Origin: Massilia sp. YIM B02763
GTDB lineage: Bacteria > Pseudomonadota > Gammaproteobacteria > Burkholderiales > Burkholderiaceae_D
DNA: 64,000 nucleotides
Reading direction: 5' to 3'
NCBI RefSeq assembly: GCF_030412015.1
Contig: NZ_JASNRD010000002.1
Coordinates: 124,001 to 188,000, forward strand
Shown here: in pieces, positions 1 to 64,000 of the stretch
Position numbering within the stretch: position 1 is the first letter of the stretch
How the letters are laid out: each line of letters begins with the position of its first letter
Notes under the pieces: generated by a model
Database searches by the model: none
The model's input: only the letters and a program-made list of their open reading frames with translations
What the model was told of the DNA's origin: nothing
Program-made: the position numbers and the translations under genes

Positions 1-14
1 AGGTCGAGCGCGGA

Positions 15-1073
15 TTGACGAAGTATGTTCACGCGTCCATCTTGAGGCAAAAAATCGAGTTCCGTGCGTTGATGTGCTTAAATCGCTTTCGCTACGTACG
101 TGCCATAGACATCGCTATTGATTGTTTTGCTGAACGGCCATACGCAGCAGCACGCCACGCGGCGCGGTTAGCAATCAGAGGACTAGTCAAAGGCGGCTAC
201 GCGCTGAAATACCGCACCAAACGGCACCATACAATTTACGCGCTGACAGCCGCAGGCGCCAGACGGCTTGTCGAGGCATCCAGCAGTAGCATAGACGCCA
301 GGTCGAGCATTCGCTCGGCAGCGAATCTTACTAATCCTGAACATTTGCTCTGGGCGAACTTCACAGTGCTTGCCTGCGAAGCTCGTGGTGTCCATGCGCT
401 AACCGAATCTGAAGTCATGCGTGAGTTAAACGTTGGTACTAAAAAAATACCTCAAGCGGTCCAAGGTCTGCTGACGGTAAAGGCGCGGCGCAAAGTAGTG
501 AACGCCGATGACGACGAGCCAACGAAAGTTCACCTTCGCCCAGATGCGTTGGCGTTCGAGGACGACGGCTTGGTTTGGTTTGAAATCGACGCAACGAAAC
601 GGAGCGAGACAAGGCGAGCGCGATTGCTAGCATTGATACGCGCACTTGGCACCCAAATTCCCCTACTACGGACCTCAGCACGGTCTCGAGGTAGCAATCA
701 CACTCTCGTTCGAATCGTGGTCTTAACGCTCGAGCCAGCAATGCTGGAAAGGTTGCGCTCCCTTATCAGGCAAGAGGTAAATAAATCAGCACGTCGAATC
801 CTTACTGTGGATAGCGGCCACACACGACTCACTGGAGTTGAGCCAGATACGTACGCAGTATGGCGTGCAGTCTACAAGGAAGACGGTACCGAACAGGTCG
901 ATGTTTGCGTCGGCCACATCGTGCTTCAGCTAGCGCCCACCTGGCTTCCTAATTACCAAGGAAATGACCCCTTTAAAAGCAAACCGAGAGGATGGTTTGA
1001 AGAAAACTACCTTCCTTATCGCCGAGCAGCATCCTTACCTACATGGCCAGCACCGATTACACCATTTATCTAA
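15..1073 (+). CDS. replication-relaxation-like DNA-binding protein (island backbone)
   Basis: The N-terminal half (about residues 10-90) is basic and helical, with an 'IYALTAAGARRL' segment typical of winged-helix domains. The middle (about 175-195) reads 'LRPDALAFEDDGLVWFEID', resembling the acidic core of the replication-relaxation family (PF13814) that is common on plasmids and integrative elements. It would then act on DNA in element replication or mobilisation; this is inferred from general resemblance only. The reading frame is open to the left edge (codons at 3-14 are sense), so the TTG at 15 may not be the true start and the gene may be cut by the window. No relaxase catalytic motif is visible. 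Confidence 0.45.
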   Translation: MTKYVHASILRQKIEFRALMCLNRFRYVRAIDIAIDCFAERPYAAARHAARLAIRGLVKGGYALKYRTKRHHTIYALTAAGARRLVEASSSSIDARSSIRSAANLTNPEHLLWANFTVLACEARGVHALTESEVMRELNVGTKKIPQAVQGLLTVKARRKVVNADDDEPTKVHLRPDALAFEDDGLVWFEIDATKRSETRRARLLALIRALGTQIPLLRTSARSRGSNHTLVRIVVLTLEPAMLERLRSLIRQEVNKSARRILTVDSGHTRLTGVEPDTYAVWRAVYKEDGTEQVDVCVGHIVLQLAPTWLPNYQGNDPFKSKPRGWFEENYLPYRRAASLPTWPAPITPFI

Positions 1074-1285
1074 CGTGCAACATGATTAACGTGGAGGCGC
1101 AGTATCAGCCGGATGCTTAATCGTGAATGCCGCAATTTTCCTGCTCGTCGGATTCGCATCAGCGTATATCAAATCTAAGGACCAAACACTGATGTTCAAC
1201 TCCGTTGCCGCCAGCGAATATCGATAGTTGCTATACGTTGTTGGAGCAGCTCAAACGTAGCTCCTTTTCTAGATAAGGACAGCAC

Positions 1286-1621
1286 ATGCAAGCATTTGCA
1301 AACGTAGCAACTCAGCCAGAACGTAAAGTAAGCAAAACCACGCAGAGAGGATATTACGAGTTTCGTGCATGCGAAAGTCAGCGGGGGGAAGACAAGTTTC
1401 CAACATGGTACACGATACGAATTATGAAGGATGAAGACCCCAAACTATTCAAGGGGGACTTCGTTAAGGTAACCGGAAAGTTAAAAGCAGATTTCTATCT
1501 TTCGCGGGAAGGCAAACCCACCGGCACGCTGCTCATCATTGCCTTTGAAGCGGCGAAGATTAGCAAGCCGGTCACTCAAATGCAAATTCAAAAAACTGAG
1601 GCCGACTTGGCCACCTCGTAG
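1286..1621 (+). CDS. SSB-like OB-fold protein
   Basis: This 111-residue protein has the strand pattern of a single-stranded DNA-binding OB fold: 'YYEFRACES', 'TWYTIRIMKD', 'GDFVKVTGKLKADFY' and 'TGTLLIIAFEA' are spaced as in SSB and PriB proteins. The short tail lacks the acidic DDDIPF-type tip of housekeeping SSB, so it is more like a short plasmid or island SSB. An AAGGA ribosome binding site (1275-1279) lies 6 bases before the ATG. A hairpin terminator follows directly, so it is probably a single-gene transcript. Its place between replication-type genes suggests a role in element DNA processing. The fold assignment is by pattern, not alignment. Confidence 0.5.
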   Translation: MQAFANVATQPERKVSKTTQRGYYEFRACESQRGEDKFPTWYTIRIMKDEDPKLFKGDFVKVTGKLKADFYLSREGKPTGTLLIIAFEAAKISKPVTQMQIQKTEADLATS

Positions 1622-1630
1622 CTTATTGAT

Positions 1631-1657
1631 GGCGTCCCTCAACGGGGCGCCTTTTTT
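1631..1657 (+). terminator. Rho-independent terminator after the SSB-like gene
   Basis: GGCGTCCC and GGGGCGCC form a stem with one G-T pair around a 5-base loop, followed by a run of T (1652-1657). It starts 9 bases after the stop codon. Confidence 0.85.
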
Positions 1658-2550
1658 AATTGCCAAAATAAGCTTCTTGTCCGACAAATCGTCCCGGGAT
1701 TGAGGTGCTGTTCCGTGCTAGTCGCCCATGCGTGAACTGGGCAACATCTTCAGCGTACTCCTGCGTATAACACCCTCGCGACGAGCTTGCTCTTAGCCAA
1801 GATGTTATCGCATTCGTCGAAGATGCCTTGCCCAGTATCCCAACGATATAAATGTGATAGATAGCGGTGGCGTCATGTCACCTTAAAGGGCGATTTCAGC
1901 GCTGAAATTCTGAACGAATTTATGACGTTTCCCTGCCCTGCTATCGCGAGCTAAGTCTCCAGCCCCAGCTTTTGGGAGCCCGCTAGCTGTCCTGAGCCAG
2001 CGAGAAAATGCCGCTCGCTCGAAGACTGCTACCGTGCAACGTACCGATGGAACGCTGTGTCCACGATTCTCAAATTTCAGCGCTGCATTATATTCTTATC
2101 CTAATTTACGCAGAGCGCTCATTACTCCAGGTTAAATTTTTAGGCTATGTTCATCTTTCGAAACTCGTGTGCAGAAACCACTTCCTTTTCTATTGCTAAT
2201 ACAAAGAACTACTCTTCCGCAGTGTCGAGGCAAGGCTGCTCTGGAGAAAGCCCAGCAACCCGGCCATCGCGAGCCATGCGTGCCACATCCTCAGCCGTTC
2301 ATTGCAAGAAATTATCAAATCTTCCAATTTGAACGCTGGCTTCTCTTCGCACTTATTTTCGCTCGTTTATAATCTCCATTATGGATTGAGTTACAACAAT
2401 AAAGCTTAACATATTGCCCAACATCGCCAGCTGGTTACAGCATAAGTGTTTTTTAAGAAAATTATACCTAAACTAAAGTAGCGGCTTTGTTGTACAAGCA
2501 TCAAATCCGAGGAAATGTAGTTTACATAGGCGACAACATTGGAGTTAATT
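1658..2550. other. non-coding stretch with palindromes
   Basis: There is no convincing gene here. Three short overlapping plus-strand frames (2008-2372) lack ribosome binding sites and family features. One perfect ATTTCAGCGCTGAAAT palindrome lies at 1893-1908 and a decayed copy (ATTTCAGCGCTG matches, right end altered) at 2074-2089. The last 200 bases are AT-rich and may hold the promoter of the next gene. Confidence 0.5.
1893..1908. repeat. island palindrome ATTTCAGCGCTGAAAT, copy 1
   Basis: Perfect 16-bp palindrome in a gene-free stretch; the first of at least ten copies in the island backbone. Confidence 0.9.
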
Positions 2551-2835
2551 ATGTTTCAGTTTGAACAGGCAGTACAAAACATCGATGGCACCTCCAGGAC
2601 AGTTAACACCACGAAGTTGCACGTCCTCGGAGTTCTTACTGATGTTTTAAAGGGTAAAGTGCGCAGTGTTCGTGGGAAGCCAGTGGACGTCCCCAATGGC
2701 CGCGTTATCGCACGACACTGCAATACCTCTGAGGGCTGGCAAATCCTCGAACAATGGCTGGATGGGCCTGGAGGAAAATACATAGAAATGTCATGGCTCA
2801 CTGAAAACGATTTGTTTGTAGTAGTGACCGCTTGA
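2551..2835 (+). CDS. hypothetical protein, 94 residues
   Basis: I do not recognise the family. The frame can be read from a TTG at 2539, but GGAG at 2541-2544 sits 6 bases before the ATG at 2551, which makes 2551 (MFQFEQAVQNI) the better start. The protein is small and soluble, with no signal peptide or membrane segment. A strong terminator follows directly (2841-2865), so it is probably transcribed alone. The clear ribosome binding site and terminator make it a real gene. Its position between SSB-like and replication-like genes suggests an element-maintenance role, which is inference. Confidence 0.7.
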   Translation: MFQFEQAVQNIDGTSRTVNTTKLHVLGVLTDVLKGKVRSVRGKPVDVPNGRVIARHCNTSEGWQILEQWLDGPGGKYIEMSWLTENDLFVVVTA

Positions 2836-2840
2836 TTTTA

Positions 2841-2865
2841 GCCCACCTCATGGTGGGCTTTTTAT
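2841..2865 (+). terminator. Rho-independent terminator
   Basis: GCCCACC / GGTGGGC, a perfect 7-bp stem with a 4-base loop, followed by TTTTTATTTT. It begins 5 bases after the stop codon of the 94-residue gene. Confidence 0.9.
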
Positions 2866-2870
2866 TTTCC

Positions 2871-2993
2871 ATGCGAAGCTCAAGCCTGTCCGCACTTTAT
2901 CCTGAAACTTCAGCGCTGAAATCGCCGCTAACAGTCGGTGTCGAGCACCTGACGAGCTTACACATGCCCAGGCCGCATTGCGGCTTCTAACGA
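2871..2993. pseudogene. decayed copy of a two-gene 3' junction (see 4631-4750)
   Basis: This segment aligns with 4631-4750. On the plus strand it encodes 'KLKPVRTLS-stop', matching the 'RLKPVRVLP-stop' end of the gene at 4361-4663. Next come a palindrome copy and, on the minus strand, 'LEAAMRPGHV-stop-ARQVLDTDC', matching the 'LEAATRPERVRAYKVLDNDF' end of the XRE regulator with an internal stop. It looks like the remnant of a duplicated or recombined converging gene pair of which only the two tails survive. Confidence 0.75.
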
Positions 2994-3148
2994 CTTCTAT
3001 CTAAACAAGACCCGCGTCGAGATTTCAGCGCTGAAATTCATTGTTTTGTTGCACCAGACGGCGCCAGAGCTTACGAATGGTGCTTATATATTTGTTCAGG
3101 CGACGAACGCGAGCGCTACCGCTCACGACCCAATTTCAGCGCTGAAAT
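2907..3148. repeat. cluster of three island palindromes
   Basis: Copies lie at 2907-2922 (one mismatch), 3022-3037 (perfect) and 3133-3148 (perfect, extended to 18 bp by flanking A/T). They are spaced 115 and 111 bases apart, upstream of the replication-protein-like gene. The even spacing and location suit a centromere-like or origin-associated binding array, or an operator array. No function can be shown from sequence. Confidence 0.85.
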
Positions 3149-3355
3149 TTGTGCTTCAGGACGCAACACCTAGCTAAATTTGTCCTCGGTTAAAACCTCT
3201 TCACGTGCAATTGGAGTAGCTGCTCGAAACAACCGTCACAATTATTTCACCCGACCTTACAGTAGACGGATAAAAACAGGGCCATTTCTGTTCTACACGA
3301 GTTATCGGACGAGGCACGACGCATCGTCCGCCAACTAAACTATTGGAGAAATGAA

Positions 3356-4291
3356 ATGGCTAACAAAAACTATACGATGATTCCTGGTGACTTTTGGAAT
3401 CGGAAGCTCACTAAACAAATTCTGGCAAGCGGTCCGGAAGCAATGACTCTGGCGTTGTACCTGATGAGCTGCCACCACGCGACCTTCCTAGGGGTGTACA
3501 GCCTACCATTGGCTTACGCTGTGCAAGACACAAAAATGACTCTGGCGCAAGTCGAAACGGCGATGGCTGCATTGGTAACGCTGGGGTTTGCAGTTTACGA
3601 CGGCAATGCTGAGATGGTCTGGGTCGTCGAATCGGCGGGCATTAGCCTTGGCGAACTGAAGGAAAATGATAAAAACGTCATCAAAGCACAGCGCGAGTTT
3701 GAAGGTCTTGCAGAGTGCACGATGCTTAAGGAGTTCCACGCCAAATATGCGAAGGCCCTCCACCTCAACCCGTTCAATGGCGCAGTCGCGGAGCTAGTGG
3801 TGGCTAACGCTTCTGTAGCGTCATCGAAAGCTCTTGCAACCCCCTCTGAAGCCCCTTCTAAGCATATAAATGAAGATGTAGACGGAGACACGCTTGAGGC
3901 TGAGGCTCCGAAGGTAGAGCCCCCGCAAGTATGCGCCACGCCTGCGGAGGCAAAGGGCGAAGGCCGCGAGGAAACGCCTACCAGGCCAAACCATGGCACA
4001 TGCATTGAGACTATGCCAAATGGCGATGCCGTGCACTTCGAGCTTGACGACGCTACGTCAGCAAAACCGTCATGGCAAGCAGCTTGGGACCGACTCGTTC
4101 GAGCACGTTACACCTACTGCTGCGACAACGACGAAGCTACCCTAGACATGCTGCTCAAGAAGCTCTACCGCTTGCAAGCGGGCCGAGCGACAGAGCAGGC
4201 TATCGTAGCGGCTATTCACAACATGGACTTGGACCTGAACGATATCCAAGCGCACTACAAAGCTGTCGCACCTGCGCTGCACGCTGAGTAA
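3356..4291 (+). CDS. replication-protein-like (DnaT/phage O-like) protein
   Basis: The N-terminus 'MIPGDFWNRKLTKQILASGPEAMTLALYLMSCHH' resembles the winged-helix start of phage and plasmid replication proteins (O or DnaT-like). 'YSLPLAYAVQDTKMTLAQVETAMAAL' has the look of the recognition-helix region. Residues 150-210 are a low-complexity acidic/proline linker, and the C-terminal 90 residues form a second helical domain. GGAG at 3345-3348 lies 7 bases before the ATG; an ATG at 3351 is out of frame. The array of three palindromes lies upstream. A role in starting element replication is inferred from position and general resemblance. It could also be a DNA-binding regulator. Confidence 0.45.
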   Translation: MANKNYTMIPGDFWNRKLTKQILASGPEAMTLALYLMSCHHATFLGVYSLPLAYAVQDTKMTLAQVETAMAALVTLGFAVYDGNAEMVWVVESAGISLGELKENDKNVIKAQREFEGLAECTMLKEFHAKYAKALHLNPFNGAVAELVVANASVASSKALATPSEAPSKHINEDVDGDTLEAEAPKVEPPQVCATPAEAKGEGREETPTRPNHGTCIETMPNGDAVHFELDDATSAKPSWQAAWDRLVRARYTYCCDNDEATLDMLLKKLYRLQAGRATEQAIVAAIHNMDLDLNDIQAHYKAVAPALHAE

Positions 4292-4360
4292 TCAAAAGTC
4301 GGGAAGGCCCCGCCATGGGGCTCTCGTGCTGTGTACGTTAGTATTGCCACAGGGATACCA

Positions 4361-4663
4361 ATGGAAATTGAAAAAGTTATAGGGTTGCACGTTTGGAATC
4401 GCCAAGAGCAGGTTGAAGCTGAAGACTTGTTTTTGAAAGAGCTTGTCCGGTGCATTAAGTCTGCGAACGCGCATGACGGCTTTACAGAAGTAATGAAGCT
4501 GATGCGCACCGTTGTACGCGCCTACGACGAAGAGAAGGCTGAGTACGAAGTACTGGGTGCTACTGGCGCCGCTGCTCTAGCTCAAGAGCTACGCATCATG
4601 ACCGTCGACAAACCGTATGGTCAGTACAAGATGAGGCTCAAGCCTGTCCGGGTCTTACCGTGA
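4361..4663 (+). CDS. hypothetical protein, 100 residues
   Basis: No family recognised. The frame opens at a GTG (4331), but AGGGA at 4351-4355 precedes the ATG at 4361 by 5 bases, so MEIEKVIGLHV is the likely start. It is a helical, charged, soluble protein. It lies 69 bases after the replication-like gene and converges on the XRE regulator, with an island palindrome (4665-4680) between the two stop codons. The tail 'RLKPVRVLP' is found again as a fossil at about 2871-2904. Confidence 0.6.
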   Translation: MEIEKVIGLHVWNRQEQVEAEDLFLKELVRCIKSANAHDGFTEVMKLMRTVVRAYDEEKAEYEVLGATGAAALAQELRIMTVDKPYGQYKMRLKPVRVLP

Positions 4664-4664
4664 A

Positions 4665-4680
4665 CTTTCAGCGCTGAAAT
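4665..4680. repeat. island palindrome, copy with one mismatch
   Basis: CTTTCAGCGCTGAAAT lies between two converging genes. In this position it cannot be a promoter operator for either gene, which argues for a structural or partition role over simple repression. Confidence 0.85.
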
Positions 4681-4685
4681 TCTAG

Positions 4686-5015
4686 CTAAAAGTCGTTGTC
4701 GAGCACTTTATAAGCTCGCACACGTTCCGGCCGAGTTGCGGCTTCTAATATTTTGCCATGCTCATCGGCGTCCGGGTCAGCTAGCGCCTTGACGCTATCG
4801 AGCAATCCGAGCGCCCACAGTACAGACAGCACACTACCTATCGAGGGGCCTTGCGCCCCTTTTTCTATTGCATATACCGTCTTGCGTGTTATGTCGCACT
4901 TCATCGCAAGCTCGTCTTGTGTCAAGCGACGCCGGACCCGGGCAGTGCGTATGTTGATGCCGAGCGCTGTCAATGCATCACTAACTTGGCGCGGAGTGTT
5001 CGAATTTTTGTGCAA
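4686..5015 (-). CDS. XRE-family transcriptional regulator
   Basis: This helix-turn-helix protein has 'LGINIRTARVRRRLTQDELAMKCDITRKTVYAIEKG' at about residues 18-55, the canonical XRE/Cro/HipB DNA-binding domain, and a short C-terminal tail. The frame extends up to an ATG at 5060 that overlaps the stop of the upstream gene (TAATG). However, GAGGG at 5023-5027 sits 7 bases before a TTG at 5015, and a perfect operator-like inverted repeat lies in 5041-5056. I therefore prefer the TTG start (109 residues). It probably represses its own promoter. HipB-like regulators usually precede hipA, but no hipA is present. Confidence 0.85.
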   Translation of the reverse strand: MHKNSNTPRQVSDALTALGINIRTARVRRRLTQDELAMKCDITRKTVYAIEKGAQGPSIGSVLSVLWALGLLDSVKALADPDADEHGKILEAATRPERVRAYKVLDNDF

Positions 5016-5056
5016 GGTATTACCCTCTAGGCCAAATAACGGGTAATATCTTACCC
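5016..5056 (-). promoter_or_regulatory. probable operator of the XRE regulator
   Basis: GGGTAA-TATC-TTACCC (5041-5056) is a perfect inverted repeat, and a related half site, GGTATTACCC, lies at 5016-5025. The repeat also covers the end of the upstream DUF6088 gene region. Its position just ahead of the TTG start and ribosome binding site of the XRE gene suits autoregulation; this is inference. Confidence 0.6.
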
Positions 5057-5059
5057 ACA

Positions 5060-5713
5060 TTACGGGACCTTTTTCGGCTTGAGTTGCTCCTCAATCTTAG
5101 CGTTGTAAGCGTCGTAGTCGAAGGTGCTCCGGTCAAAGGGCTGACGTTCTCCGAATTTTCGAGGCTCACCGCTGGGCTTACCATTCTCGAAGTCCGGAAC
5201 CCCATGCTTGGTAAGATATTCATCGAGAGTGCCATCTGCCGCTATTTGAGCCAAGTCAGCCAACGTCACTGCTGAGGTGCTTGAGGCTTTTTTCATAGTA
5301 ACAGTTCGCTCGTATTTAATTATCTGTTTGCCAAAGCACAGCCGCCTACGGATGCGGCGGGTTCCGGTGTTAATAACGTTATCACGCGGGATTTGTGTGC
5401 TGCGGCCTTCGTTGTATTCTCGGACAGCTTGGCTAGGGAAGACCAATATCCCAAGCTTCTCAAGAACCTTAGGTGCTAGAACCGCGAGGGGACGTACAGG
5501 TATGGGCTTACCGCTCAGCGAGCTAAGTTTGGCCCTAGCGTAGACTCCGACGCCAAGGCGTACGAGCAGTCCGACATCCAGTAGAGTGTGGAGCGCACGA
5601 GATACCTGCCTTTCGCTACCAAAGCTCGCAAACTCAGTTCGCAGGAACACGTCGGCGGGACTCGCCACCACATAGCGTCTTATAGCCTCAGTTTTCGTCA
5701 TCAAACGCTCCAA
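5060..5713 (-). CDS. DUF6088 / AbiEi-like antitoxin-type protein
   Basis: Residues 1-60 form a winged helix ('RYVVASPADVFLRTEFASFGSERQVSRALHTLLDVGLLVRLGVGVYARA'). Residues 65-140 contain the DUF6088 signature, 'YNEGRSTQIPRDNVINTG' followed by 'RRIRRRLCFGKQIIKYER'. The family is related to AbiEi, the antitoxin of type IV toxin-antitoxin systems, which normally pairs with an AbiEii nucleotidyltransferase toxin. No nucleotidyltransferase is nearby. It is second in a minus-strand run: 165-residue unknown gene, this gene, XRE regulator. The C-terminal 70 residues are a charged extension. It could be an orphan antitoxin or part of an unrecognised system. Confidence 0.65.
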   Translation of the reverse strand: MERLMTKTEAIRRYVVASPADVFLRTEFASFGSERQVSRALHTLLDVGLLVRLGVGVYARAKLSSLSGKPIPVRPLAVLAPKVLEKLGILVFPSQAVREYNEGRSTQIPRDNVINTGTRRIRRRLCFGKQIIKYERTVTMKKASSTSAVTLADLAQIAADGTLDEYLTKHGVPDFENGKPSGEPRKFGERQPFDRSTFDYDAYNAKIEEQLKPKKVP

Positions 5714-5729
5714 ATTTCAGCGCTGAAAT
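5714..5729. repeat. island palindrome, perfect copy
   Basis: ATTTCAGCGCTGAAAT (18 bp with flanking A/T) overlaps the last codons of the unknown gene and the start-proximal region of the DUF6088 gene, where a bound protein could control the downstream pair. Confidence 0.9.
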
Positions 5730-6205
5730 TCATCGGTTCGTAGGGTACGTAAACGCTGTTCAATCCACTCTTGTTCAGGCTTGGAAAATTCCCACTCCCC
5801 GGTCTTAATTTTCTTCGAAAAGGCGGCAAGGGTCTGCTGTTGCGTGGACTCTTCAGACCAACTGGGGTATTCCACCCGTTTACGAGCGCAGTATTTCATG
5901 AGTTGCTGCGACATGTCTTCACACACGTCGTATCGCTCTGCCCTGCTATCGCAGTCTTCTTTATAAATGCCAAGCCGCGTCAATACCGCAACGACCTTTG
6001 GCTGCGCTCCGCCGACCACGCCTGGGATTGGATGAGGGAAGTCTTCAGGAATATATGCCAAGTCAACCTCCATATTCAATGCACCAAGTACGAAGCGGAA
6101 ATAAGCGTATGCTATCACAGCTTTTGGCGCGAAATAGAAAGTTTCCTTTCTATGCCAACGAAACCGTTGATAAGCTAGCCTATGTAGTAACTCGTGGGAC
6201 AGCAT
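5717..6205 (-). CDS. hypothetical protein, first gene of the DUF6088-XRE run
   Basis: I do not recognise the family. The frame begins at a GTG (6214) or an ATG (6205); I give the ATG. The N-terminus reads 'MLSHELLHRLAYQRF', which contains an HExxH pattern, but only a few residues precede it and no third zinc ligand stands out, so I do not call it a metalloprotease. The middle is hydrophobic-aromatic ('TFYFAPKAVIAYAYFRFVLGAL') and the C-terminus is charged ('KPEQEWIEQRLRTLRTDEFQR'). Its stop lies 4 bases before the DUF6088 start, so the two are probably co-transcribed. It could be the toxin partner of the AbiEi-like protein; this is a guess from position. Confidence 0.6.
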   Translation of the reverse strand: MLSHELLHRLAYQRFRWHRKETFYFAPKAVIAYAYFRFVLGALNMEVDLAYIPEDFPHPIPGVVGGAQPKVVAVLTRLGIYKEDCDSRAERYDVCEDMSQQLMKYCARKRVEYPSWSEESTQQQTLAAFSKKIKTGEWEFSKPEQEWIEQRLRTLRTDEFQR

Positions 6206-6644
6206 CACGTCCACAACCGTAACGATGCCAAGTAAAAGCGAGCCGTCGCACGTCCAATTGTAGAAGCTGCTCGATACACTAAACGAAGAAACAGAGAGAT
6301 TTCACCTTTGTAGAAATAATGATGAATTAACTCCAGAAGACTCGCACACTTGTGAGTCATGCCACTTGAGAATCACCCTATTCCTCCAAACGCGACACTG
6401 AAAACTGTCTTAACAAAAGGAGACACCGGCAGAAATCTGTCGATGCCGTTTCAACATTCTTCCAAACATGTCAGCATCAAAAATCTCTTCCAGTTAAATC
6501 ATTCTTTATGTACGGCAAGTAGCACTCAAATAGTTCGCGGCATCTTATTTCAAAAATTTCAATGCCATAAGCGGAAAATGCTGCGGGATTTAGAGTAATA
6601 TCAGATTAATTGGGCCTCCGAAAAATCGCTTTGATACAATAAAT
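6206..6644. other. AT-rich gap between divergent genes
   Basis: Divergent intergenic space between the unknown gene (minus) and the HAD gene (plus). A plus-strand frame at 6359-6598 lacks a ribosome binding site and family features. A TACAAT box (6635-6640) lies just before the HAD start. No repeat noted. Confidence 0.4.
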
Positions 6645-7169
6645 ATGCTGCGACCATTAATATTTTTAGATTTCGACGATGTGTTAGCTATTGACCCTTA
6701 TAAAAATAGCGCAGAAGGCATGTTCGCATCTCGAACCGGATTTATCGATGACGCGGCTGGCCTTTGGCGAGGTTCATTTCACGAACCTGCGCGCTCGAAT
6801 CTACTTAGACTACACGATGAATTCGAACCCGAGTACATAATCACCTCCTCATGGACGACGTTTCTGAGCCGCGAACAGATATCTAAAATATTGCTTTTAA
6901 CAAATCTGAAATTCGTCGACAGAAACTTGCATTATGCATGGACGACCATTCGTGAAGACAATTCGTATAGGCTGACTGAGATAGACAATTGGTTGAAAAT
7001 TAACAACACAAATGAGCCACGCCCGTATCTTATACTTGACGATGATTTGAATGGCCAGTCGCTTTCCGGTTCACATCTTGAAATCAATTCAGTGCTGTGT
7101 GAACCATGGGCAGGCTTCACTGCGGTCAAATTAAAGCTAGCTCAGCTTATCCTACGTCGTCAGGTGTGA
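6645..7169 (+). CDS. HAD domain protein of the Swiss-army-knife RNA repair-associated type
   Basis: 'LIFLDFDDVLAI' at the N-terminus is HAD motif I (DxD), 'YIITSSWTTFLSR' at about residue 65 is motif II (T/S), and 'PRPYLILDDDLNG' at about 120 is the acidic motif IV. This layout matches the HAD_SAK families, small phosphatase-like domains often found with RNA repair or phage-related genes. The reaction would be phosphoryl hydrolysis; the substrate is unknown. No ribosome binding site is visible and a TACAAT box sits 4 bases upstream of the ATG, so the message could be leaderless. It stands alone. Confidence 0.75.
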   Translation: MLRPLIFLDFDDVLAIDPYKNSAEGMFASRTGFIDDAAGLWRGSFHEPARSNLLRLHDEFEPEYIITSSWTTFLSREQISKILLLTNLKFVDRNLHYAWTTIREDNSYRLTEIDNWLKINNTNEPRPYLILDDDLNGQSLSGSHLEINSVLCEPWAGFTAVKLKLAQLILRRQV

Positions 7170-7392
7170 ATCAACCATAAGCATTCACTCAAAATTTTAT
7201 CGATATTTTTATTTCAAGTTATACTGAAATTTAAAATATTCTACCAGGCCACAAAATAACGACGACCAACTGTACATTGAGCTGCGCCGATATTCCCAAC
7301 ACGCATCGGGTAGGCCACATCGAGGTCAGCTGCTTCGAGCCATCCAAGCTCGTGCGTTCGCCAAACAAGGGTTGGCCCACCACCGTTACGAA

Positions 7393-7408
7393 ATTTCAGC
7401 GCTGAAAT
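7393..7408. repeat. island palindrome, perfect copy
   Basis: ATTTCAGCGCTGAAAT in a stretch without a convincing gene. Confidence 0.9.
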
Positions 7409-7710
7409 CAACGGTGTCTCAGCCATATTCTAAGTCGGTTCGCCGCCCGAGGATTTCTGAGAAATGTTCCATTACTGTTGGCTCATGACTACCGGGCTCA
7501 AGATTTAGAAGCTTACGGTCCAGAGCATTCAACAGTTCAACATAGCACAACTTTGTTCAGCGCTGACGGTCTAGTTCGAGCCCTTTCTCGCGCAGACAAA
7601 TGCGAATGCATATACATTACTGGCTGGGTTCGACTACTTCAGAATGTGATGGTCGCTGCTCGCCAAGCGATGCCCTAGGATGGGCCGAAAGTGACTACTG
7701 GAGTCATGAA

Positions 7711-7726
7711 ATTTTAGCGCTGAAAT
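7711..7726. repeat. island palindrome, one mismatch
   Basis: ATTTTAGCGCTGAAAT; the last copy before the defence block. Confidence 0.85.
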
Positions 7727-7895
7727 CTTGCACGGCAGTTCCCGATACCGGACGGTCTGCCCGTATTAGTCAATAGGCCAAAGAGACTGCGTGAGATATC
7801 GGCGAGTAACGTTGATGCGTCCTCAACCCTCCGACATCCTAATCGAACTTCTACACGTTATTCTGAATAGGCAATTCGGCGACTTAGAATCATCT

Positions 7896-7923
7896 TTTCA
7901 CCATTATAAAGATAATGGTGAAA
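7896..7923. repeat. defence-block inverted repeat, copy 1
   Basis: TTTCACCATTAT / ATAATGGTGAAA, perfect 12-bp arms around a 4-base loop (AAAG). The same element occurs at 10937-10966 (13-bp arms) and in decayed form at 20240-20266. This copy lies just past the 3' end of the first minus-strand defence gene. Confidence 0.9.
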
Positions 7924-7957
7924 GTGAGAGGGGCGAATATGGTGGTCCGGTGCCACT

Positions 7958-9385
7958 TTACGGCTCATCTTGACGAGTTTGACCACGAGAAGATGAGCCA
8001 TTCTCGCTCTTAGCACCTATGTACATCCCTCCAGAAGTGAACACTACGCCAGACTCTTGTCTCAATTTAGAAACAATGCTTTCCCCATCATAAGTCATTA
8101 CAGCCCCAGCGATTCTCTCCATTTTAAGAACTTTTGAGATATTTAAAAGAAGGTTTTCCTCATAAGAAAAACCTTCGACCCTACGCATTAAAAATCCTAC
8201 CGTTCGACTCACTTCAACAATGTTTCGATTCGAGGCAAGTCGAAGAATTCGCAACACTTTGCGCCTGAATATATTCAAAAATTCCTGTTTATCCATAGAG
8301 GCACTGTAAGCCTCTTCGGCCGCAAGGTAAATTCCAACCCGCACCCGAATTCGGCTTTCACTTTTTAAATATCGGTTCGGAATGCCGAAAACATATTCGC
8401 TAAAAATATTACTTTCCGTGCGCGCCCATTCCGTATCACCATACCGAACAACATCCGGAACAGTACCTGCAAGCGCCCGAAATTGGTCAACCGTTTCAAG
8501 AATAAGCAAAAGCTTACATACACTGCCAATTAGTTCGATTGTGGAAATTTCCTCGGTTCCAGTGTTGTCACCTGGTGGGTCAACTACTGTAATCGTCAAT
8601 GCTTCGTTTGCATCTACGCTTGTGTGCACACATACTGCGGTCTTTACGCTTTTGGGAAACTCGGCGCCAACGAAATGAATGCATGGCAAACTGTCTAGTT
8701 GCGCTAGCCCTTGGACAATTCGCATCCAACGGTCGCTAATCGCCCCGCCTTTACTCTCAAACACGTGCCAGTCTCGATTATTTGAATGCGCCAAGTAGTC
8801 AGGATTTTTTTTGGACGTTGGTGAGAATTTCACCGGTGCAGGATTTTTGTTTACCGCTTTAGAGTAAATACCAGCATGAAGGAAAAGATTTAGTCCGTCT
8901 CCTCCGGCCCGCAGCCATAGCCTAGCTGCAACATATGAGCCGATTCCTCCTAGGATGAATGACAAAGCACCTTTTTCAGATGCTTCAATCTGTTCATACA
9001 TAGATTTGATAGACAATGCCCTATTTTTATCTCTTAAAAGACAAGACGTAGCTAGTGCAACACGGCTCAACAGATATCGCGCCAAGTCACTCGCCTCTTG
9101 CTTATTCATGGCCAAATCTGAAGTCCATAGGTCGCGCCGTCCGTACCCTCCCTCCAGCGCAGCCTGAATAATTTCGACGCCCGTTAAAATATGCTTACGA
9201 GGTAGGCTCCCCGTTGTTCGAAGAGTAATTTGGTTTATCGTTTTGAAATTTGAATCGATAAATGAAAATGGCTTCCTGTATTCCAAGAGGCCATTTTTCC
9301 CCAAAGTTTTGGAGTGAACTGTTTTACTCGATTTAGACTTAGGGAGATAATAAAGAAAATTATTACCAGCAAGTGATATCGCCAT
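7958..9385 (-). CDS. putative PD-(D/E)XK nuclease-fold protein, 475 residues
   Basis: No named family recognised. At about residues 193-212 it reads 'NPDYLAHSNNRDWHVFESKG', the D...E-x-K arrangement of PD-(D/E)XK nucleases, preceded by a helical region with 'GALSFILGGIGSYVAARLWLRAGG'. The C-terminal 250 residues are mixed alpha/beta with an Arg-rich helix ('FRRKVLRILRLASNR'). If the motif is genuine it would cut nucleic acid. It sits alone at the edge of a minus-strand block of restriction and anti-phage genes, which suggests a single-gene defence or regulatory role. The nuclease call is from motif appearance only. Confidence 0.5.
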   Translation of the reverse strand: MAISLAGNNFLYYLPKSKSSKTVHSKTLGKNGLLEYRKPFSFIDSNFKTINQITLRTTGSLPRKHILTGVEIIQAALEGGYGRRDLWTSDLAMNKQEASDLARYLLSRVALATSCLLRDKNRALSIKSMYEQIEASEKGALSFILGGIGSYVAARLWLRAGGDGLNLFLHAGIYSKAVNKNPAPVKFSPTSKKNPDYLAHSNNRDWHVFESKGGAISDRWMRIVQGLAQLDSLPCIHFVGAEFPKSVKTAVCVHTSVDANEALTITVVDPPGDNTGTEEISTIELIGSVCKLLLILETVDQFRALAGTVPDVVRYGDTEWARTESNIFSEYVFGIPNRYLKSESRIRVRVGIYLAAEEAYSASMDKQEFLNIFRRKVLRILRLASNRNIVEVSRTVGFLMRRVEGFSYEENLLLNISKVLKMERIAGAVMTYDGESIVSKLRQESGVVFTSGGMYIGAKSENGSSSRGQTRQDEP

Positions 9386-9579
9386 TAAAACTTTTGTACT
9401 TCTCGAGAAATTTGTTTTTCAAGTGAAATATATGGATAAACAATGTAGCGCCGTTAATAGTCACCCCCAAATAACTGACTACTACTTAGTTTCATAATAG
9501 ACCAATTTTCAAAAAAAAAGGCGCTAAAGGTAGTCAGAAATTTCGGCACAAGAGTTTTACCAGTCGAATCTGATTTAAC

Positions 9580-10647
9580 CTATTTTTCATATAGATATTT
9601 CTGAAGATGTAAATTCAACATGTGCCGCATCATTCGCTCCGGATTATGAGTGTTGCCATGAATGAGGCTATTCAACATTTCGAGCATAAATCGAGTTGAT
9701 ATTAGAACATTGACTTTTTTATCATAACCCGAATTGTACTGCAACCTGAAGTGTTTTAACATATTATCGGTGGGCTTTTCCAATTCAGTTCTATATATTA
9801 GAAAGGCAATGTTTCCATAGTGAGGTTGATTGAGGTAGGATGCAGTCTGACGCAACTCATTTACACCGATATCACTGTAATTTTTAACTTCAAATACAAC
9901 TAGTCGCGCGCGATAATCTTCTAATATTCTCTTCCAAAAATAGGTATCTCCGCAATTTTCGGCCACAATGTCGCGCCGTTCTGGCGCATTTCCATTGGGA
10001 TGCAACTCAACGCTAATAAAACTTTTCCCGAATAAGAGTGAAATGCAGGACTTGCACCAGACTTCGAACAATCCTGCTCCGTCCTCGCCGTCATAAATAA
10101 AATCCAGCGATGCAGCTAAATAGTGCCCTTCTCGCATGTTGGAGTACAATTTTGAAGCAAAAAAATTTGCGGTGTTCAGGTCACGCCACGGATTCAGTTC
10201 ATTCAAAAAATCTTCGTCAAATATAAAGATATTTTCTTCTTCGAGGTACCATGCCGGACTACCTTTTCTCCACTTTAAAAATTCAATTTCATTGCATGCT
10301 GCCAGAATATATTCCGCAATTCCGAATCCTAGACTCTCATATATTCCAAAATGGTTACCGCCGTCACTGGTCAAAAGTGTAACGTATTTGGAACCGGTAA
10401 AAACTTCGAAACCGTACGGACAATTTCGCCCCAACTTCTCAGACTGATGTTCAAGAGACAAAAAGACAATGTCATGCCCCAGATAAATACCATTTTTTTG
10501 ACGCATGCATATTCTTCCAGCAATCTTATCCGAAATATCTAGCGCACGCCCTTCTAGATAAATAAGGGGAAGTCCAAACGCAATATCCTCTAACCGGGGA
10601 ATTTGTTCAACTATCAACAAAGAAATATCGCGAGCATTTTCCCTCAC
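9580..10647 (-). CDS. putative PD-(D/E)XK nuclease-fold protein, 355 residues
   Basis: Residues about 222-255 contain 'RRDIVAEN' and then 'RLVVFEVKNYSD', a clear D...E-x-K core of the restriction-endonuclease fold, followed by 'GVNELRQTASYLN', where the conserved Gln after the EVK motif is often found. The N-terminal 200 residues form another domain of unknown type. A strong GGAGG (10652-10656) lies 4 bases before a GTG start at 10647; the nearby ATG would stop at once. It is separate from its neighbours by 194 and about 400 bases, so it is transcribed alone. Its placement in the defence block suggests an anti-phage role, which is inference. Confidence 0.6.
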   Translation of the reverse strand: MRENARDISLLIVEQIPRLEDIAFGLPLIYLEGRALDISDKIAGRICMRQKNGIYLGHDIVFLSLEHQSEKLGRNCPYGFEVFTGSKYVTLLTSDGGNHFGIYESLGFGIAEYILAACNEIEFLKWRKGSPAWYLEEENIFIFDEDFLNELNPWRDLNTANFFASKLYSNMREGHYLAASLDFIYDGEDGAGLFEVWCKSCISLLFGKSFISVELHPNGNAPERRDIVAENCGDTYFWKRILEDYRARLVVFEVKNYSDIGVNELRQTASYLNQPHYGNIAFLIYRTELEKPTDNMLKHFRLQYNSGYDKKVNVLISTRFMLEMLNSLIHGNTHNPERMMRHMLNLHLQKYLYEK

Positions 10648-11044
10648 ATCTCCTCCAGACTTTAAATTTCAGCGATAATAATATCGACACTGAAAATTCT
10701 AACTCACTACATTTCATCAACTTTACGACCTGGCATCGATATATGCCACTTATAGTTCGGCGTTGCACACAATTGGTGAATCATAATAATAATTTCAGTG
10801 CAAGATACCGGGGACGCCTTGAAACACTCGGCCAAGACTATCTTATAAACATCGAAGACTTTATCCGCAATTTCATACTGGAATTAGTTCGAACTCAAGC
10901 AGTTACGCATCTAGTCCAGGGTTCACTACTGGTGATTTTTCACCATTATGCGGATAATGGTGAAAACTCATCATTGGCAGACTCCAATGGTCGATACTTA
11001 CGCGCGCACGTTTGAATTGCGCGCGTCATTAATAATTTCCAGGT
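10648..11044. other. intergenic stretch with the defence-block inverted repeat
   Basis: No gene is supported (a 90-residue plus frame at 10743-11015 runs through the inverted repeat). TTTTCACCATTAT and ATAATGGTGAAAA form perfect 13-bp arms at 10937-10949 and 10954-10966 around GCGG. The promoter of the minus-strand nuclease-like gene should be here. A degenerate ATTTCAGCG half site lies near 10665. Confidence 0.6.
10937..10966. repeat. defence-block inverted repeat, copy 2
   Basis: Perfect 13-bp arms with a 4-base loop, between the 3' end of the restriction operon and the 5' end of the nuclease-like gene. It lacks a U-run on either side typical of terminators, so it is more likely a protein binding site or a mobile-element relic. 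Confidence 0.9.
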
Positions 11045-14000
11045 CTAGTTCACAACCTTAGACATTAGGTCGTCAATGTTTCGCGCGACCAGATACGAGG
11101 CTGGACTTTCACCAACTGCTAAGGCTTGGAAGTGGGCTTCACCACAGCGAATCTTGGCACTTTCCTTGTCGCGAAGGTCTTCCGCGAAAAGGCTGCCCTT
11201 GGTTTCCACTACGAAGTAAAGCTTCTCTGCGCCGTCCACATCTACCAATACTGCCCAGTCGGGGTTATAAGTACCAAGGGGCGTGGGAACTCGGAACCAG
11301 GATGGCAGCTTGGCGTAGACCTTCACTGCCTCGTTCTTTTCTAAGTCTTCGGCAAAGCCTTTTTCCACGCCGCCCGAGTCATAAACCACGTACTCGTAGA
11401 CCGCCTTGGTCACGGGTAGCATGTTTTTCAGGTAACCGGTCAGTTCTTCTTGATTAAACAGTTCCTGTGCGTAGAAGGCGTCGTCGCCGATACGCTGGTA
11501 CTTGATGCCATCGACTAGCGCCATCCGCTTCGCCCGATTGACCGAATCGGCCACCAGGTCGATGAACTGCTGCGGATTCTTTTTGAAGTCGTCCAGGCGT
11601 TCACTCTCCGTCAGGATGCGGACCAAGCTGCGTCGGGTCAGTTGTGTACGGTCCTGCAACTCAGTCAGAATGTCTGGCAGTTCGATGTCCTGCTCTTCAA
11701 GGATGATAGGGGCAGACGACGCGGTTTCATTGGTATCGACACCGCCCTTGCCAATGGCCAAATCCGCCTTGCGCCATTGCAGGCGGGTCTTAGTAACCAC
11801 CGGCAGGTCCTTCACCGCCTGAATACTGGCTGCTAGCAGCGCCTCGTTGTCGAATTGCACCCGGTAGGTGGTCTTGTGTTTAATTCGGTCCCACAGCGCC
11901 TTAAATTCAGCACTCTGCAACACTGCTTGGCGGGTCTTGATGGGCTTGCGTTCGTCTGCATTCTTTACCGTTAGGCCACCCGCCAGCTTCTTCAGTACCT
12001 CGCCGATTTCGACCATTTGTGACACGAACTCTTCCGGGAGGGTGAAGGTCTTGTCTTTCAATGCCGTGCGCAGGGCGTCCTGCACCTTGCCCTTGGCATC
12101 CACCATGCCAGACTCATGCAGATAGGTCCAGATTTCCTCGGACTTCTCCACGCCCAGCGGCTTGGCCTCGCCGTTGGCATCCAGCACTCCAATGGCGGCG
12201 AATTGATGTTTCTCGACGATGCCAAAACGAATGCCGGTGTCGGCCTCGATTTCCTTCTGCAGGTTGGCGGCAAAGTCCTCATAGCTTTCGGTTGCCACCA
12301 CGGTCAGCGTATTAACCTCAAAGCCACGCTGGCGCTCGCCATTCTGGTTGACGCACAGGCGCAGGCCGCGACCAATTGTCTGCCGACGCTCGCGCTCCGA
12401 GCCAATCTCGCGCAAGGCGCAAATCTGGAACACGTTGGGGTTATCCCAACCTTCACGCAGGGCGGAGTGGGAAAAGATAAACTTCAACTTAGTTTCGAAA
12501 CCTAGCAGCTTTTCCTTGTCCTTCATGATGAGGTTGTACGCCCGCTCCGCATTGTCCCGGCTGGTTTGATTGCCCTCACTAGTGTCCTGCCACCGGCCCT
12601 TCTTGTCGATGGAAAAGTAGCCGTCGTGCACCTCTGCCGCCTCAAGGCTCAGGTCCACTTCGCCGAACAGGCTACGGAACTTGGGCTTTGACGCCACCGC
12701 CTTGTATTCGGCTTCGAACATCTGAGCGTACTTGCCTTTCAGCGGCACGCCGTTCGCGTCGTAATGGCGATAATGCTCCACCACGTCGATGAAGAATAGC
12801 GAGAGCACCTTAATGCCCAGCGGGTTGAGCCGAAGCTCCTTGTCCAGATGCTCTTCAATAGTACGACGAATCATCTGACGCTTAACCGCATCCTCATCCA
12901 CACCGCCAATGCCCTCGCCAATACGTAGGGGTGCCTCTTGATTGCTGAACTGTACGTACTCGTCGCCCTTACGGCAGCCAATGTCTTCCACCAGAAAGCC
13001 CGCATACAGCGAGCGGTTGGTGTACTGCACCAAGTCATAGCCTGCCTGCACCGTAATCTGCTCCCTGGAGACAGACGTACCGCGCTGCATATCGACTTCC
13101 AACACAGCTCGGATTTTGTTGGCTTTATTACTGACCGAAACTAAGCGCACGTAGGCCTTGTTGTGACCGCCCTCCACAGCAGCGGACGCCACCTCAATCT
13201 GCTTCACTAGCCTACGCTCATAGGCATCGACCGCATCCAACCGGAACACCTGATGATGCTTGTCCGCGTGTGTAGCGGAATAACGCAAGGTGCAAAGCGG
13301 ATTCATCTTATCCAGAGCTTCCTTGCCCCGTCCCTCAAGACCACCATCTACGCTCTGAGGCTCATCGACGATGATGATGGGAAAGGTCGAGCGTATCAAG
13401 TCAATCGGCTTCTCGCCGCCCGTTTTCTCGCTATCTTTGTAGAGGTTATTTACGTCCTGCTTGTTGATGGCGCCTACAGTGACCACCATCACCTGAATGT
13501 GCTGGCTAGTGGCAAAGTTGCGCACCTGCCCTAGTTTCGATGAGTCATACAGGAAGAAATCGAAGGGTACCCCGGCATAGAGGCTTCGGAAATGCTGGGC
13601 CATGATTTGCAACGACTTATAGACTCCTTCCTTGATGGCCACCGAGGGCACCACAATCACGAACTTGGTGAAACCATAGCGTTTGTTCAGTTCGAAAATG
13701 GTGCGCAGGTAGACGTAAGTTTTGCCCGTGCCGGTCTCCATCTCCACGGTGAAGTCGCCAGAGGTCAACACCGACGACGGACGCAAGCCATTGCGGAGCT
13801 GGATGTTCTTCAGATTGGCCAGCAATTCATCGTCCAGCAGGGTCAAGCGGTTACCTACTCCCAACTCGTTTTGCACAAGTCCCAGTTGACCTTGGGTAAA
13901 GCTGCCACCCAAGGGCAGTTCGCCCTGGCCAACTGCGCTTTGGGCGCTCTGGCTAGAGACGGTAAATTCGGTGCGGCATACCTCCTGTCCGCGAAACAGG

Positions 14001-14062
14001 TCGCACACCGCCTCAATGGCGGCGTGCTGATAATCGAGATTGGATTCAAAGTGAAGTTTCAT
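11045..14062 (-). CDS. type III restriction enzyme, Res subunit
   Basis: This 1005-residue protein has the SF2 helicase Walker A 'METGTGKTY' (about residue 112), the Res-type motif II 'IIIVDEPQSV' (about 230), motif III-like 'LRYSATHAD', and motif VI region 'RQTIGRGLRLCVN' (about 565). The C-terminal PD-(D/E)XK nuclease reads 'YNPDWAVLVD' then 'LYFVVETKGS' (about 930-955). It is the ATP-dependent translocase and nuclease subunit that cleaves DNA lacking the partner methylation. It starts 7 bases after the Mod gene ends, so the two are co-transcribed and probably translationally coupled. All motifs are intact, so the enzyme is likely active. Confidence 0.93.
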   Translation of the reverse strand: MKLHFESNLDYQHAAIEAVCDLFRGQEVCRTEFTVSSQSAQSAVGQGELPLGGSFTQGQLGLVQNELGVGNRLTLLDDELLANLKNIQLRNGLRPSSVLTSGDFTVEMETGTGKTYVYLRTIFELNKRYGFTKFVIVVPSVAIKEGVYKSLQIMAQHFRSLYAGVPFDFFLYDSSKLGQVRNFATSQHIQVMVVTVGAINKQDVNNLYKDSEKTGGEKPIDLIRSTFPIIIVDEPQSVDGGLEGRGKEALDKMNPLCTLRYSATHADKHHQVFRLDAVDAYERRLVKQIEVASAAVEGGHNKAYVRLVSVSNKANKIRAVLEVDMQRGTSVSREQITVQAGYDLVQYTNRSLYAGFLVEDIGCRKGDEYVQFSNQEAPLRIGEGIGGVDEDAVKRQMIRRTIEEHLDKELRLNPLGIKVLSLFFIDVVEHYRHYDANGVPLKGKYAQMFEAEYKAVASKPKFRSLFGEVDLSLEAAEVHDGYFSIDKKGRWQDTSEGNQTSRDNAERAYNLIMKDKEKLLGFETKLKFIFSHSALREGWDNPNVFQICALREIGSERERRQTIGRGLRLCVNQNGERQRGFEVNTLTVVATESYEDFAANLQKEIEADTGIRFGIVEKHQFAAIGVLDANGEAKPLGVEKSEEIWTYLHESGMVDAKGKVQDALRTALKDKTFTLPEEFVSQMVEIGEVLKKLAGGLTVKNADERKPIKTRQAVLQSAEFKALWDRIKHKTTYRVQFDNEALLAASIQAVKDLPVVTKTRLQWRKADLAIGKGGVDTNETASSAPIILEEQDIELPDILTELQDRTQLTRRSLVRILTESERLDDFKKNPQQFIDLVADSVNRAKRMALVDGIKYQRIGDDAFYAQELFNQEELTGYLKNMLPVTKAVYEYVVYDSGGVEKGFAEDLEKNEAVKVYAKLPSWFRVPTPLGTYNPDWAVLVDVDGAEKLYFVVETKGSLFAEDLRDKESAKIRCGEAHFQALAVGESPASYLVARNIDDLMSKVVN

Positions 14063-14069
14063 CAGGTCC

Positions 14070-15965
14070 TCACAGACTACGCACGTTTTCGAGGCCGTTT
14101 TGGGCGAGGATGGCAGTCATATTGGTCTTGGCGACGTCGTCGACGAAGGCACTGTCGCGAAATATCACTGTCGAATCACCAATCGGGGCCAATTCCTTAT
14201 GCCAGGACACAATTCCCTCAGCTAACGCTTCGACCTCATCGGCCACAATCTTCTCGGCTAAACAGAGCATCAGCACACCAGCCCCGACCGCACCGACTGT
14301 TTTACCCATTACTATCCGCGATTCCATAGGTACGCACAGGTCAAGACCACGCTTCAGCAGTACCTCATAGACGATGTCTGCCTCTGTTCGCCCATCGACG
14401 ATATGCTCATGATGGTCCAACAAAGACTTGGCTAGGTCATCTCTATCTGGGTTCCACTCACGAATACTCGATTTATCTAACTTAAATACTCTAAAGCCGA
14501 CATCACTATTCGCTGCACTTTTCTTGCCGCGTATCTTTTTAGCAGAACGCCTAATTCGTTCTGCTGTAATGTCAGCGATAGTAGGAAAATCTTTTCGTCC
14601 TGTTGGCTCTGGAAGTTGAGCCAGAATGAACCGGCGGTTAATACCATCCTCATCTACCTGCCGCATTACGGCATCGGCTGTAGTGCCACTACCACCAAAA
14701 AAGTCCAGAATGATGTCGCCATCTTCACTCGACGCAAGCCGAATGAGACGTTGAATCAAACGGGTGGGCTTGGGGGTAGGAAACACATCCGGGGCATCGG
14801 GAAATAATGATTGAATCTCCTTTTTTGCCTCATCGTTATGCCCAACTTCATTCCATGTCCAGATAGTCTGAGCAATAACACCTTCCACATCCGTTAAGAA
14901 TCTCTTATATGCAGGCGTGCCGTTTTTCCCGTCCATCCCCCACCACACACGGTTTTCGCGAACATTTTGTTCGTGCTTTTCTTTACTGTAGCGCCAAACC
15001 GCAGATTTGGCAGGCCAGATATCCTCGCCCGTGTTGGGCTGTGTGATTGAAAAGTAGAGATTAGGACGTTCCTCGGCCGTTTTGTTGCATTTATAGTTAT
15101 CAGCACGCCATAAGCCTCTAGGGTCATTGTCAGGGTTCTTATAGGCTGCATTCGTTTTCTCGCTTCGTGCTTCACGATTCAGCGTTGCAACTGCCTGGCC
15201 TGTGGCGCTAGTTGCGCGATTCTTGACGTACGCCAAAATGAAATCATGAGAAGGAGAAAAGTCGATGGTATCGTTCGCCGGGGCATACTTCTTTTGCCAG
15301 ATGATACAGCCAAGGAAGTTTTCTTCGCCAAAAATTTCGCCACACACTTTCTTTAAATTGTCGACCTCACCATCATCAATACTTATGAAGATGACGCCAT
15401 CATCGCGCAATAAGCTTCTAGCCAGCCAAAGGCGCGGGTATATCATGTTCAGCCAATCGGTGTGAAATCGGCCACTTGCCTCAGTATTTGCTGAGGTCTT
15501 CACTCCCTCCTCAGTTTGCCCTGTCAAACTAAGATAATTTCCGATACTATCCCGAAAGTTATCCGGATAAACGAAATCCTTGCCTGTATTGTACGGTGGG
15601 TCAATGTAAATCAGCTTAACTTTACCTGTATAGCTCTTTTGCAAGAGCTTCAGAACTTCAAGGTTGTCTCCCTCAATTATCAAGTTTTGCGTCGTATCCC
15701 AGTCAACGCTTTCCTCGAAACAGGGTCGCAGAGTACCCGTACTCGGCGTCAAAGCAATTTGGCGTGCGCGGCGCTTACCGTGCCAGTTGAGACCATACTT
15801 TTCCTCAAAATCGTCTAGAGCCCCGCCCAGCAGCTGACGCAGTGTGTCGAACTGGACTTTGCCATCGGCAAAGGCCTCAGGAAAAAGCAATTTCATTTGC
15901 GCCAAGTTGTCTGCGACGATGTTAGCAGACTGCGCTTCAACGTCGTTTAATTCGATTCTTTTCAT
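14070..15965 (-). CDS. type III restriction system adenine methyltransferase, Mod subunit
   Basis: This 631-residue DNA methyltransferase has the catalytic 'YIDPPYNTGKDF' (motif IV, about residue 120) ahead of the S-adenosylmethionine site 'LDFFGGSGTTAD' (motif I, about residue 425). That order is the beta class used by type III Mod proteins. The region between (about 170-400) carries target recognition. It methylates adenine in one strand of an asymmetric site and guides Res. It lies 26 bases after the DUF4391 gene and 7 bases before res. The modified site cannot be read from sequence. Confidence 0.93.
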   Translation of the reverse strand: MKRIELNDVEAQSANIVADNLAQMKLLFPEAFADGKVQFDTLRQLLGGALDDFEEKYGLNWHGKRRARQIALTPSTGTLRPCFEESVDWDTTQNLIIEGDNLEVLKLLQKSYTGKVKLIYIDPPYNTGKDFVYPDNFRDSIGNYLSLTGQTEEGVKTSANTEASGRFHTDWLNMIYPRLWLARSLLRDDGVIFISIDDGEVDNLKKVCGEIFGEENFLGCIIWQKKYAPANDTIDFSPSHDFILAYVKNRATSATGQAVATLNREARSEKTNAAYKNPDNDPRGLWRADNYKCNKTAEERPNLYFSITQPNTGEDIWPAKSAVWRYSKEKHEQNVRENRVWWGMDGKNGTPAYKRFLTDVEGVIAQTIWTWNEVGHNDEAKKEIQSLFPDAPDVFPTPKPTRLIQRLIRLASSEDGDIILDFFGGSGTTADAVMRQVDEDGINRRFILAQLPEPTGRKDFPTIADITAERIRRSAKKIRGKKSAANSDVGFRVFKLDKSSIREWNPDRDDLAKSLLDHHEHIVDGRTEADIVYEVLLKRGLDLCVPMESRIVMGKTVGAVGAGVLMLCLAEKIVADEVEALAEGIVSWHKELAPIGDSTVIFRDSAFVDDVAKTNMTAILAQNGLENVRSL

Positions 15966-15991
15966 ATATAATATTCAAGTAAATAATATGT

Positions 15992-16774
15992 TTAAAACGC
16001 TAGCAGCGTAGATTGGTTTGCAGCTAATTGAGATTCCAACCGCTTGATGGATATATTGAGTTCGACGAGACGATTCAACTGCTTCTCTTTGCTGGCTTGG
16101 GCGCGCAAGGCAGACAGCTCCGTAAGCAGAGAAGAGCGCTGCTGCAGGAATTCACGCATCTGCCGGGTTTGCTCAGGCGAGGACGGCAACACGAAACGCC
16201 CGGCTGCCCCTGCTACAGAAAGGCCCAAGATGCAATTCACCCAGCCCTGATAGAGCGCAAATAGGTTCCTATTAGGCTGGGCTGACAAGCTTAGCGCACC
16301 TAAGAAACCCTGCACGCTGGCTGAAAATAGCGCTTCTGATGCAATGGGGAATGTGGTCAGCACCTCATCCACAACAAACTTGCCGACTTCATTTTGGTTG
16401 AAGCGTTTATGGGCAGTGGATACGCCGATACAAGTTTTGTCAGCATTGAGAAAAGAAGCCAGCAGTAATACAGGGTACGGGACTGCCCGGTGTATCAGTT
16501 CGAGCAGCCGTGCGGCCTTGGCGTTAGGGCGAAAGTCGACCGTAAGCACGGCGATTTCAAGGTACTCGCGTTCACTGTCCTGGAATACTGGCACGCCGAT
16601 ATTGGTAGGCTTTAGTGCTGCAACCCACATCAGCTCTTCGATACCGTCCTGAATCTGGCGCTTGTCGCTTGCGGTAGGTGCGCCCTGCTCTACAAATAGC
16701 TTCTTGGGAATGCGTTGGTCAACCTTGGCTTCGGTAGGCAGAGCCAGCGCATTGAGCACTGTAGTCAGACTCAT
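15992..16774 (-). CDS. DUF4391 protein of the restriction operon
   Basis: This 260-residue protein starts 'MSLTTVLNALALPTEAKVDQRIPKKLF' and contains 'IEELMWVAALKPTNIGV' and 'EYLEIAVLTVDFRP', features of the DUF4391 family found beside SNF2 helicases and type III methyltransferases. The C-terminus is helical, ending in a coiled-coil-like segment ('LNRLVELNISIKRLESQLAANQ'). A longer frame (from 16804) exists, but the ATG at 16774 overlaps the helicase stop in ATGA, a standard coupled start. The biochemical role is unknown; operon membership suggests an accessory subunit bridging helicase and methyltransferase. Confidence 0.8.
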   Translation of the reverse strand: MSLTTVLNALALPTEAKVDQRIPKKLFVEQGAPTASDKRQIQDGIEELMWVAALKPTNIGVPVFQDSEREYLEIAVLTVDFRPNAKAARLLELIHRAVPYPVLLLASFLNADKTCIGVSTAHKRFNQNEVGKFVVDEVLTTFPIASEALFSASVQGFLGALSLSAQPNRNLFALYQGWVNCILGLSVAGAAGRFVLPSSPEQTRQMREFLQQRSSLLTELSALRAQASKEKQLNRLVELNISIKRLESQLAANQSTLLAF

Positions 16775-19700
16775 AACGTCGCCCCAGGCACGACAACCAA
16801 CCAAGCGACCACTTCAAAGTCGCTACTGCCTGCGACCTCACCCTTCTGAGCATGTGTGCCGCCTGCCGTAAATAGACTGGCCACGGCTTTTTCTTCCTTC
16901 TTGCCGACAACCGAAGCGATGGCTGTAGCGAGCAGGTCTTGTGCATGCCTCATATCTCTGCCGTCGCGTGTGACCTTGTCAAACCGGGCACACGCCATAG
17001 CGTCGGGCATGTCACGCCCAAGGCAGAGCTTTTTCAAACGGTCGAGAATCTGCTTGGGTTGGGTGAATGGCAGTGACACCTCACCGTTATTTGCGATATG
17101 TACCAAATAGTGCGGGGCCAGCGGATATCCCGACTCAGCAGCGTTGGCTGCCTTCTCGCCCACGGCACGCAGGCAGAACACGATGCCCGGAGGAATCGAC
17201 GCGTCACCGAGGTCGGACGTGGTAGTGACAGCAAACGAACCCAGCGGCATCGCATCTAAGAGGCCAGGATGCTCTTTCAATTGGCTGGCCAGGTCGATAC
17301 GGAAGTCATTCAGAGTCAGGTCAGCAATAGAAATTCCGCTAGAAAGGTCTTCAAGGTCGATGACTGTATCCTGCAACTTCAGCAGTTGCTGGCGGCGGTA
17401 CTCCAAATCGTTCATCTGGTTACCCGACTGCTGCTCGATAAGGTTTTCCTCCCCCGTGGCCGAGATGTCGAGCAGGACCATCCTGCCGCTGACCCGCTGT
17501 TCGAGATTGATGTATTCCTCCAACTCCATGTTGGGCCAGAAATTGGCAAGCTGAATGCAGACGTTGGGCGAGCCAATTCGGTCAATACGCCCGAAGCGCT
17601 GGATGATGCGCACGGGGTTCCAGTGAATGTCGTAATTGATGAGGTAGTCGCAGTCTTGCAGATTCTGGCCTTCCGAAATGCAGTCGGTAGCAATCAACAA
17701 GTCGATGTCGCCCTCGTGAGCATACTCAGCGGGGCGCTCCTTCGAGCGCGGCGAGAACGCCGTCAGCAGGCTTGCAAGGTCGGTGCGTAGCTTGGGCTGG
17801 GTAGTCCTATTACTGCCCGTCCCCACAATCACCGCCGAGTGAATGTCCAGTTCAACCTTGGCCCACGGCGCAAGCTGCTGGTATAGGTACATCGCGGTGT
17901 CGGCGAACGCGGTAAAGATGATGACCTTCTTGTTGCCCACGTTGATTGGCTGAGTGGCTTTGTCCGCAATCAGCTTACGCAGCGCGACAAGCTTGGCATC
18001 TCGCTCTGCCGAGATTTGCTCTGCGGCTGACAACAGCGTAGCGAGACGGTTGCGGTCTTCTTGTAGGTCTTGCCTCCAGCGTACCCTGTCCACATCCTGC
18101 AATAGCACCTTGACCTTGCGGCCCACCAGCAAAGATTCGTAGATAGGGTCGTCCACCTCGACCTCATCGATGTCGAGTTCCTCGACGGAGTCATGGTGGG
18201 CGTCAATGCGGGCAAGTAGGGCGTCCACGCCTGCCAGCTGCCGCTTAAGCGTCAGCGCGAACGACATCACCGAGCTTTCCATGCGCTTGAGAAGATTAAC
18301 GCGAATCAACTGTACTAAGCTCTCTTCACGGTCAACTTGCCGGAAAAAGCTTTGGCCGCCACGAATGCGGGTGCTGTATTTGGCGTCGTAGTCAGCCATC
18401 TTGTTCGGCAACACATAGCGCAATGGGGCGTAAGGACTGAGGTTTAGCCTCCGAATTTCGTTGTTGATTTCTCGAATTGCCGGGAATTGACCTAGCAAAT
18501 CGACATCGGCCTTGATGTTGAGCGGCCTCAAACGGCTTGGGAAGTTACCGGTTTCAGCCGTGCCGTAGTACTTCTCGATGTGCTTGCGCGAACGGGCAAT
18601 AGTGAGCAAGTCAAGCAGCTTAAAATAGTCAAAGCCCAGCATGTCCATAAGGCGCGAGGGCCTACGTTCCATCTCCTCTAAGCGTAACCACCGATTGAAC
18701 TGAGATTGGGCTTGCCGGACCGTTGCTTCGATACTGGGAATGCCGTGGGCATCGAGCGCGCCGTCCGCTCCTTCGGTAAGAAAGGCAATCTGGTTCTTGA
18801 GGTCTGCGAGCCGGTTGTTGACCGGTGTAGCAGACAGCATGAGCACCCGCGTCTTGACGCCTTCGCGGATGATTTGCCGCATCAGGCGGTCGTAACGACT
18901 CTCTCTGCCCTGGTGAGTAATCTTGTTACGGAAGTTATGGGACTCGTCGATGACTACCAGGTCATAGTTACCCCAGTTTACGTGAGTGAGGTCGATGTCG
19001 CCCGACTGGCCGCCGTCCCGCGAGAGGTCAGTGTGATTCAACACATCGTAGTGAAGCCGGTCAGCCGCCAACACATTGCGCCGGTCGTTCGATTTGTAGA
19101 GGGTCCAATTGTCTCGGAGGCGCTTCGGGGCTAGCACTAGGACACGGTCATTGCGCAATTCGTAATATTTAATGATAGCCAATGCTTCGAGAGTCTTGCC
19201 GAGTCCCACGCTGTCCGCAATAATACAGCCGCCATGTCTTTCAAGCTTGTCTATGGCACCTACCACACCGTCCCGCTGGAACTTGTACAACTTTTGCCAG
19301 ACAGAGCTGTTCTTAATGCCAGTAGCCGACTTGATTATTTTCTCTTCATCAAGTTCATTGCCAAGGTCTTTGAAAAGGTGATATAGCGTCAGGTAATAGA
19401 TGAGCGAGGGCTGCCGATGAACGGACAACTCGCTGAGCCGCTTCAACAGTTCAGACTTGGCCGTGCTCGTGGCAGGTAAGTTAGACCACAGGCCGTCGAA
19501 CCACGCAGCTAGGAGTTTGCACTCCTCAGGATTCTCTGCTGACTGGACAAGGCTGAACTGCTCATTGGGAGTAAGACCAAGCCCGCTGGTGCTGAAAGAG
19601 CTAGTCCCCGTGATGACGCGCTGCGGAGCTCCGGATTCTGAACGGACCACTATCGCGGCTTGAGGGATGCCTCCCTTGGCCTGTCTGACGTCCGCCTTTT

Positions 19701-19977
19701 CCAATATCCAGTCACTACATTGCTTCGCGAGCCAACGCGTTTGCAAACGGTTGCGGAATGCTCTATCGGCCTCCGAGCCGAGCAATTCCCAGTGTTCAGG
19801 CACTGATGCAGGCAGGGCAACACGAACCTTCTTCGCCCCGGCCAACAGCTCTTGCAGCTCAGCGAATGCAAAAAGGGAGAAGGATGGGGACGCCAAATCG
19901 TACGCGGACTTCGTCCCCAGGAACTGCCGAAGCTCGTCAATGACCCTGTCATTGCCGCTGTTTTTTATGAGACGCAA
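16771..19977 (-). CDS. SNF2-family helicase with N-terminal PLD-like domain
   Basis: First gene of the four-gene restriction operon, 1068 residues. The N-terminal 200 residues resemble a phospholipase-D fold ('VRQAKGGI' and 'VITGTSSFSTSGL' with a following N-x-E in 'LTPNEQFS'), but the usual His of HxK is replaced (QAK), so this domain may bind without cutting. The helicase follows: Walker A 'DSVGLGKTLEA' (about 259), motif II 'VVIDESHNF' (about 344), motif III 'LMLSATPVNN', and motifs V-VI 'DCISEGQNLQDCD' and 'RIIQRFGRIDRIG'. Such SNF2 proteins act as DNA translocases in restriction-like defence systems. The ATGA overlap with DUF4391 indicates coupling. Confidence 0.88.
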   Translation of the reverse strand: MRLIKNSGNDRVIDELRQFLGTKSAYDLASPSFSLFAFAELQELLAGAKKVRVALPASVPEHWELLGSEADRAFRNRLQTRWLAKQCSDWILEKADVRQAKGGIPQAAIVVRSESGAPQRVITGTSSFSTSGLGLTPNEQFSLVQSAENPEECKLLAAWFDGLWSNLPATSTAKSELLKRLSELSVHRQPSLIYYLTLYHLFKDLGNELDEEKIIKSATGIKNSSVWQKLYKFQRDGVVGAIDKLERHGGCIIADSVGLGKTLEALAIIKYYELRNDRVLVLAPKRLRDNWTLYKSNDRRNVLAADRLHYDVLNHTDLSRDGGQSGDIDLTHVNWGNYDLVVIDESHNFRNKITHQGRESRYDRLMRQIIREGVKTRVLMLSATPVNNRLADLKNQIAFLTEGADGALDAHGIPSIEATVRQAQSQFNRWLRLEEMERRPSRLMDMLGFDYFKLLDLLTIARSRKHIEKYYGTAETGNFPSRLRPLNIKADVDLLGQFPAIREINNEIRRLNLSPYAPLRYVLPNKMADYDAKYSTRIRGGQSFFRQVDREESLVQLIRVNLLKRMESSVMSFALTLKRQLAGVDALLARIDAHHDSVEELDIDEVEVDDPIYESLLVGRKVKVLLQDVDRVRWRQDLQEDRNRLATLLSAAEQISAERDAKLVALRKLIADKATQPINVGNKKVIIFTAFADTAMYLYQQLAPWAKVELDIHSAVIVGTGSNRTTQPKLRTDLASLLTAFSPRSKERPAEYAHEGDIDLLIATDCISEGQNLQDCDYLINYDIHWNPVRIIQRFGRIDRIGSPNVCIQLANFWPNMELEEYINLEQRVSGRMVLLDISATGEENLIEQQSGNQMNDLEYRRQQLLKLQDTVIDLEDLSSGISIADLTLNDFRIDLASQLKEHPGLLDAMPLGSFAVTTTSDLGDASIPPGIVFCLRAVGEKAANAAESGYPLAPHYLVHIANNGEVSLPFTQPKQILDRLKKLCLGRDMPDAMACARFDKVTRDGRDMRHAQDLLATAIASVVGKKEEKAVASLFTAGGTHAQKGEVAGSSDFEVVAWLVVVPGATL

Positions 19978-20335
19978 GTTTTCCCCCTTCGTATCCCGAA
20001 ATCATAAGCGACAGAGCCCGCATCAACAGCTCTGTCCTTGCAAAAAAGCAACAGCCGATTTCAGAGAATCATACAGCACCATAGGGATGGACTCCTAGCT
20101 TACCAACGCCCATGGAGCCAGAATCCTGAAACTCTAAGTCACACATAATTTCGCACTTTTCGTCTCAATGCCACTGCTGCAATTTCGCTATTGTGTAGGT
20201 GAATGTACATACATCCGTAAACGACATTGAATATTCAACTTTCACCACTATGAGAGTAATGGCAAATATTACTTACAAAATTTAGCCTCTATTTTTTGAA
20301 AGAAATAAATTTGACGAAAAATAGAGACCTAGGCA
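19978..20335. other. intergenic stretch between the two defence operons
   Basis: No gene is supported. A decayed copy of the defence-block inverted repeat lies at 20240-20266 (TTTCACCACTAT ... AGTAATGGCAAA). The promoter of the restriction operon should lie just right of 19977; no strong -35/-10 pair is obvious to me. Confidence 0.5.
20240..20266. repeat. defence-block inverted repeat, decayed copy 3
   Basis: The left arm, TTTCACCACTAT, differs at one base from the other copies; the right arm has several changes. It lies between the Mokosh-like pair and the restriction operon. Confidence 0.6.
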
Positions 20336-21847
20336 TCAGTTATCTTTGCTAGCTAGCTTAGCGTCTGGCATGCCATTATATCCTTTTGCCAACAATTGCA
20401 AGCCGTCTTGATAAATACTCTCGATATCATCCGGCTCAGTCACCTGAAAGCCAAACTCATCGCGTGCTTTTTTGTTCGGGTCCCCCCTGAACGATAGCCA
20501 GTTAAAACTAGTTATCACTGCAAATTTCTCGTCGCACACGAGTAATTTTCGATGGGTATTACCCAGAAATACAAATTTAAAATTATCAAAACGTTTTTGA
20601 AGGGTCGTGAGCTCTTTCTCGGCTAACGAGGTAATCGCGGGCTTCTGCTTCGCCTTGTCGTTACCTCTGAGTCCGTCTTCTTCGGCAAGGCCATATCCAA
20701 TAGACACCTCCACCCCATTACGCAGCAATGCTTCAATTGATGAAATAAACATCCGGTCTACAACGTAATGTGTTATCCAAGGAGAAATAATCAACAAGCG
20801 GTCTTTGGAAGTCGTCAACGCTTTACGGAGAAGTCCTGGATGCTCGTGCATTCTTACACACCGCTGTGTCATTGCTCTTAGACGTTCAACGACAGGACTA
20901 CTCATAGAGGTGGTGGACGACTGTTCATTCTTTCCTAACGAAGCGACACCGCCTGCGAGCCGTGAGGACTCTTCATTAATGGATGTAGTAACTTCCCTTT
21001 CAATAGCTAACAATTCATCGAGTTTTGTCTGCTCACTTACCCCAGAAATCAAATCACCAATTTTAGGAAACTCTGCACGTGTTAGCGCATGGTTCGCTCC
21101 TGCTTGTTCGGGGCCGCCAAGTTCTCGGAAAGCATTTTCGTGCTCCAGAGAAAAACCCTCTTCCAAATAAAACGCTACTTGTACTTCCTCACTGGAAACT
21201 GACCGGTAAAAAAGCATAATACATGGGAGGAAATGCATTTCACGTCGCTCAATTCGTCGAGCGGCAAGTAGCTCACGACTTCCTTCATCTTGACGTGGAA
21301 GTCTTTGCAGGACTTTATCGACGTCTGCAAGCGGAATATCGGCAATTTCGGGACGTTTAGCACCGCACAAAGGAACCTCATAAAATCCTAAGCTTTTTAC
21401 GTCGCGTGGTTTAAACAATGATGACGTTGAGACGAAGCGAATTTTACGTTGATATGGGTCAAAGACGAATTTTACAACAGCTTCCTGGGGCACAACCTCT
21501 TTCATCGTTAATAAGGTTGAACGACCCTTTTCGGTCAGCGTTACTACGGCCTCGGCATTCTCAGTTCGCCGAGAATAGTTGATGCACTCATTCGTATTTA
21601 GACCCGCCAACACTCCATCTAGCACAACTCGCGGCAAGCCTAATAATGACGAGATGTCCGCAGGAGAGTACAGGCCAGCATTAATAGCCCCGAGGCAAGC
21701 CTCCTCAATTGGCCCAAGACTCTTTTTTTCTAATGTGAGCACCCTTGTCGTCAAGAGGTAATTTGGAATTGCAGCCTCCTTAAAGGCGACCAAAGAATAG
21801 CCAGGTCGCACATATGCAACCTCATCCAAAATCTTTTCAAGGTTCAC
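20336..21847 (-). CDS. mkoB: PLD-family nuclease, Mokosh type I component
   Basis: This 503-residue protein has a winged-helix-like region (about 55-120, 'GLYSPADISSLLGLPRVVLDGVLAGL') and a C-terminal phospholipase-D nuclease domain. 'RLLIISPWITHYVVD' (about 355) opens the domain and 'HRKLLVCDEKFAVITSFNW' (about 434) is the HxK(x4)D catalytic motif. Only one HKD is visible, so the active form may be a dimer. Its ATG overlaps the stop of the kinase-helicase gene (ATGA at 21844-21847). The pairing of a PLD nuclease with a kinase-SF1 helicase is the published arrangement of Mokosh type I. The gene symbol rests on that architecture. Confidence 0.8.
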   Translation of the reverse strand: MNLEKILDEVAYVRPGYSLVAFKEAAIPNYLLTTRVLTLEKKSLGPIEEACLGAINAGLYSPADISSLLGLPRVVLDGVLAGLNTNECINYSRRTENAEAVVTLTEKGRSTLLTMKEVVPQEAVVKFVFDPYQRKIRFVSTSSLFKPRDVKSLGFYEVPLCGAKRPEIADIPLADVDKVLQRLPRQDEGSRELLAARRIERREMHFLPCIMLFYRSVSSEEVQVAFYLEEGFSLEHENAFRELGGPEQAGANHALTRAEFPKIGDLISGVSEQTKLDELLAIEREVTTSINEESSRLAGGVASLGKNEQSSTTSMSSPVVERLRAMTQRCVRMHEHPGLLRKALTTSKDRLLIISPWITHYVVDRMFISSIEALLRNGVEVSIGYGLAEEDGLRGNDKAKQKPAITSLAEKELTTLQKRFDNFKFVFLGNTHRKLLVCDEKFAVITSFNWLSFRGDPNKKARDEFGFQVTEPDDIESIYQDGLQLLAKGYNGMPDAKLASKDN

Positions 21848-24800
21848 TGTTTAATCTCCTCCAGAGCACAATCCTGCGGATTCCCTTTTATATAATCAAT
21901 CACACGTTTTAATGGATTGGAACGCCCCTCAGCTTCCTGGCAAAATTGATGGTCCCCAACAATAATTAAGTACTCTTTACCACGAGACAACGCAACGTTG
22001 ATTCGTTCCATTTCGCGAAGGAATCCAAGCCCACGAACATCCGAACGAGTTACGGAGAAAATTAGAATATCTGCTTCTCTACCTTGGAAAGCATCAACCA
22101 CGTTCACATAGATATCAGAAAACGACTCCCACTCATGACGTTTGTTTTGAATAGCAGCGTGAAGTCGCTCTCGTTGTTCGCCGTAGCCGGTTAGCACGGC
22201 CACCGACAACGGTTTCTGCTTGGATTTGCCATGTTTGAGTTCAAAATCGATTCGCCCAAGTAAATCTGAAATGTATTTAATTTCGAAACCATTCCACTGG
22301 GATGTACCGACCGGCTTCGATGCTTTTCCATCACATCTACTTGTCGAGAACCACACTACCGGACGGGACAACGTTCTCGATAACAGCCCAAGTGGAGCTC
22401 GTTCCGCACTTTGCAGTTCCGAATCGTAAAAACATGCCGATATAAGGTCACCGATAGCGGGCACCATTCGGTGCTGGGTCGACAATGCCTTTTTCAACTC
22501 AGTAGGCAACCCATCCAACAAATGGTTGAATAGCGTCGCTTTCTGGTCTTGAGCGCTTAAGGAAAAGCGTTGCAGTAGCCCTGATGTCTGTAGTTCTGGG
22601 TCTTGGAAAGGAGATAGCTGTTTGTGGTCGCCGACCAAAATAGTCCGTCTTGCCCTTGCCATAGGCACCAACACTTCGGTGGGCGTTGCAATGGACGCCT
22701 CGTCGACGATACACAAGTCATAAGTAACGTCGTTACGTCCTGGCACTCCCATCACACCTAGGCAGGTACCAGCAATCACCTGAGACTGCGTCACTAACGC
22801 TGCTTTGAACTGCGGACTCCGTCCAAAACGAACTTCCCATTCCGAATGAACGGCGAGCATGCGACGGAGTTGTGTTACTTGCGTGGAGTCAGCAACATAA
22901 CTGTTAGCCCATGACCGTAGCTCGTCTGAGCTACACTCCGCGAGGTGCTCAATCGCTTCCTTGTCTGACTCATATTTTCGTAGTTCGCCAATCGAGTCCT
23001 TCAGGTCCTTATCGAGCGCATCGAGTTCCCGAATTAATTCCGATTGGAGTTCCTCAAGGTCAGCACGTGCCTCCGTTTCAAGAGTTGCTTTATCGACACG
23101 TAAAGTTTGTTCAATTCCGGCGATTTTAGATTCGACTTCATCCAGTCTCTCTCGAAGACCTGCGCGTTTTTCCAGAGCCATCGCCATGCGCGTACTGGTG
23201 AGGTCTACACCGCTTTGTTGCGCCCACGACTCAATAAACTCTTTTCCCTTCGCAAGTGCTGACTTGCGCATAACAGGCAATTTCCTGTCAATCAACAGCC
23301 CTTTGGTCTTTTCTGCAATTCGCTCATCGTTTTCGTGTCCGATTCGGAGCGCTCGTATTTCATCCTCGCTTTCCTTAAGAATTCTCTCGAGTGAGTTATC
23401 CAACGCAACATGCGTTTGAGATGTCAAAAGAATTCGAGCGTTCGGATTATTGCGAAGGGTCTGCAACACTATCTCAGTAATGAGCGTTGTTTTGCCTGCG
23501 CCTGGGGGCCCTTGCACGAGCATCAATGCTGGCTCTGACAGTGCGGTACGTACCGCATCACGTTTATCATCGTCCATAGCATCCTGAATAAAGTCCACAT
23601 CTTCAGGAAGCGGCACTGGAACTGTTGACGGGTCAACAATATAGTCACCGAGAATCGGGTTGACTGCGCGACCGAAGCGAACAGCATCCACAGCTGCTTT
23701 TTGTCGGTCAAGCGCTACGTCTGCCCTTGATGTATCAATCGTGAGTACACCTTGTTCAGGCAACATACCTAGTTCAATGCGATTACGCTGGTTTGGCTGA
23801 ACCAGGACCGAACTATCACTTACGGACACAACGGAGCCGGAAAATGTATCGTCACGACTAACTTCGACTTGAACGTCTTGGTCGCTGAGAAAATCAGCGT
23901 CTGCTGCTTGAGAAAGCGTAAATCGAATGTACCCTCCGGACGACTCTTGCGCGATGTAGCTCAGTTTACGCTTCCGTTGCCGTTCAAGTTCGGTCTTTGC
24001 ACTTAGTAAATCTAACCAAGTTTTATAGATAGCTTGGTGCCGTTGTTGAATTCGAATGGCCTTTTGGTCGGCGCCGAACTGAAGAAGTTCGTCTTGCAAG
24101 TTCGCGATATTTTCTTTGGATATAGAAGGCAGGACCCCCGAAAAACAAAACTCGTATTTTGATGGTGATGCATCGTCGCGGTTACGCTCTGCGTCCGACG
24201 ATGACTGCTCTAACGCCGAGACAAGTAAAAGCTTTTCGCCGGTTGGCGGAGCCATTATCCCAATGTACCCGTATCTACCTCCGAACAGGCGAATCGTCCG
24301 TCCGAGAGGCAAACTTCCATCAGGACCGGGACGAGGCTCCCCCGTTTCGTGAGCACAAGCCGCCGACGCTAAATCGCTTTCGACAAATTTAAAAAAATCC
24401 GGGTCACTTTTTAATGCAAGGTCATACTCAAAAATTTGTTTCACTTTATGGGTGAGACTGACGAGAATCTTTCCCTTTTTCTCGGTTACTAGAGCTGGGG
24501 ATAGTCTATCTAACTCTGCCAGCAGGACCGCTGCATTTACCTGCCGTTCCGCTGGATTATCAATCGATATTGCTCGGCGGAGCAGGCGCTTGAGTGGCTC
24601 GTCAATTTTTAATTGTTCAAGTGAACTCGCGAGCGCCTTGTGACTATCGACCTTATCGTCAGTTAGCGCCGTAACTGCTAATGCTACGAACCCAAAAACA
24701 TCTCGACTGTAACTATAACTACCATCATCGATTTCTGGAGGAGCATAAGGGAAGGACGCAAAATGTGCCAGCGTAACACCTGGCTCTAAGAAATTCCTTA

Positions 24801-25332
24801 TTTTCGAGATACCGAAGTCGCAAACTTTGATTATTCCGTCAGATGTGATTAACACATTTGAAGGCTTAATATCACGATGTGCAGTTCGATGTGAATGAGC
24901 AAATGCTAGTGCCTCAAGAATTTGACGGCCGATTTTCGAAAAGAAAACGTCCCAGTTTTCGTATTTACCTCTATTGAGAAGACTTTCCAAATCCTCCTGG
25001 ACCCACTCCATAGCGATATAGTGCTCTCCGCTATCAGAGTCGAAGCCCGAGTCAAATATCTGCACGATATTCGGATGCTTTAAATCAGATAGCGCTAGCG
25101 TTTCACGTCGAAATGATTCCTCAACGACGGGGTCAGTTCCACTTACAGTGCGAAAAACCTTAAGAGCAACATGGCGCTCTTCCTGCGTATCGAACGCTCG
25201 GAAAACTGACGCTATCCCCCCGGACCGAGGAGGTCCAGAGACTAAGTAACGGCCATCGGCGATTAACCTTTTGCTTTTTTCTTGTTTTTGTTTTATATCG
25301 CTCAATTTGAGCTGTTCTCTCTTAGTATTCAA
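21844..25332 (-). CDS. mkoA: Ser/Thr kinase-SF1 helicase fusion, Mokosh type I component
   Basis: 1162 residues. Residues about 25-290 are a Hanks-type kinase: glycine-rich loop 'GPPRSGGIASVFRAFD', 'HVALKVF' (Lys about 56), catalytic 'AHRDIKPSN' (about 150), 'VCDFGISK' and 'APPEID'. Residues about 590-1150 are a COG1112-type superfamily 1 helicase: Walker A 'VQGPPGAGKTT' (about 605), 'CIVDEASIATPTE' (about 876), 'GDHKQLSPF', 'STQHRMVP', 'VDAFQGREADI' and 'NVALSRGKEYLIIVGD'. A coiled coil separates helicase motifs I and II (about 690-800). Kinase and helicase residues are all present. Together with the overlapping PLD gene it matches Mokosh type I; the target, probably phage nucleic acid, is not evident from sequence. 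Confidence 0.87.
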   Translation of the reverse strand: MNTKREQLKLSDIKQKQEKSKRLIADGRYLVSGPPRSGGIASVFRAFDTQEERHVALKVFRTVSGTDPVVEESFRRETLALSDLKHPNIVQIFDSGFDSDSGEHYIAMEWVQEDLESLLNRGKYENWDVFFSKIGRQILEALAFAHSHRTAHRDIKPSNVLITSDGIIKVCDFGISKIRNFLEPGVTLAHFASFPYAPPEIDDGSYSYSRDVFGFVALAVTALTDDKVDSHKALASSLEQLKIDEPLKRLLRRAISIDNPAERQVNAAVLLAELDRLSPALVTEKKGKILVSLTHKVKQIFEYDLALKSDPDFFKFVESDLASAACAHETGEPRPGPDGSLPLGRTIRLFGGRYGYIGIMAPPTGEKLLLVSALEQSSSDAERNRDDASPSKYEFCFSGVLPSISKENIANLQDELLQFGADQKAIRIQQRHQAIYKTWLDLLSAKTELERQRKRKLSYIAQESSGGYIRFTLSQAADADFLSDQDVQVEVSRDDTFSGSVVSVSDSSVLVQPNQRNRIELGMLPEQGVLTIDTSRADVALDRQKAAVDAVRFGRAVNPILGDYIVDPSTVPVPLPEDVDFIQDAMDDDKRDAVRTALSEPALMLVQGPPGAGKTTLITEIVLQTLRNNPNARILLTSQTHVALDNSLERILKESEDEIRALRIGHENDERIAEKTKGLLIDRKLPVMRKSALAKGKEFIESWAQQSGVDLTSTRMAMALEKRAGLRERLDEVESKIAGIEQTLRVDKATLETEARADLEELQSELIRELDALDKDLKDSIGELRKYESDKEAIEHLAECSSDELRSWANSYVADSTQVTQLRRMLAVHSEWEVRFGRSPQFKAALVTQSQVIAGTCLGVMGVPGRNDVTYDLCIVDEASIATPTEVLVPMARARRTILVGDHKQLSPFQDPELQTSGLLQRFSLSAQDQKATLFNHLLDGLPTELKKALSTQHRMVPAIGDLISACFYDSELQSAERAPLGLLSRTLSRPVVWFSTSRCDGKASKPVGTSQWNGFEIKYISDLLGRIDFELKHGKSKQKPLSVAVLTGYGEQRERLHAAIQNKRHEWESFSDIYVNVVDAFQGREADILIFSVTRSDVRGLGFLREMERINVALSRGKEYLIIVGDHQFCQEAEGRSNPLKRVIDYIKGNPQDCALEEIKQ

Positions 25333-26271
25333 GACCTCACCCTATCCAATAAGTCGTTGCAATTTTGAACATATACTGAGTTGTCGCGTTCTGCCGCCGC
25401 GTTGTATTTACATCACTATCGATGAGATGCTCGAGTTGTTGAACAGTGTACATTGTTGTCGAGATGGAATGCAGGGGAATTTTGTTGGATTCTGGCTGAG
25501 CACTCGCTGGGGCATGCACATCCGAGGATGGCGGTCCTCCAGACATACGCCTTAACGTGATACGAGCGGAGAACGTATGGGAGGCGACGACTGTCGTGGG
25601 CCCGAGCAAGCTAGGGTGACGGTGTGCCGTTCTACTGAAGAGCGTCGAGAGCGTCGCGCTCGCGATTAGGATGTATAGGCGCACGGTCGGCCCGACCGGT
25701 GCTAGAGGATGTCGCCGCTCAGGGAACGGGGGAAAACATCTGAACGGGTGAAAGCCCCATCTGCCCCAAATATTACATCGGTAATGATTTAACAAAATCT
25801 ATCCGGCCCATGCTGGATTTCTACCACACTTATTGTTACACAGCCATGGGCAGCAGACCTATCATCGTTACGTAGGTCCCTCCTCATAAGAGTAAGCGGC
25901 GATACTACGACTTCTCGCGCAACTGTTGAGTCCGTGGATGTTTGATGACCTCTACCATCTAGTTCTTGACAACGAAGTTTCCATGCGGCATTATTTACCT
26001 CAATTGCAAAGCTAGCACACTCAAGGCCAGGCTTGACCTGCGCATCTCTATGACAAATTCAACGGTCGAACTGCACCTGTTGAATTTTCAGAAAATCCAA
26101 AGAACCTTTTACCTGTTCTTTAAAAATTCGCACTGTAGTGCTCAACAGTTCGCCCCACTATGAGCGCTGTTCACCTCTGCATCTGCGCCGGTAGCGATGC
26201 AGATGCGTCAGCGCGGTCGTCGCAGATGGCGACCGTGGAAACAAGCTATTCAAACCACTAAGAGAAATAAT
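25333..26271. other. 939-base gap with no supported gene
   Basis: Small frames (25337-25795 minus, 25966-26163 plus) look like chance. The stretch 25540-25760 is GC-richer than its surroundings and may be a relic of inserted DNA. It marks the boundary between the defence block and the returning island backbone. No palindrome copy seen. Confidence 0.4.
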
Positions 26272-26655
26272 ATGGCAATTATCAAAGCTTACGTACCGAA
26301 ACTGGCCGATATCACTCCAAACGTGCGCGGCATGGGCTTCAATGAGTTAACTGGGAAGTTTCACAAATTTGTAGGTGAATTTGAGTATTACGAAGTACTT
26401 GACGCCTTAACGGCGGCAGTCGAGGCCGGAGAGTTCGACACCGAACAGTGGGTTACCACGGTGTTTGGGTCGAATAGGGAATTCCAAGCTTTTTTGCAAA
26501 ATCTGGAGGCTTCGAGCGACACCGCCCGAGTTAACGACCGCTGGTGCTTGGCGCTCGGGACCCTGACCGAATGCACTGACGATGAATATTGGCTTAATTG
26601 TGCAGTCGCCGCCTCTACCTTATTAACACACGCTAAAGATACCGGTCAGGTTTAA
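26272..26655 (+). CDS. hypothetical protein, 127 residues
   Basis: No family recognised. A longer frame from 26197 has a very Arg/Trp-rich extra N-terminus that looks untranslated. AGAGA (26261-26265) lies before the ATG at 26272 (MAIIKAYVPKLADI), so I choose that start. It is an acidic soluble protein with 'EYYEVLDALTAAVEAGEFDTEQWVTTVFG' in the middle; no signal or membrane segment. It stands alone between the defence block and the integrase, with two island palindromes downstream. Confidence 0.6.
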   Translation: MAIIKAYVPKLADITPNVRGMGFNELTGKFHKFVGEFEYYEVLDALTAAVEAGEFDTEQWVTTVFGSNREFQAFLQNLEASSDTARVNDRWCLALGTLTECTDDEYWLNCAVAASTLLTHAKDTGQV

Positions 26656-26955
26656 CCAAGCCATGAACTAGGCCGGGAGCCTCTCTCAGCCTATTGCTTA
26701 GGCTACGACAGACAAGACGTAGCCCCTATGCTCGCGCTTTCTTGATGCCCAGCCAAACAAAATTTCAGCGCTGAAATTGATGAGACAGCAGAGGCCATCA
26801 ATGACCTTATGACGGATTTCAGCGCTGAAATTCCGCTACCGTGACTGTTCATGTCTGTCGCGAGGTCCCCGTAGTGTTTCTCGCACGATTTGGAGATTTC
26901 ATACCCTACATGTCAGAGCCAAGCCTGCCTGAGATGTCCTCATTCGGGCAGAAGT
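26656..26955. other. short gap with two island palindromes
   Basis: Perfect copies of ATTTCAGCGCTGAAAT at 26762-26777 (18 bp with flanks) and 26816-26831, 54 bases apart centre to centre, between converging genes. No coding evidence. Confidence 0.7.
26762..26831. repeat. pair of island palindromes near the integrase
   Basis: Two perfect copies, the only ones seen right of the defence block. They tie this end of the island to the 1-7.7 kb backbone. Confidence 0.92.
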
Positions 26956-28812
26956 TTACTTTGCGAGCCACTGTTCGAATGGCGCGGGAAGAACGATGTC
27001 GGAGAAGTTCAACGTTTCCAGGTAGGGCAAAGCGTGCGCTGGCTGATACCCTTTGCCGTAGTTACTCTCGCTGCCCTCCTCGTTTACTACCTCGCCTTGG
27101 CGCACAATCTTTCGCCCGGAAAGGTGTTGTGACATGCCTGGCGGCCACGGTGCTCGAGCTTGTGCATCCCGAATCCGGTCTTCGAACTGGTGCCTAAAGC
27201 TGTGGTTGCCATAACCATTCGCGAAACCCAACTCGTCCTTCATAAAGCGCAGCATTGCCTGCTCGAACGCTCGTCCCCACTTCGGGGATTTCCCGCCAGG
27301 TTCAGGGAGAGACGATGGGAATAACGGCCCGTCAGCATCACCCAACTGCCGTTTACGCTGCTCTAGATAGTATAGGAGCCCAAGTTCAATCAATTTAGGA
27401 TGTACGGGAATATCTCGAAGAACATTCTCATTCTTCAAGCTGCGCGGCTCGAGACCGTCTACGAGCTTCTTGGGCGACTTGAGCTCTGCTTCTTTCGTCT
27501 TGACAAAGCCATCAGCGCCCTCGTCCTCTTCGTCAAAACTAATCCGGAACCTGAATGACCAAACGCCATCAATCTGAGTTACCTCGCTGACCATAAGTTG
27601 CAATGGCTCCCTGACACGTGAACCGTGGAACAGTTGGATAAGTGGTCCAAAGTAGCGAACGCCGAGGTCTTCACGTAGCTTTCCACGCCAATTATTGGAA
27701 GCGGGGTTGTACCACTCGGAAGCCAGCAGCTTATTGATGTGAGTCGTCGTCAGCGGATATCGAGGCTTCTTGCGCCTCCGCCGTTCCTCTTTCGATAACT
27801 TAGGCATTGACTCGAGATTCGATGCAGGGTTCTCCACAGTCATCAAATTTTTAGTCCGAGCCAAGCCGAAAATTTCACGGAGGTAGTAAGGTATTTTTGA
27901 CGTTGCGTACGTCTGGGACCACTTCCGCCCCTTGTCCGACAAGTGAAATTTTATGAAATTGTAGACGTCAGCTGAGGTAACCTCATCCATATAGACGTCG
28001 CCCCGGAAGTCACGGAATAAGGCCCAAGTATTAAGAACGGTACTCAGATGATGAGCGCCGACGGACTCTTGCCTGTCGTTACGGTAGAGCTCATCCATCA
28101 CGGAAAGGCGTTCTCCAGAACGCACCTTGACAACCAGCGGCTCCGGAGAATCACCGCGATTACGGCTCGAAATGAACGCGTGCATCTGGGTCTCAGCTTG
28201 TGCGAAGCGGCGCACGAGCTGGACGAATAGCGGGTCATCAGTCGAGACCGCGATATCTTGAATGTCACACCAATCCAAGACTAACTCGACTACTTGAGCA
28301 TAGTCCCCAGACTGGCGCCCCCGGCTAATGACGCTGCGCATTTGCGCATCCGAACTGGCACAGAACTGTTCCAGTTCTGCGAACTGCTCATCATCAAGGC
28401 CATGTTGATATCGGTCCTCATCGTCAGTGTGCATCCACGACTGAATCCTAGCCGCCACAATCTCATCGATAATGTCAGGCGTAAGAATCACTGGCTTTGC
28501 AGACTCTTCTGCATCTACGGTCTCTTGGGCGCTCCACGAAATCGGCGTGACGCGACCCTTGTTTTGCAGGTGTTTTTTGCGCAGCGCTGCCCACTTGGTC
28601 TTGGTAGCGTGAATTAACGGAGTGCCGCGTAAATACGCGTCCTCCGCGTTCGCGGTAAGCATCGACTGACGAACACGATGCTCTTCCTTAGGGGTAATTT
28701 TTCGGAGGTCGCCCGGCATGACCATGCGGACGTAGATGATACCGTTTTCACGACGCTCAAAGTATCTCTGAAGCACTTCTTTTTCCCCAGTTTTGTCACA
28801 CTGTTTTGTCAC
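26956..28812 (-). CDS. tyrosine recombinase / island integrase
   Basis: This 618-residue protein has a C-terminal catalytic domain: Arg in 'LFHGSRVREPLQL' (about 396), 'GNHSFRHQFEDRI' (HxxR, about 537) and the nucleophile Tyr in 'ESNYGKGYQPAH' (about 584). The central region about 240-330 ('SADVYNFIKFHLSDKGRKWSQTYATSKI') is the SAM-like core-binding domain, and the extended N-terminus is typical of large island integrases. Its start lies 64 bases from the 3' end of the split tRNA-Ser gene, the standard layout in which an integrase sits beside its tRNA attachment site. It would integrate and excise the island at that site. Confidence 0.92.
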   Translation of the reverse strand: MTKQCDKTGEKEVLQRYFERRENGIIYVRMVMPGDLRKITPKEEHRVRQSMLTANAEDAYLRGTPLIHATKTKWAALRKKHLQNKGRVTPISWSAQETVDAEESAKPVILTPDIIDEIVAARIQSWMHTDDEDRYQHGLDDEQFAELEQFCASSDAQMRSVISRGRQSGDYAQVVELVLDWCDIQDIAVSTDDPLFVQLVRRFAQAETQMHAFISSRNRGDSPEPLVVKVRSGERLSVMDELYRNDRQESVGAHHLSTVLNTWALFRDFRGDVYMDEVTSADVYNFIKFHLSDKGRKWSQTYATSKIPYYLREIFGLARTKNLMTVENPASNLESMPKLSKEERRRRKKPRYPLTTTHINKLLASEWYNPASNNWRGKLREDLGVRYFGPLIQLFHGSRVREPLQLMVSEVTQIDGVWSFRFRISFDEEDEGADGFVKTKEAELKSPKKLVDGLEPRSLKNENVLRDIPVHPKLIELGLLYYLEQRKRQLGDADGPLFPSSLPEPGGKSPKWGRAFEQAMLRFMKDELGFANGYGNHSFRHQFEDRIRDAQARAPWPPGMSQHLSGRKIVRQGEVVNEEGSESNYGKGYQPAHALPYLETLNFSDIVLPAPFEQWLAK

Positions 28813-28876
28813 ACCTGCCTCTAAAAATGCTTCATAGAAACAGGATGATAAGGAAAATCAAGCACTTACGCAATAT

Positions 28877-28927
28877 TGGCGGAAGCGGTGAGATTCGAAC
28901 TCACGAACGGGTTCCCCCGTCGGCAGT
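28877..28927 (-). tRNA. 3' half of split tRNA-Ser(UGA); probable island attachment site
   Basis: Read on the minus strand this is the second exon of the tRNA: ACTGC (3' arm of the anticodon stem), a long class II variable arm, the T arm GTGAG-TTCGAAT-CTCAC, acceptor CGCTTCC and an encoded CCA. It pairs perfectly with the 5' half at 31624-31662: GGAAGCG with CGCTTCC, and GCAGT with ACTGC. The joined tRNA is 90 nt with CCA. Islands with tyrosine recombinases insert at tRNA 3' ends and restore them, so this segment is probably also the att core. The matching att copy would lie left of the window. Confidence 0.93.
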
Positions 28928-28976
28928 GTAGAGTCGCCTACCAAGTCCACGGATGGATAATCAATAGGCTCTCCCC

Positions 28977-29010
28977 GAACCGGACGTGCAACTTTCAAAG
29001 CATCCGGCTC
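28977..29010 (-). ncRNA. group II intron domain V
   Basis: A 34-nt hairpin on the minus strand: GAGCCGGATG, a GAAA tetraloop region (TTTGAAAG), then GCACGTCCGGTTC. Length, bulge and tetraloop agree with the catalytic domain V of bacterial group II introns. It lies 27 bases after the maturase stop and 49 bases before the intron end. Confidence 0.92.
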
Positions 29011-29036
29011 TCCAGTATGCCTCCGTATTGGCCGTA

Positions 29037-30926
29037 TCACCGCGTTGCGAGATGAGCATCGGCGAAATCCATCAAGGAAATCCCGTCATACCGCCCATTG
29101 TGAATCTTGGAATGGCACGATGAGCATACCGGAAGTTGTTTCCGGTTTATCTTGCCCATGAGTTTGTCGAACCCCTCATTGGTGTTCTTCCCATTCCTAC
29201 GCACGTGTCGCACGTGATGCATCGCGACTCCATCGCTTTCACCGCATATACAGCAATGCTTGTCAATCTTAGTTCTGGTAAGCGCGCTGGTTTGCGCCTT
29301 GATGACTTCCAAAGCGTCCGGCCTACTTCCAGTTAGAAAGTTCTTAGTATTAGCTTTCCATTCCAACGGGTACCTCAGGTTTGTGGTTTTCACCTTACCT
29401 GACGAACTCGTTATAGACACGGTCAGCATATATCCATGCTTCCTAAAGATCTCCCGCATCGAGGTGCGGTGCCGATTGGCTAACGTTTTAGCGGCACTGA
29501 ACTGAAGAATGTACGCGATTCTCCTCAACTTCGCGCGATTAGTCACGAAGCTATAGTAGTTCAGGTATCCCAACAGCAGTGAGTTATATGACTCGATGAT
29601 GCGAATGTCGTCTTCCACAACAAGCGAAACTTTCGCAATCGGATCACCGTTAACCTTGCAGAACCCTTTTTGGAACAAACGGCTGATAATACGGTCTATT
29701 GGTGCAAACATCGACACCTGACCTGACGTAGTCCGTTTCGTAACCGCGACACGGCCCCCATCCCCCTCTTTTCTGGAGAATGTTAGGACCCTAGGGTGTT
29801 TTGATCCCACTTTGATTCTAGTACCGAGGAAAAAGGCCTCTTCGGTCTTGGAATGCCTGATGTGAGTCTTCTCTCGGCTGAGCGTCAGTTTCAGGTCCGA
29901 GGCGAGAAATTCTTCTATCTCGTCCCGTAACTTTTCTGCCAACTGTCTTGTGCCGTTCAGACCAACTAACCAGTCATCGGCGTACCGCACATACCTAATC
30001 CGAATCGGCAATGTAGCTGCATCCCACACCGGAAGGGTCGTCGCAATGACCTTAAGTTTACGGATCTCATCTGCAATCCGCTCCCTCTCATCTTGCTTAC
30101 CTTCCCCCTCAGCCTTAACCAGAGCCCTGCGCAGTCGACGCAATGCATTGTTGTTGTCTGCGTATTCCCTTGCATACTTAGGGCTTGAAGCCTTTTCGTA
30201 CTTAAGACGCAGATTGTCAACGAACACATCCAACTGATGCATGTAGATATTGGCGAGGATGGGTGAGATGATACTGCCTTGTGGGGTGCCCACAATGCTG
30301 TTGACTGGTACCTTAAATTCGAGGTATCCAGCTGTCAGCGCTTTCCAGATCAGATTAATGAAGCGTTCATCGGAGATCCTGAGCCTAAGAATCTCGACTA
30401 GCCTATGATGGTCAATGTTGTCGAAACAACCCTTGATGTCACCTTCTACGAACCACGCAGCCCCTTGCCAATCCTGGCTAATGTGTTGGAGTGCGGTGTG
30501 GGTTCCCATCCCCTGACGAAATCCAAAGCTACGATCGCTGAATGAGCTTCCGTATGGACTATCGTAGATACTTTCCAGTATGAGCCGGATTGCTTCTTGA
30601 ACGATTTTGTCCCGAGGAGATGCCACGCCAAGATCGCGTGTTCCTCCGTTGGCTTTAGGAATTGGGACCTTTCGGGCCCTAGCGAATTGGAACGATTCGT
30701 CCTTGAGGCTGCTGATGATCTTCTCAACAACTTCCATTGAGAATCCATCTAACGTCTCTTTATCCGCGCCAGGGGTCATGTTACCTGGGCTGCTCTTAAT
30801 CCTCTCATATGCTAACTTGTACAAGTTAGGCTTGTACAACATACGATATAGATCTCGATTGACCCAGTTGGGGTTGCCATTGACCTTCCGGAGTGCCTCC
30901 AGACGCGATAGGGCGTTGTCTTCCAT
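29037..30926 (-). CDS. ltrA: group II intron reverse transcriptase/maturase with HNH endonuclease
   Basis: 629 residues from the ATG at 30926 (MEDNALSRLEALRKVNG); the open frame continues upstream to 31043, but the extra residues are not typical of the family. Reverse transcriptase blocks include 'ADKETLDGFS', 'RKVPIPKANGGTRDLGVAS', 'GDIKGCFDNIDH' and the catalytic 'RYVRYADDWLVG' (about residue 318). A maturase (X) domain follows, and the C-terminus is an HNH endonuclease with 'CCICGESDGVAMHHVRHVRR' and 'PVCSSCHSKIH'. It would help the intron RNA fold, splice and retrohome by target-primed reverse transcription. No disruption is seen. The symbol is the general family name. Confidence 0.93.
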   Translation of the reverse strand: MEDNALSRLEALRKVNGNPNWVNRDLYRMLYKPNLYKLAYERIKSSPGNMTPGADKETLDGFSMEVVEKIISSLKDESFQFARARKVPIPKANGGTRDLGVASPRDKIVQEAIRLILESIYDSPYGSSFSDRSFGFRQGMGTHTALQHISQDWQGAAWFVEGDIKGCFDNIDHHRLVEILRLRISDERFINLIWKALTAGYLEFKVPVNSIVGTPQGSIISPILANIYMHQLDVFVDNLRLKYEKASSPKYAREYADNNNALRRLRRALVKAEGEGKQDERERIADEIRKLKVIATTLPVWDAATLPIRIRYVRYADDWLVGLNGTRQLAEKLRDEIEEFLASDLKLTLSREKTHIRHSKTEEAFFLGTRIKVGSKHPRVLTFSRKEGDGGRVAVTKRTTSGQVSMFAPIDRIISRLFQKGFCKVNGDPIAKVSLVVEDDIRIIESYNSLLLGYLNYYSFVTNRAKLRRIAYILQFSAAKTLANRHRTSMREIFRKHGYMLTVSITSSSGKVKTTNLRYPLEWKANTKNFLTGSRPDALEVIKAQTSALTRTKIDKHCCICGESDGVAMHHVRHVRRNGKNTNEGFDKLMGKINRKQLPVCSSCHSKIHNGRYDGISLMDFADAHLATR

Positions 30927-31052
30927 CTCGGAAGACCCAGCTTTGTCTAAAGGCCTACATACCTGAGTCCCTTCCCGTTCAACAGGCATTACCCTGTTCG
31001 TATCGAGATTGCCTACGGTCAAAATGCTATGCATTATGCACACACTAGACTG

Positions 31053-31140
31053 TGGCGGAGGAGGTGGGATTCGAACCCACGAACAGTTTCCCGTTTCTGG
31101 TTTTCAAGACCAGCGCATTCGGCCACTCTGCCACTCCTCC
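31053..31140 (-). tRNA. complete tRNA-Ser(UGA) carried inside the group II intron
   Basis: 88 nt including CCA on the minus strand. Acceptor GGAGGAG/CTCCTCC; anticodon stem CTGGT/ACCAG around loop CTTGAAA (anticodon TGA); class II variable arm; T arm GTGGG-TTCGAAT-CCCAC. All stems pair. It is clearly different from the split host tRNA (GGAAGCG acceptor, GCAGT anticodon stem), so it is not a recent copy of it. It lies just after the domain III-like sequence and 127 bases before the maturase start. No separate promoter is obvious upstream, so it may be cut from the same transcript. Confidence 0.96.
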
Positions 31141-31342
31141 AACTCGGACGGTACTACGAACTCTCCGTCGCCATTCTCGCCTCCCGGCTTGAATCGTGGG
31201 TAGGTATTGTCCCCACTTCCTAGGGATTACTCCCCTTAGGCGATCCCCCTGTTAACGACAATACGTTGCTTGAGGTTAGGTGTCCCACACATCCTTTGTA
31301 ACGCCATGCCGGCGCGCACTCTGCCCGGAACTCTGCCATCTG

Positions 31343-31350
31343 CTTGAAAA
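31343..31350 (-). other. candidate EBS1 of the intron
   Basis: On the minus strand TTTTCAAG; its last seven bases pair perfectly with the CTTGAAA (31630-31624) that ends the 5' exon. This is the exon-binding sequence expected in domain I and explains targeting of the anticodon loop. Confidence 0.75.
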
Positions 31351-31399
31351 CCTCAGATGACACAGGCAAAAGAGGGTGTCATATGCTTTCCCTCCAGGT

Positions 31400-31404
31400 G
31401 CAGT
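31400..31404 (-). other. possible EBS2 of the intron
   Basis: ACTGC on the minus strand pairs with GCAGT directly upstream of IBS1 in the 5' exon (31635-31631). It lies on the 5' side of EBS1, as expected. It is short, so a chance match is possible. Confidence 0.45.
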
Positions 31405-31623
31405 GATCCCGTGCTTCGGATTAGGATTCTGACAATCAGCCCTCACCATACTCAAGTTAGCTGACCAACTCGGCGGAGGGTCGCATCTTCCTCCCGTCGG
31501 CCTTTTAACACCATGCTGCGGTCCCCTTGACCTTTCGATCTCAGGTAAGGTGCTGCTTTATCCACATTAGTTCAGTGGAACCAGCCGTTGCTGGCTACGT
31601 ACTACCGCCCTCTCGGGGCGCAC

Positions 31624-31662
31624 TTTCAAGACTGCTGCCTTCAACCACTCGGCCACGCTTCC
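31624..31662 (-). tRNA. serT: 5' half of split tRNA-Ser(UGA)
   Basis: 39 nt on the minus strand: acceptor GGAAGCG, D arm, the 5' arm GCAGT of the anticodon stem and the whole loop CTTGAAA. It resembles the proteobacterial serT gene (GGAAG.GTGGCCGAG start), so it is the native housekeeping tRNA. The 3' half lies 2.7 kb away at 28877-28927. Function requires intron splicing. Confidence 0.93.
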
Positions 31663-31674
31663 TTGGGGAACCGC

Positions 31675-31680
31675 ATTATA
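31675..31680 (-). promoter_or_regulatory. -10 box of the split tRNA-Ser gene
   Basis: TATAAT on the minus strand, 12 bases before the tRNA 5' end. No good -35 is seen at 17 bases. It shows that the split gene still has its own promoter, which would read into the intron, its cargo tRNA and the maturase. Confidence 0.65.
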
Positions 31681-31729
31681 CATAAATCATTGCCTGCCGG
31701 GCAGCCGAACGCGCATGGCTGAGCAACGA

Positions 31730-33775
31730 TCAGGCCACCAGCAGCCAGTTTTCCCGCAGCGCCGCTTCGAACTCGCACGCCGGCAGCGGCTTCCCATACA
31801 GGTACCCCTGCACCTCGTCGCACCCCGCCTCGCGCAGGAATTCGATCTGGTCGACGGTCTCCACGCCCTCCGCGATGACGCGGTGCCCCAGCCGCCGCCC
31901 CATGCTGATGATGGTGCTGGCGATCGCGCAGTCGCTCGAGTCGCGCGGGATGCCGGTGGTGAAGGAGCGGTCGATCTTCAGGGTGTCGATCGGGAAGCGC
32001 TTCAGGTACGAGAGGCTCGAATAGCCGGTGCCGAAGTCGTCCAGCGACAGCGCCACGCCCAGGCCGTTCACGCAGTCCATGATGTCGATCACCTGCTCGA
32101 TGTCGTGCATCAGCGTGCTTTCCGTGATCTCCAGTTCCAGCCAGTACGGCGGCAGGCGGTAGCGGCGCAGCGTGCTGGCCACGCGGTCCGGCAGCGACGA
32201 GGTGAATTCGCGCGCGGAGACGTTCACGGCCAGGCGGAACGGCGGCAGACCGGCCTGCTGCCAGATGGAGGCCTGGGCGCAGGCCTGTTCCAGCACCCAC
32301 TCCCCTACCTGCACGATCAGGCCCGTGCTTTCGGCCAGGGGGATGAATTCGCTGGGCGGGACCATGCCGCGGGTCGGGTGCTTCCAGCGCACCAGCGCTT
32401 CGGCGCCGACCAGGCGGCCGCTCGCGATCTCGAATTTCGGCTGGTAGTGCAGTACCAGCTCGCCGTGGCCCAGCGCGTGGCGCAGGCCGGATTCGATCTT
32501 CATGCGCTGCTCCATCCCCTGGTTCATGTCCAGGCGGTAGAAGGCCACGCTCTTGTCCGGGTTCTGGGCGTTTTCCTTGGCGCGCTCCATCGCGATGTCG
32601 GCCATGCGCAGCAGCGTCTCCGCATCCTGCCCGTCCTGCGGGTAGACGGAGATGCCGATGCTGGCGCCCACGCGCAGGTCGTGGCCTTCGATGCGGAATG
32701 GCGCTTCGAGCGCGGCCTGCAGTTTCTGGGCGACGGTGGTCGCTTCGAAGTGCTGGCGGACGTCGAACAGGCCGATGGCGAATTCGTCGGCGGCCAGGTG
32801 CGCCACCACGTCCTCGTCGCGCAGCGCGTTGCGGAAGCGCTGCGCGGCCTGGCGCAGCAGTTCGTCGCCGATGCGGCGGCCCAGCGTGCCGTTGATCAGT
32901 CTAAAACGGTTGATGTCGACGTACAGCACGCAGGCCGTCGTCTCGTTGCGCTGGGCTACCGTGAGGGACTGGTCAACCAGGCGGCCGAACAGGCGCCGGT
33001 TCGGCAGGCCGGTCAGCTCCTGGTAGTAGGCCAGGTGGTGCAGGCGCTCCTCGGCGAGCTTGCGTTCCGTGATGTCCGTCAGGTAGGCGATCAGGCCGAT
33101 CGGGTGGTCTTCGAGGTCGTTCAGCGGCGACAGCGACAGGCTGGCCCAGAAGACCTCTCCGGACTTCTTTCGGCGCCGCACCTCCATCATGCGGCCGCCC
33201 TCTTCCGGGAAGGCGTCGAGCGGGGTCGGGTCTTCGTCCGCGTAGAGGAACAGGATGTTGCGGCCGATGGCTTCCAGCGCCGTGTAGCCGAACAGCTGCT
33301 CGGCGCCCTTGTTCCAGCTGGTGATGTAGCCCATGCGGTCCATGGTCAGCACCGACTCGTGGATCTGGTCCAGGATCTGCGACTGGTGCGCGAGCTGCGC
33401 CTCCATGTGCGCGTAGGCGTGCGTCGTGCGCTGGGCCAGGCCGTGCATCTGCAGCAGCGTGCCGGTCAGCGCCGCCAGGCCTTCGAGCTGGCGCCAGTCG
33501 TCCAGCGTGTAGGCGCGGCCCGTTACCTCGTAGCGGCCCACGCATCTGCCGTCCACCTGGACGTCCTTCTCCAGGCGGCCTTCGCGCGACGCCGGTGCGC
33601 AGGAAGCGCCCGCCCCGCACAGGACGAAGGTGCCTTGCGGGCTGGCCAGCAGGCAGGCGGCGATGCGGCCCAGTTCCGCGTGCAGCGCGTCGCCGCGCAG
33701 TTTGAGGACGGCGTCGCAGACGGCGGTGCTGCTGCCGGCAAAATCGAATGGCGCGGCAGCAGGCAGCTTAGACAT
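31730..33775 (-). CDS. PAS-GGDEF-EAL cyclic-di-GMP protein with degenerate GGDEF
   Basis: 681 residues. A PAS domain (about 135-255, 'ILDQIHESVLTMDRMGYITSWNKGAEQLFGY') precedes a GGDEF domain whose signature is 'AADEF' (about 330), so cyclase activity is probably lost. The EAL domain (about 430-675) keeps 'GAEALVRW', 'ELEITESTLM', '[10 protein letters not shown]', 'KIDRSF' and 'AEGVET', so phosphodiesterase activity is likely. There is no membrane segment, so it is cytoplasmic. Its start overlaps the end of the upstream HDOD gene by 8 bases; the two are probably co-transcribed. Confidence 0.9.
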   Translation of the reverse strand: MSKLPAAAPFDFAGSSTAVCDAVLKLRGDALHAELGRIAACLLASPQGTFVLCGAGASCAPASREGRLEKDVQVDGRCVGRYEVTGRAYTLDDWRQLEGLAALTGTLLQMHGLAQRTTHAYAHMEAQLAHQSQILDQIHESVLTMDRMGYITSWNKGAEQLFGYTALEAIGRNILFLYADEDPTPLDAFPEEGGRMMEVRRRKKSGEVFWASLSLSPLNDLEDHPIGLIAYLTDITERKLAEERLHHLAYYQELTGLPNRRLFGRLVDQSLTVAQRNETTACVLYVDINRFRLINGTLGRRIGDELLRQAAQRFRNALRDEDVVAHLAADEFAIGLFDVRQHFEATTVAQKLQAALEAPFRIEGHDLRVGASIGISVYPQDGQDAETLLRMADIAMERAKENAQNPDKSVAFYRLDMNQGMEQRMKIESGLRHALGHGELVLHYQPKFEIASGRLVGAEALVRWKHPTRGMVPPSEFIPLAESTGLIVQVGEWVLEQACAQASIWQQAGLPPFRLAVNVSAREFTSSLPDRVASTLRRYRLPPYWLELEITESTLMHDIEQVIDIMDCVNGLGVALSLDDFGTGYSSLSYLKRFPIDTLKIDRSFTTGIPRDSSDCAIASTIISMGRRLGHRVIAEGVETVDQIEFLREAGCDEVQGYLYGKPLPACEFEAALRENWLLVA

Positions 33776-34925
33776 GGCGGGCTACCTGGATGGCCCAGTG
33801 GAAGGCCTGCAACTGGCAGTTCCACCATGTTTCGGCATCGACGCCGGCGCCGGCCAGCGTGGACGCGTCGGCGCGCTTCGCCTCGGCCAGCATCAGGCGC
33901 TGGCCCAGCGCGCCTTCGCGGTGCAGCAGCGCGGCGTTCACTTCGTCCGGCAGGTTCAGGTCCGGCAGCAGTTGCGCCATCGGCGTGCGGAACAGGCGGT
34001 CCAGCAGCGAGAACACGCCGGTCATGAAGGCGAGGTCCTGGGCGTTGCGCTCGCCCCCCTCCTGCTTGCACAGCGTTTCGAGCGCGCCGCCGCGCATGGC
34101 GGCCAGCGGCAGCAGCAGGTTCGGCGGACCGTCCGGGTCCTGGCGCGCGTACAGCAGCAGTTGCAGCCAGCGCTGCAGCTGGCGCCGGCCGATGCGGTTG
34201 ATGGCCTGGCCGAAGCTCGTGATCGGCACGCCGGACGTGAACGCGGCCGAGTTCACCAGTTTCAGCAGGTGGTAGGACAGCGCCGGATCCTGTTTGAGCT
34301 GGTGTTCCAGTTCGTGCGAGTCGGCATCGCGCGCGAGCAGCGCCAGCATCGTCATCATGCGGCGGCGCGAGGTGCCGTCGTCGTCCGGTGCCACGCTGTC
34401 GAGGATGTAGTCGCCGGCGAACCAGGCGAAGCCCGCGTTCTCGCAGGCCTGGAAGCGGGCCATGTCGTCGACGCCGTAGGCCAGGTGCGGCCCGAACAGG
34501 GCCGGCAGCGAGATGGCGCGCGGCGCGTCCGCGCTGCAGTCGCGCGCCGTAATGCGCAGTGTCGATGGCGCCTGCACGCCCGGCGGCGGGTCGCCGTCGA
34601 GCAGCAGGCGGTAGCCGGCCTGCTGCAGCTGCGCCAGCGCCTTGCCGGCGCCTTCGCGCGCCAGCGCGGACGCGGACACGGCCAGCAGCACGCGGCTGGG
34701 CGGCAGCACGTTCAGCACGGGAGGGGTCAGGATGGCCGGGTCATCGATGCGGACGACGCAGTCCAGCGGCGCAATGGCCTCGAGCAGGTCGGGCGGGCCA
34801 AAGGCCGCCTGCAGGAAGGCGCCGTCGGTCGGCTGTCCCGCCGCCTTGAGCAGCAGCGCAACCCATTCGTTTTGCGCGTTGGCGATGGAGCTCAATTCAA
34901 CCAACGGGAACGATGCCGAAGCCAT
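33768..34925 (-). CDS. HDOD domain protein
   Basis: 385 residues. The C-terminal half (about 195-370) is an HDOD domain: 'LALLARDADSHELEHQLKQDPALSYHLLKLVNSAAF' followed by 'ITSFGQAINRIGRRQLQRWLQL' and 'GVFSLLDRLF'. The N-terminal part resembles a worn EAL-like domain as in YuxH-type proteins, without EAL residues. HDOD proteins act in signalling and are often linked to cyclic-di-GMP turnover. It overlaps the PAS-GGDEF-EAL gene. Confidence 0.85.
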   Translation of the reverse strand: MASASFPLVELSSIANAQNEWVALLLKAAGQPTDGAFLQAAFGPPDLLEAIAPLDCVVRIDDPAILTPPVLNVLPPSRVLLAVSASALAREGAGKALAQLQQAGYRLLLDGDPPPGVQAPSTLRITARDCSADAPRAISLPALFGPHLAYGVDDMARFQACENAGFAWFAGDYILDSVAPDDDGTSRRRMMTMLALLARDADSHELEHQLKQDPALSYHLLKLVNSAAFTSGVPITSFGQAINRIGRRQLQRWLQLLLYARQDPDGPPNLLLPLAAMRGGALETLCKQEGGERNAQDLAFMTGVFSLLDRLFRTPMAQLLPDLNLPDEVNAALLHREGALGQRLMLAEAKRADASTLAGAGVDAETWWNCQLQAFHWAIQVARHV

Positions 34926-35026
34926 TAACGTTTATGCATTGATAGTAACGGGCTAATAGTAGAGCACCCGTTTTCGGAAAGCAACTGATTTTCTTGCCAT
35001 TAAGTCATGTTTGCAAGAATAAATAC

Positions 35027-35680
35027 TTACGTTGCAGATCCGCCATATTTGGCATGTTGCACAGCGAACTTGATCAGCTCCGCCTGCCCTTCGATGCCCA
35101 GCTTGCGCTTGATGTTCAAGCGGTGTGTTTCCACCGTGCGCACGGACAGGTCCAGGTCGCGCGCGATCTGCTTGTTCGACTCGCCGTTCGCGATATGGCG
35201 CAGCACTTCCTGCTCGCGCGACGTCAGCTGGTTGTCCTGGGCCTGCGCCGGCCGGGCCAGCTGACGGGCCAGCGCGGCGCTGTAATAAATGCCGCTGGCG
35301 ATGACGGTGTCGATGGCGAGCACGATGTCCTTGCCCGGCGCGTCCTTCAGCACGTAGCCGCGCGCGCCGGCCTGCATGGCTTGCGTCACGTATTCGAGCT
35401 TGTCGTGCATGGACAGCATCAGCACGGCGATGTCCGGATGCTGCTCCGTGAACCGTGCGGTGGCTTCGATGCCGCTACCGTCGCGCATGGTGATGTCCAT
35501 CAGCACCAGGTCCACGTCCACTTTGTTCGCCAGGCCCAGCGCTTCCGGGCCGGAATCCGCTTCGGCCACGACGCGGAAGTGCGGCACGGCTTCCAGGCGA
35601 GCGCGCAGGCCGTCGCGCACCAGCGGGTGGTCGTCCACGAGCATGATGCGCACGACGTCTTCGGTCATCTCGGTATACAT
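35027..35680 (-). CDS. LuxR/NarL-family response regulator
   Basis: 217 residues: an N-terminal receiver domain with 'RIMLVDDHPLVRDGL' and the phospho-acceptor Asp in 'VDLVLMDITMRDGSG' (about 62), conserved 'MLSMHD' and Lys in 'GYVLKDA'. The C-terminal LuxR helix-turn-helix reads 'LTSREQEVLRHIANGESNKQIARDLDLSVRTVETHRLNIKRKLG'. It ends the kinase-regulator operon: the kinase stop lies 9 bases upstream. Divergent placement to cstA suggests that it controls carbon-starvation or pyruvate uptake; this is inference. Confidence 0.92.
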   Translation of the reverse strand: MYTEMTEDVVRIMLVDDHPLVRDGLRARLEAVPHFRVVAEADSGPEALGLANKVDVDLVLMDITMRDGSGIEATARFTEQHPDIAVLMLSMHDKLEYVTQAMQAGARGYVLKDAPGKDIVLAIDTVIASGIYYSAALARQLARPAQAQDNQLTSREQEVLRHIANGESNKQIARDLDLSVRTVETHRLNIKRKLGIEGQAELIKFAVQHAKYGGSAT

Positions 35681-35689
35681 GTCAATCTT

Positions 35690-37048
35690 TCAGTCCTTCA
35701 GTTCTACGGTAGCGCGCACGGTGGTGCCGGCGGCGGATGAGGCAATGTCCAGCGTGCCGCCGATCGCATCCAGCCGCTCCAGCATATTGCGCAGGCCGAT
35801 GCCGCGCTGCGGGTGCGTCTCGACGCCTTCCGGGTCGAAGCCGGCGCCGTCGTCGACGATGGCCAGCGTCACGCGTCCGCGCACCGCGTGCAGCGACAGT
35901 TCGATGTGGCGGGCACCCGCATGGCGCTCGATGTTCGTCAGCGCTTCCTGGGCGATGCGGAACAGCACCGTGCCGACGACGGGCGGCAGTCTGTCGGTAT
36001 TGCCACGGGCGGAGAACGCGACCGGCGTGCCGCTGTGCTGGGAGAACTCCTGGGCCAGGTGGTCCAGCGCGGCGGCCAGGCCCAGGTCGTCCAGCAGCGT
36101 CGGGCGCAGGTTGTGCGAGATGCGGCGCACCTCGCCCAGCACGTCGTTCAATTCCCCGGCCGTGCGCTCGAAGCTGGCAAGGGCCTTGCCCTGCTGCTCG
36201 GCGTTGCCCTGCAGGCGGATGATGCCGGCCTCGATCTGCAGCTTGATCGAGACGAGCCACTGGCTGATGCCGTCGTGCAGGTCGCGCGACAGGCGTGCCC
36301 GTTCCTGTTCCTGCGAATCGACGACGCGCTGGGCCAGCGCCTTCAGCTTGGCGTCCGCCACGCGCGATTCGCTGATGTTCAGCGCCAGGCCCAGGGTGGC
36401 GATGACGAGCGTCGCCAGGATCGCCAGGCCCATGATCCACAGCATGGTGGCGTCGATGTTGCGCGACTGCTGGGCGTCCACCTGGGCCAGCGCGGCCTCC
36501 ACGTCGTCCAGGTACAGGCCGCTGCCCATGATCCAGCCCCAGTCCTTGATGGCCACCACGTAGCCCAGCTTGGGGCCGGACTTGCGCGTGGACGGCTTGA
36601 CCCAGTTGTAGCGCACCAGCCCTCCCCCTTCGCGGGCGACGGCGATCAGGTTCTGGATCGTGGGCACGCCGAACTGGTCGCGCATGTCCCACAAATCGCG
36701 CCCCACCAGCTCGGGCTGGCGCGGGTGCATCAGGTTGCGGCCGTGCATGTCGTAGACGAAGAAATAGCCGTCGTCGCCGAAGCTGAGCGATTGCAGCACG
36801 CGCTTGGCTTCCTCCAGCGTGGCCGGATCCTTGCGGCCGGACGCCGTCAGGTGGGCGATGGCGTGCGAGGCCAGCTCGACGTAGTGCTGGAGCTCGGCCT
36901 GCTTGCTGGCCAGGTAGGCCTGCTGGATGGTGGCGTGCTGCTGGCGCGCCAGCGTCACGGACTGCTGGCGCACGAACAGGGCGATCGCGCACAGCGCTAC
37001 GATCAGCGGCGCGATCGCCAGGAAGATGACTTTCTGCCGGAGCTTCAT
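35690..37048 (-). CDS. Cache-domain sensor histidine kinase (NarX/UhpB type)
   Basis: 452 residues from the ATG at 37048 (MKLRQKVIFLAIAPL); a 12-residue longer form from 37084 is possible but less membrane-like. Two membrane helices (about 8-28 and 200-222) flank a periplasmic Cache domain ('GDDGYFFVYDMHGRNLMHPRQPELVG'; 'KDWGWIMGSGLYLDDVE'). Next come the HisKA_3 phospho-acceptor His in 'ERARLSRDLHDGISQWL' (about 256) and an ATPase domain ('DDGAGFDPEG'). Cache domains of this type sense small organic acids. It partners the response regulator immediately downstream. Confidence 0.92.
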   Translation of the reverse strand: MKLRQKVIFLAIAPLIVALCAIALFVRQQSVTLARQQHATIQQAYLASKQAELQHYVELASHAIAHLTASGRKDPATLEEAKRVLQSLSFGDDGYFFVYDMHGRNLMHPRQPELVGRDLWDMRDQFGVPTIQNLIAVAREGGGLVRYNWVKPSTRKSGPKLGYVVAIKDWGWIMGSGLYLDDVEAALAQVDAQQSRNIDATMLWIMGLAILATLVIATLGLALNISESRVADAKLKALAQRVVDSQEQERARLSRDLHDGISQWLVSIKLQIEAGIIRLQGNAEQQGKALASFERTAGELNDVLGEVRRISHNLRPTLLDDLGLAAALDHLAQEFSQHSGTPVAFSARGNTDRLPPVVGTVLFRIAQEALTNIERHAGARHIELSLHAVRGRVTLAIVDDGAGFDPEGVETHPQRGIGLRNMLERLDAIGGTLDIASSAAGTTVRATVELKD

Positions 37049-37265
37049 ATTGGATGCGCATGGCGCATGATTTCGTCGTAACATGAAATTGTACGACCGA
37101 TCAGCGGGTGGCGTGGATGCGGGGCCGCCTACGTAGGATTACGTAGATGCCTGCGTAATCATGCGCTTGTCCGCAGCCGACCCGTGCAAGATACTGAAAA
37201 AGAATGCTGCCATAAAATCAACCGGCATGACCGGGGAGCAGCACGATCCATTCGGAGGAGTCACA

Positions 37266-39338
37266 ATGAACAAACTTGCAAGCCGGCTCGGTTGGGCCGC
37301 GCTTTCGCTCGTGGGCGCAGGCGCCCTCGGCTACGTCGCCCTGAAACGGGGCGAATCGATCAACGCGGTCTGGGTCGTCATGGCCGCCGTCTGCGTCTAC
37401 CTGATCGCCTACCGCTTCTACAGCCTGTACATCGCCGACAAGGTGATGGGCCTGGACGCCAAGCGCCAGACCCCGGCCTACCGCTACAACGACGGCCTGG
37501 ACTACGTGCCCACGAACCGCTACGTGCTGTTCGGCCACCACTTCGCCGCCATCGCCGGCGCCGGCCCCCTGGTCGGCCCCGTGCTGGCCGCGCAGATGGG
37601 CTATTTGCCGGGCATGATGTGGATCCTGGCCGGCGTCGTCTTCGCCGGCGCCGTGCAGGACTTCATGGTGCTGTTCATGTCGATGCGCCGCGACGGCCGT
37701 TCGCTCGGCGACCTCATCAAGTCCGAGATGGGCGAGGTTCCCGGCGTGATCGCCCTGTTCGGCACCTTCATGATCATGGTGATCATCCTGGCCGTGCTGG
37801 CGCTGATCGTCGTGAAGGCCCTCACCGGCTCGCCCTGGGGCACCTTCACCGTCATGGCGACCATCCCCATCGCGCTGTTCATGGGCATCTACTCGCGCTA
37901 CATCCGCGTGGGCCGCATCGGCGAGATCTCGCTGATCGGCTTCGTGCTGCTGATGCTCGCCATCGTCGGCGGCCAGTGGGTGCACGATTCGCCCACGCTG
38001 GGCCCGATGTTCACCTTCACCGGCACCCAGCTGACCTGGATGCTGATCGGCTACGGCTTCATCGCCTCCGTCATCCCCGTGTGGCTGCTGCTGGCACCGC
38101 GCGACTACCTGTCCACCTTCCTGAAGATCGGCACCATCGTCGCGCTGGCGCTGGGCATCGTGTTCGTCGCCCCGCACCTGCAGATGCCGGCATTCACCCG
38201 CTTCATCGACGGCACCGGCCCGGCCTGGTCCGGCACGCTGTTCCCGTTCCTGTTCATCACCATCGCCTGCGGCGCCGTGTCCGGCTTCCACGCGCTGATC
38301 TCGTCGGGCACCACGCCGAAGATGATCGAGAACGAAAAGCACGCCCGCTTCATCGGCTACGGCGGCATGCTGATGGAATCCTTCGTTGCCATCATGGCCC
38401 TCGTCGCCGCGTCGACCATCGAGCCGGGCGTCTACTTCGCCATGAACAGCCCGGCCGCCGTGCTGGGCACCACGGCCGAATCGGCCGCCGCGGCCGTGTC
38501 GAACTGGGGCTTCGTGATCACCCCGGCCGAGCTGACGCAGATGGCCGCCGACGTCGGCGAGCACACCATCATCTCGCGCGCCGGCGGCGCCCCGACGCTG
38601 GCCGTGGGCATGGCGCACATCCTGTCGAACGCCGTGGGCGGCAAGGCCATGATGGCCTTCTGGTACCACTTCGCCATCCTGTTCGAGGCGCTGTTCATCC
38701 TCACCGCCGTGGACGCCGGCACCCGCGCCGGCCGCTTCATGCTGCAGGACCTGCTGGGCGCCTTCGTCCCCTCGTTCAAGAAGACCGATTCGCTGCCCGC
38801 GAACCTGATCGCCACCGCCCTGTGCGTGGCGGCCTGGGGCTACTTCCTGTACCAGGGCGTCGTCGATCCGCTGGGCGGCATCAACACGCTGTGGCCGCTG
38901 TTCGGCATCGCCAACCAGATGCTGGCCGGTATCGCGCTGACGCTGGGCACCGTCGTGCTGTTCAAGATGAAGCGCGGCAAGTATGCCTGGGTCACCATCG
39001 TGCCGACCATCTGGCTGCTGCTGTGCACGCTGACGGCCGGCTGGATGAAGATCTTCGACGACAACGTCAAGGTCGGCTTCCTGGCCCACGCCCGCAAGTT
39101 CCAGGCCGCGCACGACGCCGGCCAGGTGCTGGCCCCGGCCAAGACCGTCGACGAGATGAGCCGCATCATCTTCAACGACTACCTCGACGCCGGCCTGTGC
39201 GGCTTCTTCATGATCGTCGTGCTGGCGGTGCTGCTGTACGGCTTCCGCACCATCCGCGCCGCCAACCGCGAGTCGCGCCCGACGGTCAAGGAAACCCCGT
39301 ATGTCCAGCAGGCGCCCGTCGCCGCCGAGGTGCACTGA
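37266..39338 (+). CDS. cstA: CstA-family carbon starvation / pyruvate transporter
   Basis: 690 residues with about 16 membrane helices; '[31 protein letters not shown]' and '[21 protein letters not shown]' are CstA signatures. The family imports pyruvate (BtsT/CstA) or peptides during carbon limitation. The frame runs back to 37161, but GGAGGAG at 37254-37260 precedes the ATG at 37266, giving [12 protein letters not shown]. The stop overlaps the start of the small YbdD-like gene (TGATG). The divergent kinase/regulator pair is the probable control system. Confidence 0.95.
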
Positions 39339-39556
39339 TGTTCGGCGCGCTGGTCCAGGCGGGAGAATCGCTGGCCCAGGCGGGCCGCTACCTCGGGCAG
39401 AGCATGCGCCTGATGGTCGGCCTGCCCGAGTACGACACCTACGTCGCCCACATGGAACGGAACCACCCGGGCCAGCCCGTGATGAGCTACGAGGAATTCT
39501 TCCGCGAGCGTCAGGAAGCGCGGTATGGCGCGGGGCGGAACGGCAAGTGCTGTTGA
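39338..39556 (+). CDS. YbdD/YjiX-family small protein
   Basis: 72 residues. '[42 protein letters not shown]' is the conserved YbdD/YjiX sequence, which almost always accompanies cstA or btsT. Its role is unknown, probably assisting the transporter. The ATG overlaps the cstA stop by one base, so translation is coupled. Confidence 0.93.
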
Positions 39557-39580
39557 GAACGCTTTAACACCACCACCACC

Positions 39581-39665
39581 TCGTCGTCCCCGCGCAGGCG
39601 GGGACCCAATTTTACGTGCGCTGACGCTGCGCTACGGAATTGGGTCCCCGCCTCCGCGGGGACGA
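39581..39665. repeat. dispersed hairpin repeat (CGTCGTCCC family)
   Basis: Left arm 39581-39611 (TCGTCGTCCCCGCG...GGGACCCAATT) and right arm 39638-39665 in reverse complement, with a 26-base spacer. The same family occurs at 57613-57699. It follows the cstA operon and may end transcription, but it is repeated and REP/MITE-like. Confidence 0.88.
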
Positions 39666-39840
39666 TGTTCGTAGTGCCTGTCCCGGTTCTCCTCTCCCCT
39701 CCCCCGCCCCTTGCGGCACCGCAAAGTTACCTCCTAGGCCACATCCTATATTCCTTTCTTGCGGGAATTTGTATTTCCGCATGGTGAGCCCATTCCACAC
39801 CGGGCTCGTTCGTCGCGCCGACCGCCGGATGTGCCCAGCC

Positions 39841-42696
39841 ATGCATCGCCACGAGCGTTCAAGCCTCAATCGGAAACTATTGTCGATGTGCCTCGCCACC
39901 GCCGGCAGCGCGCTGCTGGTGGCCTGGCTCGCCTTTGCGCTGGCGACCGTGGTCGGCCAGCGCCACGCGGAAAGCATGCAGTCGGCCGCGCTGGCCGGCG
40001 TGCTGGCGCGCAGCAGCGCCGACGCCCTGCAGGAGCGCGACCGCGCGCTGGCCGGGCGGATGCTGGACGCGCTGCGCGAGCGCGAGACCGTCACCGCGGC
40101 CGTGCTGTACGACCGCAAGGGCCAGCCCTTCTCCACCTGGACCGCGCCGGGACGCAGCGATGCCGGCCTGGACGTGCCCCTGCCCGACACCGACGCCGCC
40201 GCGCTGGCCGCGTTGAACGAAGCCGGCAGCCGTCCGTGGATGCCGGTGCTGCGCACCTACCGCGCGCTGGGCACGCTGGATGAGGATGCGCCCGAGGATG
40301 CGGCCGCGGCGGGCGTCGTCATGATCGAGACCGACCTGCGCCCCATGTGGCGCGCGCTGGTGCGCGGCCTGGGCGTGACGGCCGGCGCGCTGCTGCTGTC
40401 GATGCTGGCCGCGCTGATGATGGCGCGGCGGCTGCGGCGCAGCGTGGCCGACCCCATCGCCAAATTGATCAACGCGGCCCAGAAGGTCTCGGCCAGCCAG
40501 AACTACACGCTGCGCATTGCCCACAACCGCAACGACGAACTGGGCGCGCTGATCGACAGCTTCAACAACATGCTGGCGCAGGTGGAAGGCCGCGGCGCGG
40601 CGCTGGTCCACCATCGCGACGAGCTGGAACGCCAGGTCGGCGTGCGCACCGAGCAGCTGGAGAAGGCGAAGAACGCGGCCGAGGCGGCCAGCCGCGCCAA
40701 GAGCGCCTTCCTGGCCACGATGAGCCACGAGATCCGCACGCCGATGAACGGCGTGCTGGGCATGACGGAAATGCTGCTGGGGACGGAGCTGTCCGACACC
40801 CAGCGCAACTACACGCAACTGGTGAAGCAATCGGGCGAGCACCTGCTGGTGATCATCAACGACATCCTGGACTTTTCCAAGATCGAGGCCGGCAAGCTGA
40901 CCGTCGAGTACATCAACTTCAACCTGTGGGACCTGCTCGACGACATCTACACCGTCTACACGCCGCAGGCCGCCACCAAGGGCATCCAGCTGTACTTCGA
41001 CATCGCCAACGACATCCCGGTGGCGATCTGCGGCGACCCGAACCGGCTGCGCCAGATCATGGCCAACCTGCTCGGCAATGCGCTCAAGTTCACCGACCAG
41101 GGCCGCATCCTGGCGCGGGTGCGCATCGCCAGCGAGGACAGCCAGGCCGTGATGCTGCGCTTCGAGGTGCACGACACGGGCATCGGGATCTCGCGCGAGG
41201 CGCGCAGCCGCATCTTCGAGGCTTTCTCGCAAGCCGACGATTCCACCACGCGCAAGTACGGCGGCACGGGCCTGGGCCTGGCGATCTCCAAGCAGCTGGT
41301 GGAGCTGATGGGGGGCGCCATCGGCGTCGACAACGGCCCCACGCAAGGATCGGTCTTCTGGTTCACGGTGTCCTTCGACAAGCGCCGCGTCGACCCGGAT
41401 GCGCCGGGCGCGCAGGGCAACTCGCAGCACACGATCGACGGCCTGCGCGTGCTGCTGGTCGACGAGCAGGACGAGCGCCGCGCCGGGCTGGAGCGGCACC
41501 TGGCCGCCTGGCGCGTCGACTGCACGGGCACGGACAGCGCCGACCTGGCGCTGGACCTGCTGCACGAGGCGGCGCGCCAGGGGCGTGCCTACGATGTCGC
41601 CATCCTCGACATGGAATTGTCGGGCACCAGCGGCCTGCTGCTGGCCTCCGGCATCAAGGCCGATCCGTCGACGCGCGCGACCCGCCTGGTGCTGCTGAGC
41701 CCGGACCGGCTGGCGGCCGATCCCGTGCAGCGGCGCGAAGCCGGCGTGGCGTACCAGCTGGTCAAGCCGGCGCGCGCGGCCGATCTGTTCGCCTGCCTGG
41801 CGACGCGCCCGCGCGGCCAGGTGGCGCCGGCGCCCCGCTTCGTGCCTCCGCGTCCGCTGCGCGCCAGCGTCGGCCGCCCGGCGTCGCACAAGGTGCGGCG
41901 CGTGCTGCTGGCCGAAGATAATCCGGTCAACATCGAAGTCGCGAAGGCCATGCTGGAAAGCCTGGACCTGCAGGTCGATTGCGCGCGCAACGGCGCCGAG
42001 GCGCTGGCCATGGTGCGCAGCGGCGCCTTCGACGCCGTGCTGATGGATTGCCAGATGCCGGTAATGGACGGCTTCGCCGCCACCTCGGCGATCCGGCGCG
42101 AGGAGCGCAAAGCGGGACGCGGGCGGGTGCTGCCCATCATCGCCATCACGGCCAACGCGCTGCAGGGCGACCGCGAAGCCTGCCTGGCCGCCGGCATGGA
42201 CGATTATCTCTCCAAACCGTTTACGCAGCAGGAACTGGCGGCCGTGATCGGCAGGTGGATGGCGCTGCCGCTGGCGGCCACCGTGCACCACGACGACGAA
42301 GCGCCGCAACTGCCGCCGGAATCGGTGGAGGTGATCCGGCGCGACGTGATCAACCACGCCGCGCTCGACAAGATCCGTGCGCTCTCGCGCGACCGCGGCG
42401 ACGCCCTCGTGCGGAAGGTGATTTCCGCCTACGTCGACGACGTGCCGCAGCAACTGCGCACCCTGCGCGACGCCATCGACGGCCTGGATGCCGACGGCGT
42501 GCGCCGCATCGCCCACACGCTCAAGTCGGCCAGCGCCAACGTCGGCGCCGACGCCCTGGCCGCCATGTGCAAGGCCATGGAACAGCTGGGTCGCGCCGAC
42601 ACCACTGTCGGCGCCGATGCCATCCTGGTGGACATGGAACAGGAATTCCAGGCCGTCCGCCGTTCGCTCACCGCCCAGCCCGAGAAGGAAACCTGA
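39841..42696 (+). CDS. hybrid sensor histidine kinase with two receivers and an HPt domain
   Basis: About 951 residues from the ATG at 39841 ([14 protein letters not shown]); starts at 39781 or earlier are possible and no ribosome binding site decides. Two membrane helices (about 15-35, 170-190) bracket a periplasmic region, followed by HAMP, HisKA ('[18 protein letters not shown]'), ATPase ('[10 protein letters not shown]', 'GTGLGLAI'), a first divergent receiver ('LLVDEQDE', 'ILDMEL'), a second receiver ('LLAEDNPVN', '[12 protein letters not shown]') and an HPt ('[15 protein letters not shown]'). It is a complete BarA-like phosphorelay. The REC-GGDEF-EAL gene follows one base after its stop and is the likely target. 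Confidence 0.9.
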
Positions 42697-42697
42697 C

Positions 42698-44878
42698 ATG
42701 CCGGTACCCCACTCCAACCAGCGCGCCCCCGGGCCTGCCGTCGTCCTCGTCGCGGACGACGACCCGACGATGCGCATGCTGATGGTCGAGATGCTGGAAA
42801 GCGTCGGCCTGGCGGCGATCGAGGCCGCCGACGGCCAGGAAGCCGTGACGCTTGCGGCCAGCCGCTCGCCCAGCTTGATCCTGATGGACGTCGAGATGCC
42901 CAGGATGGACGGCTTCGCCGCCTGCCGCGCGATCCGCGACTCGGCCGGCGGCGCCATGGTGCCGATCGTGATGGTCACGGGCGGCGACGACCTCGAAGCC
43001 GTCACCAATGCCTACGAGGCCGGCGCCACCGACTTCGTCTCCAAGCCGATCAACTGGCCGATCCTGGGCCACCGCGTGCTGTACGTGCTGCGCGCCAGCG
43101 ATGCCATCGTGCGCCTGCGCATCGCCGACGCCCAGAACCGCGCCGTGCTGGCCGCCATTCCCGACACCTTCTTCCGCATGTCGCGCGACGGCGTCTATCT
43201 CGACTACGAGCCGGGGCGGGAAAGCCCGGCACGCGAAGGCGGCAACCGCAACGCGCGCGGCCATGCGCTGCGCGAAGCGGTGCCGGCCGGGCAGATCATC
43301 GGCCGCCACGTCACCGAGGTGCTGCCGCGCGAGATCGCCGACCGCCTGCTGGAGCAGGTGGCGCTGGCGCTGCAGATGCGCCAGGTGCGCTCGGTCGAAT
43401 ACGAGCTGCTGCACTTCGGCGAAGCCCAGCACTTCGAGGCGCGCCTCGTCGCCACGGGGCCGGCCGAGGTGCTGGGCCTGGTGCGCGACATCAGCGAACG
43501 CAAGCGCGCCGAGGAGCAGATCCGGCGCCTGGCCTATTGCGACAGCCTGACGGGCATCCCGAACCGCCAGGCCTTCCTGGAGATGCTGGAGCGCGAGCTG
43601 CAGCGCTCCAAGATCGGCAACAAGAAGTTCGCCGTGCTGTTCATGGACCTCGATGCGTTCAAAAGGATCAACGACACGCTGGGCCACGACGTCGGCGACC
43701 AGTTGCTGATGCAGGTATCCGAGCGCCTGCGCGAGACGATCCGCCCCAGCGACCTGATCTCGCGCTCTCCGTCCGACCTCGAGACGCAGCAGGGAACGAA
43801 CCTGGCGCGCCTGGGCGGCGACGAATTCACGATCCTGATCCCGGACCTGGAACGCGTCGAGCATGCGCTCAACGTGGCGCACCGCGTGAAGGACGCGATG
43901 GGCCGCCCCTTCCTCATCGAGGGCAACGAGATCTTCGTCACGGCCAGCATCGGCATCTCGCTGTTCCCCGAGGACGGCGACGATTGCACGTCGCTCTTGA
44001 AGTTCGCGGACACGGCGATGTACCACGCAAAGAACTGCGGCAAGAACAACGCCAAATTGTACTCGTCCTCGCTGACGATGCAGATCATGAGCCACGTGAA
44101 GCTCGAAGTCGGCTTGCGCAAGGCGCTGCAGAACGACGAACTGTACTTGCTGTACCAGCCGCAGCTCGACGTGCGCTCGTCGGAGATCGTCGGCGTCGAG
44201 GCACTGGTGCGCTGGCGCCACGCGGAACGGGGCGTGATCCCGCCGACCGAATTCATCCCGCTGGCCGAGGAGACGGGCCTGATCGTCCCCATCGGCGAAT
44301 GGGTGCTGCGCACCGCCTGCAACCAGGCGCGCCACTGGCAGCGCCTGGCGCGCCGTCCCGTGCGCATGGCGGTGAATTTGTCGGCCAAGCAGTTCAAGGA
44401 CGAGAGCCTGAGCCAGATGGTGCTGTCGGCGCTGAACGACACGGGGCTCGATCCGCGCCTGCTGGAACTGGAGCTGACCGAGAGCACGCTGATGGACGAC
44501 GCCAGGGCGACCCTGCTGACGCTGGAACAGCTGCGCGGCATCGGCGTGTACCTGTCGATCGACGACTTCGGCACCGGCTATTCGTCGATGAACTACCTGA
44601 AGCGCTTCGACGTGCGCGCGCTGAAGATCGACCGCAGCTTCATCAGCGGCCTGCCCCAGGATTCCGAGAACGCCGCCATCACGCGCGCCATCATCGCAAT
44701 GGCGCACGGCCTCAAGATGATGGTGGTGGCGGAAGGCGTCGAGACGGGCGAGCAGCTGGTGCTGCTGGAAGAATACGGCTGCGACATGGTGCAGGGCTTC
44801 TACCTGAGCCGGCCGGCCACGGCGGATACGGTGACGGGGATGCTGCAGAAGCTGTGGGTGCCGGTGGGGGCGAAATAA
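42698..44878 (+). CDS. REC-PAS-GGDEF-EAL response regulator
   Basis: 726 residues. The receiver ('[13 protein letters not shown]', phospho-Asp in '[15 protein letters not shown]', Lys in 'FVSKPI') is followed by a PAS-like segment, a GGDEF domain with an intact signature '[10 protein letters not shown]', and an EAL domain with 'GVEALVRW', 'ELTESTLM', 'DDFGTGYSS', 'KIDRSF' and 'AEGVET'. Both catalytic domains look active. GAGAAGGAA (42681-42689) precedes the ATG at 42698; an upstream in-frame extension is an artefact of the kinase gene. It is coupled to the hybrid kinase and probably turns its phosphorelay into a cyclic-di-GMP change. Confidence 0.93.
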
Positions 44879-44896
44879 ACAAGCCCGTCATCCCCG

Positions 44897-44999
44897 GTAG
44901 GGTGGACGGCTCCGCCGTCCACGCGTTCAGGCTTCGTATGAACGACTTGACGCGCACGCGCTGGTTGGACGCGTGGACGGCGAGCCGTCCACCCTACCG
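44897..44999. repeat. pair of REP-like palindromes (GTAGGGTGGACGGC family)
   Basis: GTAGGGTGGACGGC...GCCGTCCACGCG at 44897-44925 and its inverted partner at 44968-44999. Related copies lie at 54472-54504, 63089-63117 and 63278-63310. The right copy contains the stop codon of the penicillin-acylase gene (TAG at 44994-44996). Confidence 0.85.
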
Positions 45000-47426
45000 C
45001 GTGAACGTCAACGTGTACTTCGCCGCCCCCGGCAACAAGGCCTTCGGCTCCCCTCTCACCCACGCCTCGTGCCCGCGCAGGAAGAACGGCGACAGCGGAT
45101 GTCCGCTCTGCCCGCCCGGCATGTCGAACAGCCCTTCTTCCTCGCGCCCCGGCGACACCACCATGCGTTCGGACTGTCCGAATTTCGGCCCCGCCACGCG
45201 CGGCATGTTCCCGTCGCCCGGCAACTGGTCCGGCGGCGCGCCGAGCCAGCGCTTCAGCGCAGGCAGCGCCATCGCGATCGGGTGCGTGATCGCCGCCGTG
45301 TTGCGCCGGCCCCAGGTGGCCTCGGCCAGCGGCGTGCCGTCGCGGGTGACCTCGTCGATGGTGCGGTCGACGGCGGCCAGTTGCAGGTCCTGCCAGCTGG
45401 CATAGCCGGACGGCAGCCAGGCGGCCGGCTGCTCGTCCAGCAGGCGCGCGACGGCGTCAGGCCAGCGCGTCGTCGCCGCCTGCACGGTCGCCTTCGGGTC
45501 GAGCGTGCGCAGCTGCACGTTGGCGCCGGCGAACAGCAGGTCGTGCAGCGACCAGCGGTATTGCTGCGCCAGGCGGTAGCCGACCGAGCCCACGCTCGCA
45601 TGGCCATCCCAGCTTTGCCGCAGCAGCTGCCTGAACGCGGCGCGCTGCGGATGCCCGGCGACGGCCCGGTCGTCGAGCACGGCCAGCAGGCGCGTGCGCC
45701 ATTCGCCCACGTAGATGGCGCGGTCGTCCAGCGTGGCACGGAAGGCTGCGCGCACGTCGGCGCTACCCTTATGCGACTGCAGGCCGTCGCGCAGCTGGCG
45801 CGTGCGCGCGCCGAGGTCGAAGCCGCCATCGCCCAGCACTTCGGCATCCGGTCCCGCCAGCTGGCGGCTGTTCGCCGTGACCAGCAGGCCGGCCGGGGGA
45901 TTGACCACGCGCGGATGCCGCTCGGGCGGCAGCAGGCCATTCCAGGTCGGCAGTTCGCCGTCCGCGGCGAGCGGATACGAGACGGCACTGCCGCCCTGGT
46001 CGCGCTGCGGCAGCGCGCCGGCGATGGTCCAGCCGATATTGCCCTTGGTGTCGCCGATGACGATGTTCTGCGCCGGGATGCCGTCGGCGGCCGCCGCGGC
46101 CAGCGCCTCGTCCAGCGTGAGCGCGCTTTCCAGCTTCAGGTGGTTCAGGTTGAGCGCTTGCGGCGCATGGGCGACCCAGTGCACGGCATAGGCAGCGGCG
46201 CCGACCAGGCGCACGGGGCCGAGGCTGGTCTCGCGCACGACCAGGCGCTCGGCCGGAGCCCCCTTCACGAGGATCGTCTCGGCGTGCTCGCGCGGCGTCT
46301 CCCAGCCGGCCTGGGTGCGCACCATGCCGGGGTGGGCCTCGTCGCGGTCCAGCAGGACCAGGTCGAGCGTGTCGGCATAGCTGTTGGTGAAGCCCCAGGC
46401 CACGTGGCCGTTACTGCCCGCGATTACGAGCGGCGGCGCGCCCGGCAGGCTGACGCCGACGACGCGGCGCGCGCGTCCCTGCGCGTCCGTGTAGCGCAGC
46501 GCCAGCCGGTACCAGATGTTCGGCAGCTGCAGGCCCAGGTGCATGTCGTCCGAGACGATGGCCGCGCCGCTGGCGCTGCGGCTGCCGGCGAGCGCGAAGT
46601 TGTTGCTGCCGACGCCATCGGTGAAGCCGACGCCGGCCACCTGGCGCGCCGCCACGGCCCCCAGGCTGCCCCACCATGCGGGCGCGGATGGCGGTATCGG
46701 CACGTCCTTCGGCGCGGCGACGGCGGGTGCGTCGAGCGGCGCATCCCACCTGCTCGACTCGGGCAGCAGGAAGGCGCGCTGGGCCGGGTCGAGGTCGTGC
46801 GCCAGCCAGCCGCGCGCCAGCTCGCGCGCTTCCTGGTTGCCTTGCAGGTCGAAGTACATCGCCCACACGACGAGCAGCGAATCGGCCGCCGTCCAGGGAC
46901 GCGGCTCGGCGCCGTTCAGCGCGTATTCGAACGGCCTGGCCCCCAGCGCCTGCAGGCCGTCGTTGACGCCGGCCACGTAGCGTTCGAGAAAGGCCCGGTC
47001 GCCCGCGTCCAGGCCCTGCAGGACCTGGGCGGCGCGCGCGCGGAAGCGGTGCAGGCGGTGCGCCCGGTCGAGCGGCAGCGCGCGCGGGCCGAACAGCTCG
47101 GCCAGCTCGCCGGCGGCGCTGCGGCGCAGCAGGTCCATCTGGAAGAAGCGCTCCTGGCCGTGCAGGAAGCCGGTGGCATAGGCGAGATCGGTGCGGTTGG
47201 CGCCGCTGATCGTGGGCACGCCGTCGGCGTCGCGCTCCACCGTCACCTTCGCCGACACGAGCGGCGCCTGGCGCGTGCCCTCGAGCTGCGGCAGGCTGGC
47301 GCGCAGGTACAGCCAGGCACCCAGCAGGGCCAGCACCAGCAGCGCCGCGAGCGTTGCCAGCAAACGTGTCGTCCACCTCAACCATCGCCCTGCCCGCATG
47401 CGCCGTCTCCTCCGAAAAAAGCGCAT
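44994..47426 (-). CDS. penicillin acylase family protein (Ntn hydrolase)
   Basis: 810 residues. An N-terminal membrane anchor (about 17-42) leads to an alpha-chain region ('VTVERDADGVPTISGANRTDLAYATGFLHGQERFFQMDLLRR'), then a linker and the autocatalytic cleavage point at 'DGVGSNNFALAG' (about 270). The Ser after Gly becomes the beta-chain nucleophile, as in penicillin G acylase and acyl-homoserine-lactone acylases. It acts in the periplasm on amide bonds. The substrate, whether quorum-sensing lactones, beta-lactams or other acyl amides, cannot be decided. It stands alone. Confidence 0.9.
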   Translation of the reverse strand: MRFFRRRRRMRAGRWLRWTTRLLATLAALLVLALLGAWLYLRASLPQLEGTRQAPLVSAKVTVERDADGVPTISGANRTDLAYATGFLHGQERFFQMDLLRRSAAGELAELFGPRALPLDRAHRLHRFRARAAQVLQGLDAGDRAFLERYVAGVNDGLQALGARPFEYALNGAEPRPWTAADSLLVVWAMYFDLQGNQEARELARGWLAHDLDPAQRAFLLPESSRWDAPLDAPAVAAPKDVPIPPSAPAWWGSLGAVAARQVAGVGFTDGVGSNNFALAGSRSASGAAIVSDDMHLGLQLPNIWYRLALRYTDAQGRARRVVGVSLPGAPPLVIAGSNGHVAWGFTNSYADTLDLVLLDRDEAHPGMVRTQAGWETPREHAETILVKGAPAERLVVRETSLGPVRLVGAAAYAVHWVAHAPQALNLNHLKLESALTLDEALAAAAADGIPAQNIVIGDTKGNIGWTIAGALPQRDQGGSAVSYPLAADGELPTWNGLLPPERHPRVVNPPAGLLVTANSRQLAGPDAEVLGDGGFDLGARTRQLRDGLQSHKGSADVRAAFRATLDDRAIYVGEWRTRLLAVLDDRAVAGHPQRAAFRQLLRQSWDGHASVGSVGYRLAQQYRWSLHDLLFAGANVQLRTLDPKATVQAATTRWPDAVARLLDEQPAAWLPSGYASWQDLQLAAVDRTIDEVTRDGTPLAEATWGRRNTAAITHPIAMALPALKRWLGAPPDQLPGDGNMPRVAGPKFGQSERMVVSPGREEEGLFDMPGGQSGHPLSPFFLRGHEAWVRGEPKALLPGAAKYTLTFTR

Positions 47427-47581
47427 CTTGCCAGAAAAACCATTGCCTAGCGAGTGCGTGATCCAGCCTACCCGATTCGGTTCCCATTGGACCTTTGAGG
47501 CATTCCGGCCAGGCCTTCCGACGCCTGGCTAAGCTGATGGCATGCGCGCATGACGCGTGCTATCGAAGGAGATCATCAGCC

Positions 47582-47905
47582 ATGCGTGCGTTCATGGTTC
47601 CGCTCGCGATGGCATCGATGCTGGCCCTGCCGGGCTGCACGACGCCCGAGCAGCGTGCCGCACAGGCCCGCGCCGAAATGGAGCAGGCAATGGTCGTGTA
47701 TGGGCCGGCTTGTGCGCGCCTGGGCTACGCAGCGCAGTCCGATGCCTGGCGCAGCTGCATCCTGCACCTCAGCGCGAAGGAGGACGCGGAGCGCTACGGT
47801 CCTTATGGTCCTTATGGTCCTTATGGTCCTTATGGTCCTTATCCGCACTACCACGCCGGCTACGGTCTCGGGCGCTGGCCCGGCGGCTGGTGGGGCCCGT
47901 ACTGA
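47582..47905 (+). CDS. small lipoprotein with GPY repeats
   Basis: 107 residues with an AAGGAG site about 10 bases before the ATG at 47582. A signal peptide ends in the lipobox 'LALPGC' (Cys about 19), so it is lipid-anchored. The body has two Cys ('GPACARLGY', 'WRSCILHLS') and ends with five GPY triplets and a Gly/Tyr/Trp-rich tail. The triplets come from a perfect 9-base tandem repeat that may vary in number. Its 3' end overlaps the opposite-strand DUF2334 gene by 137 bases. Confidence 0.8.
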   Translation: MRAFMVPLAMASMLALPGCTTPEQRAAQARAEMEQAMVVYGPACARLGYAAQSDAWRSCILHLSAKEDAERYGPYGPYGPYGPYGPYPHYHAGYGLGRWPGGWWGPY

Positions 47906-49655
47906 TGACGAAGGTCGGCACGATGCTCTGCCGGTTACCGAAGTCGACGGGCGCCGGACGGTTCTGAACAGGCTGAGTGCCGGACGCCGAGGCGGACCCG
48001 GCATGCTGCATCGCGACGCTTTCGATCGCGGCCGTCCGGTCGTACTCATCCCGTTCGTGCTCATGCCAGTCATGTTCACGTTCGTACGTGCTCGCGTAGT
48101 ACGGGCGCCGCTCGCCGGCGGCGGCCGTGCGTTTGCTCGGCTTGTTGACGGGCTTGGCATCGGCGATGGCGGGCGCGGGCGCGGGCGTGACGGGCGCATC
48201 GGCGGCAAGTACCTTCGCGGCATGCGTGTTTGCGAGATGTGTGTCGGCGACATGCGCGTCTGCGACATGCGCGTCTGCGACGTGCGGGTCGCCAACGAGC
48301 GCCTTCGCGACTTGCTCGTCCTTTAGTAGCCCGTCCTCGAGTTGCTCGTCCTCGCGTTGCTTGTCCTGGAGTTGCTCGTCCTGGAGTTGCTCGTCCTTTA
48401 GTTGCTTGTCCTCGAGTTGCCTGTCCTGGATGTGTGCATCCTTGAAGTGCTCGTCCTTCACGGATTCATCCGCGGCATCCATGCCCTCGACGAGCGCCGC
48501 TGCGCCGCTTGTCGTCTCGGCCTGCACCGCTTCCGGCCGAGCCACCTCGGCCCCACCTGCTTCGGCCTGGCTTGCTTCGTCCTTCATTGCCTCGGTCCCT
48601 GCCGCGTGGGCATGCTCGTCGCTGACCGGTACCGGCGCATCCTGCGCATCGACCCGGACATCTGGCGCGTCCGGCTTCGCCGTCTCGACGGGCACCACGA
48701 CTGGCTGCACGATCACGAGCTCCGGCTCGACCCGGCCCGCGCCGTCGGCACGCGGCGCCGGCTCGCCCACCAGGCGGCGCGCGCACGCTTCCTTGGTCAC
48801 GGCTTCGCGCTGCGCCAGCAGGCGTTCCAGCATGCGCTGGGTGTGCCGGATCAGCTCGGGATAGCGGGCGTCGGGCGGGTGCAGGCTGAAACGCACGAGC
48901 GGCGATTTCTCCAGCATCCGGGCGGTGGCGTCGGCCACGCGCGGCGACAGCAGGCGGCCGCTGCGATTGCGCGCGGCATAGACGAGCGACGGCGACAGCA
49001 CGCTGCGGCGGATCGGGTTGCCGTCGGCATCGCGCAGGCAGTGGAAGTGGCTGAAGGTGGTCGTGTAGGCGAAGCGGGAGGCGCGCAGCGCGTTCCACGC
49101 GCCCTTGCCCAGCAGCCAGGCCGGCGGGACGAAGCCGTCGACCTTCCAGCCGCGCTCCGCGAACCAGGCCAGGCCCAGTTCCAGGCGGCGCTGCGCTTCC
49201 GCTTCGGCCAGCGCGGCGAATTCGCCTTCCTTGCGCGTGTACACGCTGCGCAGGAAACGCTTGGCGAGGCCGCCGCCGTTCGCTTCCGTGTCGAGGTGGC
49301 TGTAGCCGTGCAGCGCCAGTTCGTCGCCCCGCTCCAGCACCACGTCCAGGCAGGCTTCCATCGCCGGCGAGCGCTCGGGGCGGAAGTGGTAGTGCGGCAC
49401 CACGAGCCAGGTCAGCGGAATGTCGGCGACCTCGCGCACGGCCTGCACGAGGCGCAGGCAATCGGGCCAGGTGGCCGGGGCGACGTCGTGGATCGACACG
49501 CACAGCATCGGCGCGGTGCCGGCGCGGGCGATATCGGTGGCGGTGGCAGTGGCGGTGGCGCTGGTTGCGCCGATGGTGTTGGTGGTGGCGCCTTCGCTCG
49601 TGGCGCGTTCAATCGGTGACACAGATGCGCTCCGGTTCGCGCGGCGTGCGCGCAT
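47769..49655 (-). CDS. DUF2334 polysaccharide-deacetylase-like protein with low-complexity tail
   Basis: 628 residues from the outer start, but the conserved domain begins at 'MLCVSIHDVAPATW' (residue 50, ATG at 49508), and the first 49 residues are poor in structure, so the start is uncertain. The NodB-like DUF2334 domain (about 50-290) has the metal-site 'SIHDVAP', 'ELALHGYSHLD' and 'RFSLHPPDARYPELI'. Residues about 290-628 are a highly charged tail with two five-residue repeats (QLxDE types; HVADA types), ending in DHK repeats. It may deacetylate cell-surface sugars. Its upstream neighbour is a glycosyltransferase, overlapping by 47 bases with the outer start. Confidence 0.75.
   Translation of the reverse strand: MRARRANRSASVSPIERATSEGATTNTIGATSATATATATDIARAGTAPMLCVSIHDVAPATWPDCLRLVQAVREVADIPLTWLVVPHYHFRPERSPAMEACLDVVLERGDELALHGYSHLDTEANGGGLAKRFLRSVYTRKEGEFAALAEAEAQRRLELGLAWFAERGWKVDGFVPPAWLLGKGAWNALRASRFAYTTTFSHFHCLRDADGNPIRRSVLSPSLVYAARNRSGRLLSPRVADATARMLEKSPLVRFSLHPPDARYPELIRHTQRMLERLLAQREAVTKEACARRLVGEPAPRADGAGRVEPELVIVQPVVVPVETAKPDAPDVRVDAQDAPVPVSDEHAHAAGTEAMKDEASQAEAGGAEVARPEAVQAETTSGAAALVEGMDAADESVKDEHFKDAHIQDRQLEDKQLKDEQLQDEQLQDKQREDEQLEDGLLKDEQVAKALVGDPHVADAHVADAHVADTHLANTHAAKVLAADAPVTPAPAPAIADAKPVNKPSKRTAAAGERRPYYASTYEREHDWHEHERDEYDRTAAIESVAMQHAGSASASGTQPVQNRPAPVDFGNRQSIVPTFVISTGPTSRRASARDRSRRGSADKDHKDHKDHKDHKDRSAPRPPSR
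47798..47842. repeat. 9-bp tandem repeat (GGTCCTTAT)x5
   Basis: Five perfect units. They read as GPY repeats in the lipoprotein and as DHK repeats in the opposite-strand gene. Copy-number change would keep both frames. Confidence 0.95.
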
Positions 49656-50769
49656 GGTTGGCCAGCAGGCCGTCGTAGCGGCCCAGTACCTGGGGCAGGA
49701 TTTCGTTCCAGTCGTAGCGCTCGACCGCCTTGCGGCGTGCCGCCATGCCCATGCGGGCCAGGTCGCGCTCGAAGATCGCGTCGATGGCGCCGGCGAGGCT
49801 GTCGACGCTGTCCGGCTCGGCCAGCAGGCCCGTGTCCGCGTCGACCAGTTCCGCCACGCCGCCGCCGTTGGCGGCGACGACGGGCAGGCCGCAGGCCATC
49901 GCTTCCAGGACGATCAGGCCGAAGGTCTCGCAATCGCCCGGGTGCACCAGCACGTCGCAGCTGCCCAGCAGGCGCGCGAGCTGGCGCTGGTCGCGCTTGT
50001 AGGGCATGCGCGTCATGTTGGGGATGTCGGGCGGGCTGTCGTTGCCGGCGCCCACCAGCACCAGGTGGTAGCGCGGCCCCAGCTTGCGCACCGCCTCGAC
50101 CAGCAGGCCGAGCTTCTTTTCCGGCGTGAAGCGGCCCGCGTAGACCAGCAGGCGCGTGGCCGGGTGGAGGCCGAGGCGCGCGCACAGCGCGTCGCGCCCG
50201 TCCTCGCGCTCGTGCGCGGGCAAGGGACGGAACACGGCGCTGTCGATGCCGAGCGGCTGGTGCACGGCGCCGTGCACGCCGATGGCGTCCAGCTGTTGCA
50301 CCATCACACGGCTCGGCGCGAGCACGAGGTCGAACTGGCGATACAGGCTGGCCAGGTACTTGCAGGTGCCGCTCGCGATCCAGCGCCCCAGGCGCGGCCG
50401 CACGAGGCGCGGCAGGTCGGAGTGGTAGAAGGCGACGGCCGGGATGCCGTGGCGGCGGCGCATGCGCAGCGCCGCCCAGGCGCAGTGGCCGGCGTCGCCC
50501 GCCTCGACGAGGTCGGGCCGCGCGGACGCCAGCAGGCGCGCCGGCCCCGCCACCGATAGCGGCATGCGGTAGCCGTGGAAGCCGGGCAGGCCGGCGGCGG
50601 GAATGCGCACGAGCGCCGGCACCTGCGCGCCGCAGGTCTCGACGTTGGGACTCATGATCGTGTGCTGCACGCTGCTGCGCCGTGCCAGCCAGTGCGCCTT
50701 GGCGTTCAGGTAGGTGCTGACGCCGCCTCCTTCGGCGGCATAGAACATCGTGATATCGACGAGGTGCAT
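49609..50769 (-). CDS. family 4 glycosyltransferase
   Basis: 386 residues of GT-B type: N-terminal 'MFYAAEGGGVSTYLNAKAHWL' acceptor domain and C-terminal donor domain with 'LLVYAGRFTPEKKLGLLVEAV', 'VHPGDCETFGLIVLEAMACGLPVVA' (the GT4 E-x7-E) and 'GVAELVDADTGLL'. It transfers a sugar from a nucleotide donor. The overlap with the DUF2334 gene suggests joint work on a surface glycan, which is inference. Confidence 0.9.
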   Translation of the reverse strand: MHLVDITMFYAAEGGGVSTYLNAKAHWLARRSSVQHTIMSPNVETCGAQVPALVRIPAAGLPGFHGYRMPLSVAGPARLLASARPDLVEAGDAGHCAWAALRMRRRHGIPAVAFYHSDLPRLVRPRLGRWIASGTCKYLASLYRQFDLVLAPSRVMVQQLDAIGVHGAVHQPLGIDSAVFRPLPAHEREDGRDALCARLGLHPATRLLVYAGRFTPEKKLGLLVEAVRKLGPRYHLVLVGAGNDSPPDIPNMTRMPYKRDQRQLARLLGSCDVLVHPGDCETFGLIVLEAMACGLPVVAANGGGVAELVDADTGLLAEPDSVDSLAGAIDAIFERDLARMGMAARRKAVERYDWNEILPQVLGRYDGLLANHARTPREPERICVTD

Positions 50770-50869
50770 GCTGGGGTCCGATCAAAGTAACCCCACGATA
50801 GCAGCGGACGGGCCGAGCCCATTTTGCGCATCGTCAAAGCGATGCCCGCTGCCTCACGGGAGGGACCGA

Positions 50870-51460
50870 TTATGCACTGCGCCTGTCGAGCATGGCGCGC
50901 GCGATGGTGCCCGCGTCCACATACTCGAGTTCGCCCCCTACGGGAACGCCGCGCGCGAGTCGGCTGACCTTCAGGCCGCGCGCCTTGAGCATCTCGCTGA
51001 TGTAGTGGGCGGTGGCCTCGCCCTCGTTAGTGAAATTGGTGGCCAGCACCACTTCCTTGACCTGGCCGTCGTTGGCCCGGTTGACCAGCTTTTCCAGGTG
51101 CAGGTCCTTGGGGCCGATGCCGTCCAGTGGCGACAGGCGTCCCATCAGCACGAAGTACAGGCCCTTGTAGGTCAGGGTCTGCTCGATCATCATCTGGTCG
51201 GCCGGGGTTTCGACCACGCACAGCAGCGCGCGGTCGCGCTCCTCGTTCGCGCACAGGTCGCAGATCTCGGTTTCGGAGAAGGTATTGCACATGGCGCAGT
51301 GATGCACCGAGTCGACCGCCTGGTACAGGGCGCGCGACAGCATGGCGGCGCCTTCGCGGTCGTGCTGCAGCAGGTGGAAGGCCATGCGCTGCGCCGACTT
51401 CGGCCCGACGCCCGGCAGGCGCCGCAAGGCCTCGGTCAGGAAGTCGAGCGATTTGGACAT
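50870..51460 (-). CDS. recR: recombination mediator RecR
   Basis: 196 residues, the usual length. It has the helix-hairpin-helix '[20 protein letters not shown]', a four-Cys zinc site ('[16 protein letters not shown]') and a Toprim domain ('[15 protein letters not shown]'). It acts with RecF/RecO to load RecA at gaps. It is last in dnaX-ybaB-recR, a conserved bacterial order. Confidence 0.97.
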
Positions 51461-51521
51461 GTGGTTTCCGGTAATGGCATCGATGGCGCGGGCGCGTTCG
51501 GCACGCCCGCGCGGGGGAACA

Positions 51522-51848
51522 TCAGAACGGCATCTTGAAGCCCGGCGGGATCGGCAGGCCGGCGGTCAGGCCGGCCATCTTTTCCTGCGTGGTGGTTTCG
51601 GCCTTGCGGATCGCATCGTTGAACGCGGCCGCGACCAGGTCTTCCAGCATGTCGCGGTCGTCGCCCAGCAGCGACGGGTCGATGGTGACGCGCTTGACGT
51701 CGTTCTTGCAGGTCATCACGACCTTGACCAGGCCGGCGCCCGACTGGCCTTCGACTTCGATGAGGGCCAGCTGGTCTTGCGCCTTCTTCATATTGTCCTG
51801 CATGGCCTGCACCTGCTTCATCATGCCTGCGAGCTGGTTCTTCATCAT
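51522..51848 (-). CDS. ybaB: YbaB/EbfC nucleoid-associated protein
   Basis: 108 residues. '[54 protein letters not shown]' is the YbaB fold. The frame extends to 51959, but GGAGAACACC just before ATGATG at 51848 sets the start. It binds DNA as a dimer. It lies between dnaX and recR. Confidence 0.96.
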
Positions 51849-51915
51849 GGTGTGTTCTCCAATAGGTCGGGTAAAACAAAAAAGGTTCGCGAAAAGGGTT
51901 CGGACGGCGCGCGCC

Positions 51916-54156
51916 TCAGGTGCCGATCGGACGCACGGAGCCCGGCACCACGAACGCATCGAAGGTGCGCGCCATGTCCTGCACGAACGGATCGGCTTCG
52001 ACGGTGGCCTCGGCTTCGCGCTGCAGGCGCTCGCGGCGCGCCTTCGCTTCGGCGCTGGCCGTGTACCACACGGGCGCGATCTCGGTGTCGACGTTCACGC
52101 GCAGCGACGGGAAGCATTCCTGCAGCGCCGCGCACAGTTTCTCGCTGTTGCCGCTGGTGCGCAGCGTGTCGACCGGCACGCGCAGGCGGAAGGTCGCGCT
52201 GCCGGCATCGGCCACGCATTCGATCAGTTCGGTCTGGAAGGCCAGCTGCTGGGCCACGCCGCGCAGCGGCAGCGATGCGGCCAGCGCGGGCCAGTTGCCG
52301 TCCCAGCCGATGGCGTCCACCGGCGTGACGACGTAGGGGTACGGCGCCCTGGACGGCGCGGCGACGCGTGCCGGAGGCGGCGCGACGGCGGGCGCCTCGG
52401 CGGCCGGCGCGGCGACGGCCGTGTCGTCGGAAAACCCGGTGACCCAGGCCGGCACGTCGTCGTCGGCGGCCTGTTCCTGCGGACGCTCATACGCCTGCTG
52501 CGGCTGCTGGGCCATGGCGCCCGGCTGGGCACGGCCCATGGCCGGCTGCGGCTGGGCCATTGCCTGCGCTTGCGGACGGGCCGCGGCGGCGGGCGCGGCG
52601 CTGGCCGGCGACGCATCCCACGGTGCGCCCGGGCCCGGGCGTGCCGGCGCGGCGCTGGCCTGCGGTCCTGGTGCGGCTGCAGGTACCGGTACGGATGCGG
52701 GGGCGGACGGTGCCGGCGCCGCTGCAGCGGGCGCGGCGGGCGCCTCGGCCGGACCGGCCGGCGGACGCTTGACACCGGCGGCGCCCGGACGCGAGGCGGC
52801 GCGCGCCGCTTCCAGCGCGGCATTGATCGAGGCACGGGCCAGGCTCATGGCCGGGGCGGCGCCGCCGGACGCGGGCGCCGCCGGGGCCGCCGGGGCGGCC
52901 GGCGCCGCGTGGCTGGCGGAGGCAGGGCCGGACGCGGGTCGCGCCGGCGCCTGTGCCGGCGCCGCGGCATTCGCCGCCGGACGCGCCGGCTGGGCCTGCG
53001 GCAGCGGACGCGCCAGCGCAGCCGGCGCCGGAGAAGCGGACTGCTCGGCGCCGCCCTGTCCCGGCCGGAACGCGAGCATGCGCAGCAGCGTCATCGTGAA
53101 GCCGGCGTACTCGTCCGGCGCCAGGCCGATCTCGTTGCGCCCGTGCACGGCGATCTGGTAGTACAGCTGCACTTCCTGCGGATCGAAGGCGAGCGCCAGG
53201 CGCTGGATGTCGGCCAGTTCGGGCAGGTCCTGCGGCACGGCCGTCGGCACCGTCTGCGCCAGCGCGATGCGGTGCAGCAGCGTGCCCAGGTCCTGCAAGG
53301 CGCCGTTGTAGGACAGGCTGCGGCTGGCCATCTCGTCGGCCACCGCCATCAGGTCGGCGCCGTTCTGTTCGGCCAGCGCGTCGAGCAGGCGCACCAGGTA
53401 GGACTGGTCGAGCGCGCCCAGCATGCCCTGCACGGCCTCGAGCGTGACGGCGCCGGCCGCGTAGGCGATGGCCTGGTCGGTCAGCGACAGCGCGTCGCGC
53501 ATCGAGCCGTGCGCGCCCTGCGCCAGCAGGCGCAGCGCGGGTTGTTCGAACTGCACGTCTTCCTGGCCCAGGATGTTTTCCAGGTGGCCGACGATGTGGC
53601 CCGGCGGCATCTGCTTCAGGTTGAACTGCAGGCAGCGCGACAGCACGGTCACGGGAATCTTTTGCGGGTCCGTCGTCGCCAGGATGAACTTGACGTGCTC
53701 GGGCGGCTCTTCCAGCGTCTTCAGCATGGCGTTGAAGGCGTGGTTGGTCAGCATGTGCACCTCGTCGATCATGTAGACCTTGAAGCGCGCATTGCTGGGA
53801 GCGTACACGGCCTGCTCGAGCAGCTGGGCCATCTCGTCGACGCCGCGGTTGGAGGCCGCGTCCATCTCGATATAGTCGACGAAGCGGCCGGCATCGATCG
53901 CGCGGCAGGGTTCGCACTGGCCGCAGGGCTCGGCCGTGATGCCGCCCTGCCCGTCCGGGCCGACGCAGTTGAGCGACTTGGCCAGGATGCGCGAGAGCGT
54001 CGTCTTGCCCACGCCGCGCGTGCCGGTGAACAGGTAGGCGTGGTGCAGCCGTCCGGACCGCAACGCATGGGTCAGCGCACGGACCACGTGCTCCTGGCCG
54101 ACCAGCGTGTCGAAGTTCTTGGGACGGTATTTGCGGGCGAGGACTTGATAGGACAT
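51916..54156 (-). CDS. dnaX: DNA polymerase III subunits gamma/tau
   Basis: 746 residues. AAA+ clamp-loader domain with '[19 protein letters not shown]' (Walker A about 46), a zinc site ('[10 protein letters not shown]' region), '[22 protein letters not shown]' and sensor '[18 protein letters not shown]'. A long Ala/Pro-rich linker (about 370-590) separates the C-terminal tau domain. The tau form holds the replisome polymerases together. No obvious A-rich frameshift site was seen, so gamma may arise otherwise or not at all. Confidence 0.97.
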
Positions 54157-54296
54157 ACCGCGATTTTACCGTAGACCGGGCTTGCCGGGCCAATATTGGA
54201 CGACGACGCGACAACGGGTGCGGTGTACGGACGAGCACGATCCCCAAGCGCAGTGCGCCGGCGAAATCGATGAAGGGGAAAGAGAAGAAGATAAGA

Positions 54297-54396
54297 GGCG
54301 AGCCTGATCTGCGGCACTTGCGGTGAACGGCTTTGGCTGCTTCGTTCCCGACCTGACCAGGTAAACCATGCCACAATGCGCAGGGGCCCGCCGAGG
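54297..54396 (-). ncRNA. ffs: 4.5S signal recognition particle RNA
   Basis: On the minus strand the conserved core 'ACCTGGTCAGGTCGGGAA' and 'AAGCAGCCAAAGCC' is the Ffh-binding domain IV. The outer arms GGCGGGCC and GGCTCGCC pair to close the hairpin. About 100 nt, just upstream of dnaX. The ends are approximate. Confidence 0.93.
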
Positions 54397-54471
54397 TCCA
54401 TTATACACCCTTGGATAGACGGCAGGCAAACCGGCCTTTCCGGCCGGCATATGCACTATATATATGTTCTT

Positions 54472-54504
54472 GAACGCGTGGACGGGAGACCCGTCCACCC
54501 TACC
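54472..54504. repeat. REP-like palindrome (GTAGGGTGGACGGC family)
   Basis: AACGCGTGGACGGG...CCCGTCCACCCTACC between ffs and ubiD, related to the copies at 44.9 and 63.1-63.3 kb. Confidence 0.8.
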
Positions 54505-54579
54505 CGTCTACCGTAGGGCGGCGCGGCAGAACACCGGGGTCGGAGTCCAACCGCCAATACCGGACTCCGCCCCCTACGA

Positions 54580-56064
54580 TCACAAGCCCAGCTGCTGCCA
54601 GATCCCGTCCACGCGCGCCTTCACTTCCGGCGTCATCACGATCGGGGTACCCCACTCGCGATTCGTTTCGCCCGGCCACTTGTTGGTGGCGTCGATGCCC
54701 ATCTTGCTGCCCAGGCCGCTGATGGGCGACGCGAAGTCGAGGTAGTCGATCGGCGTATTGTCGACCAGGACCGTGTCGCGGGTCGGGTCGACGCGGGTCG
54801 TGATCGCCCAGATGACTTCCTTCCAGTCGCGCACGTCGACGTCCTCGTCCACGACGACGATGAACTTCGTATACATGAACTGGCGCAGGAAACTCCAGAC
54901 GCCGAACATCACGCGCTTGGCGTGGCCCGCGTACTGCTTCTTCATCTGCACGACGGCCATGCGGTAGCTGCAGCCTTCCGGCGGCAAGTAGAAATCCGTG
55001 ATCTCGGTGAACTGTTTCTGCAGCAGGGGGATGAACACCTCGTTCAGCGCCACGCCCAGCACGGCCGGCTCGTCGGGCGGCTTGCCCGTGTAGGTCGAGT
55101 GGTAGATCGGGTCGCGCCGCATCGTGATGCGGTCGATGGTGAAGACGGGGAACCAGTCCTGCTCGTTGTAATAGCCGGTATGGTCACCGTACGGTCCTTC
55201 CAGCGCGTGCTCGAAGCCGCTCGGGTGGTTCTGGTCCGGATAGATATGACCTTCGAGCACGATCTCGGCCGACGCCGGCACGCGCAGCTCGCTGCCGATG
55301 GCCTTGGTGAGCGTCGTGCGCTGGCCGCGCAGCAGGCCGGCGAACTGGTATTCGGACAGCGTGTCCGGCACCGGCGTCACGGCGCCCAGGATCGTGGCCG
55401 GGTCGGCGCCGAGAGCCACCGCCACCGGATACGGCTGGCCCGGGTTGGCGATGCAGTGCTCGCGGAAATCGAGGGCGCCGCCGCGGTGCGCGAGCCAGCG
55501 CATGATGACCTTGTTCGGCCCCAGCACCTGCTGGCGGTAGATGCCCAGGTTCTGGCGCTTCTTGTTCGGTCCCTTCGTGATCACGAGGCCCCAGGTGATG
55601 AGCGGCGCGATATCGCCCGGCCAGCAGTGCTGGATCGGCAGGCGCGCCAGGTCCACATCCTTGCCCTCCCAGACGATTTCCTGGCACGGCGCGCCTTTGA
55701 CTTCCTTCGGCGCCATGTCCCAGACAGCCTTGACGAGGGAGCCCATGTCCATGATGTCCTTGAATCCCTTGGGCGGCTCCGGCTCCTTCAGGCGGGCCAG
55801 CACGTGGCCGATGCGGCGCAGCTCGCCGACGTCGTCCGCGCCCATGCCCAGCGCCACCCGGCGCGGGGTGCCGAACAGGTTGGCGAGCACGGGAATCGTG
55901 TGCCCCGTCGGCTTTTCGAACAGCAAGGCAGGGCCGCCGGCGCGTAGGGTGCGGTCGCAGATCTCCGTCATTTCGAGATTTGGGGAAATAGGCACCGATA
56001 CGCGCTTGAAGTCATCCATTTCTTGCAACTTAGCAAGGAAATCACGCAAATCTGAGTAGTTCAT
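54580..56064 (-). CDS. ubiD: 4-hydroxy-3-polyprenylbenzoate decarboxylase
   Basis: 494 residues, the length of E. coli UbiD. N-terminal '[22 protein letters not shown]', the '[14 protein letters not shown]' element, and '[17 protein letters not shown]' near the prenylated-FMN site are all typical. It decarboxylates the ubiquinone precursor using prFMN made by UbiX. Single gene. Confidence 0.96.
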
Positions 56065-56197
56065 CGATTTATTAATGCTTTTTTACATCTTTTGAGTTTG
56101 GCTAACAATCGGCGGCAAGTGATTGATTTGCCAAAGAATTGATGAGCCCCGCGGCTAGATTAAGATCTAAAAGTAATAAAGAGCAGCCGTGCTAGTA

Positions 56198-56226
56198 TTG
56201 ACTTGGTATAAACCGGCACCTACAAT
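56198..56226 (+). promoter_or_regulatory. sigma-70 promoter of the transglycosylase gene
   Basis: TTGACT and TACAAT separated by exactly 17 bases, followed by a 5' leader of about 300 bases before the ATG at 56536. Positions 56065-56535 otherwise hold no gene. The long leader could carry regulation, but no known riboswitch was recognised. Confidence 0.75.
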
Positions 56227-56535
56227 CCGCCTACCAAGTGAGACAGGCCCGTCCAGGACGTGATTTTAGCCGGTCTCCTTCTTTCACGGGGTCGGGGCCC
56301 CAATGACATTTGTAAGGAGTGTTTCCCAGGGCGTCTGCCCTACCTTACCCCGAGACAGTTGTTAGCCACTGGGCGCCTCCATAGTCAGCGCGGCCCAGCT
56401 GTAGCAAGCAATGACGGCGTTAGTCGACCGCAGCGAGCGGCGACAGACGGTTTTCTGATGCACGGCATTAGTACATCCTTCAGCAGCGCACTTGCGCCGC
56501 CGTGGGGACACTTTTTCCGCGACAAAGGAGAGACG

Positions 56536-57441
56536 ATGATTCATCGCTTCATCGGCACGAGCGCAAGGCTCGTCCAACAAGCGGCCAGCCAGCCCATCAC
56601 GTGGTCTTCCGTGATCAAAACGGCACGCGGCGTGTTTAACACCGCAAAACATACCATGACCGTATTCGGTTTTTCCGCAGTGGCGATGATGGCCCTGCTG
56701 TACTACCGCCCCGATTTCGCAAAACGGGTGTCGGAACTGCTCAATCCGCAGCACGCAGCACCGGTGGCCGTCGCGGCCGCCCCCGCGCAGCCGAAGGCCG
56801 AGGCCGAACCCGTCCAGGCGGTCGAGGACAAGGCAAGCCCCCGCACCACGCGCCAGCAGAAGTACGTGACGGACTGGCTGTCGCGCCGCTACCGCGTGGC
56901 CGGCGACGCCGCCAACATGCTGGTCTCCACCGCCTACAGCACGGCGCACGAGATCAAGCTGGATCCCCTGTTGATCCTGGCCGTGATGGCGATCGAATCG
57001 GGCCTGAACCCGTTCGCCGAAAGCCCGATGGGCGCGCAGGGCCTGATGCAGGTGATGTCGAAGGTGCACAGCGACAAGTTCGAGGAAGTCGGCGGCAAGG
57101 AAGCCGCGCTGGATCCGGTGGCCAATATCCGTGTCGGCGCCCAGATCCTGAAGGATTACGTGACCCGTACCGGTTCCGTCGAAGGCGGCCTGAAGACCTA
57201 TGTCGGCGCCGGCGCCTTCGAGGACGATTCCGGCTACGGCAACAAGGTGCTGGCCGAGTACCGCCGCCTGAAGCAGGTTGCGGGCGGCAAGAACGTGCCG
57301 ATCTATAACACCCCGGCTCCGGCCCCGACCGCGGTCCTGGTCCAGAAATCCGCCCCGGCCCCGGCCAAGGCCGACAGCGCCGCCGCGAGCGACAGCGCGC
57401 ATGGCGCCAGCCAGAACGGCGAGACCGTCGCCGGCCTGTAA
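56536..57441 (+). CDS. lytic transglycosylase (SLT family)
   Basis: 301 residues from the ATG at 56536, preceded by AAAGGAGAG; the frame continues back to 56260 without features. One membrane helix (about 40-58) anchors it. The transglycosylase domain (about 125-245) has the catalytic Glu in 'LILAVMAIESGLNPFAESPMGAQGLMQVM' (about 155), then 'DPVANIRVGAQILKDYV' and 'GGLKTYVGAG'. It cuts peptidoglycan between MurNAc and GlcNAc. The C-terminus is Ala/Pro-rich. Confidence 0.93.
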   Translation: MIHRFIGTSARLVQQAASQPITWSSVIKTARGVFNTAKHTMTVFGFSAVAMMALLYYRPDFAKRVSELLNPQHAAPVAVAAAPAQPKAEAEPVQAVEDKASPRTTRQQKYVTDWLSRRYRVAGDAANMLVSTAYSTAHEIKLDPLLILAVMAIESGLNPFAESPMGAQGLMQVMSKVHSDKFEEVGGKEAALDPVANIRVGAQILKDYVTRTGSVEGGLKTYVGAGAFEDDSGYGNKVLAEYRRLKQVAGGKNVPIYNTPAPAPTAVLVQKSAPAPAKADSAAASDSAHGASQNGETVAGL

Positions 57442-57463
57442 GCCACGTAACGATCCCTGGTCG

Positions 57464-57503
57464 AAAGCCACCGTTGGCGGGAGCCGCGGTGGCTTTCTTT
57501 TTT
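57464..57503 (+). terminator. Rho-independent terminator
   Basis: AAAGCCACCG / CGGTGGCTTT, a perfect 10-bp stem followed by CTTTTTT, 22 bases after the transglycosylase stop. Confidence 0.9.
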
Positions 57504-57524
57504 ACCCATTCCAGTACCCAAGCA

Positions 57525-57625
57525 ACGTCGTCGCTGCGCCTACCGACGTCGTCCCCTGCGCCTACCCCACGTCGTCCCTGCGCCTACCCCACATCGTCCC
57601 TGCGCCTACCGACGTCGTCCCTGCG
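57525..57625. repeat. imperfect 20-24-bp tandem repeat
   Basis: Four to five units built on CGTCGTCCCTGCGCCTACC, leading into the hairpin repeat at 57613-57699 and sharing its CGTCGTCCCTGCG start. It looks as if the end of the hairpin element was amplified. Confidence 0.8.
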
Positions 57626-57699
57626 AAGGCAGGGACCCAAGCTCCGCTTGCGTATCGTCAGCCCATGAAAATTGGGTCCCTGCCTTCGCAGGGACGACG
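57613..57699. repeat. dispersed hairpin repeat (CGTCGTCCC family)
   Basis: Left arm 57613-57640 and right arm 57672-57699 are near-perfect reverse complements (CGTCGTCCCTGCG...GGACCCAA). Same family as 39581-39665. Confidence 0.9.
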
Positions 57700-57713
57700 G
57701 GCCGAGTCACCAA

Positions 57714-57746
57714 ATAAAAAGCCGCCCCAGTCTCCCGGGGCGGCTT
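57714..57746 (-). terminator. terminator of the ribBX-ribH-nusB operon
   Basis: On the minus strand AAGCCGCCCC / GGGGCGGCTT forms a 10-bp stem followed by TTTT. It lies 30 bases after the nusB stop. Confidence 0.88.
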
Positions 57747-57776
57747 CTCTCTAATATATATAGAGGGTAATCCGAA

Positions 57777-58247
57777 TCAGCGCTTCGTATCCGCCGCCAC
57801 CTCGTCCGGACGCAGCTTGCCCGCCAGGCGGTCCAGCACGCCGTTCACGTACTTGTGGCCATCGATGCCGCCGAAGGACTTGGTCAGCTCGACCGCTTCG
57901 TTGATCACGACGCGGTACGGAATCTCGATCTGGTTCTTCAGCTCGTAGGCGCCGAGCAGCAGCACGGCGTGCTCGATCGGCGACAGTTCGGCGACCGGGC
58001 GGTCGATCGTCGGCTGCAGCACTTCGCGCAGCTCGACCGACTGGGCGATCGCGCCGTGCAGCAGTTCCTTCACGTACTCGCTGTCGGCCTTGTCGAAGCC
58101 GTGGGCGGTGCGGATGTTGGCGATGACCGTTGCGGCCGGCTCATTATTCAGCAGCCATTGATACAGACCCTGGAGGGCGAACTCGCGCGCGCGGTGGCGC
58201 GGCGTGCGGTTCTTGTTCGGGTTGGCGTGCGTGGATTTGTCAGTCAT
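57777..58247 (-). CDS. nusB: transcription antitermination factor NusB
   Basis: 156 residues. 'RHRAREFALQGLYQWLLN' at the N-terminus and 'VAELSPIEHAVLLLGAYEL' then 'PYRVVINEAVELTKSFGGIDGHKYVNGVLDRLA' are NusB signatures. It binds boxA RNA with NusE in rRNA antitermination. Last of the operon, 17 bases after ribH. Confidence 0.97.
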   Translation of the reverse strand: MTDKSTHANPNKNRTPRHRAREFALQGLYQWLLNNEPAATVIANIRTAHGFDKADSEYVKELLHGAIAQSVELREVLQPTIDRPVAELSPIEHAVLLLGAYELKNQIEIPYRVVINEAVELTKSFGGIDGHKYVNGVLDRLAGKLRPDEVAADTKR

Positions 58248-58264
58248 GTTGTACCTGTATTGCG

Positions 58265-58744
58265 TCAGTCTTCTTCGGCCTGCAGTTCTTCCAGGCCCAG
58301 CAGCAGATTGGCCATCTCGACGGCCACGCGGGCGGCGTCGGTGCCCTTCTCGGCCATGCGGACTTCCGCCTGCTCGTCGTTTTCGGTGGTCAGGATCGCG
58401 TTGGCGATCGGCATGCCGTAGTCCAGGCCGACGCGGGTGATGCCGGCGCCGGATTCGTTCGAGACCAGCTCGAAGTGGTAGGTTTCGCCGCGGATCACGG
58501 CGCCCAGCGCGACCAGCGCGTCGAACTGCTGGGTCTCGGCCATCTTCTGCAGCGCCAGCGGGACTTCCAGGGCGCCCGGCACGGTCACGTGCAGGATGTC
58601 TTCGTCGGCCACGCCCAGGTGTTTCAGTTCGGCCAGGCAGGCCGACAGCAGGCCGTGGCCCACGTCCGCGTTGAAACGCGCCTGTACGATACCGATGCGC
58701 AGGCCTTCGCCCTGCAGATTGCTTTCAAAAGTTCCTACCGTCAT
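58265..58744 (-). CDS. ribH: 6,7-dimethyl-8-ribityllumazine synthase
   Basis: 159 residues. '[22 protein letters not shown]', '[17 protein letters not shown]', '[20 protein letters not shown]' and '[21 protein letters not shown]' are the lumazine synthase core. It joins the ribB product with the pyrimidine intermediate in riboflavin synthesis. Confidence 0.97.
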
Positions 58745-58835
58745 GGCTGCCTCTTGTTCTGTTGATTCGTTGATGTGAATGGTAACGCGTAACGCCCTTG
58801 CGTAACGCGCCCCGTCGTTTTATAAATAGGCTGGC

Positions 58836-59948
58836 TTACGCTTCCGGCTTGGCCAGGTAACCGGTGACTTCCAGGTCGAAACCGGTCATGGACGGCATCT
58901 TGCGCGGATTGGCCAGCAGCTTCATCTTGCGCACGCCCAGCTGGCGCAGGATCTGCGCGCCGATGCCGTAGGTGCGCAGGTCCAGGTTGGCCGCGCGGCC
59001 GGCCGGGCGGGAGGCGGGCTTGTCCATGGTGCCGAAGCGCTCGAACAGCTCGGCCGCCGTCTCGCCGCAATTGAGCAGCACGATGACGCCGGCGTCCGAC
59101 GCCTTGACCGCCTGCATGGCCGCCGCCAGGTTCCACGAGTGCGAGGTGCAGGCGGTGTCGAGCACGTCCAGGATGGAGACGGGCTGGTGCACGCGCACCA
59201 GCGATTCCTGGGCAGTCGCCGGCTCGCCGTGCACCAGCGCCAGGTGGGCCGAGCCGCTCGGCTGGTCGCGGAAGGCGATCAGCTGGAAGTCGCCGTGGGC
59301 CGTGCACAGCGTGCGCTCGGCCACGCGCTCGACCAGCGTCTCGGTCTGGCTGCGGTAGTGGATCAGGTCGGCGATCGTGCCGATCTTGATGCCGTGTTCC
59401 TGGCCGAATTCCAGCAGGTCCGGCAGGCGCGCCATGGTGCCGTCTTCCTTGATGATCTCGCAGATGACGGACGCCGGGGTCAGGCCCGCCATCTCGGTCA
59501 GGTCGCAGCCCGCCTCGGTATGGCCGGCGCGCATCAGCACGCCGCCCTTGACGGCGCGCAGCGGGAAGATGTGGCCCGGCTGCACCAGGTCTTCCGGCTT
59601 CGCATCCTTGGCGACGGCGACCTGGATGGTACGGGCGCGGTCGGCCGCCGAAATGCCCGTGGTGACGCCTTCGGCCGCTTCGATCGACACCGTGAAATTG
59701 GTGCCGAACGAGGTGCCGTTCCGGCTGGTCATCATCGGCAGTTCCAGGCGGTCGCAGATCTCCTCGGACAGCGTCAGGCACACGAGGCCGCGGGCGTGGC
59801 GGATCATGAAGTTGATCGCTTCCGGCGTGACGTGCTCGGCGGCGAGGACCAGGTCGCCCTCGTTCTCGCGGTCTTCCTCGTCGACGAGGATCACCATGCG
59901 CCCGGCGCGCAGTTCTTCGACGATTTCCTGGGTGGTGGAGATGGGCAT
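58836..59948 (-). CDS. ribB: 3,4-dihydroxy-2-butanone-4-phosphate synthase with degenerate RibA domain (RibBX type)
   Basis: 370 residues. The N-terminal RibB domain is intact ('VILVDEEDRENEGDLVLAAEHV', 'TSFGTNFTVSIEAA', 'RAGHTEAGCDLTEMAGL'). The C-terminal half has the layout of GTP cyclohydrolase II but lacks its zinc-binding Cys cluster: where active enzymes have three Cys it reads 'VHQPVSILDVLDTACTSHSW'. It therefore probably makes only dihydroxybutanone phosphate, and a separate ribA is needed elsewhere. No FMN riboswitch was recognised upstream. Confidence 0.92.
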   Translation of the reverse strand: MPISTTQEIVEELRAGRMVILVDEEDRENEGDLVLAAEHVTPEAINFMIRHARGLVCLTLSEEICDRLELPMMTSRNGTSFGTNFTVSIEAAEGVTTGISAADRARTIQVAVAKDAKPEDLVQPGHIFPLRAVKGGVLMRAGHTEAGCDLTEMAGLTPASVICEIIKEDGTMARLPDLLEFGQEHGIKIGTIADLIHYRSQTETLVERVAERTLCTAHGDFQLIAFRDQPSGSAHLALVHGEPATAQESLVRVHQPVSILDVLDTACTSHSWNLAAAMQAVKASDAGVIVLLNCGETAAELFERFGTMDKPASRPAGRAANLDLRTYGIGAQILRQLGVRKMKLLANPRKMPSMTGFDLEVTGYLAKPEA

Positions 59949-60193
59949 GGGGTTCCTCGCTTCGGGCGGCTGGTACGAAATCCGCTATTTTAAAGGATTC
60001 GGCAATATTTAACTGCCCTCCCCGGCCATTTCCTGCCGCCAGGACTTCATGAACAATGCCGGCATGTTCATGTTCGTTGCACTATGACAACGATATGTCT
60101 GTCAATATGTGTCATAGATCATGCCGTGCTGTAACTGTGCGGCGCCGTGGGCAGGTTAGAATGGGTTTTCAGCCCCAACCGGACACCCTCCGC

Positions 60194-63085
60194 ATGATCT
60201 CCCGTTTCACCAGCCTCGTCCGTTTTACCCTCCTCCTGTTCCCGCTGGTTGCCACCGTACCGGGCCAGGCGCTGGCAGCCCCGGCATCCGCCGCGGCGGC
60301 CCTGCCCGACCTGAACGCGCCGCTGCCGATCGGCCCGCAGGTCAAGGTCGGCAAGCTGGACAACGGACTGACCTACTACATCCAGCGCAACCGCAAGCCG
60401 GAACACAAGCTCGAACTGCGCCTCGTCGTGAAAGCCGGCTCGATCCTCGAGGACGAGGACCAGCAGGGCCTGGCCCACTTCACCGAGCACATGGCGTTCA
60501 ACGGCTCGACCCATTTCAAGAAGCACGAGCTGGTGTCCTACCTGCAGTCGATCGGCGTCAAGTTCGGCGCCGACCTGAATGCCTATACCTCGTTCGACGA
60601 AACCGTCTACGTGCTGCCCGTGCCGGCCGAGCGTCCGCAAGACCTCGATAAAGCCTTCCTCGTGCTGGAAGACTGGGCGCACGGCCTGACGCTGAACCCC
60701 GAGGACATCGACAAGGAACGCGACATCGTGCTGGAAGAACTGCGCCTGGGCAAAGGCGCGGGCGACCGCATGCAGAAGGTCTTGATGCCGAAGATCTACA
60801 ACGGCTCGCGCTACGCGGACCGCCTGCCGATCGGCCAGGAAGCGATCCTGCGCAACTTCAAACCGGACGCCATCCGCCGCTTCTACCGCGACTGGTACCG
60901 GCCCGACCTGATGGCCGTCGTCGCCGTCGGCGACGTCGACCCGGCCCAGGTCGAGCAGCTCGTCAAGCGCCATTTCGCCGGCCTGAAGAACCCCGTACCG
61001 GAGCGCAAGCGCGACTACGCCGCCATCCCTGCGCGCACGGGCACCGAGGCGCTGGTGGTGACGGACAAGGAATCGGGCCCGGCCTCGGTGCTGATCCGCT
61101 ACCCCGTGCAGCCCTACCGCGAGCGCGCCACGCTGGCCGGCTACCGCGAACAGCTCGTCGAAGGCCTGTTCTCCGGCATGTTGAACCAGCGCCTGGCGGA
61201 ACTGGCGCAGACCGCGTCGCCGCCGTTCATGGGCGCCAGCAGCGCGCCGGGCCGCCTGACGCCGCGCTACCGCTCGTACAACGCGATGGCCGCGCTGGGC
61301 AAGAACGGCCCCACGCCCGCCATCGACGCGCTGGTGCAGGAAAACGAACGGGCGCGCCAGTTCGGCTTCGGCGCCGCCGAGCTGGAACGCGTCAAGAAGA
61401 CCTTGCTGCGCACCTACGAACTCGCCTGGAACGAACGCGACAAGACCGACTCGGCCCAGTACGCGGCCGAATACATGCGCCACTTCCTCGAGGGCGAGGC
61501 GATCCCCGGCATCGACGCCGAATACCGCTTCGTGAACGCGATGGTGCCCGGCATCACGCTGGACGAGATCAACGCCTACGCGCGCCGCACGATTCCCGCC
61601 GACTCGGGCAAGCTCGTGATCTACACGGGCCCGTCCGGCGCAGGCGCCGCGATCCCGACGGGCGACCAGCTGCTGGCCGCCGTCGCCGCGGCCGAGCGGC
61701 GCGACGTCCAGAAGCACGACGAGAAGGCCGTCGCCGCGCGCCTGATGGACCAGCCGCCGAAGCCCGGCAGCATCGCGTCGGAAACGCAGGACGCGCGCCT
61801 GGGCCTGACGCGCCTGACGCTGTCTAACGGCGTCAAGGTGATCCTCAAGCCCACCACCTTCCGCAACGACCAGGTCCTGATGAGCGCGGCGCGGTTCGGC
61901 GGCCAGAGCCTGTTCGACGAGCGCGACACCTTCAATGCGCGCTATGCGGACACCATCGTCGCCGCCATGGGCCTGAAGGATTTCACGCCCGTCGACATGC
62001 GCAAGATCCTGGCCGGCAAGGCCGCCGCCGTCAGCGCCGGCCTGGGCACCAACACGGACGTGGTCGCGGGCACGGCCGGCGCCACCGACGTCGAGACGAT
62101 GCTGCAGATGGTATGGCTGAAGTTCGCCGGCGTGCGGCGCGACGAGGACCTGTACAAATCCTTCATCGGCAAGCAGATGGAACTCGCGCGCAACCGCCTG
62201 GGCCAGCCGGGCGCGCTGTTCGGCGACGCCGTGCTGGCCACGCTGTACGACAACAATCCGCGCGCGCCGCGCGCCCTGCGTCCCGAAGACATCGCGCGCA
62301 TCGACCTGGACCGCGCCATCGCGATCTACCGCGAGCGCTTTTCCAGCGCCAAGGACCTGACCTTCATCTTCGTGGGCAGCTTCGACGTGGCCGCCATCAA
62401 GCCGCTGCTGGCTACCTACCTGGGCAGCCTGCCCACGCCCGACATCCCGACCGCCTACCGCGACCTGGGCATCCGCCCGGTGAAGGGCGTGGTCAAGAAA
62501 GTGGTGAACAGCGGCTCGGAAGACCGCAGCACCGTGTCGCTGACCTTCACGGGTCCGGCCGACGTGACGGAAAAGGAAGAGCTGCGCCTGGGCGCGCTGA
62601 CGGAAGTGATGAACCTGCGCATCATCGACGTGCTGCGCGAAAAGATGGGCCTGATCTACGGCGGCGGCATGGAAGGCTCGATGACGCGCCTGCCCTACAG
62701 CCACTACACGGTCGGCGTGACGCTGCCGACCGGCCCGCAGAACGTGGGCAAGGTCGTCGACGCCACCTTCGCCGAGATCGAGCGCCTGCGTACGCGCGGC
62801 CCCGAGCAGTCCGAACTGGACAAGGTCAAGACCAACTGGCTCCAGTCCTACCGCAAGTCGCTGCAGGACAACGGCTACTGGCTGGCTACGCTGCAGACCT
62901 CGCTGACCGAGGGAACGGACCCGGCCAACATCCTGCGCTTCGACAAGGAAGTGGCGGCGCTGACGGCGGACGACGTGAAGCAGGCGGCGCAGCGTTACCT
63001 GAACACGCAGAACTACGTGCAGGTGGTGTTGAATCCGGAGAATCCGGCGACCGCCAAGCGGGAGCAGGCGGTGTCGCAACGGTAA
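60194..63085 (+). CDS. M16 (insulinase/pitrilysin) family metalloprotease
   Basis: 963 residues from the ATG at 60194. A signal peptide (about 1-25, ending 'GQALA') sends it to the periplasm. The first M16 domain has the zinc motif 'HFTEHMAFNGS' (HxxEH, about 90), with the downstream Glu in 'ERDIVLEELRLG'. Domains two to four follow, including an inactive M16_C repeat and 'REKMGLIYGGGMEGSM'. It is a full-length PqqL-like protease that digests peptides. Single gene; upstream frame start rejected. Confidence 0.92.
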   Translation: MISRFTSLVRFTLLLFPLVATVPGQALAAPASAAAALPDLNAPLPIGPQVKVGKLDNGLTYYIQRNRKPEHKLELRLVVKAGSILEDEDQQGLAHFTEHMAFNGSTHFKKHELVSYLQSIGVKFGADLNAYTSFDETVYVLPVPAERPQDLDKAFLVLEDWAHGLTLNPEDIDKERDIVLEELRLGKGAGDRMQKVLMPKIYNGSRYADRLPIGQEAILRNFKPDAIRRFYRDWYRPDLMAVVAVGDVDPAQVEQLVKRHFAGLKNPVPERKRDYAAIPARTGTEALVVTDKESGPASVLIRYPVQPYRERATLAGYREQLVEGLFSGMLNQRLAELAQTASPPFMGASSAPGRLTPRYRSYNAMAALGKNGPTPAIDALVQENERARQFGFGAAELERVKKTLLRTYELAWNERDKTDSAQYAAEYMRHFLEGEAIPGIDAEYRFVNAMVPGITLDEINAYARRTIPADSGKLVIYTGPSGAGAAIPTGDQLLAAVAAAERRDVQKHDEKAVAARLMDQPPKPGSIASETQDARLGLTRLTLSNGVKVILKPTTFRNDQVLMSAARFGGQSLFDERDTFNARYADTIVAAMGLKDFTPVDMRKILAGKAAAVSAGLGTNTDVVAGTAGATDVETMLQMVWLKFAGVRRDEDLYKSFIGKQMELARNRLGQPGALFGDAVLATLYDNNPRAPRALRPEDIARIDLDRAIAIYRERFSSAKDLTFIFVGSFDVAAIKPLLATYLGSLPTPDIPTAYRDLGIRPVKGVVKKVVNSGSEDRSTVSLTFTGPADVTEKEELRLGALTEVMNLRIIDVLREKMGLIYGGGMEGSMTRLPYSHYTVGVTLPTGPQNVGKVVDATFAEIERLRTRGPEQSELDKVKTNWLQSYRKSLQDNGYWLATLQTSLTEGTDPANILRFDKEVAALTADDVKQAAQRYLNTQNYVQVVLNPENPATAKREQAVSQR

Positions 63086-63088
63086 GGC

Positions 63089-63310
63089 GTGGGGTGGACG
63101 GCTCCGCCGTCCACGCGGTGATACGTACCGGCCGATTCCTCGAAACCGACATCGGCGCCGTTACAAGTCCCGGCCTCGCCAACGAGCGTTGACATCGGCG
63201 CCGTTACAGGTCACGGCCTCGCCAACGAACGTAGACATCGGCGCCGTTACAGGTTACGGCCTCGCCAACGAACGTTGAACGCGTGGACGGCATAGCCGTC
63301 CACCCTACCG
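63089..63310. repeat. two inverted REP-like palindromes enclosing a tandem array
   Basis: GTGGGGTGGACGGC...CCGTCCACGCG at 63089-63117 and its inverted partner at 63278-63310 frame the array at 63148-63276. The gap between M16 and S9 genes contains nothing else. Confidence 0.85.
63148..63276. repeat. 43-bp tandem repeat, three units
   Basis: Units at 63148-63190, 63191-63233 and 63234-63276, each starting GACATCGGCGCCGTTACA and ending with GCCAACGA.CGT; only a few bases differ between units. Confidence 0.93.
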
Positions 63311-64000
63311 TCACCGCAGGTATTTGGCGAACCAGGCCAATTCGCGCGCACGCAAGTCCTTCTGGTGCTCCGGCTTGCGCAGCGCATGCCCCTCGTCCTC
63401 GTACACCACCAGCGCGGTCGGCGTGCCCATCGCCTTCAGGCCGTGCCAGAACTCGAACGACTGCGCCGGCGGACACTCGACATCGCGCTCGCCCACGTAG
63501 ATGAGCGTCGGCGTCTTGGCCGCCTTGATCGACTCGATCGGCGAGGCGGCACGGTACACGGCCGGATCGTCGTACATGGTGGCGCCGAAGAACGGCACCA
63601 TCCACTGGTCGATGCCGTTCTGGCCGTAGTAGCTGATCCAGTTGGCGATGCCAGCGCCGGCGACGGCCGCCTTGAAGCGCTGGCTGTGCGTCACGCCCCA
63701 CATCGTCATGAAGCCGCCGTAGGAATGGCCCATCAGGCCCAGGCGTTCGCCGTCGATCGGCGCCTGCTTGATCGCGGCATCGACGCCGGCCAGGATGTCG
63801 CGCCAGTCGCCGCCGCCGAAGTCGCGCCTGTTGGCGCTGCCGAACGCGCTGCCCTGGCCGTAGCTGCCGCGCGGGTTCGGCATGAACACGAAGTAGCCGG
63901 CCTTGACGAGGTCGCGCGCCAGCGGGTTGCCGCTGTCGCCGGCGGCCACGTAGCGCGGCGTCACGGCGGCAGCGGGGCCGCCGTGCACCTGCACGATCAT
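63311..64000 (-). CDS. S9 prolyl-oligopeptidase family peptidase, C-terminal part
   Basis: The window edge cuts the N-terminal beta-propeller; 229 residues of the alpha/beta-hydrolase domain remain. 'HGGPAAAVTPRY', the nucleophile elbow 'GLMGHSYGGFMT' (Ser), Asp in 'VGERDVECPPAQ' and His in 'EDEGHALRKPEH' complete the triad. It cleaves short peptides. It converges on the M16 peptidase across the repeat array. Confidence 0.92.
   Translation of the reverse strand: MIVQVHGGPAAAVTPRYVAAGDSGNPLARDLVKAGYFVFMPNPRGSYGQGSAFGSANRRDFGGGDWRDILAGVDAAIKQAPIDGERLGLMGHSYGGFMTMWGVTHSQRFKAAVAGAGIANWISYYGQNGIDQWMVPFFGATMYDDPAVYRAASPIESIKAAKTPTLIYVGERDVECPPAQSFEFWHGLKAMGTPTALVVYEDEGHALRKPEHQKDLRARELAWFAKYLR

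Follow-up and report, generated by a model that had tools for sequence, protein, structure and literature searches.

A group II intron in a tRNA-Ser(UGA) gene of Massilia carries a matching tRNA, likely a built-in replacement

Introduction

Integrases are known to insert at the 3' ends of tRNA genes and to restore the tRNA, a short repeat rebuilding the same end of the gene. In break-and-rescue selfish elements and gene drives, a needed gene is disrupted and a working copy is supplied.

Introns also reside in tRNA genes. In bacteria, the group I introns reported in the available parts of the sources include those of cyanobacterial tRNA-Leu and tRNA-fMet and of tRNA-Ile from Azoarcus (PMC3984707, PMC3073962), and the group II introns of plastid tRNA genes are described, in the excerpts available, as having lost mobility and retained splicing (PMC4424553). 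Among the matches listed in a search of mostly open-access papers, none describes a bacterial tRNA gene interrupted by a group II intron, or a group II intron with a tRNA inside it.

The locus analysed here, from Massilia sp. YIM B02763, combines an insertion site in a tRNA gene, a group II intron, an internal tRNA (hereafter the passenger) with the anticodon of the interrupted gene and a guide that pairs with the target, and this combination recurs with other tRNAs. In the preferred reading, to which a probability of roughly 0.8 is given, the one tRNA-Ser(UGA) gene detected in the host is interrupted by a group II intron of the mobile type, and the passenger would be a built-in replacement for it.

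The interrupted tRNA-Ser(UGA) gene

The window, i.e. the whole stretch of 64,000 nt that was analysed, contains a tRNA-Ser(UGA) gene split on the minus strand, as are all features given below, into a 5' exon (31624..31662), which ends in CTTGAAA at loop nt 38, and a 3' exon (28877..28927), which encodes CCA. Exons 31662-31624 and 28927-28877 join to a 90-nt tRNA-Ser(UGA) recognized by ARAGORN, and the perfect 90-nt tRNA-Ser that the initial annotation had assembled from these halves proved exact to the nucleotide. Its heading, in which the intron splits the anticodon loop, needs one refinement: the 2696 nt follow loop nt 38 and precede stem nt 39, at the border of loop and stem as its description states, and do not lie within the loop. 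Of 61 genomes from the same genus, 46 contain an intact gene identical to the joined exons at 90/90 positions, and 58/61 contain a full-length match of at least 96%; since relatives thus harbour an intact counterpart, the insertion site is real and is empty in them. A TATAAT motif read by eye 12 nt upstream of the tRNA (31675..31680) is a likely -10 box for transcription of the host tRNA, although a strict scan scored no promoter. An integrase-type island seems to be located at the same tRNA-Ser as the intron.

A second native gene elsewhere would have spoken against the need for a replacement; among the 82 tRNA matches of this draft genome, no Ser(UGA) tRNA was found apart from the split gene and the passenger.

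The intron and its maturase

The group II intron (28928..31623; 2696 nt, GTGCGCC...CTCTAC) is supported by its boundaries and by domains V and VI (28928..29012). The latter match the Rfam model Intron_gpII at 29012-28928 with 60.1 bits (gathering 40), as had been anticipated from the letters alone, and no group I family occurs among the Rfam matches within the intron. The intron-encoded protein, whose ORF is listed as 29037..31043 with a likely ATG start at 30926, displays reverse transcriptase, maturase and HNH-like domains and the YADD motif. PF00078 and PF01348 score above cut-off, the NCBIfam model group_II_RT_mat gives 242.8 bits, below its 300-bit cut-off, and the endonuclease region reaches 21.8 bits with PF21368 (HNH), slightly below the cut-off of 23, its Cys/His residues being conserved in the alignment. 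The protein aligns nearly end to end with LtrA of Ll.LtrB (PDB 5g2x; E 1.6e-98).

The passenger tRNA

The passenger (31053..31140), an 88-nt tRNA-Ser(tga) according to ARAGORN, encodes its CCA and lies in the predicted domain IV, directly 3' of a domain III-like motif read from an alignment. It matches the Rfam tRNA model at 31140-31056 with 62.9 bits (gathering 29) and shares 77.8% identity with the interrupted gene. Both programs and this divergence bear out the earlier description of a complete and divergent second tRNA-Ser with the same anticodon. The structural models, failure of which would have counted against the proposed replacement, were passed, and the passenger covaries with its counterparts in other introns.

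The cloverleaf is predicted to fold in the intron context. This prediction is consistent, as is the position of passengers, which lie on either side of the ORF but always 3' of the domain III-like motif and 5' of domain V, with a role mainly as a processing switch, in which an RNase P cut in domain IV would separate the ribozyme halves and tune splicing and mobility. Any tRNA would do as a cut site, however, and the anticodon match described below would be left unexplained; this role is therefore considered very unlikely.

Matched passengers in related introns

Relatives were assembled by retaining the best 80 of 160, all of which were searched with ARAGORN; 36 of these 80 and 17 others, with L082 (232 aa) left out, form the 52 rows used for the tree and for a T-arm scan.

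In the same Massilia genome, a second such intron splits a tRNA(CAU) gene and carries a tRNA(CAU). Matched passengers also occur in other proteobacteria, for Ser(UGA), CAU, Leu(UAA) and Leu(UAG). The passenger has the anticodon of its target in 11/11 intact passengers with a readable target, although such counts, here and below, are not independent because the rows of the clade are related. Five isoacceptors are concerned: Ser-UGA (four introns: the window, L083, L085 and L086), CAU (three: L061, L062 and L087), Leu-UAA (two: L089 and L182), Leu-UAG (L183) and Gly-CCC (L063, from a different group II lineage). The CAU introns of genomes G000 and G032 are 97.6% identical and their neighbouring rpoD-like gene 89.3%, a contrast that may reflect movement of the intron between genomes, as may the empty Ser sites in 58/61 relatives. 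Three further introns fit partially: L084 (Marinobacter), with a decayed passenger that retains the loop CTCATAA; L088 (Cupriavidus lacunae), with an intact passenger and a lost 5' site; and L184, with a CAU passenger whose acceptor stem is unlike Ile2, the 3' half of the split tRNA being present and the 5' half lost. L088 was dropped as a candidate passenger-only survivor, a second GGGCC-type CAU tRNA being present (L245).

Chance does not yield 11/11 matched anticodons over five isoacceptors. This argues against the passenger being a functionless accidental capture, such as could arise if the reverse transcriptase switched templates to a tRNA close by. Reverse transcriptases are able to copy tRNAs, and the location of the passenger relative to the ORF varies, before or after it, so that capture happened or moved more than once; both points would suit such an origin. 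Nevertheless, passengers are not fresh copies, their identity to the split gene being 67-87% over nine measured pairs, and accidental capture appears very improbable.

A guide that reads the anticodon loop

In group IIA (LtrA-like) introns, delta, the nucleotide adjoining EBS1, forms a base pair with exon nt +1. In the window, EBS1 (intron nt 275-281, TTTCAAG; 31343..31349) forms seven Watson-Crick pairs with the target anticodon loop, and delta, the nucleotide preceding it (31350), pairs with exon nt +1. In all 11 introns tested, EBS1 begins at intron nt 275-299 and can pair with the anticodon loop of the intron's own target, as can delta with nt +1 (11/11); no convincing EBS2 was found, a long contiguous match occurring in L087 only. 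Guide specificity is incomplete: with G-U allowed, the Leu-UAA guides pair with the Ser loop as well, and for L061 and L062 another anticodon loop ties with their own target.

The likening of the passenger to a recoded copy of the target, put forward initially, had to be abandoned: the same 7-nt anticodon loop, the one read by the guide, is unchanged in 10/10 intact cases examined, and nt +1 pairs in 7/10. The passenger is therefore not shielded from the guide by recoding, and a copy hidden from it in this way was rejected as the main reading.

Integrity and dispensability of passengers

Passengers are intact (ARAGORN) in 11/12 introns with a readable target, the exception being L084. Changes on both sides that preserve the tRNA fold affect 11/27 pairs in four Ser passengers and 13/21 in four CAU passengers. 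By exact pattern, no intact gene for the isoacceptor other than the passenger occurs in the assemblies of Roseomonas, Rhizobium and Marivita or in Pseudomonas 10-1B, pattern-based absences being weak because the exact CAU pattern showed no elongator-Met gene in Marinobacter and P. fragi. In the genome of the window, the split genes aside, Ser-UGA and Ile2-like CAU tRNAs are each encoded by the passenger alone.

In L084, the T arm of the passenger is gone, the split gene is intact and no second full-length gene resembling it was found in Marinobacter; splicing alone thus seems enough there and the passenger dispensable. This case suggests that such introns splice in vivo, as we infer. It also favours the view that the intron splices well and that the passenger is a neutral relic in the course of loss, whether or not it was of use when the intron invaded, a view with which the undecayed host exons (identical to those of the 46/61 relatives) and the intact delta and EBS1 pairings agree. 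Against it stand the intact passengers of the other 11 introns, their covariation across divergent introns and the fact that they stay matched after retargeting, and it is regarded as improbable.

Introns without a passenger and extent of the survey

All 13 labelled rows fall in one 16-row clade of the tree (support 100/100), which includes the passenger-free rows L075 and L181. ARAGORN and the T-arm scan reveal no passenger in the remaining 39 of the 52 rows, which again speaks against accidental capture. The scan reached 420 nt downstream of the last match; L108 ends at its own ORF, and L064 was scanned behind its first ORF piece only, its 3' end being read by eye. It was clean in 38 of these 39 rows, the 39th being the inner intron of L063, which lies within the Gly-CCC intron and picks up the tRNA arms of the latter.

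Related introns lacking a tRNA, initially regarded as potential counter-evidence, thus exist (L075, L181, L064 and others); as those examined lie outside tRNA genes, they support a link between site and cargo. An invariable association of tRNA-Ser(UGA) cargo with serT had been asked about: the Ser-UGA introns are matched, but relatives use CAU and Leu targets, an intron of another lineage uses a Gly target, and other relatives lie outside tRNA genes. The link between site and cargo, the absence of a second Ser(UGA) gene and the soundness of the tRNA support the proposal, made in the initial annotation, that the passenger could act as a replacement.

Elsewhere, 554 plasmid records (top four examined) and six phage records contain a relative. 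In a 30-locus set, ARAGORN detected the passengers of L031 and L032, a dubious tRNA-Cys overlapping the match in L042, and, in L054 and L059, tRNAs separated by over 340 nt from partial matches that lie at the ends of contigs. No tRNA was found near relatives of the Gly-CCC intron protein in 5/5 viral loci and in three examined of 3034 plasmid records. On viral contigs, at least 181 stretches display the loop+GTGCGCC pattern, with a related maturase downstream in 0/181 among the matches listed. The site count covers homologues with genomic context, 5050 others being left out. The family was detected in 1/369 genomes in a class-level search (E<=1e-90; the genome of the window itself) and in 4/392 in a family-level search (E<=1e-40), which indicates that it is rare or patchy.

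Codon usage and cost of insertion

The codons concerned are very rare in the host: four window ORFs use TCA for 1/89 Ser, ATA for 0/86 Ile and TTA for 1/222 Leu, which may make insertion only modestly costly. Maturase ORFs are richer in rare codons than host ORFs, TCA representing 10/46 Ser codons in the window maturase against 1/89 in the four host ORFs, as would be expected if the passenger supplied a rare tRNA for translating the intron's own maturase. However, several kinds of rare codon occur in the seven maturases that were counted, whereas each intron carries only the tRNA of the gene it breaks; L182, which carries Leu(UAA), uses TTA for 1/52 Leu codons against seven TCA and eight ATA. 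Codon supply was rejected as the main reading on these seven counts and is judged exceedingly unlikely.

A proposed mechanism

In the preferred reading, that of a built-in replacement, EBS1 would read the target anticodon loop, delta pairing with nt +1, so that the intron would insert into the gene of one isoacceptor. The host promoter would produce a single transcript containing exon, intron and passenger. This would either be spliced, yielding the host tRNA, or be cut by RNase P and processed at the 3' side, which would free the passenger from domain IV. We infer from the sequence that splicing, processing and charging of the passenger and rescue take place. As the isoacceptor would be made by either fate, the cost of residence in a needed gene would be lowered, which may favour persistence and spread of the intron. 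When the guide is retargeted, the passenger would change along with it.

More generally, it seems fairly probable that retargetable, anticodon-reading group II introns invade single-copy tRNA genes with a matching isoacceptor on board, which would leave a usable tRNA whether the transcript is spliced or cut. They would be the first antidote introns, and would have evolved at least twice, in the LtrA-like clade and, in another lineage, as the Gly-CCC intron. Sitting in likely needed tRNA genes, these introns seem to pay by bringing the product. They offer a natural example, open to testing, of cargo that makes an insertion tolerable, in which a guide RNA would read anticodon loops and guide, target and cargo would evolve in a matched manner. 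They bear on how introns settle in essential genes and may open a route to the replacement of host tRNA genes.

Comparison with known systems

As with tRNA integrases, a mobile element is sited in a tRNA gene and tRNA function would be kept, but integrases rebuild the end of the gene whereas the intron carries a whole separate tRNA. Bacterial tRNA group I introns are also located near the anticodon and are self-splicing, as the window intron would be; they differ in ribozyme and mobility, and the available parts of the sources mention no second, internal tRNA (PMC3984707, PMC3073962). Plastid trnK with matK also associates a group II intron and a maturase with an essential tRNA gene, but no replacement tRNA is mentioned for plastid tRNA introns, unlike the window intron, in the excerpts available (PMC4424553). 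Mobile introns of the Ll.LtrB type share with this intron an LtrA-like maturase, domains V and VI, the GTGCG start and the EBS1 and delta pairings; the present intron differs in targeting the anticodon loop of a tRNA whose gene is likely needed, and in carrying a matching tRNA.

The window intron resembles break-and-rescue elements in its logic. The passenger, a matched tRNA that is structurally sound by models and covariation, could provide the working copy, but the rescue copy is immune in that class, whereas the passenger keeps the guide-read loop in 10/10 cases. With an RNA basis and a tRNA as its likely antidote, the intron would represent a selfish element of the 'break and replace' kind that occurs in nature.

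The intron and the tRNA-Ser(UGA) gene that it splits

A tRNA-Ser(UGA) gene of the minus strand is split into a 5' exon (31662-31624, ending ..GCAGTCTTGAAA) and a 3' exon (28927-28877, ACTGCC..CCGCCA), which, once joined, fold into a 90-nt tRNA-Ser(UGA). The exons flank a 2696-nt group II intron of the same strand, which starts with GTGCGCC and ends with CTCTAC; the Rfam model of group II domains V/VI scores 60.1 bits at the 3' end of the intron. Its ORF (29037-31043, minus strand) encodes reverse transcriptase and maturase domains, and the product aligns nearly end to end with LtrA (E 1.6e-98). Structure and protein place the element among the LtrA-like mobile group II introns, with putative splicing and mobility. 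A complete tRNA-Ser(UGA), the passenger (31140-31053, minus strand), lies between a domain III-like motif, read from intron alignment A6, and the ORF; its cloverleaf forms in context upon folding, and it shares 77.8% identity with the split gene. Both the split gene and the divergent second tRNA ahead of the maturase ORF had been described in the initial annotation and are confirmed here.

Supply of tRNA-Ser(UGA) and empty sites

The genome is a 5.9-Mb draft with 82 tRNA matches, typed by ARAGORN. Its serine tRNAs have the anticodons GCT, GGA and TGA, and the search for another Ser(UGA) gene, as had been proposed, found no TGA gene besides the passenger among these 82 matches. Ala-TGC and Ile-GAT were not typed in this draft, from which rRNA operons may be absent; a hidden second Ser(UGA) copy is unlikely. 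An intact gene identical over 90 nt to the joined split gene occurs in 46/61 genomes of the genus, and 58/61 contain a match of at least 96% over the full length (the exceptions being G014, G024 and G006). The insertion is therefore either recent or well tolerated, and the host exons are undecayed. In G014, one locus (L224, G014:C12:743500-747500) retains just the 5' 41 nt of tRNA-Ser(UGA), and 17 nt beyond them begins a second tRNA-Ser(UGA), complete and divergent; this is a replaced gene and perhaps the fossil of a similar invasion.

The integrase-like ORF directly downstream of the tRNA (26956-28812; our reading, the only Pfam match being a sub-threshold one to DUF6538) and, some 33 kb away, 32 nt that nearly repeat the tRNA 3' end (G000:C12:119532-119563) suggest that an island, too, uses this tRNA-Ser as its attachment site. 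The presumed island has PADLOC matches (11045-25332) to defence-type genes, namely type III restriction-modification, an MkoA/MkoB-like pair and a Snf2-type helicase. A bacterial small SRP RNA gene lies at 54294-54392 (74 bits).

Related introns in other tRNA genes

A maturase search found a 51% identical protein on another contig of the same genome (G000:C4), in a 2711-nt intron (L061) that splits a tRNA(CAU) after CTCATAA, contains a complete tRNA(CAU) and adjoins what we read as an rpoD-like gene. Because the remaining CAU genes are, by our reading, of the elongator-Met (three) and initiator (two) types, the split gene and the passenger are the sole GGGCC-type, Ile2-like CAU genes of this genome. 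The same intron occupies the same site in another genome, G032. The two introns share 97.6% identity, against 89.3% over 1.2 kb of the rpoD-like gene beside them, a difference that points to movement by transfer.

The genome_contigs collection, scanned with the best 80 of 160 relatives kept, and the four highest-ranking among 554 plasmid records supplied further introns of this kind. They split Ser(UGA) genes in Roseomonas, a Rhizobium MAG and a Marivita MAG, CAU genes in Pseudomonas fragi and Marinobacter maroccanus, Leu(UAA) genes in Pseudomonas sp. 10-1B and a plasmid of Pseudomonas sp. FeN3W, and a Leu(UAG) gene on a Pseudomonas silesiensis plasmid, in every case with loop nt 38 and stem nt 39 flanking the insertion. 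In L063, an intron of a different protein lineage, the target is a tRNA-Gly(CCC), split two nucleotides further on by the boundaries chosen here, and the passenger is likewise a tRNA-Gly(CCC). Three cases are partial: in Marinobacter (L084) the passenger has lost its T arm and kept the loop CTCATAA; in Cupriavidus lacunae (L088) the passenger is intact, the 5' end of the intron and the exon are lost and the contig stops in the ORF; on a Microvirga plasmid (L184) a CAU passenger and the 3' tRNA half are present, the 5' half being lost beside a recombinase-like gene.

The anticodons of passenger and target agree in all 11 introns that have an intact passenger and a target that can be read. The main idea of the initial annotation, a passenger acting as replacement, appears right, and the comparative evidence for it is stronger than the sequence alone could give. 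Related introns at other sites, which were to refute the idea if they lacked the tRNA, do lack it, but those examined lie outside tRNA genes, which favours a link between site and cargo. ARAGORN found no passenger in the 39 unlabelled rows of the 52-row maturase set (0/39). A T-arm scan around these rows was clean for 38, the 39th being the inner intron of L063, where the T arms detected belong to the surrounding Gly-CCC intron. The scan reached 420 nt beyond the last match; one row (L108) ends at its ORF, and for L064 it covered the part behind the first ORF piece, the 3' end being read by eye. A Fisher test of passengers in 12/12 tRNA-sited rows (one decayed) versus 0/39 gives p = 6e-12, to be taken as a guide since the rows share ancestry. 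The 13 tRNA-associated rows group with L075, L181 and the long-branched L099 (100/100); L075 sits in a tnpB-like gene and has no passenger, and L181 has neither a passenger nor a tRNA visible at its site.

Several other loci deserve mention. A lone GGGCC-type, passenger-like tRNA(CAU) of C. lacunae (L245) has no related maturase in its 3-kb locus. L063 (1-5400) and L184/L185, from two different bacteria, are twintrons, with a second group II intron within the domain V hairpin of another, which suggests a group II lineage targeting domain V. Distant group II reverse transcriptase fragments at contig ends near tRNA-His genes (L054, L059) are possibly introns sited beside tRNA operons.

Guide and target loop

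Each of the 11 introns tested has a heptamer (EBS1), with its first nucleotide at intron nt 275-299, that pairs with the whole target anticodon loop, by seven Watson-Crick pairs in eight introns, six in L061 and in another CAU intron, L062, and six plus one G-U in the Leu(UAG) intron L183; the nucleotide preceding it pairs with exon nt +1 (11/11). By Watson-Crick count, the own loop is the best match in nine of the 11, and for L061 and L062 a different loop ties with it at a different place. With G-U allowed, the Leu-UAA guides (L089, L182) fit the Ser loop too, and in the Ser(UGA) intron L085 a second site fits the Leu-UAG loop. Guide, target loop and passenger anticodon thus vary in step across four loops within one clade. 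The earlier analogy with elements bringing a recoded copy of their target fails: passengers keep the target loop in 10/10 and the +1 pairing in 7/10, and therefore have no recoding shield.

Function and origin of the passengers

From its sequence features, the passenger looks like a working tRNA. The 13 passengers score 54.7-75.4 bits against the Rfam tRNA model (gathering score 29), CCA is encoded in those read, and compensating changes affect 11/27 pairs among four Ser passengers and 13/21 among four CAU passengers. By exact patterns, which are not exhaustive, Ser(UGA) has one match in each of the Roseomonas, Rhizobium and Marivita assemblies, at the passenger, and the sole Leu(UAA) match in Pseudomonas 10-1B is the passenger of that genome.

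Passengers are not recent copies of the split genes, to which they are 67-87% identical over nine measured pairs; that of the window is 83% identical to roseophage tRNA-Ser genes and 78% to its host gene. Passengers precede the ORF in most introns and follow it in L085, L086, L183 and L184, so they were gained or moved more than once.

Proposed working and comparison with known introns

The host tRNA promoter would drive a long transcript of exon, intron and passenger; a TATAAT read by eye 12 nt upstream of the split tRNA is a candidate, and a strict promoter scan of 30900-31760 returned none for host gene or passenger. From this transcript, splicing would yield the host tRNA, or else the passenger would be released by RNase P and 3' processing; either path would supply the isoacceptor. 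In Marinobacter (L084), the passenger is decayed and no other full-length gene resembling the split one was found, which suggests that splicing can suffice. The host rarely uses the codons of these tRNAs (four ORFs counted); rare use lowers the cost of poor supply and may explain why they are targets.

Among the literature matches listed (PMC4424553, PMC8919778, PMC3073962, PMC3984707, PMC11782384 and PMC4853749 included), no bacterial tRNA gene with a group II intron appears, nor does any intron that brings a replacement for the gene that it splits. Some close maturase homologues (e.g. P0007, P0015) have a precomputed match to PF01824. We take this to be the MatK N-terminal domain, of the plastid maturase family; the plastid maturase of that family sits in a tRNA-Lys intron. 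RNase P and 3' processing would cut within domain IV, which is also where the breaks of natural trans-splicing group II introns lie.
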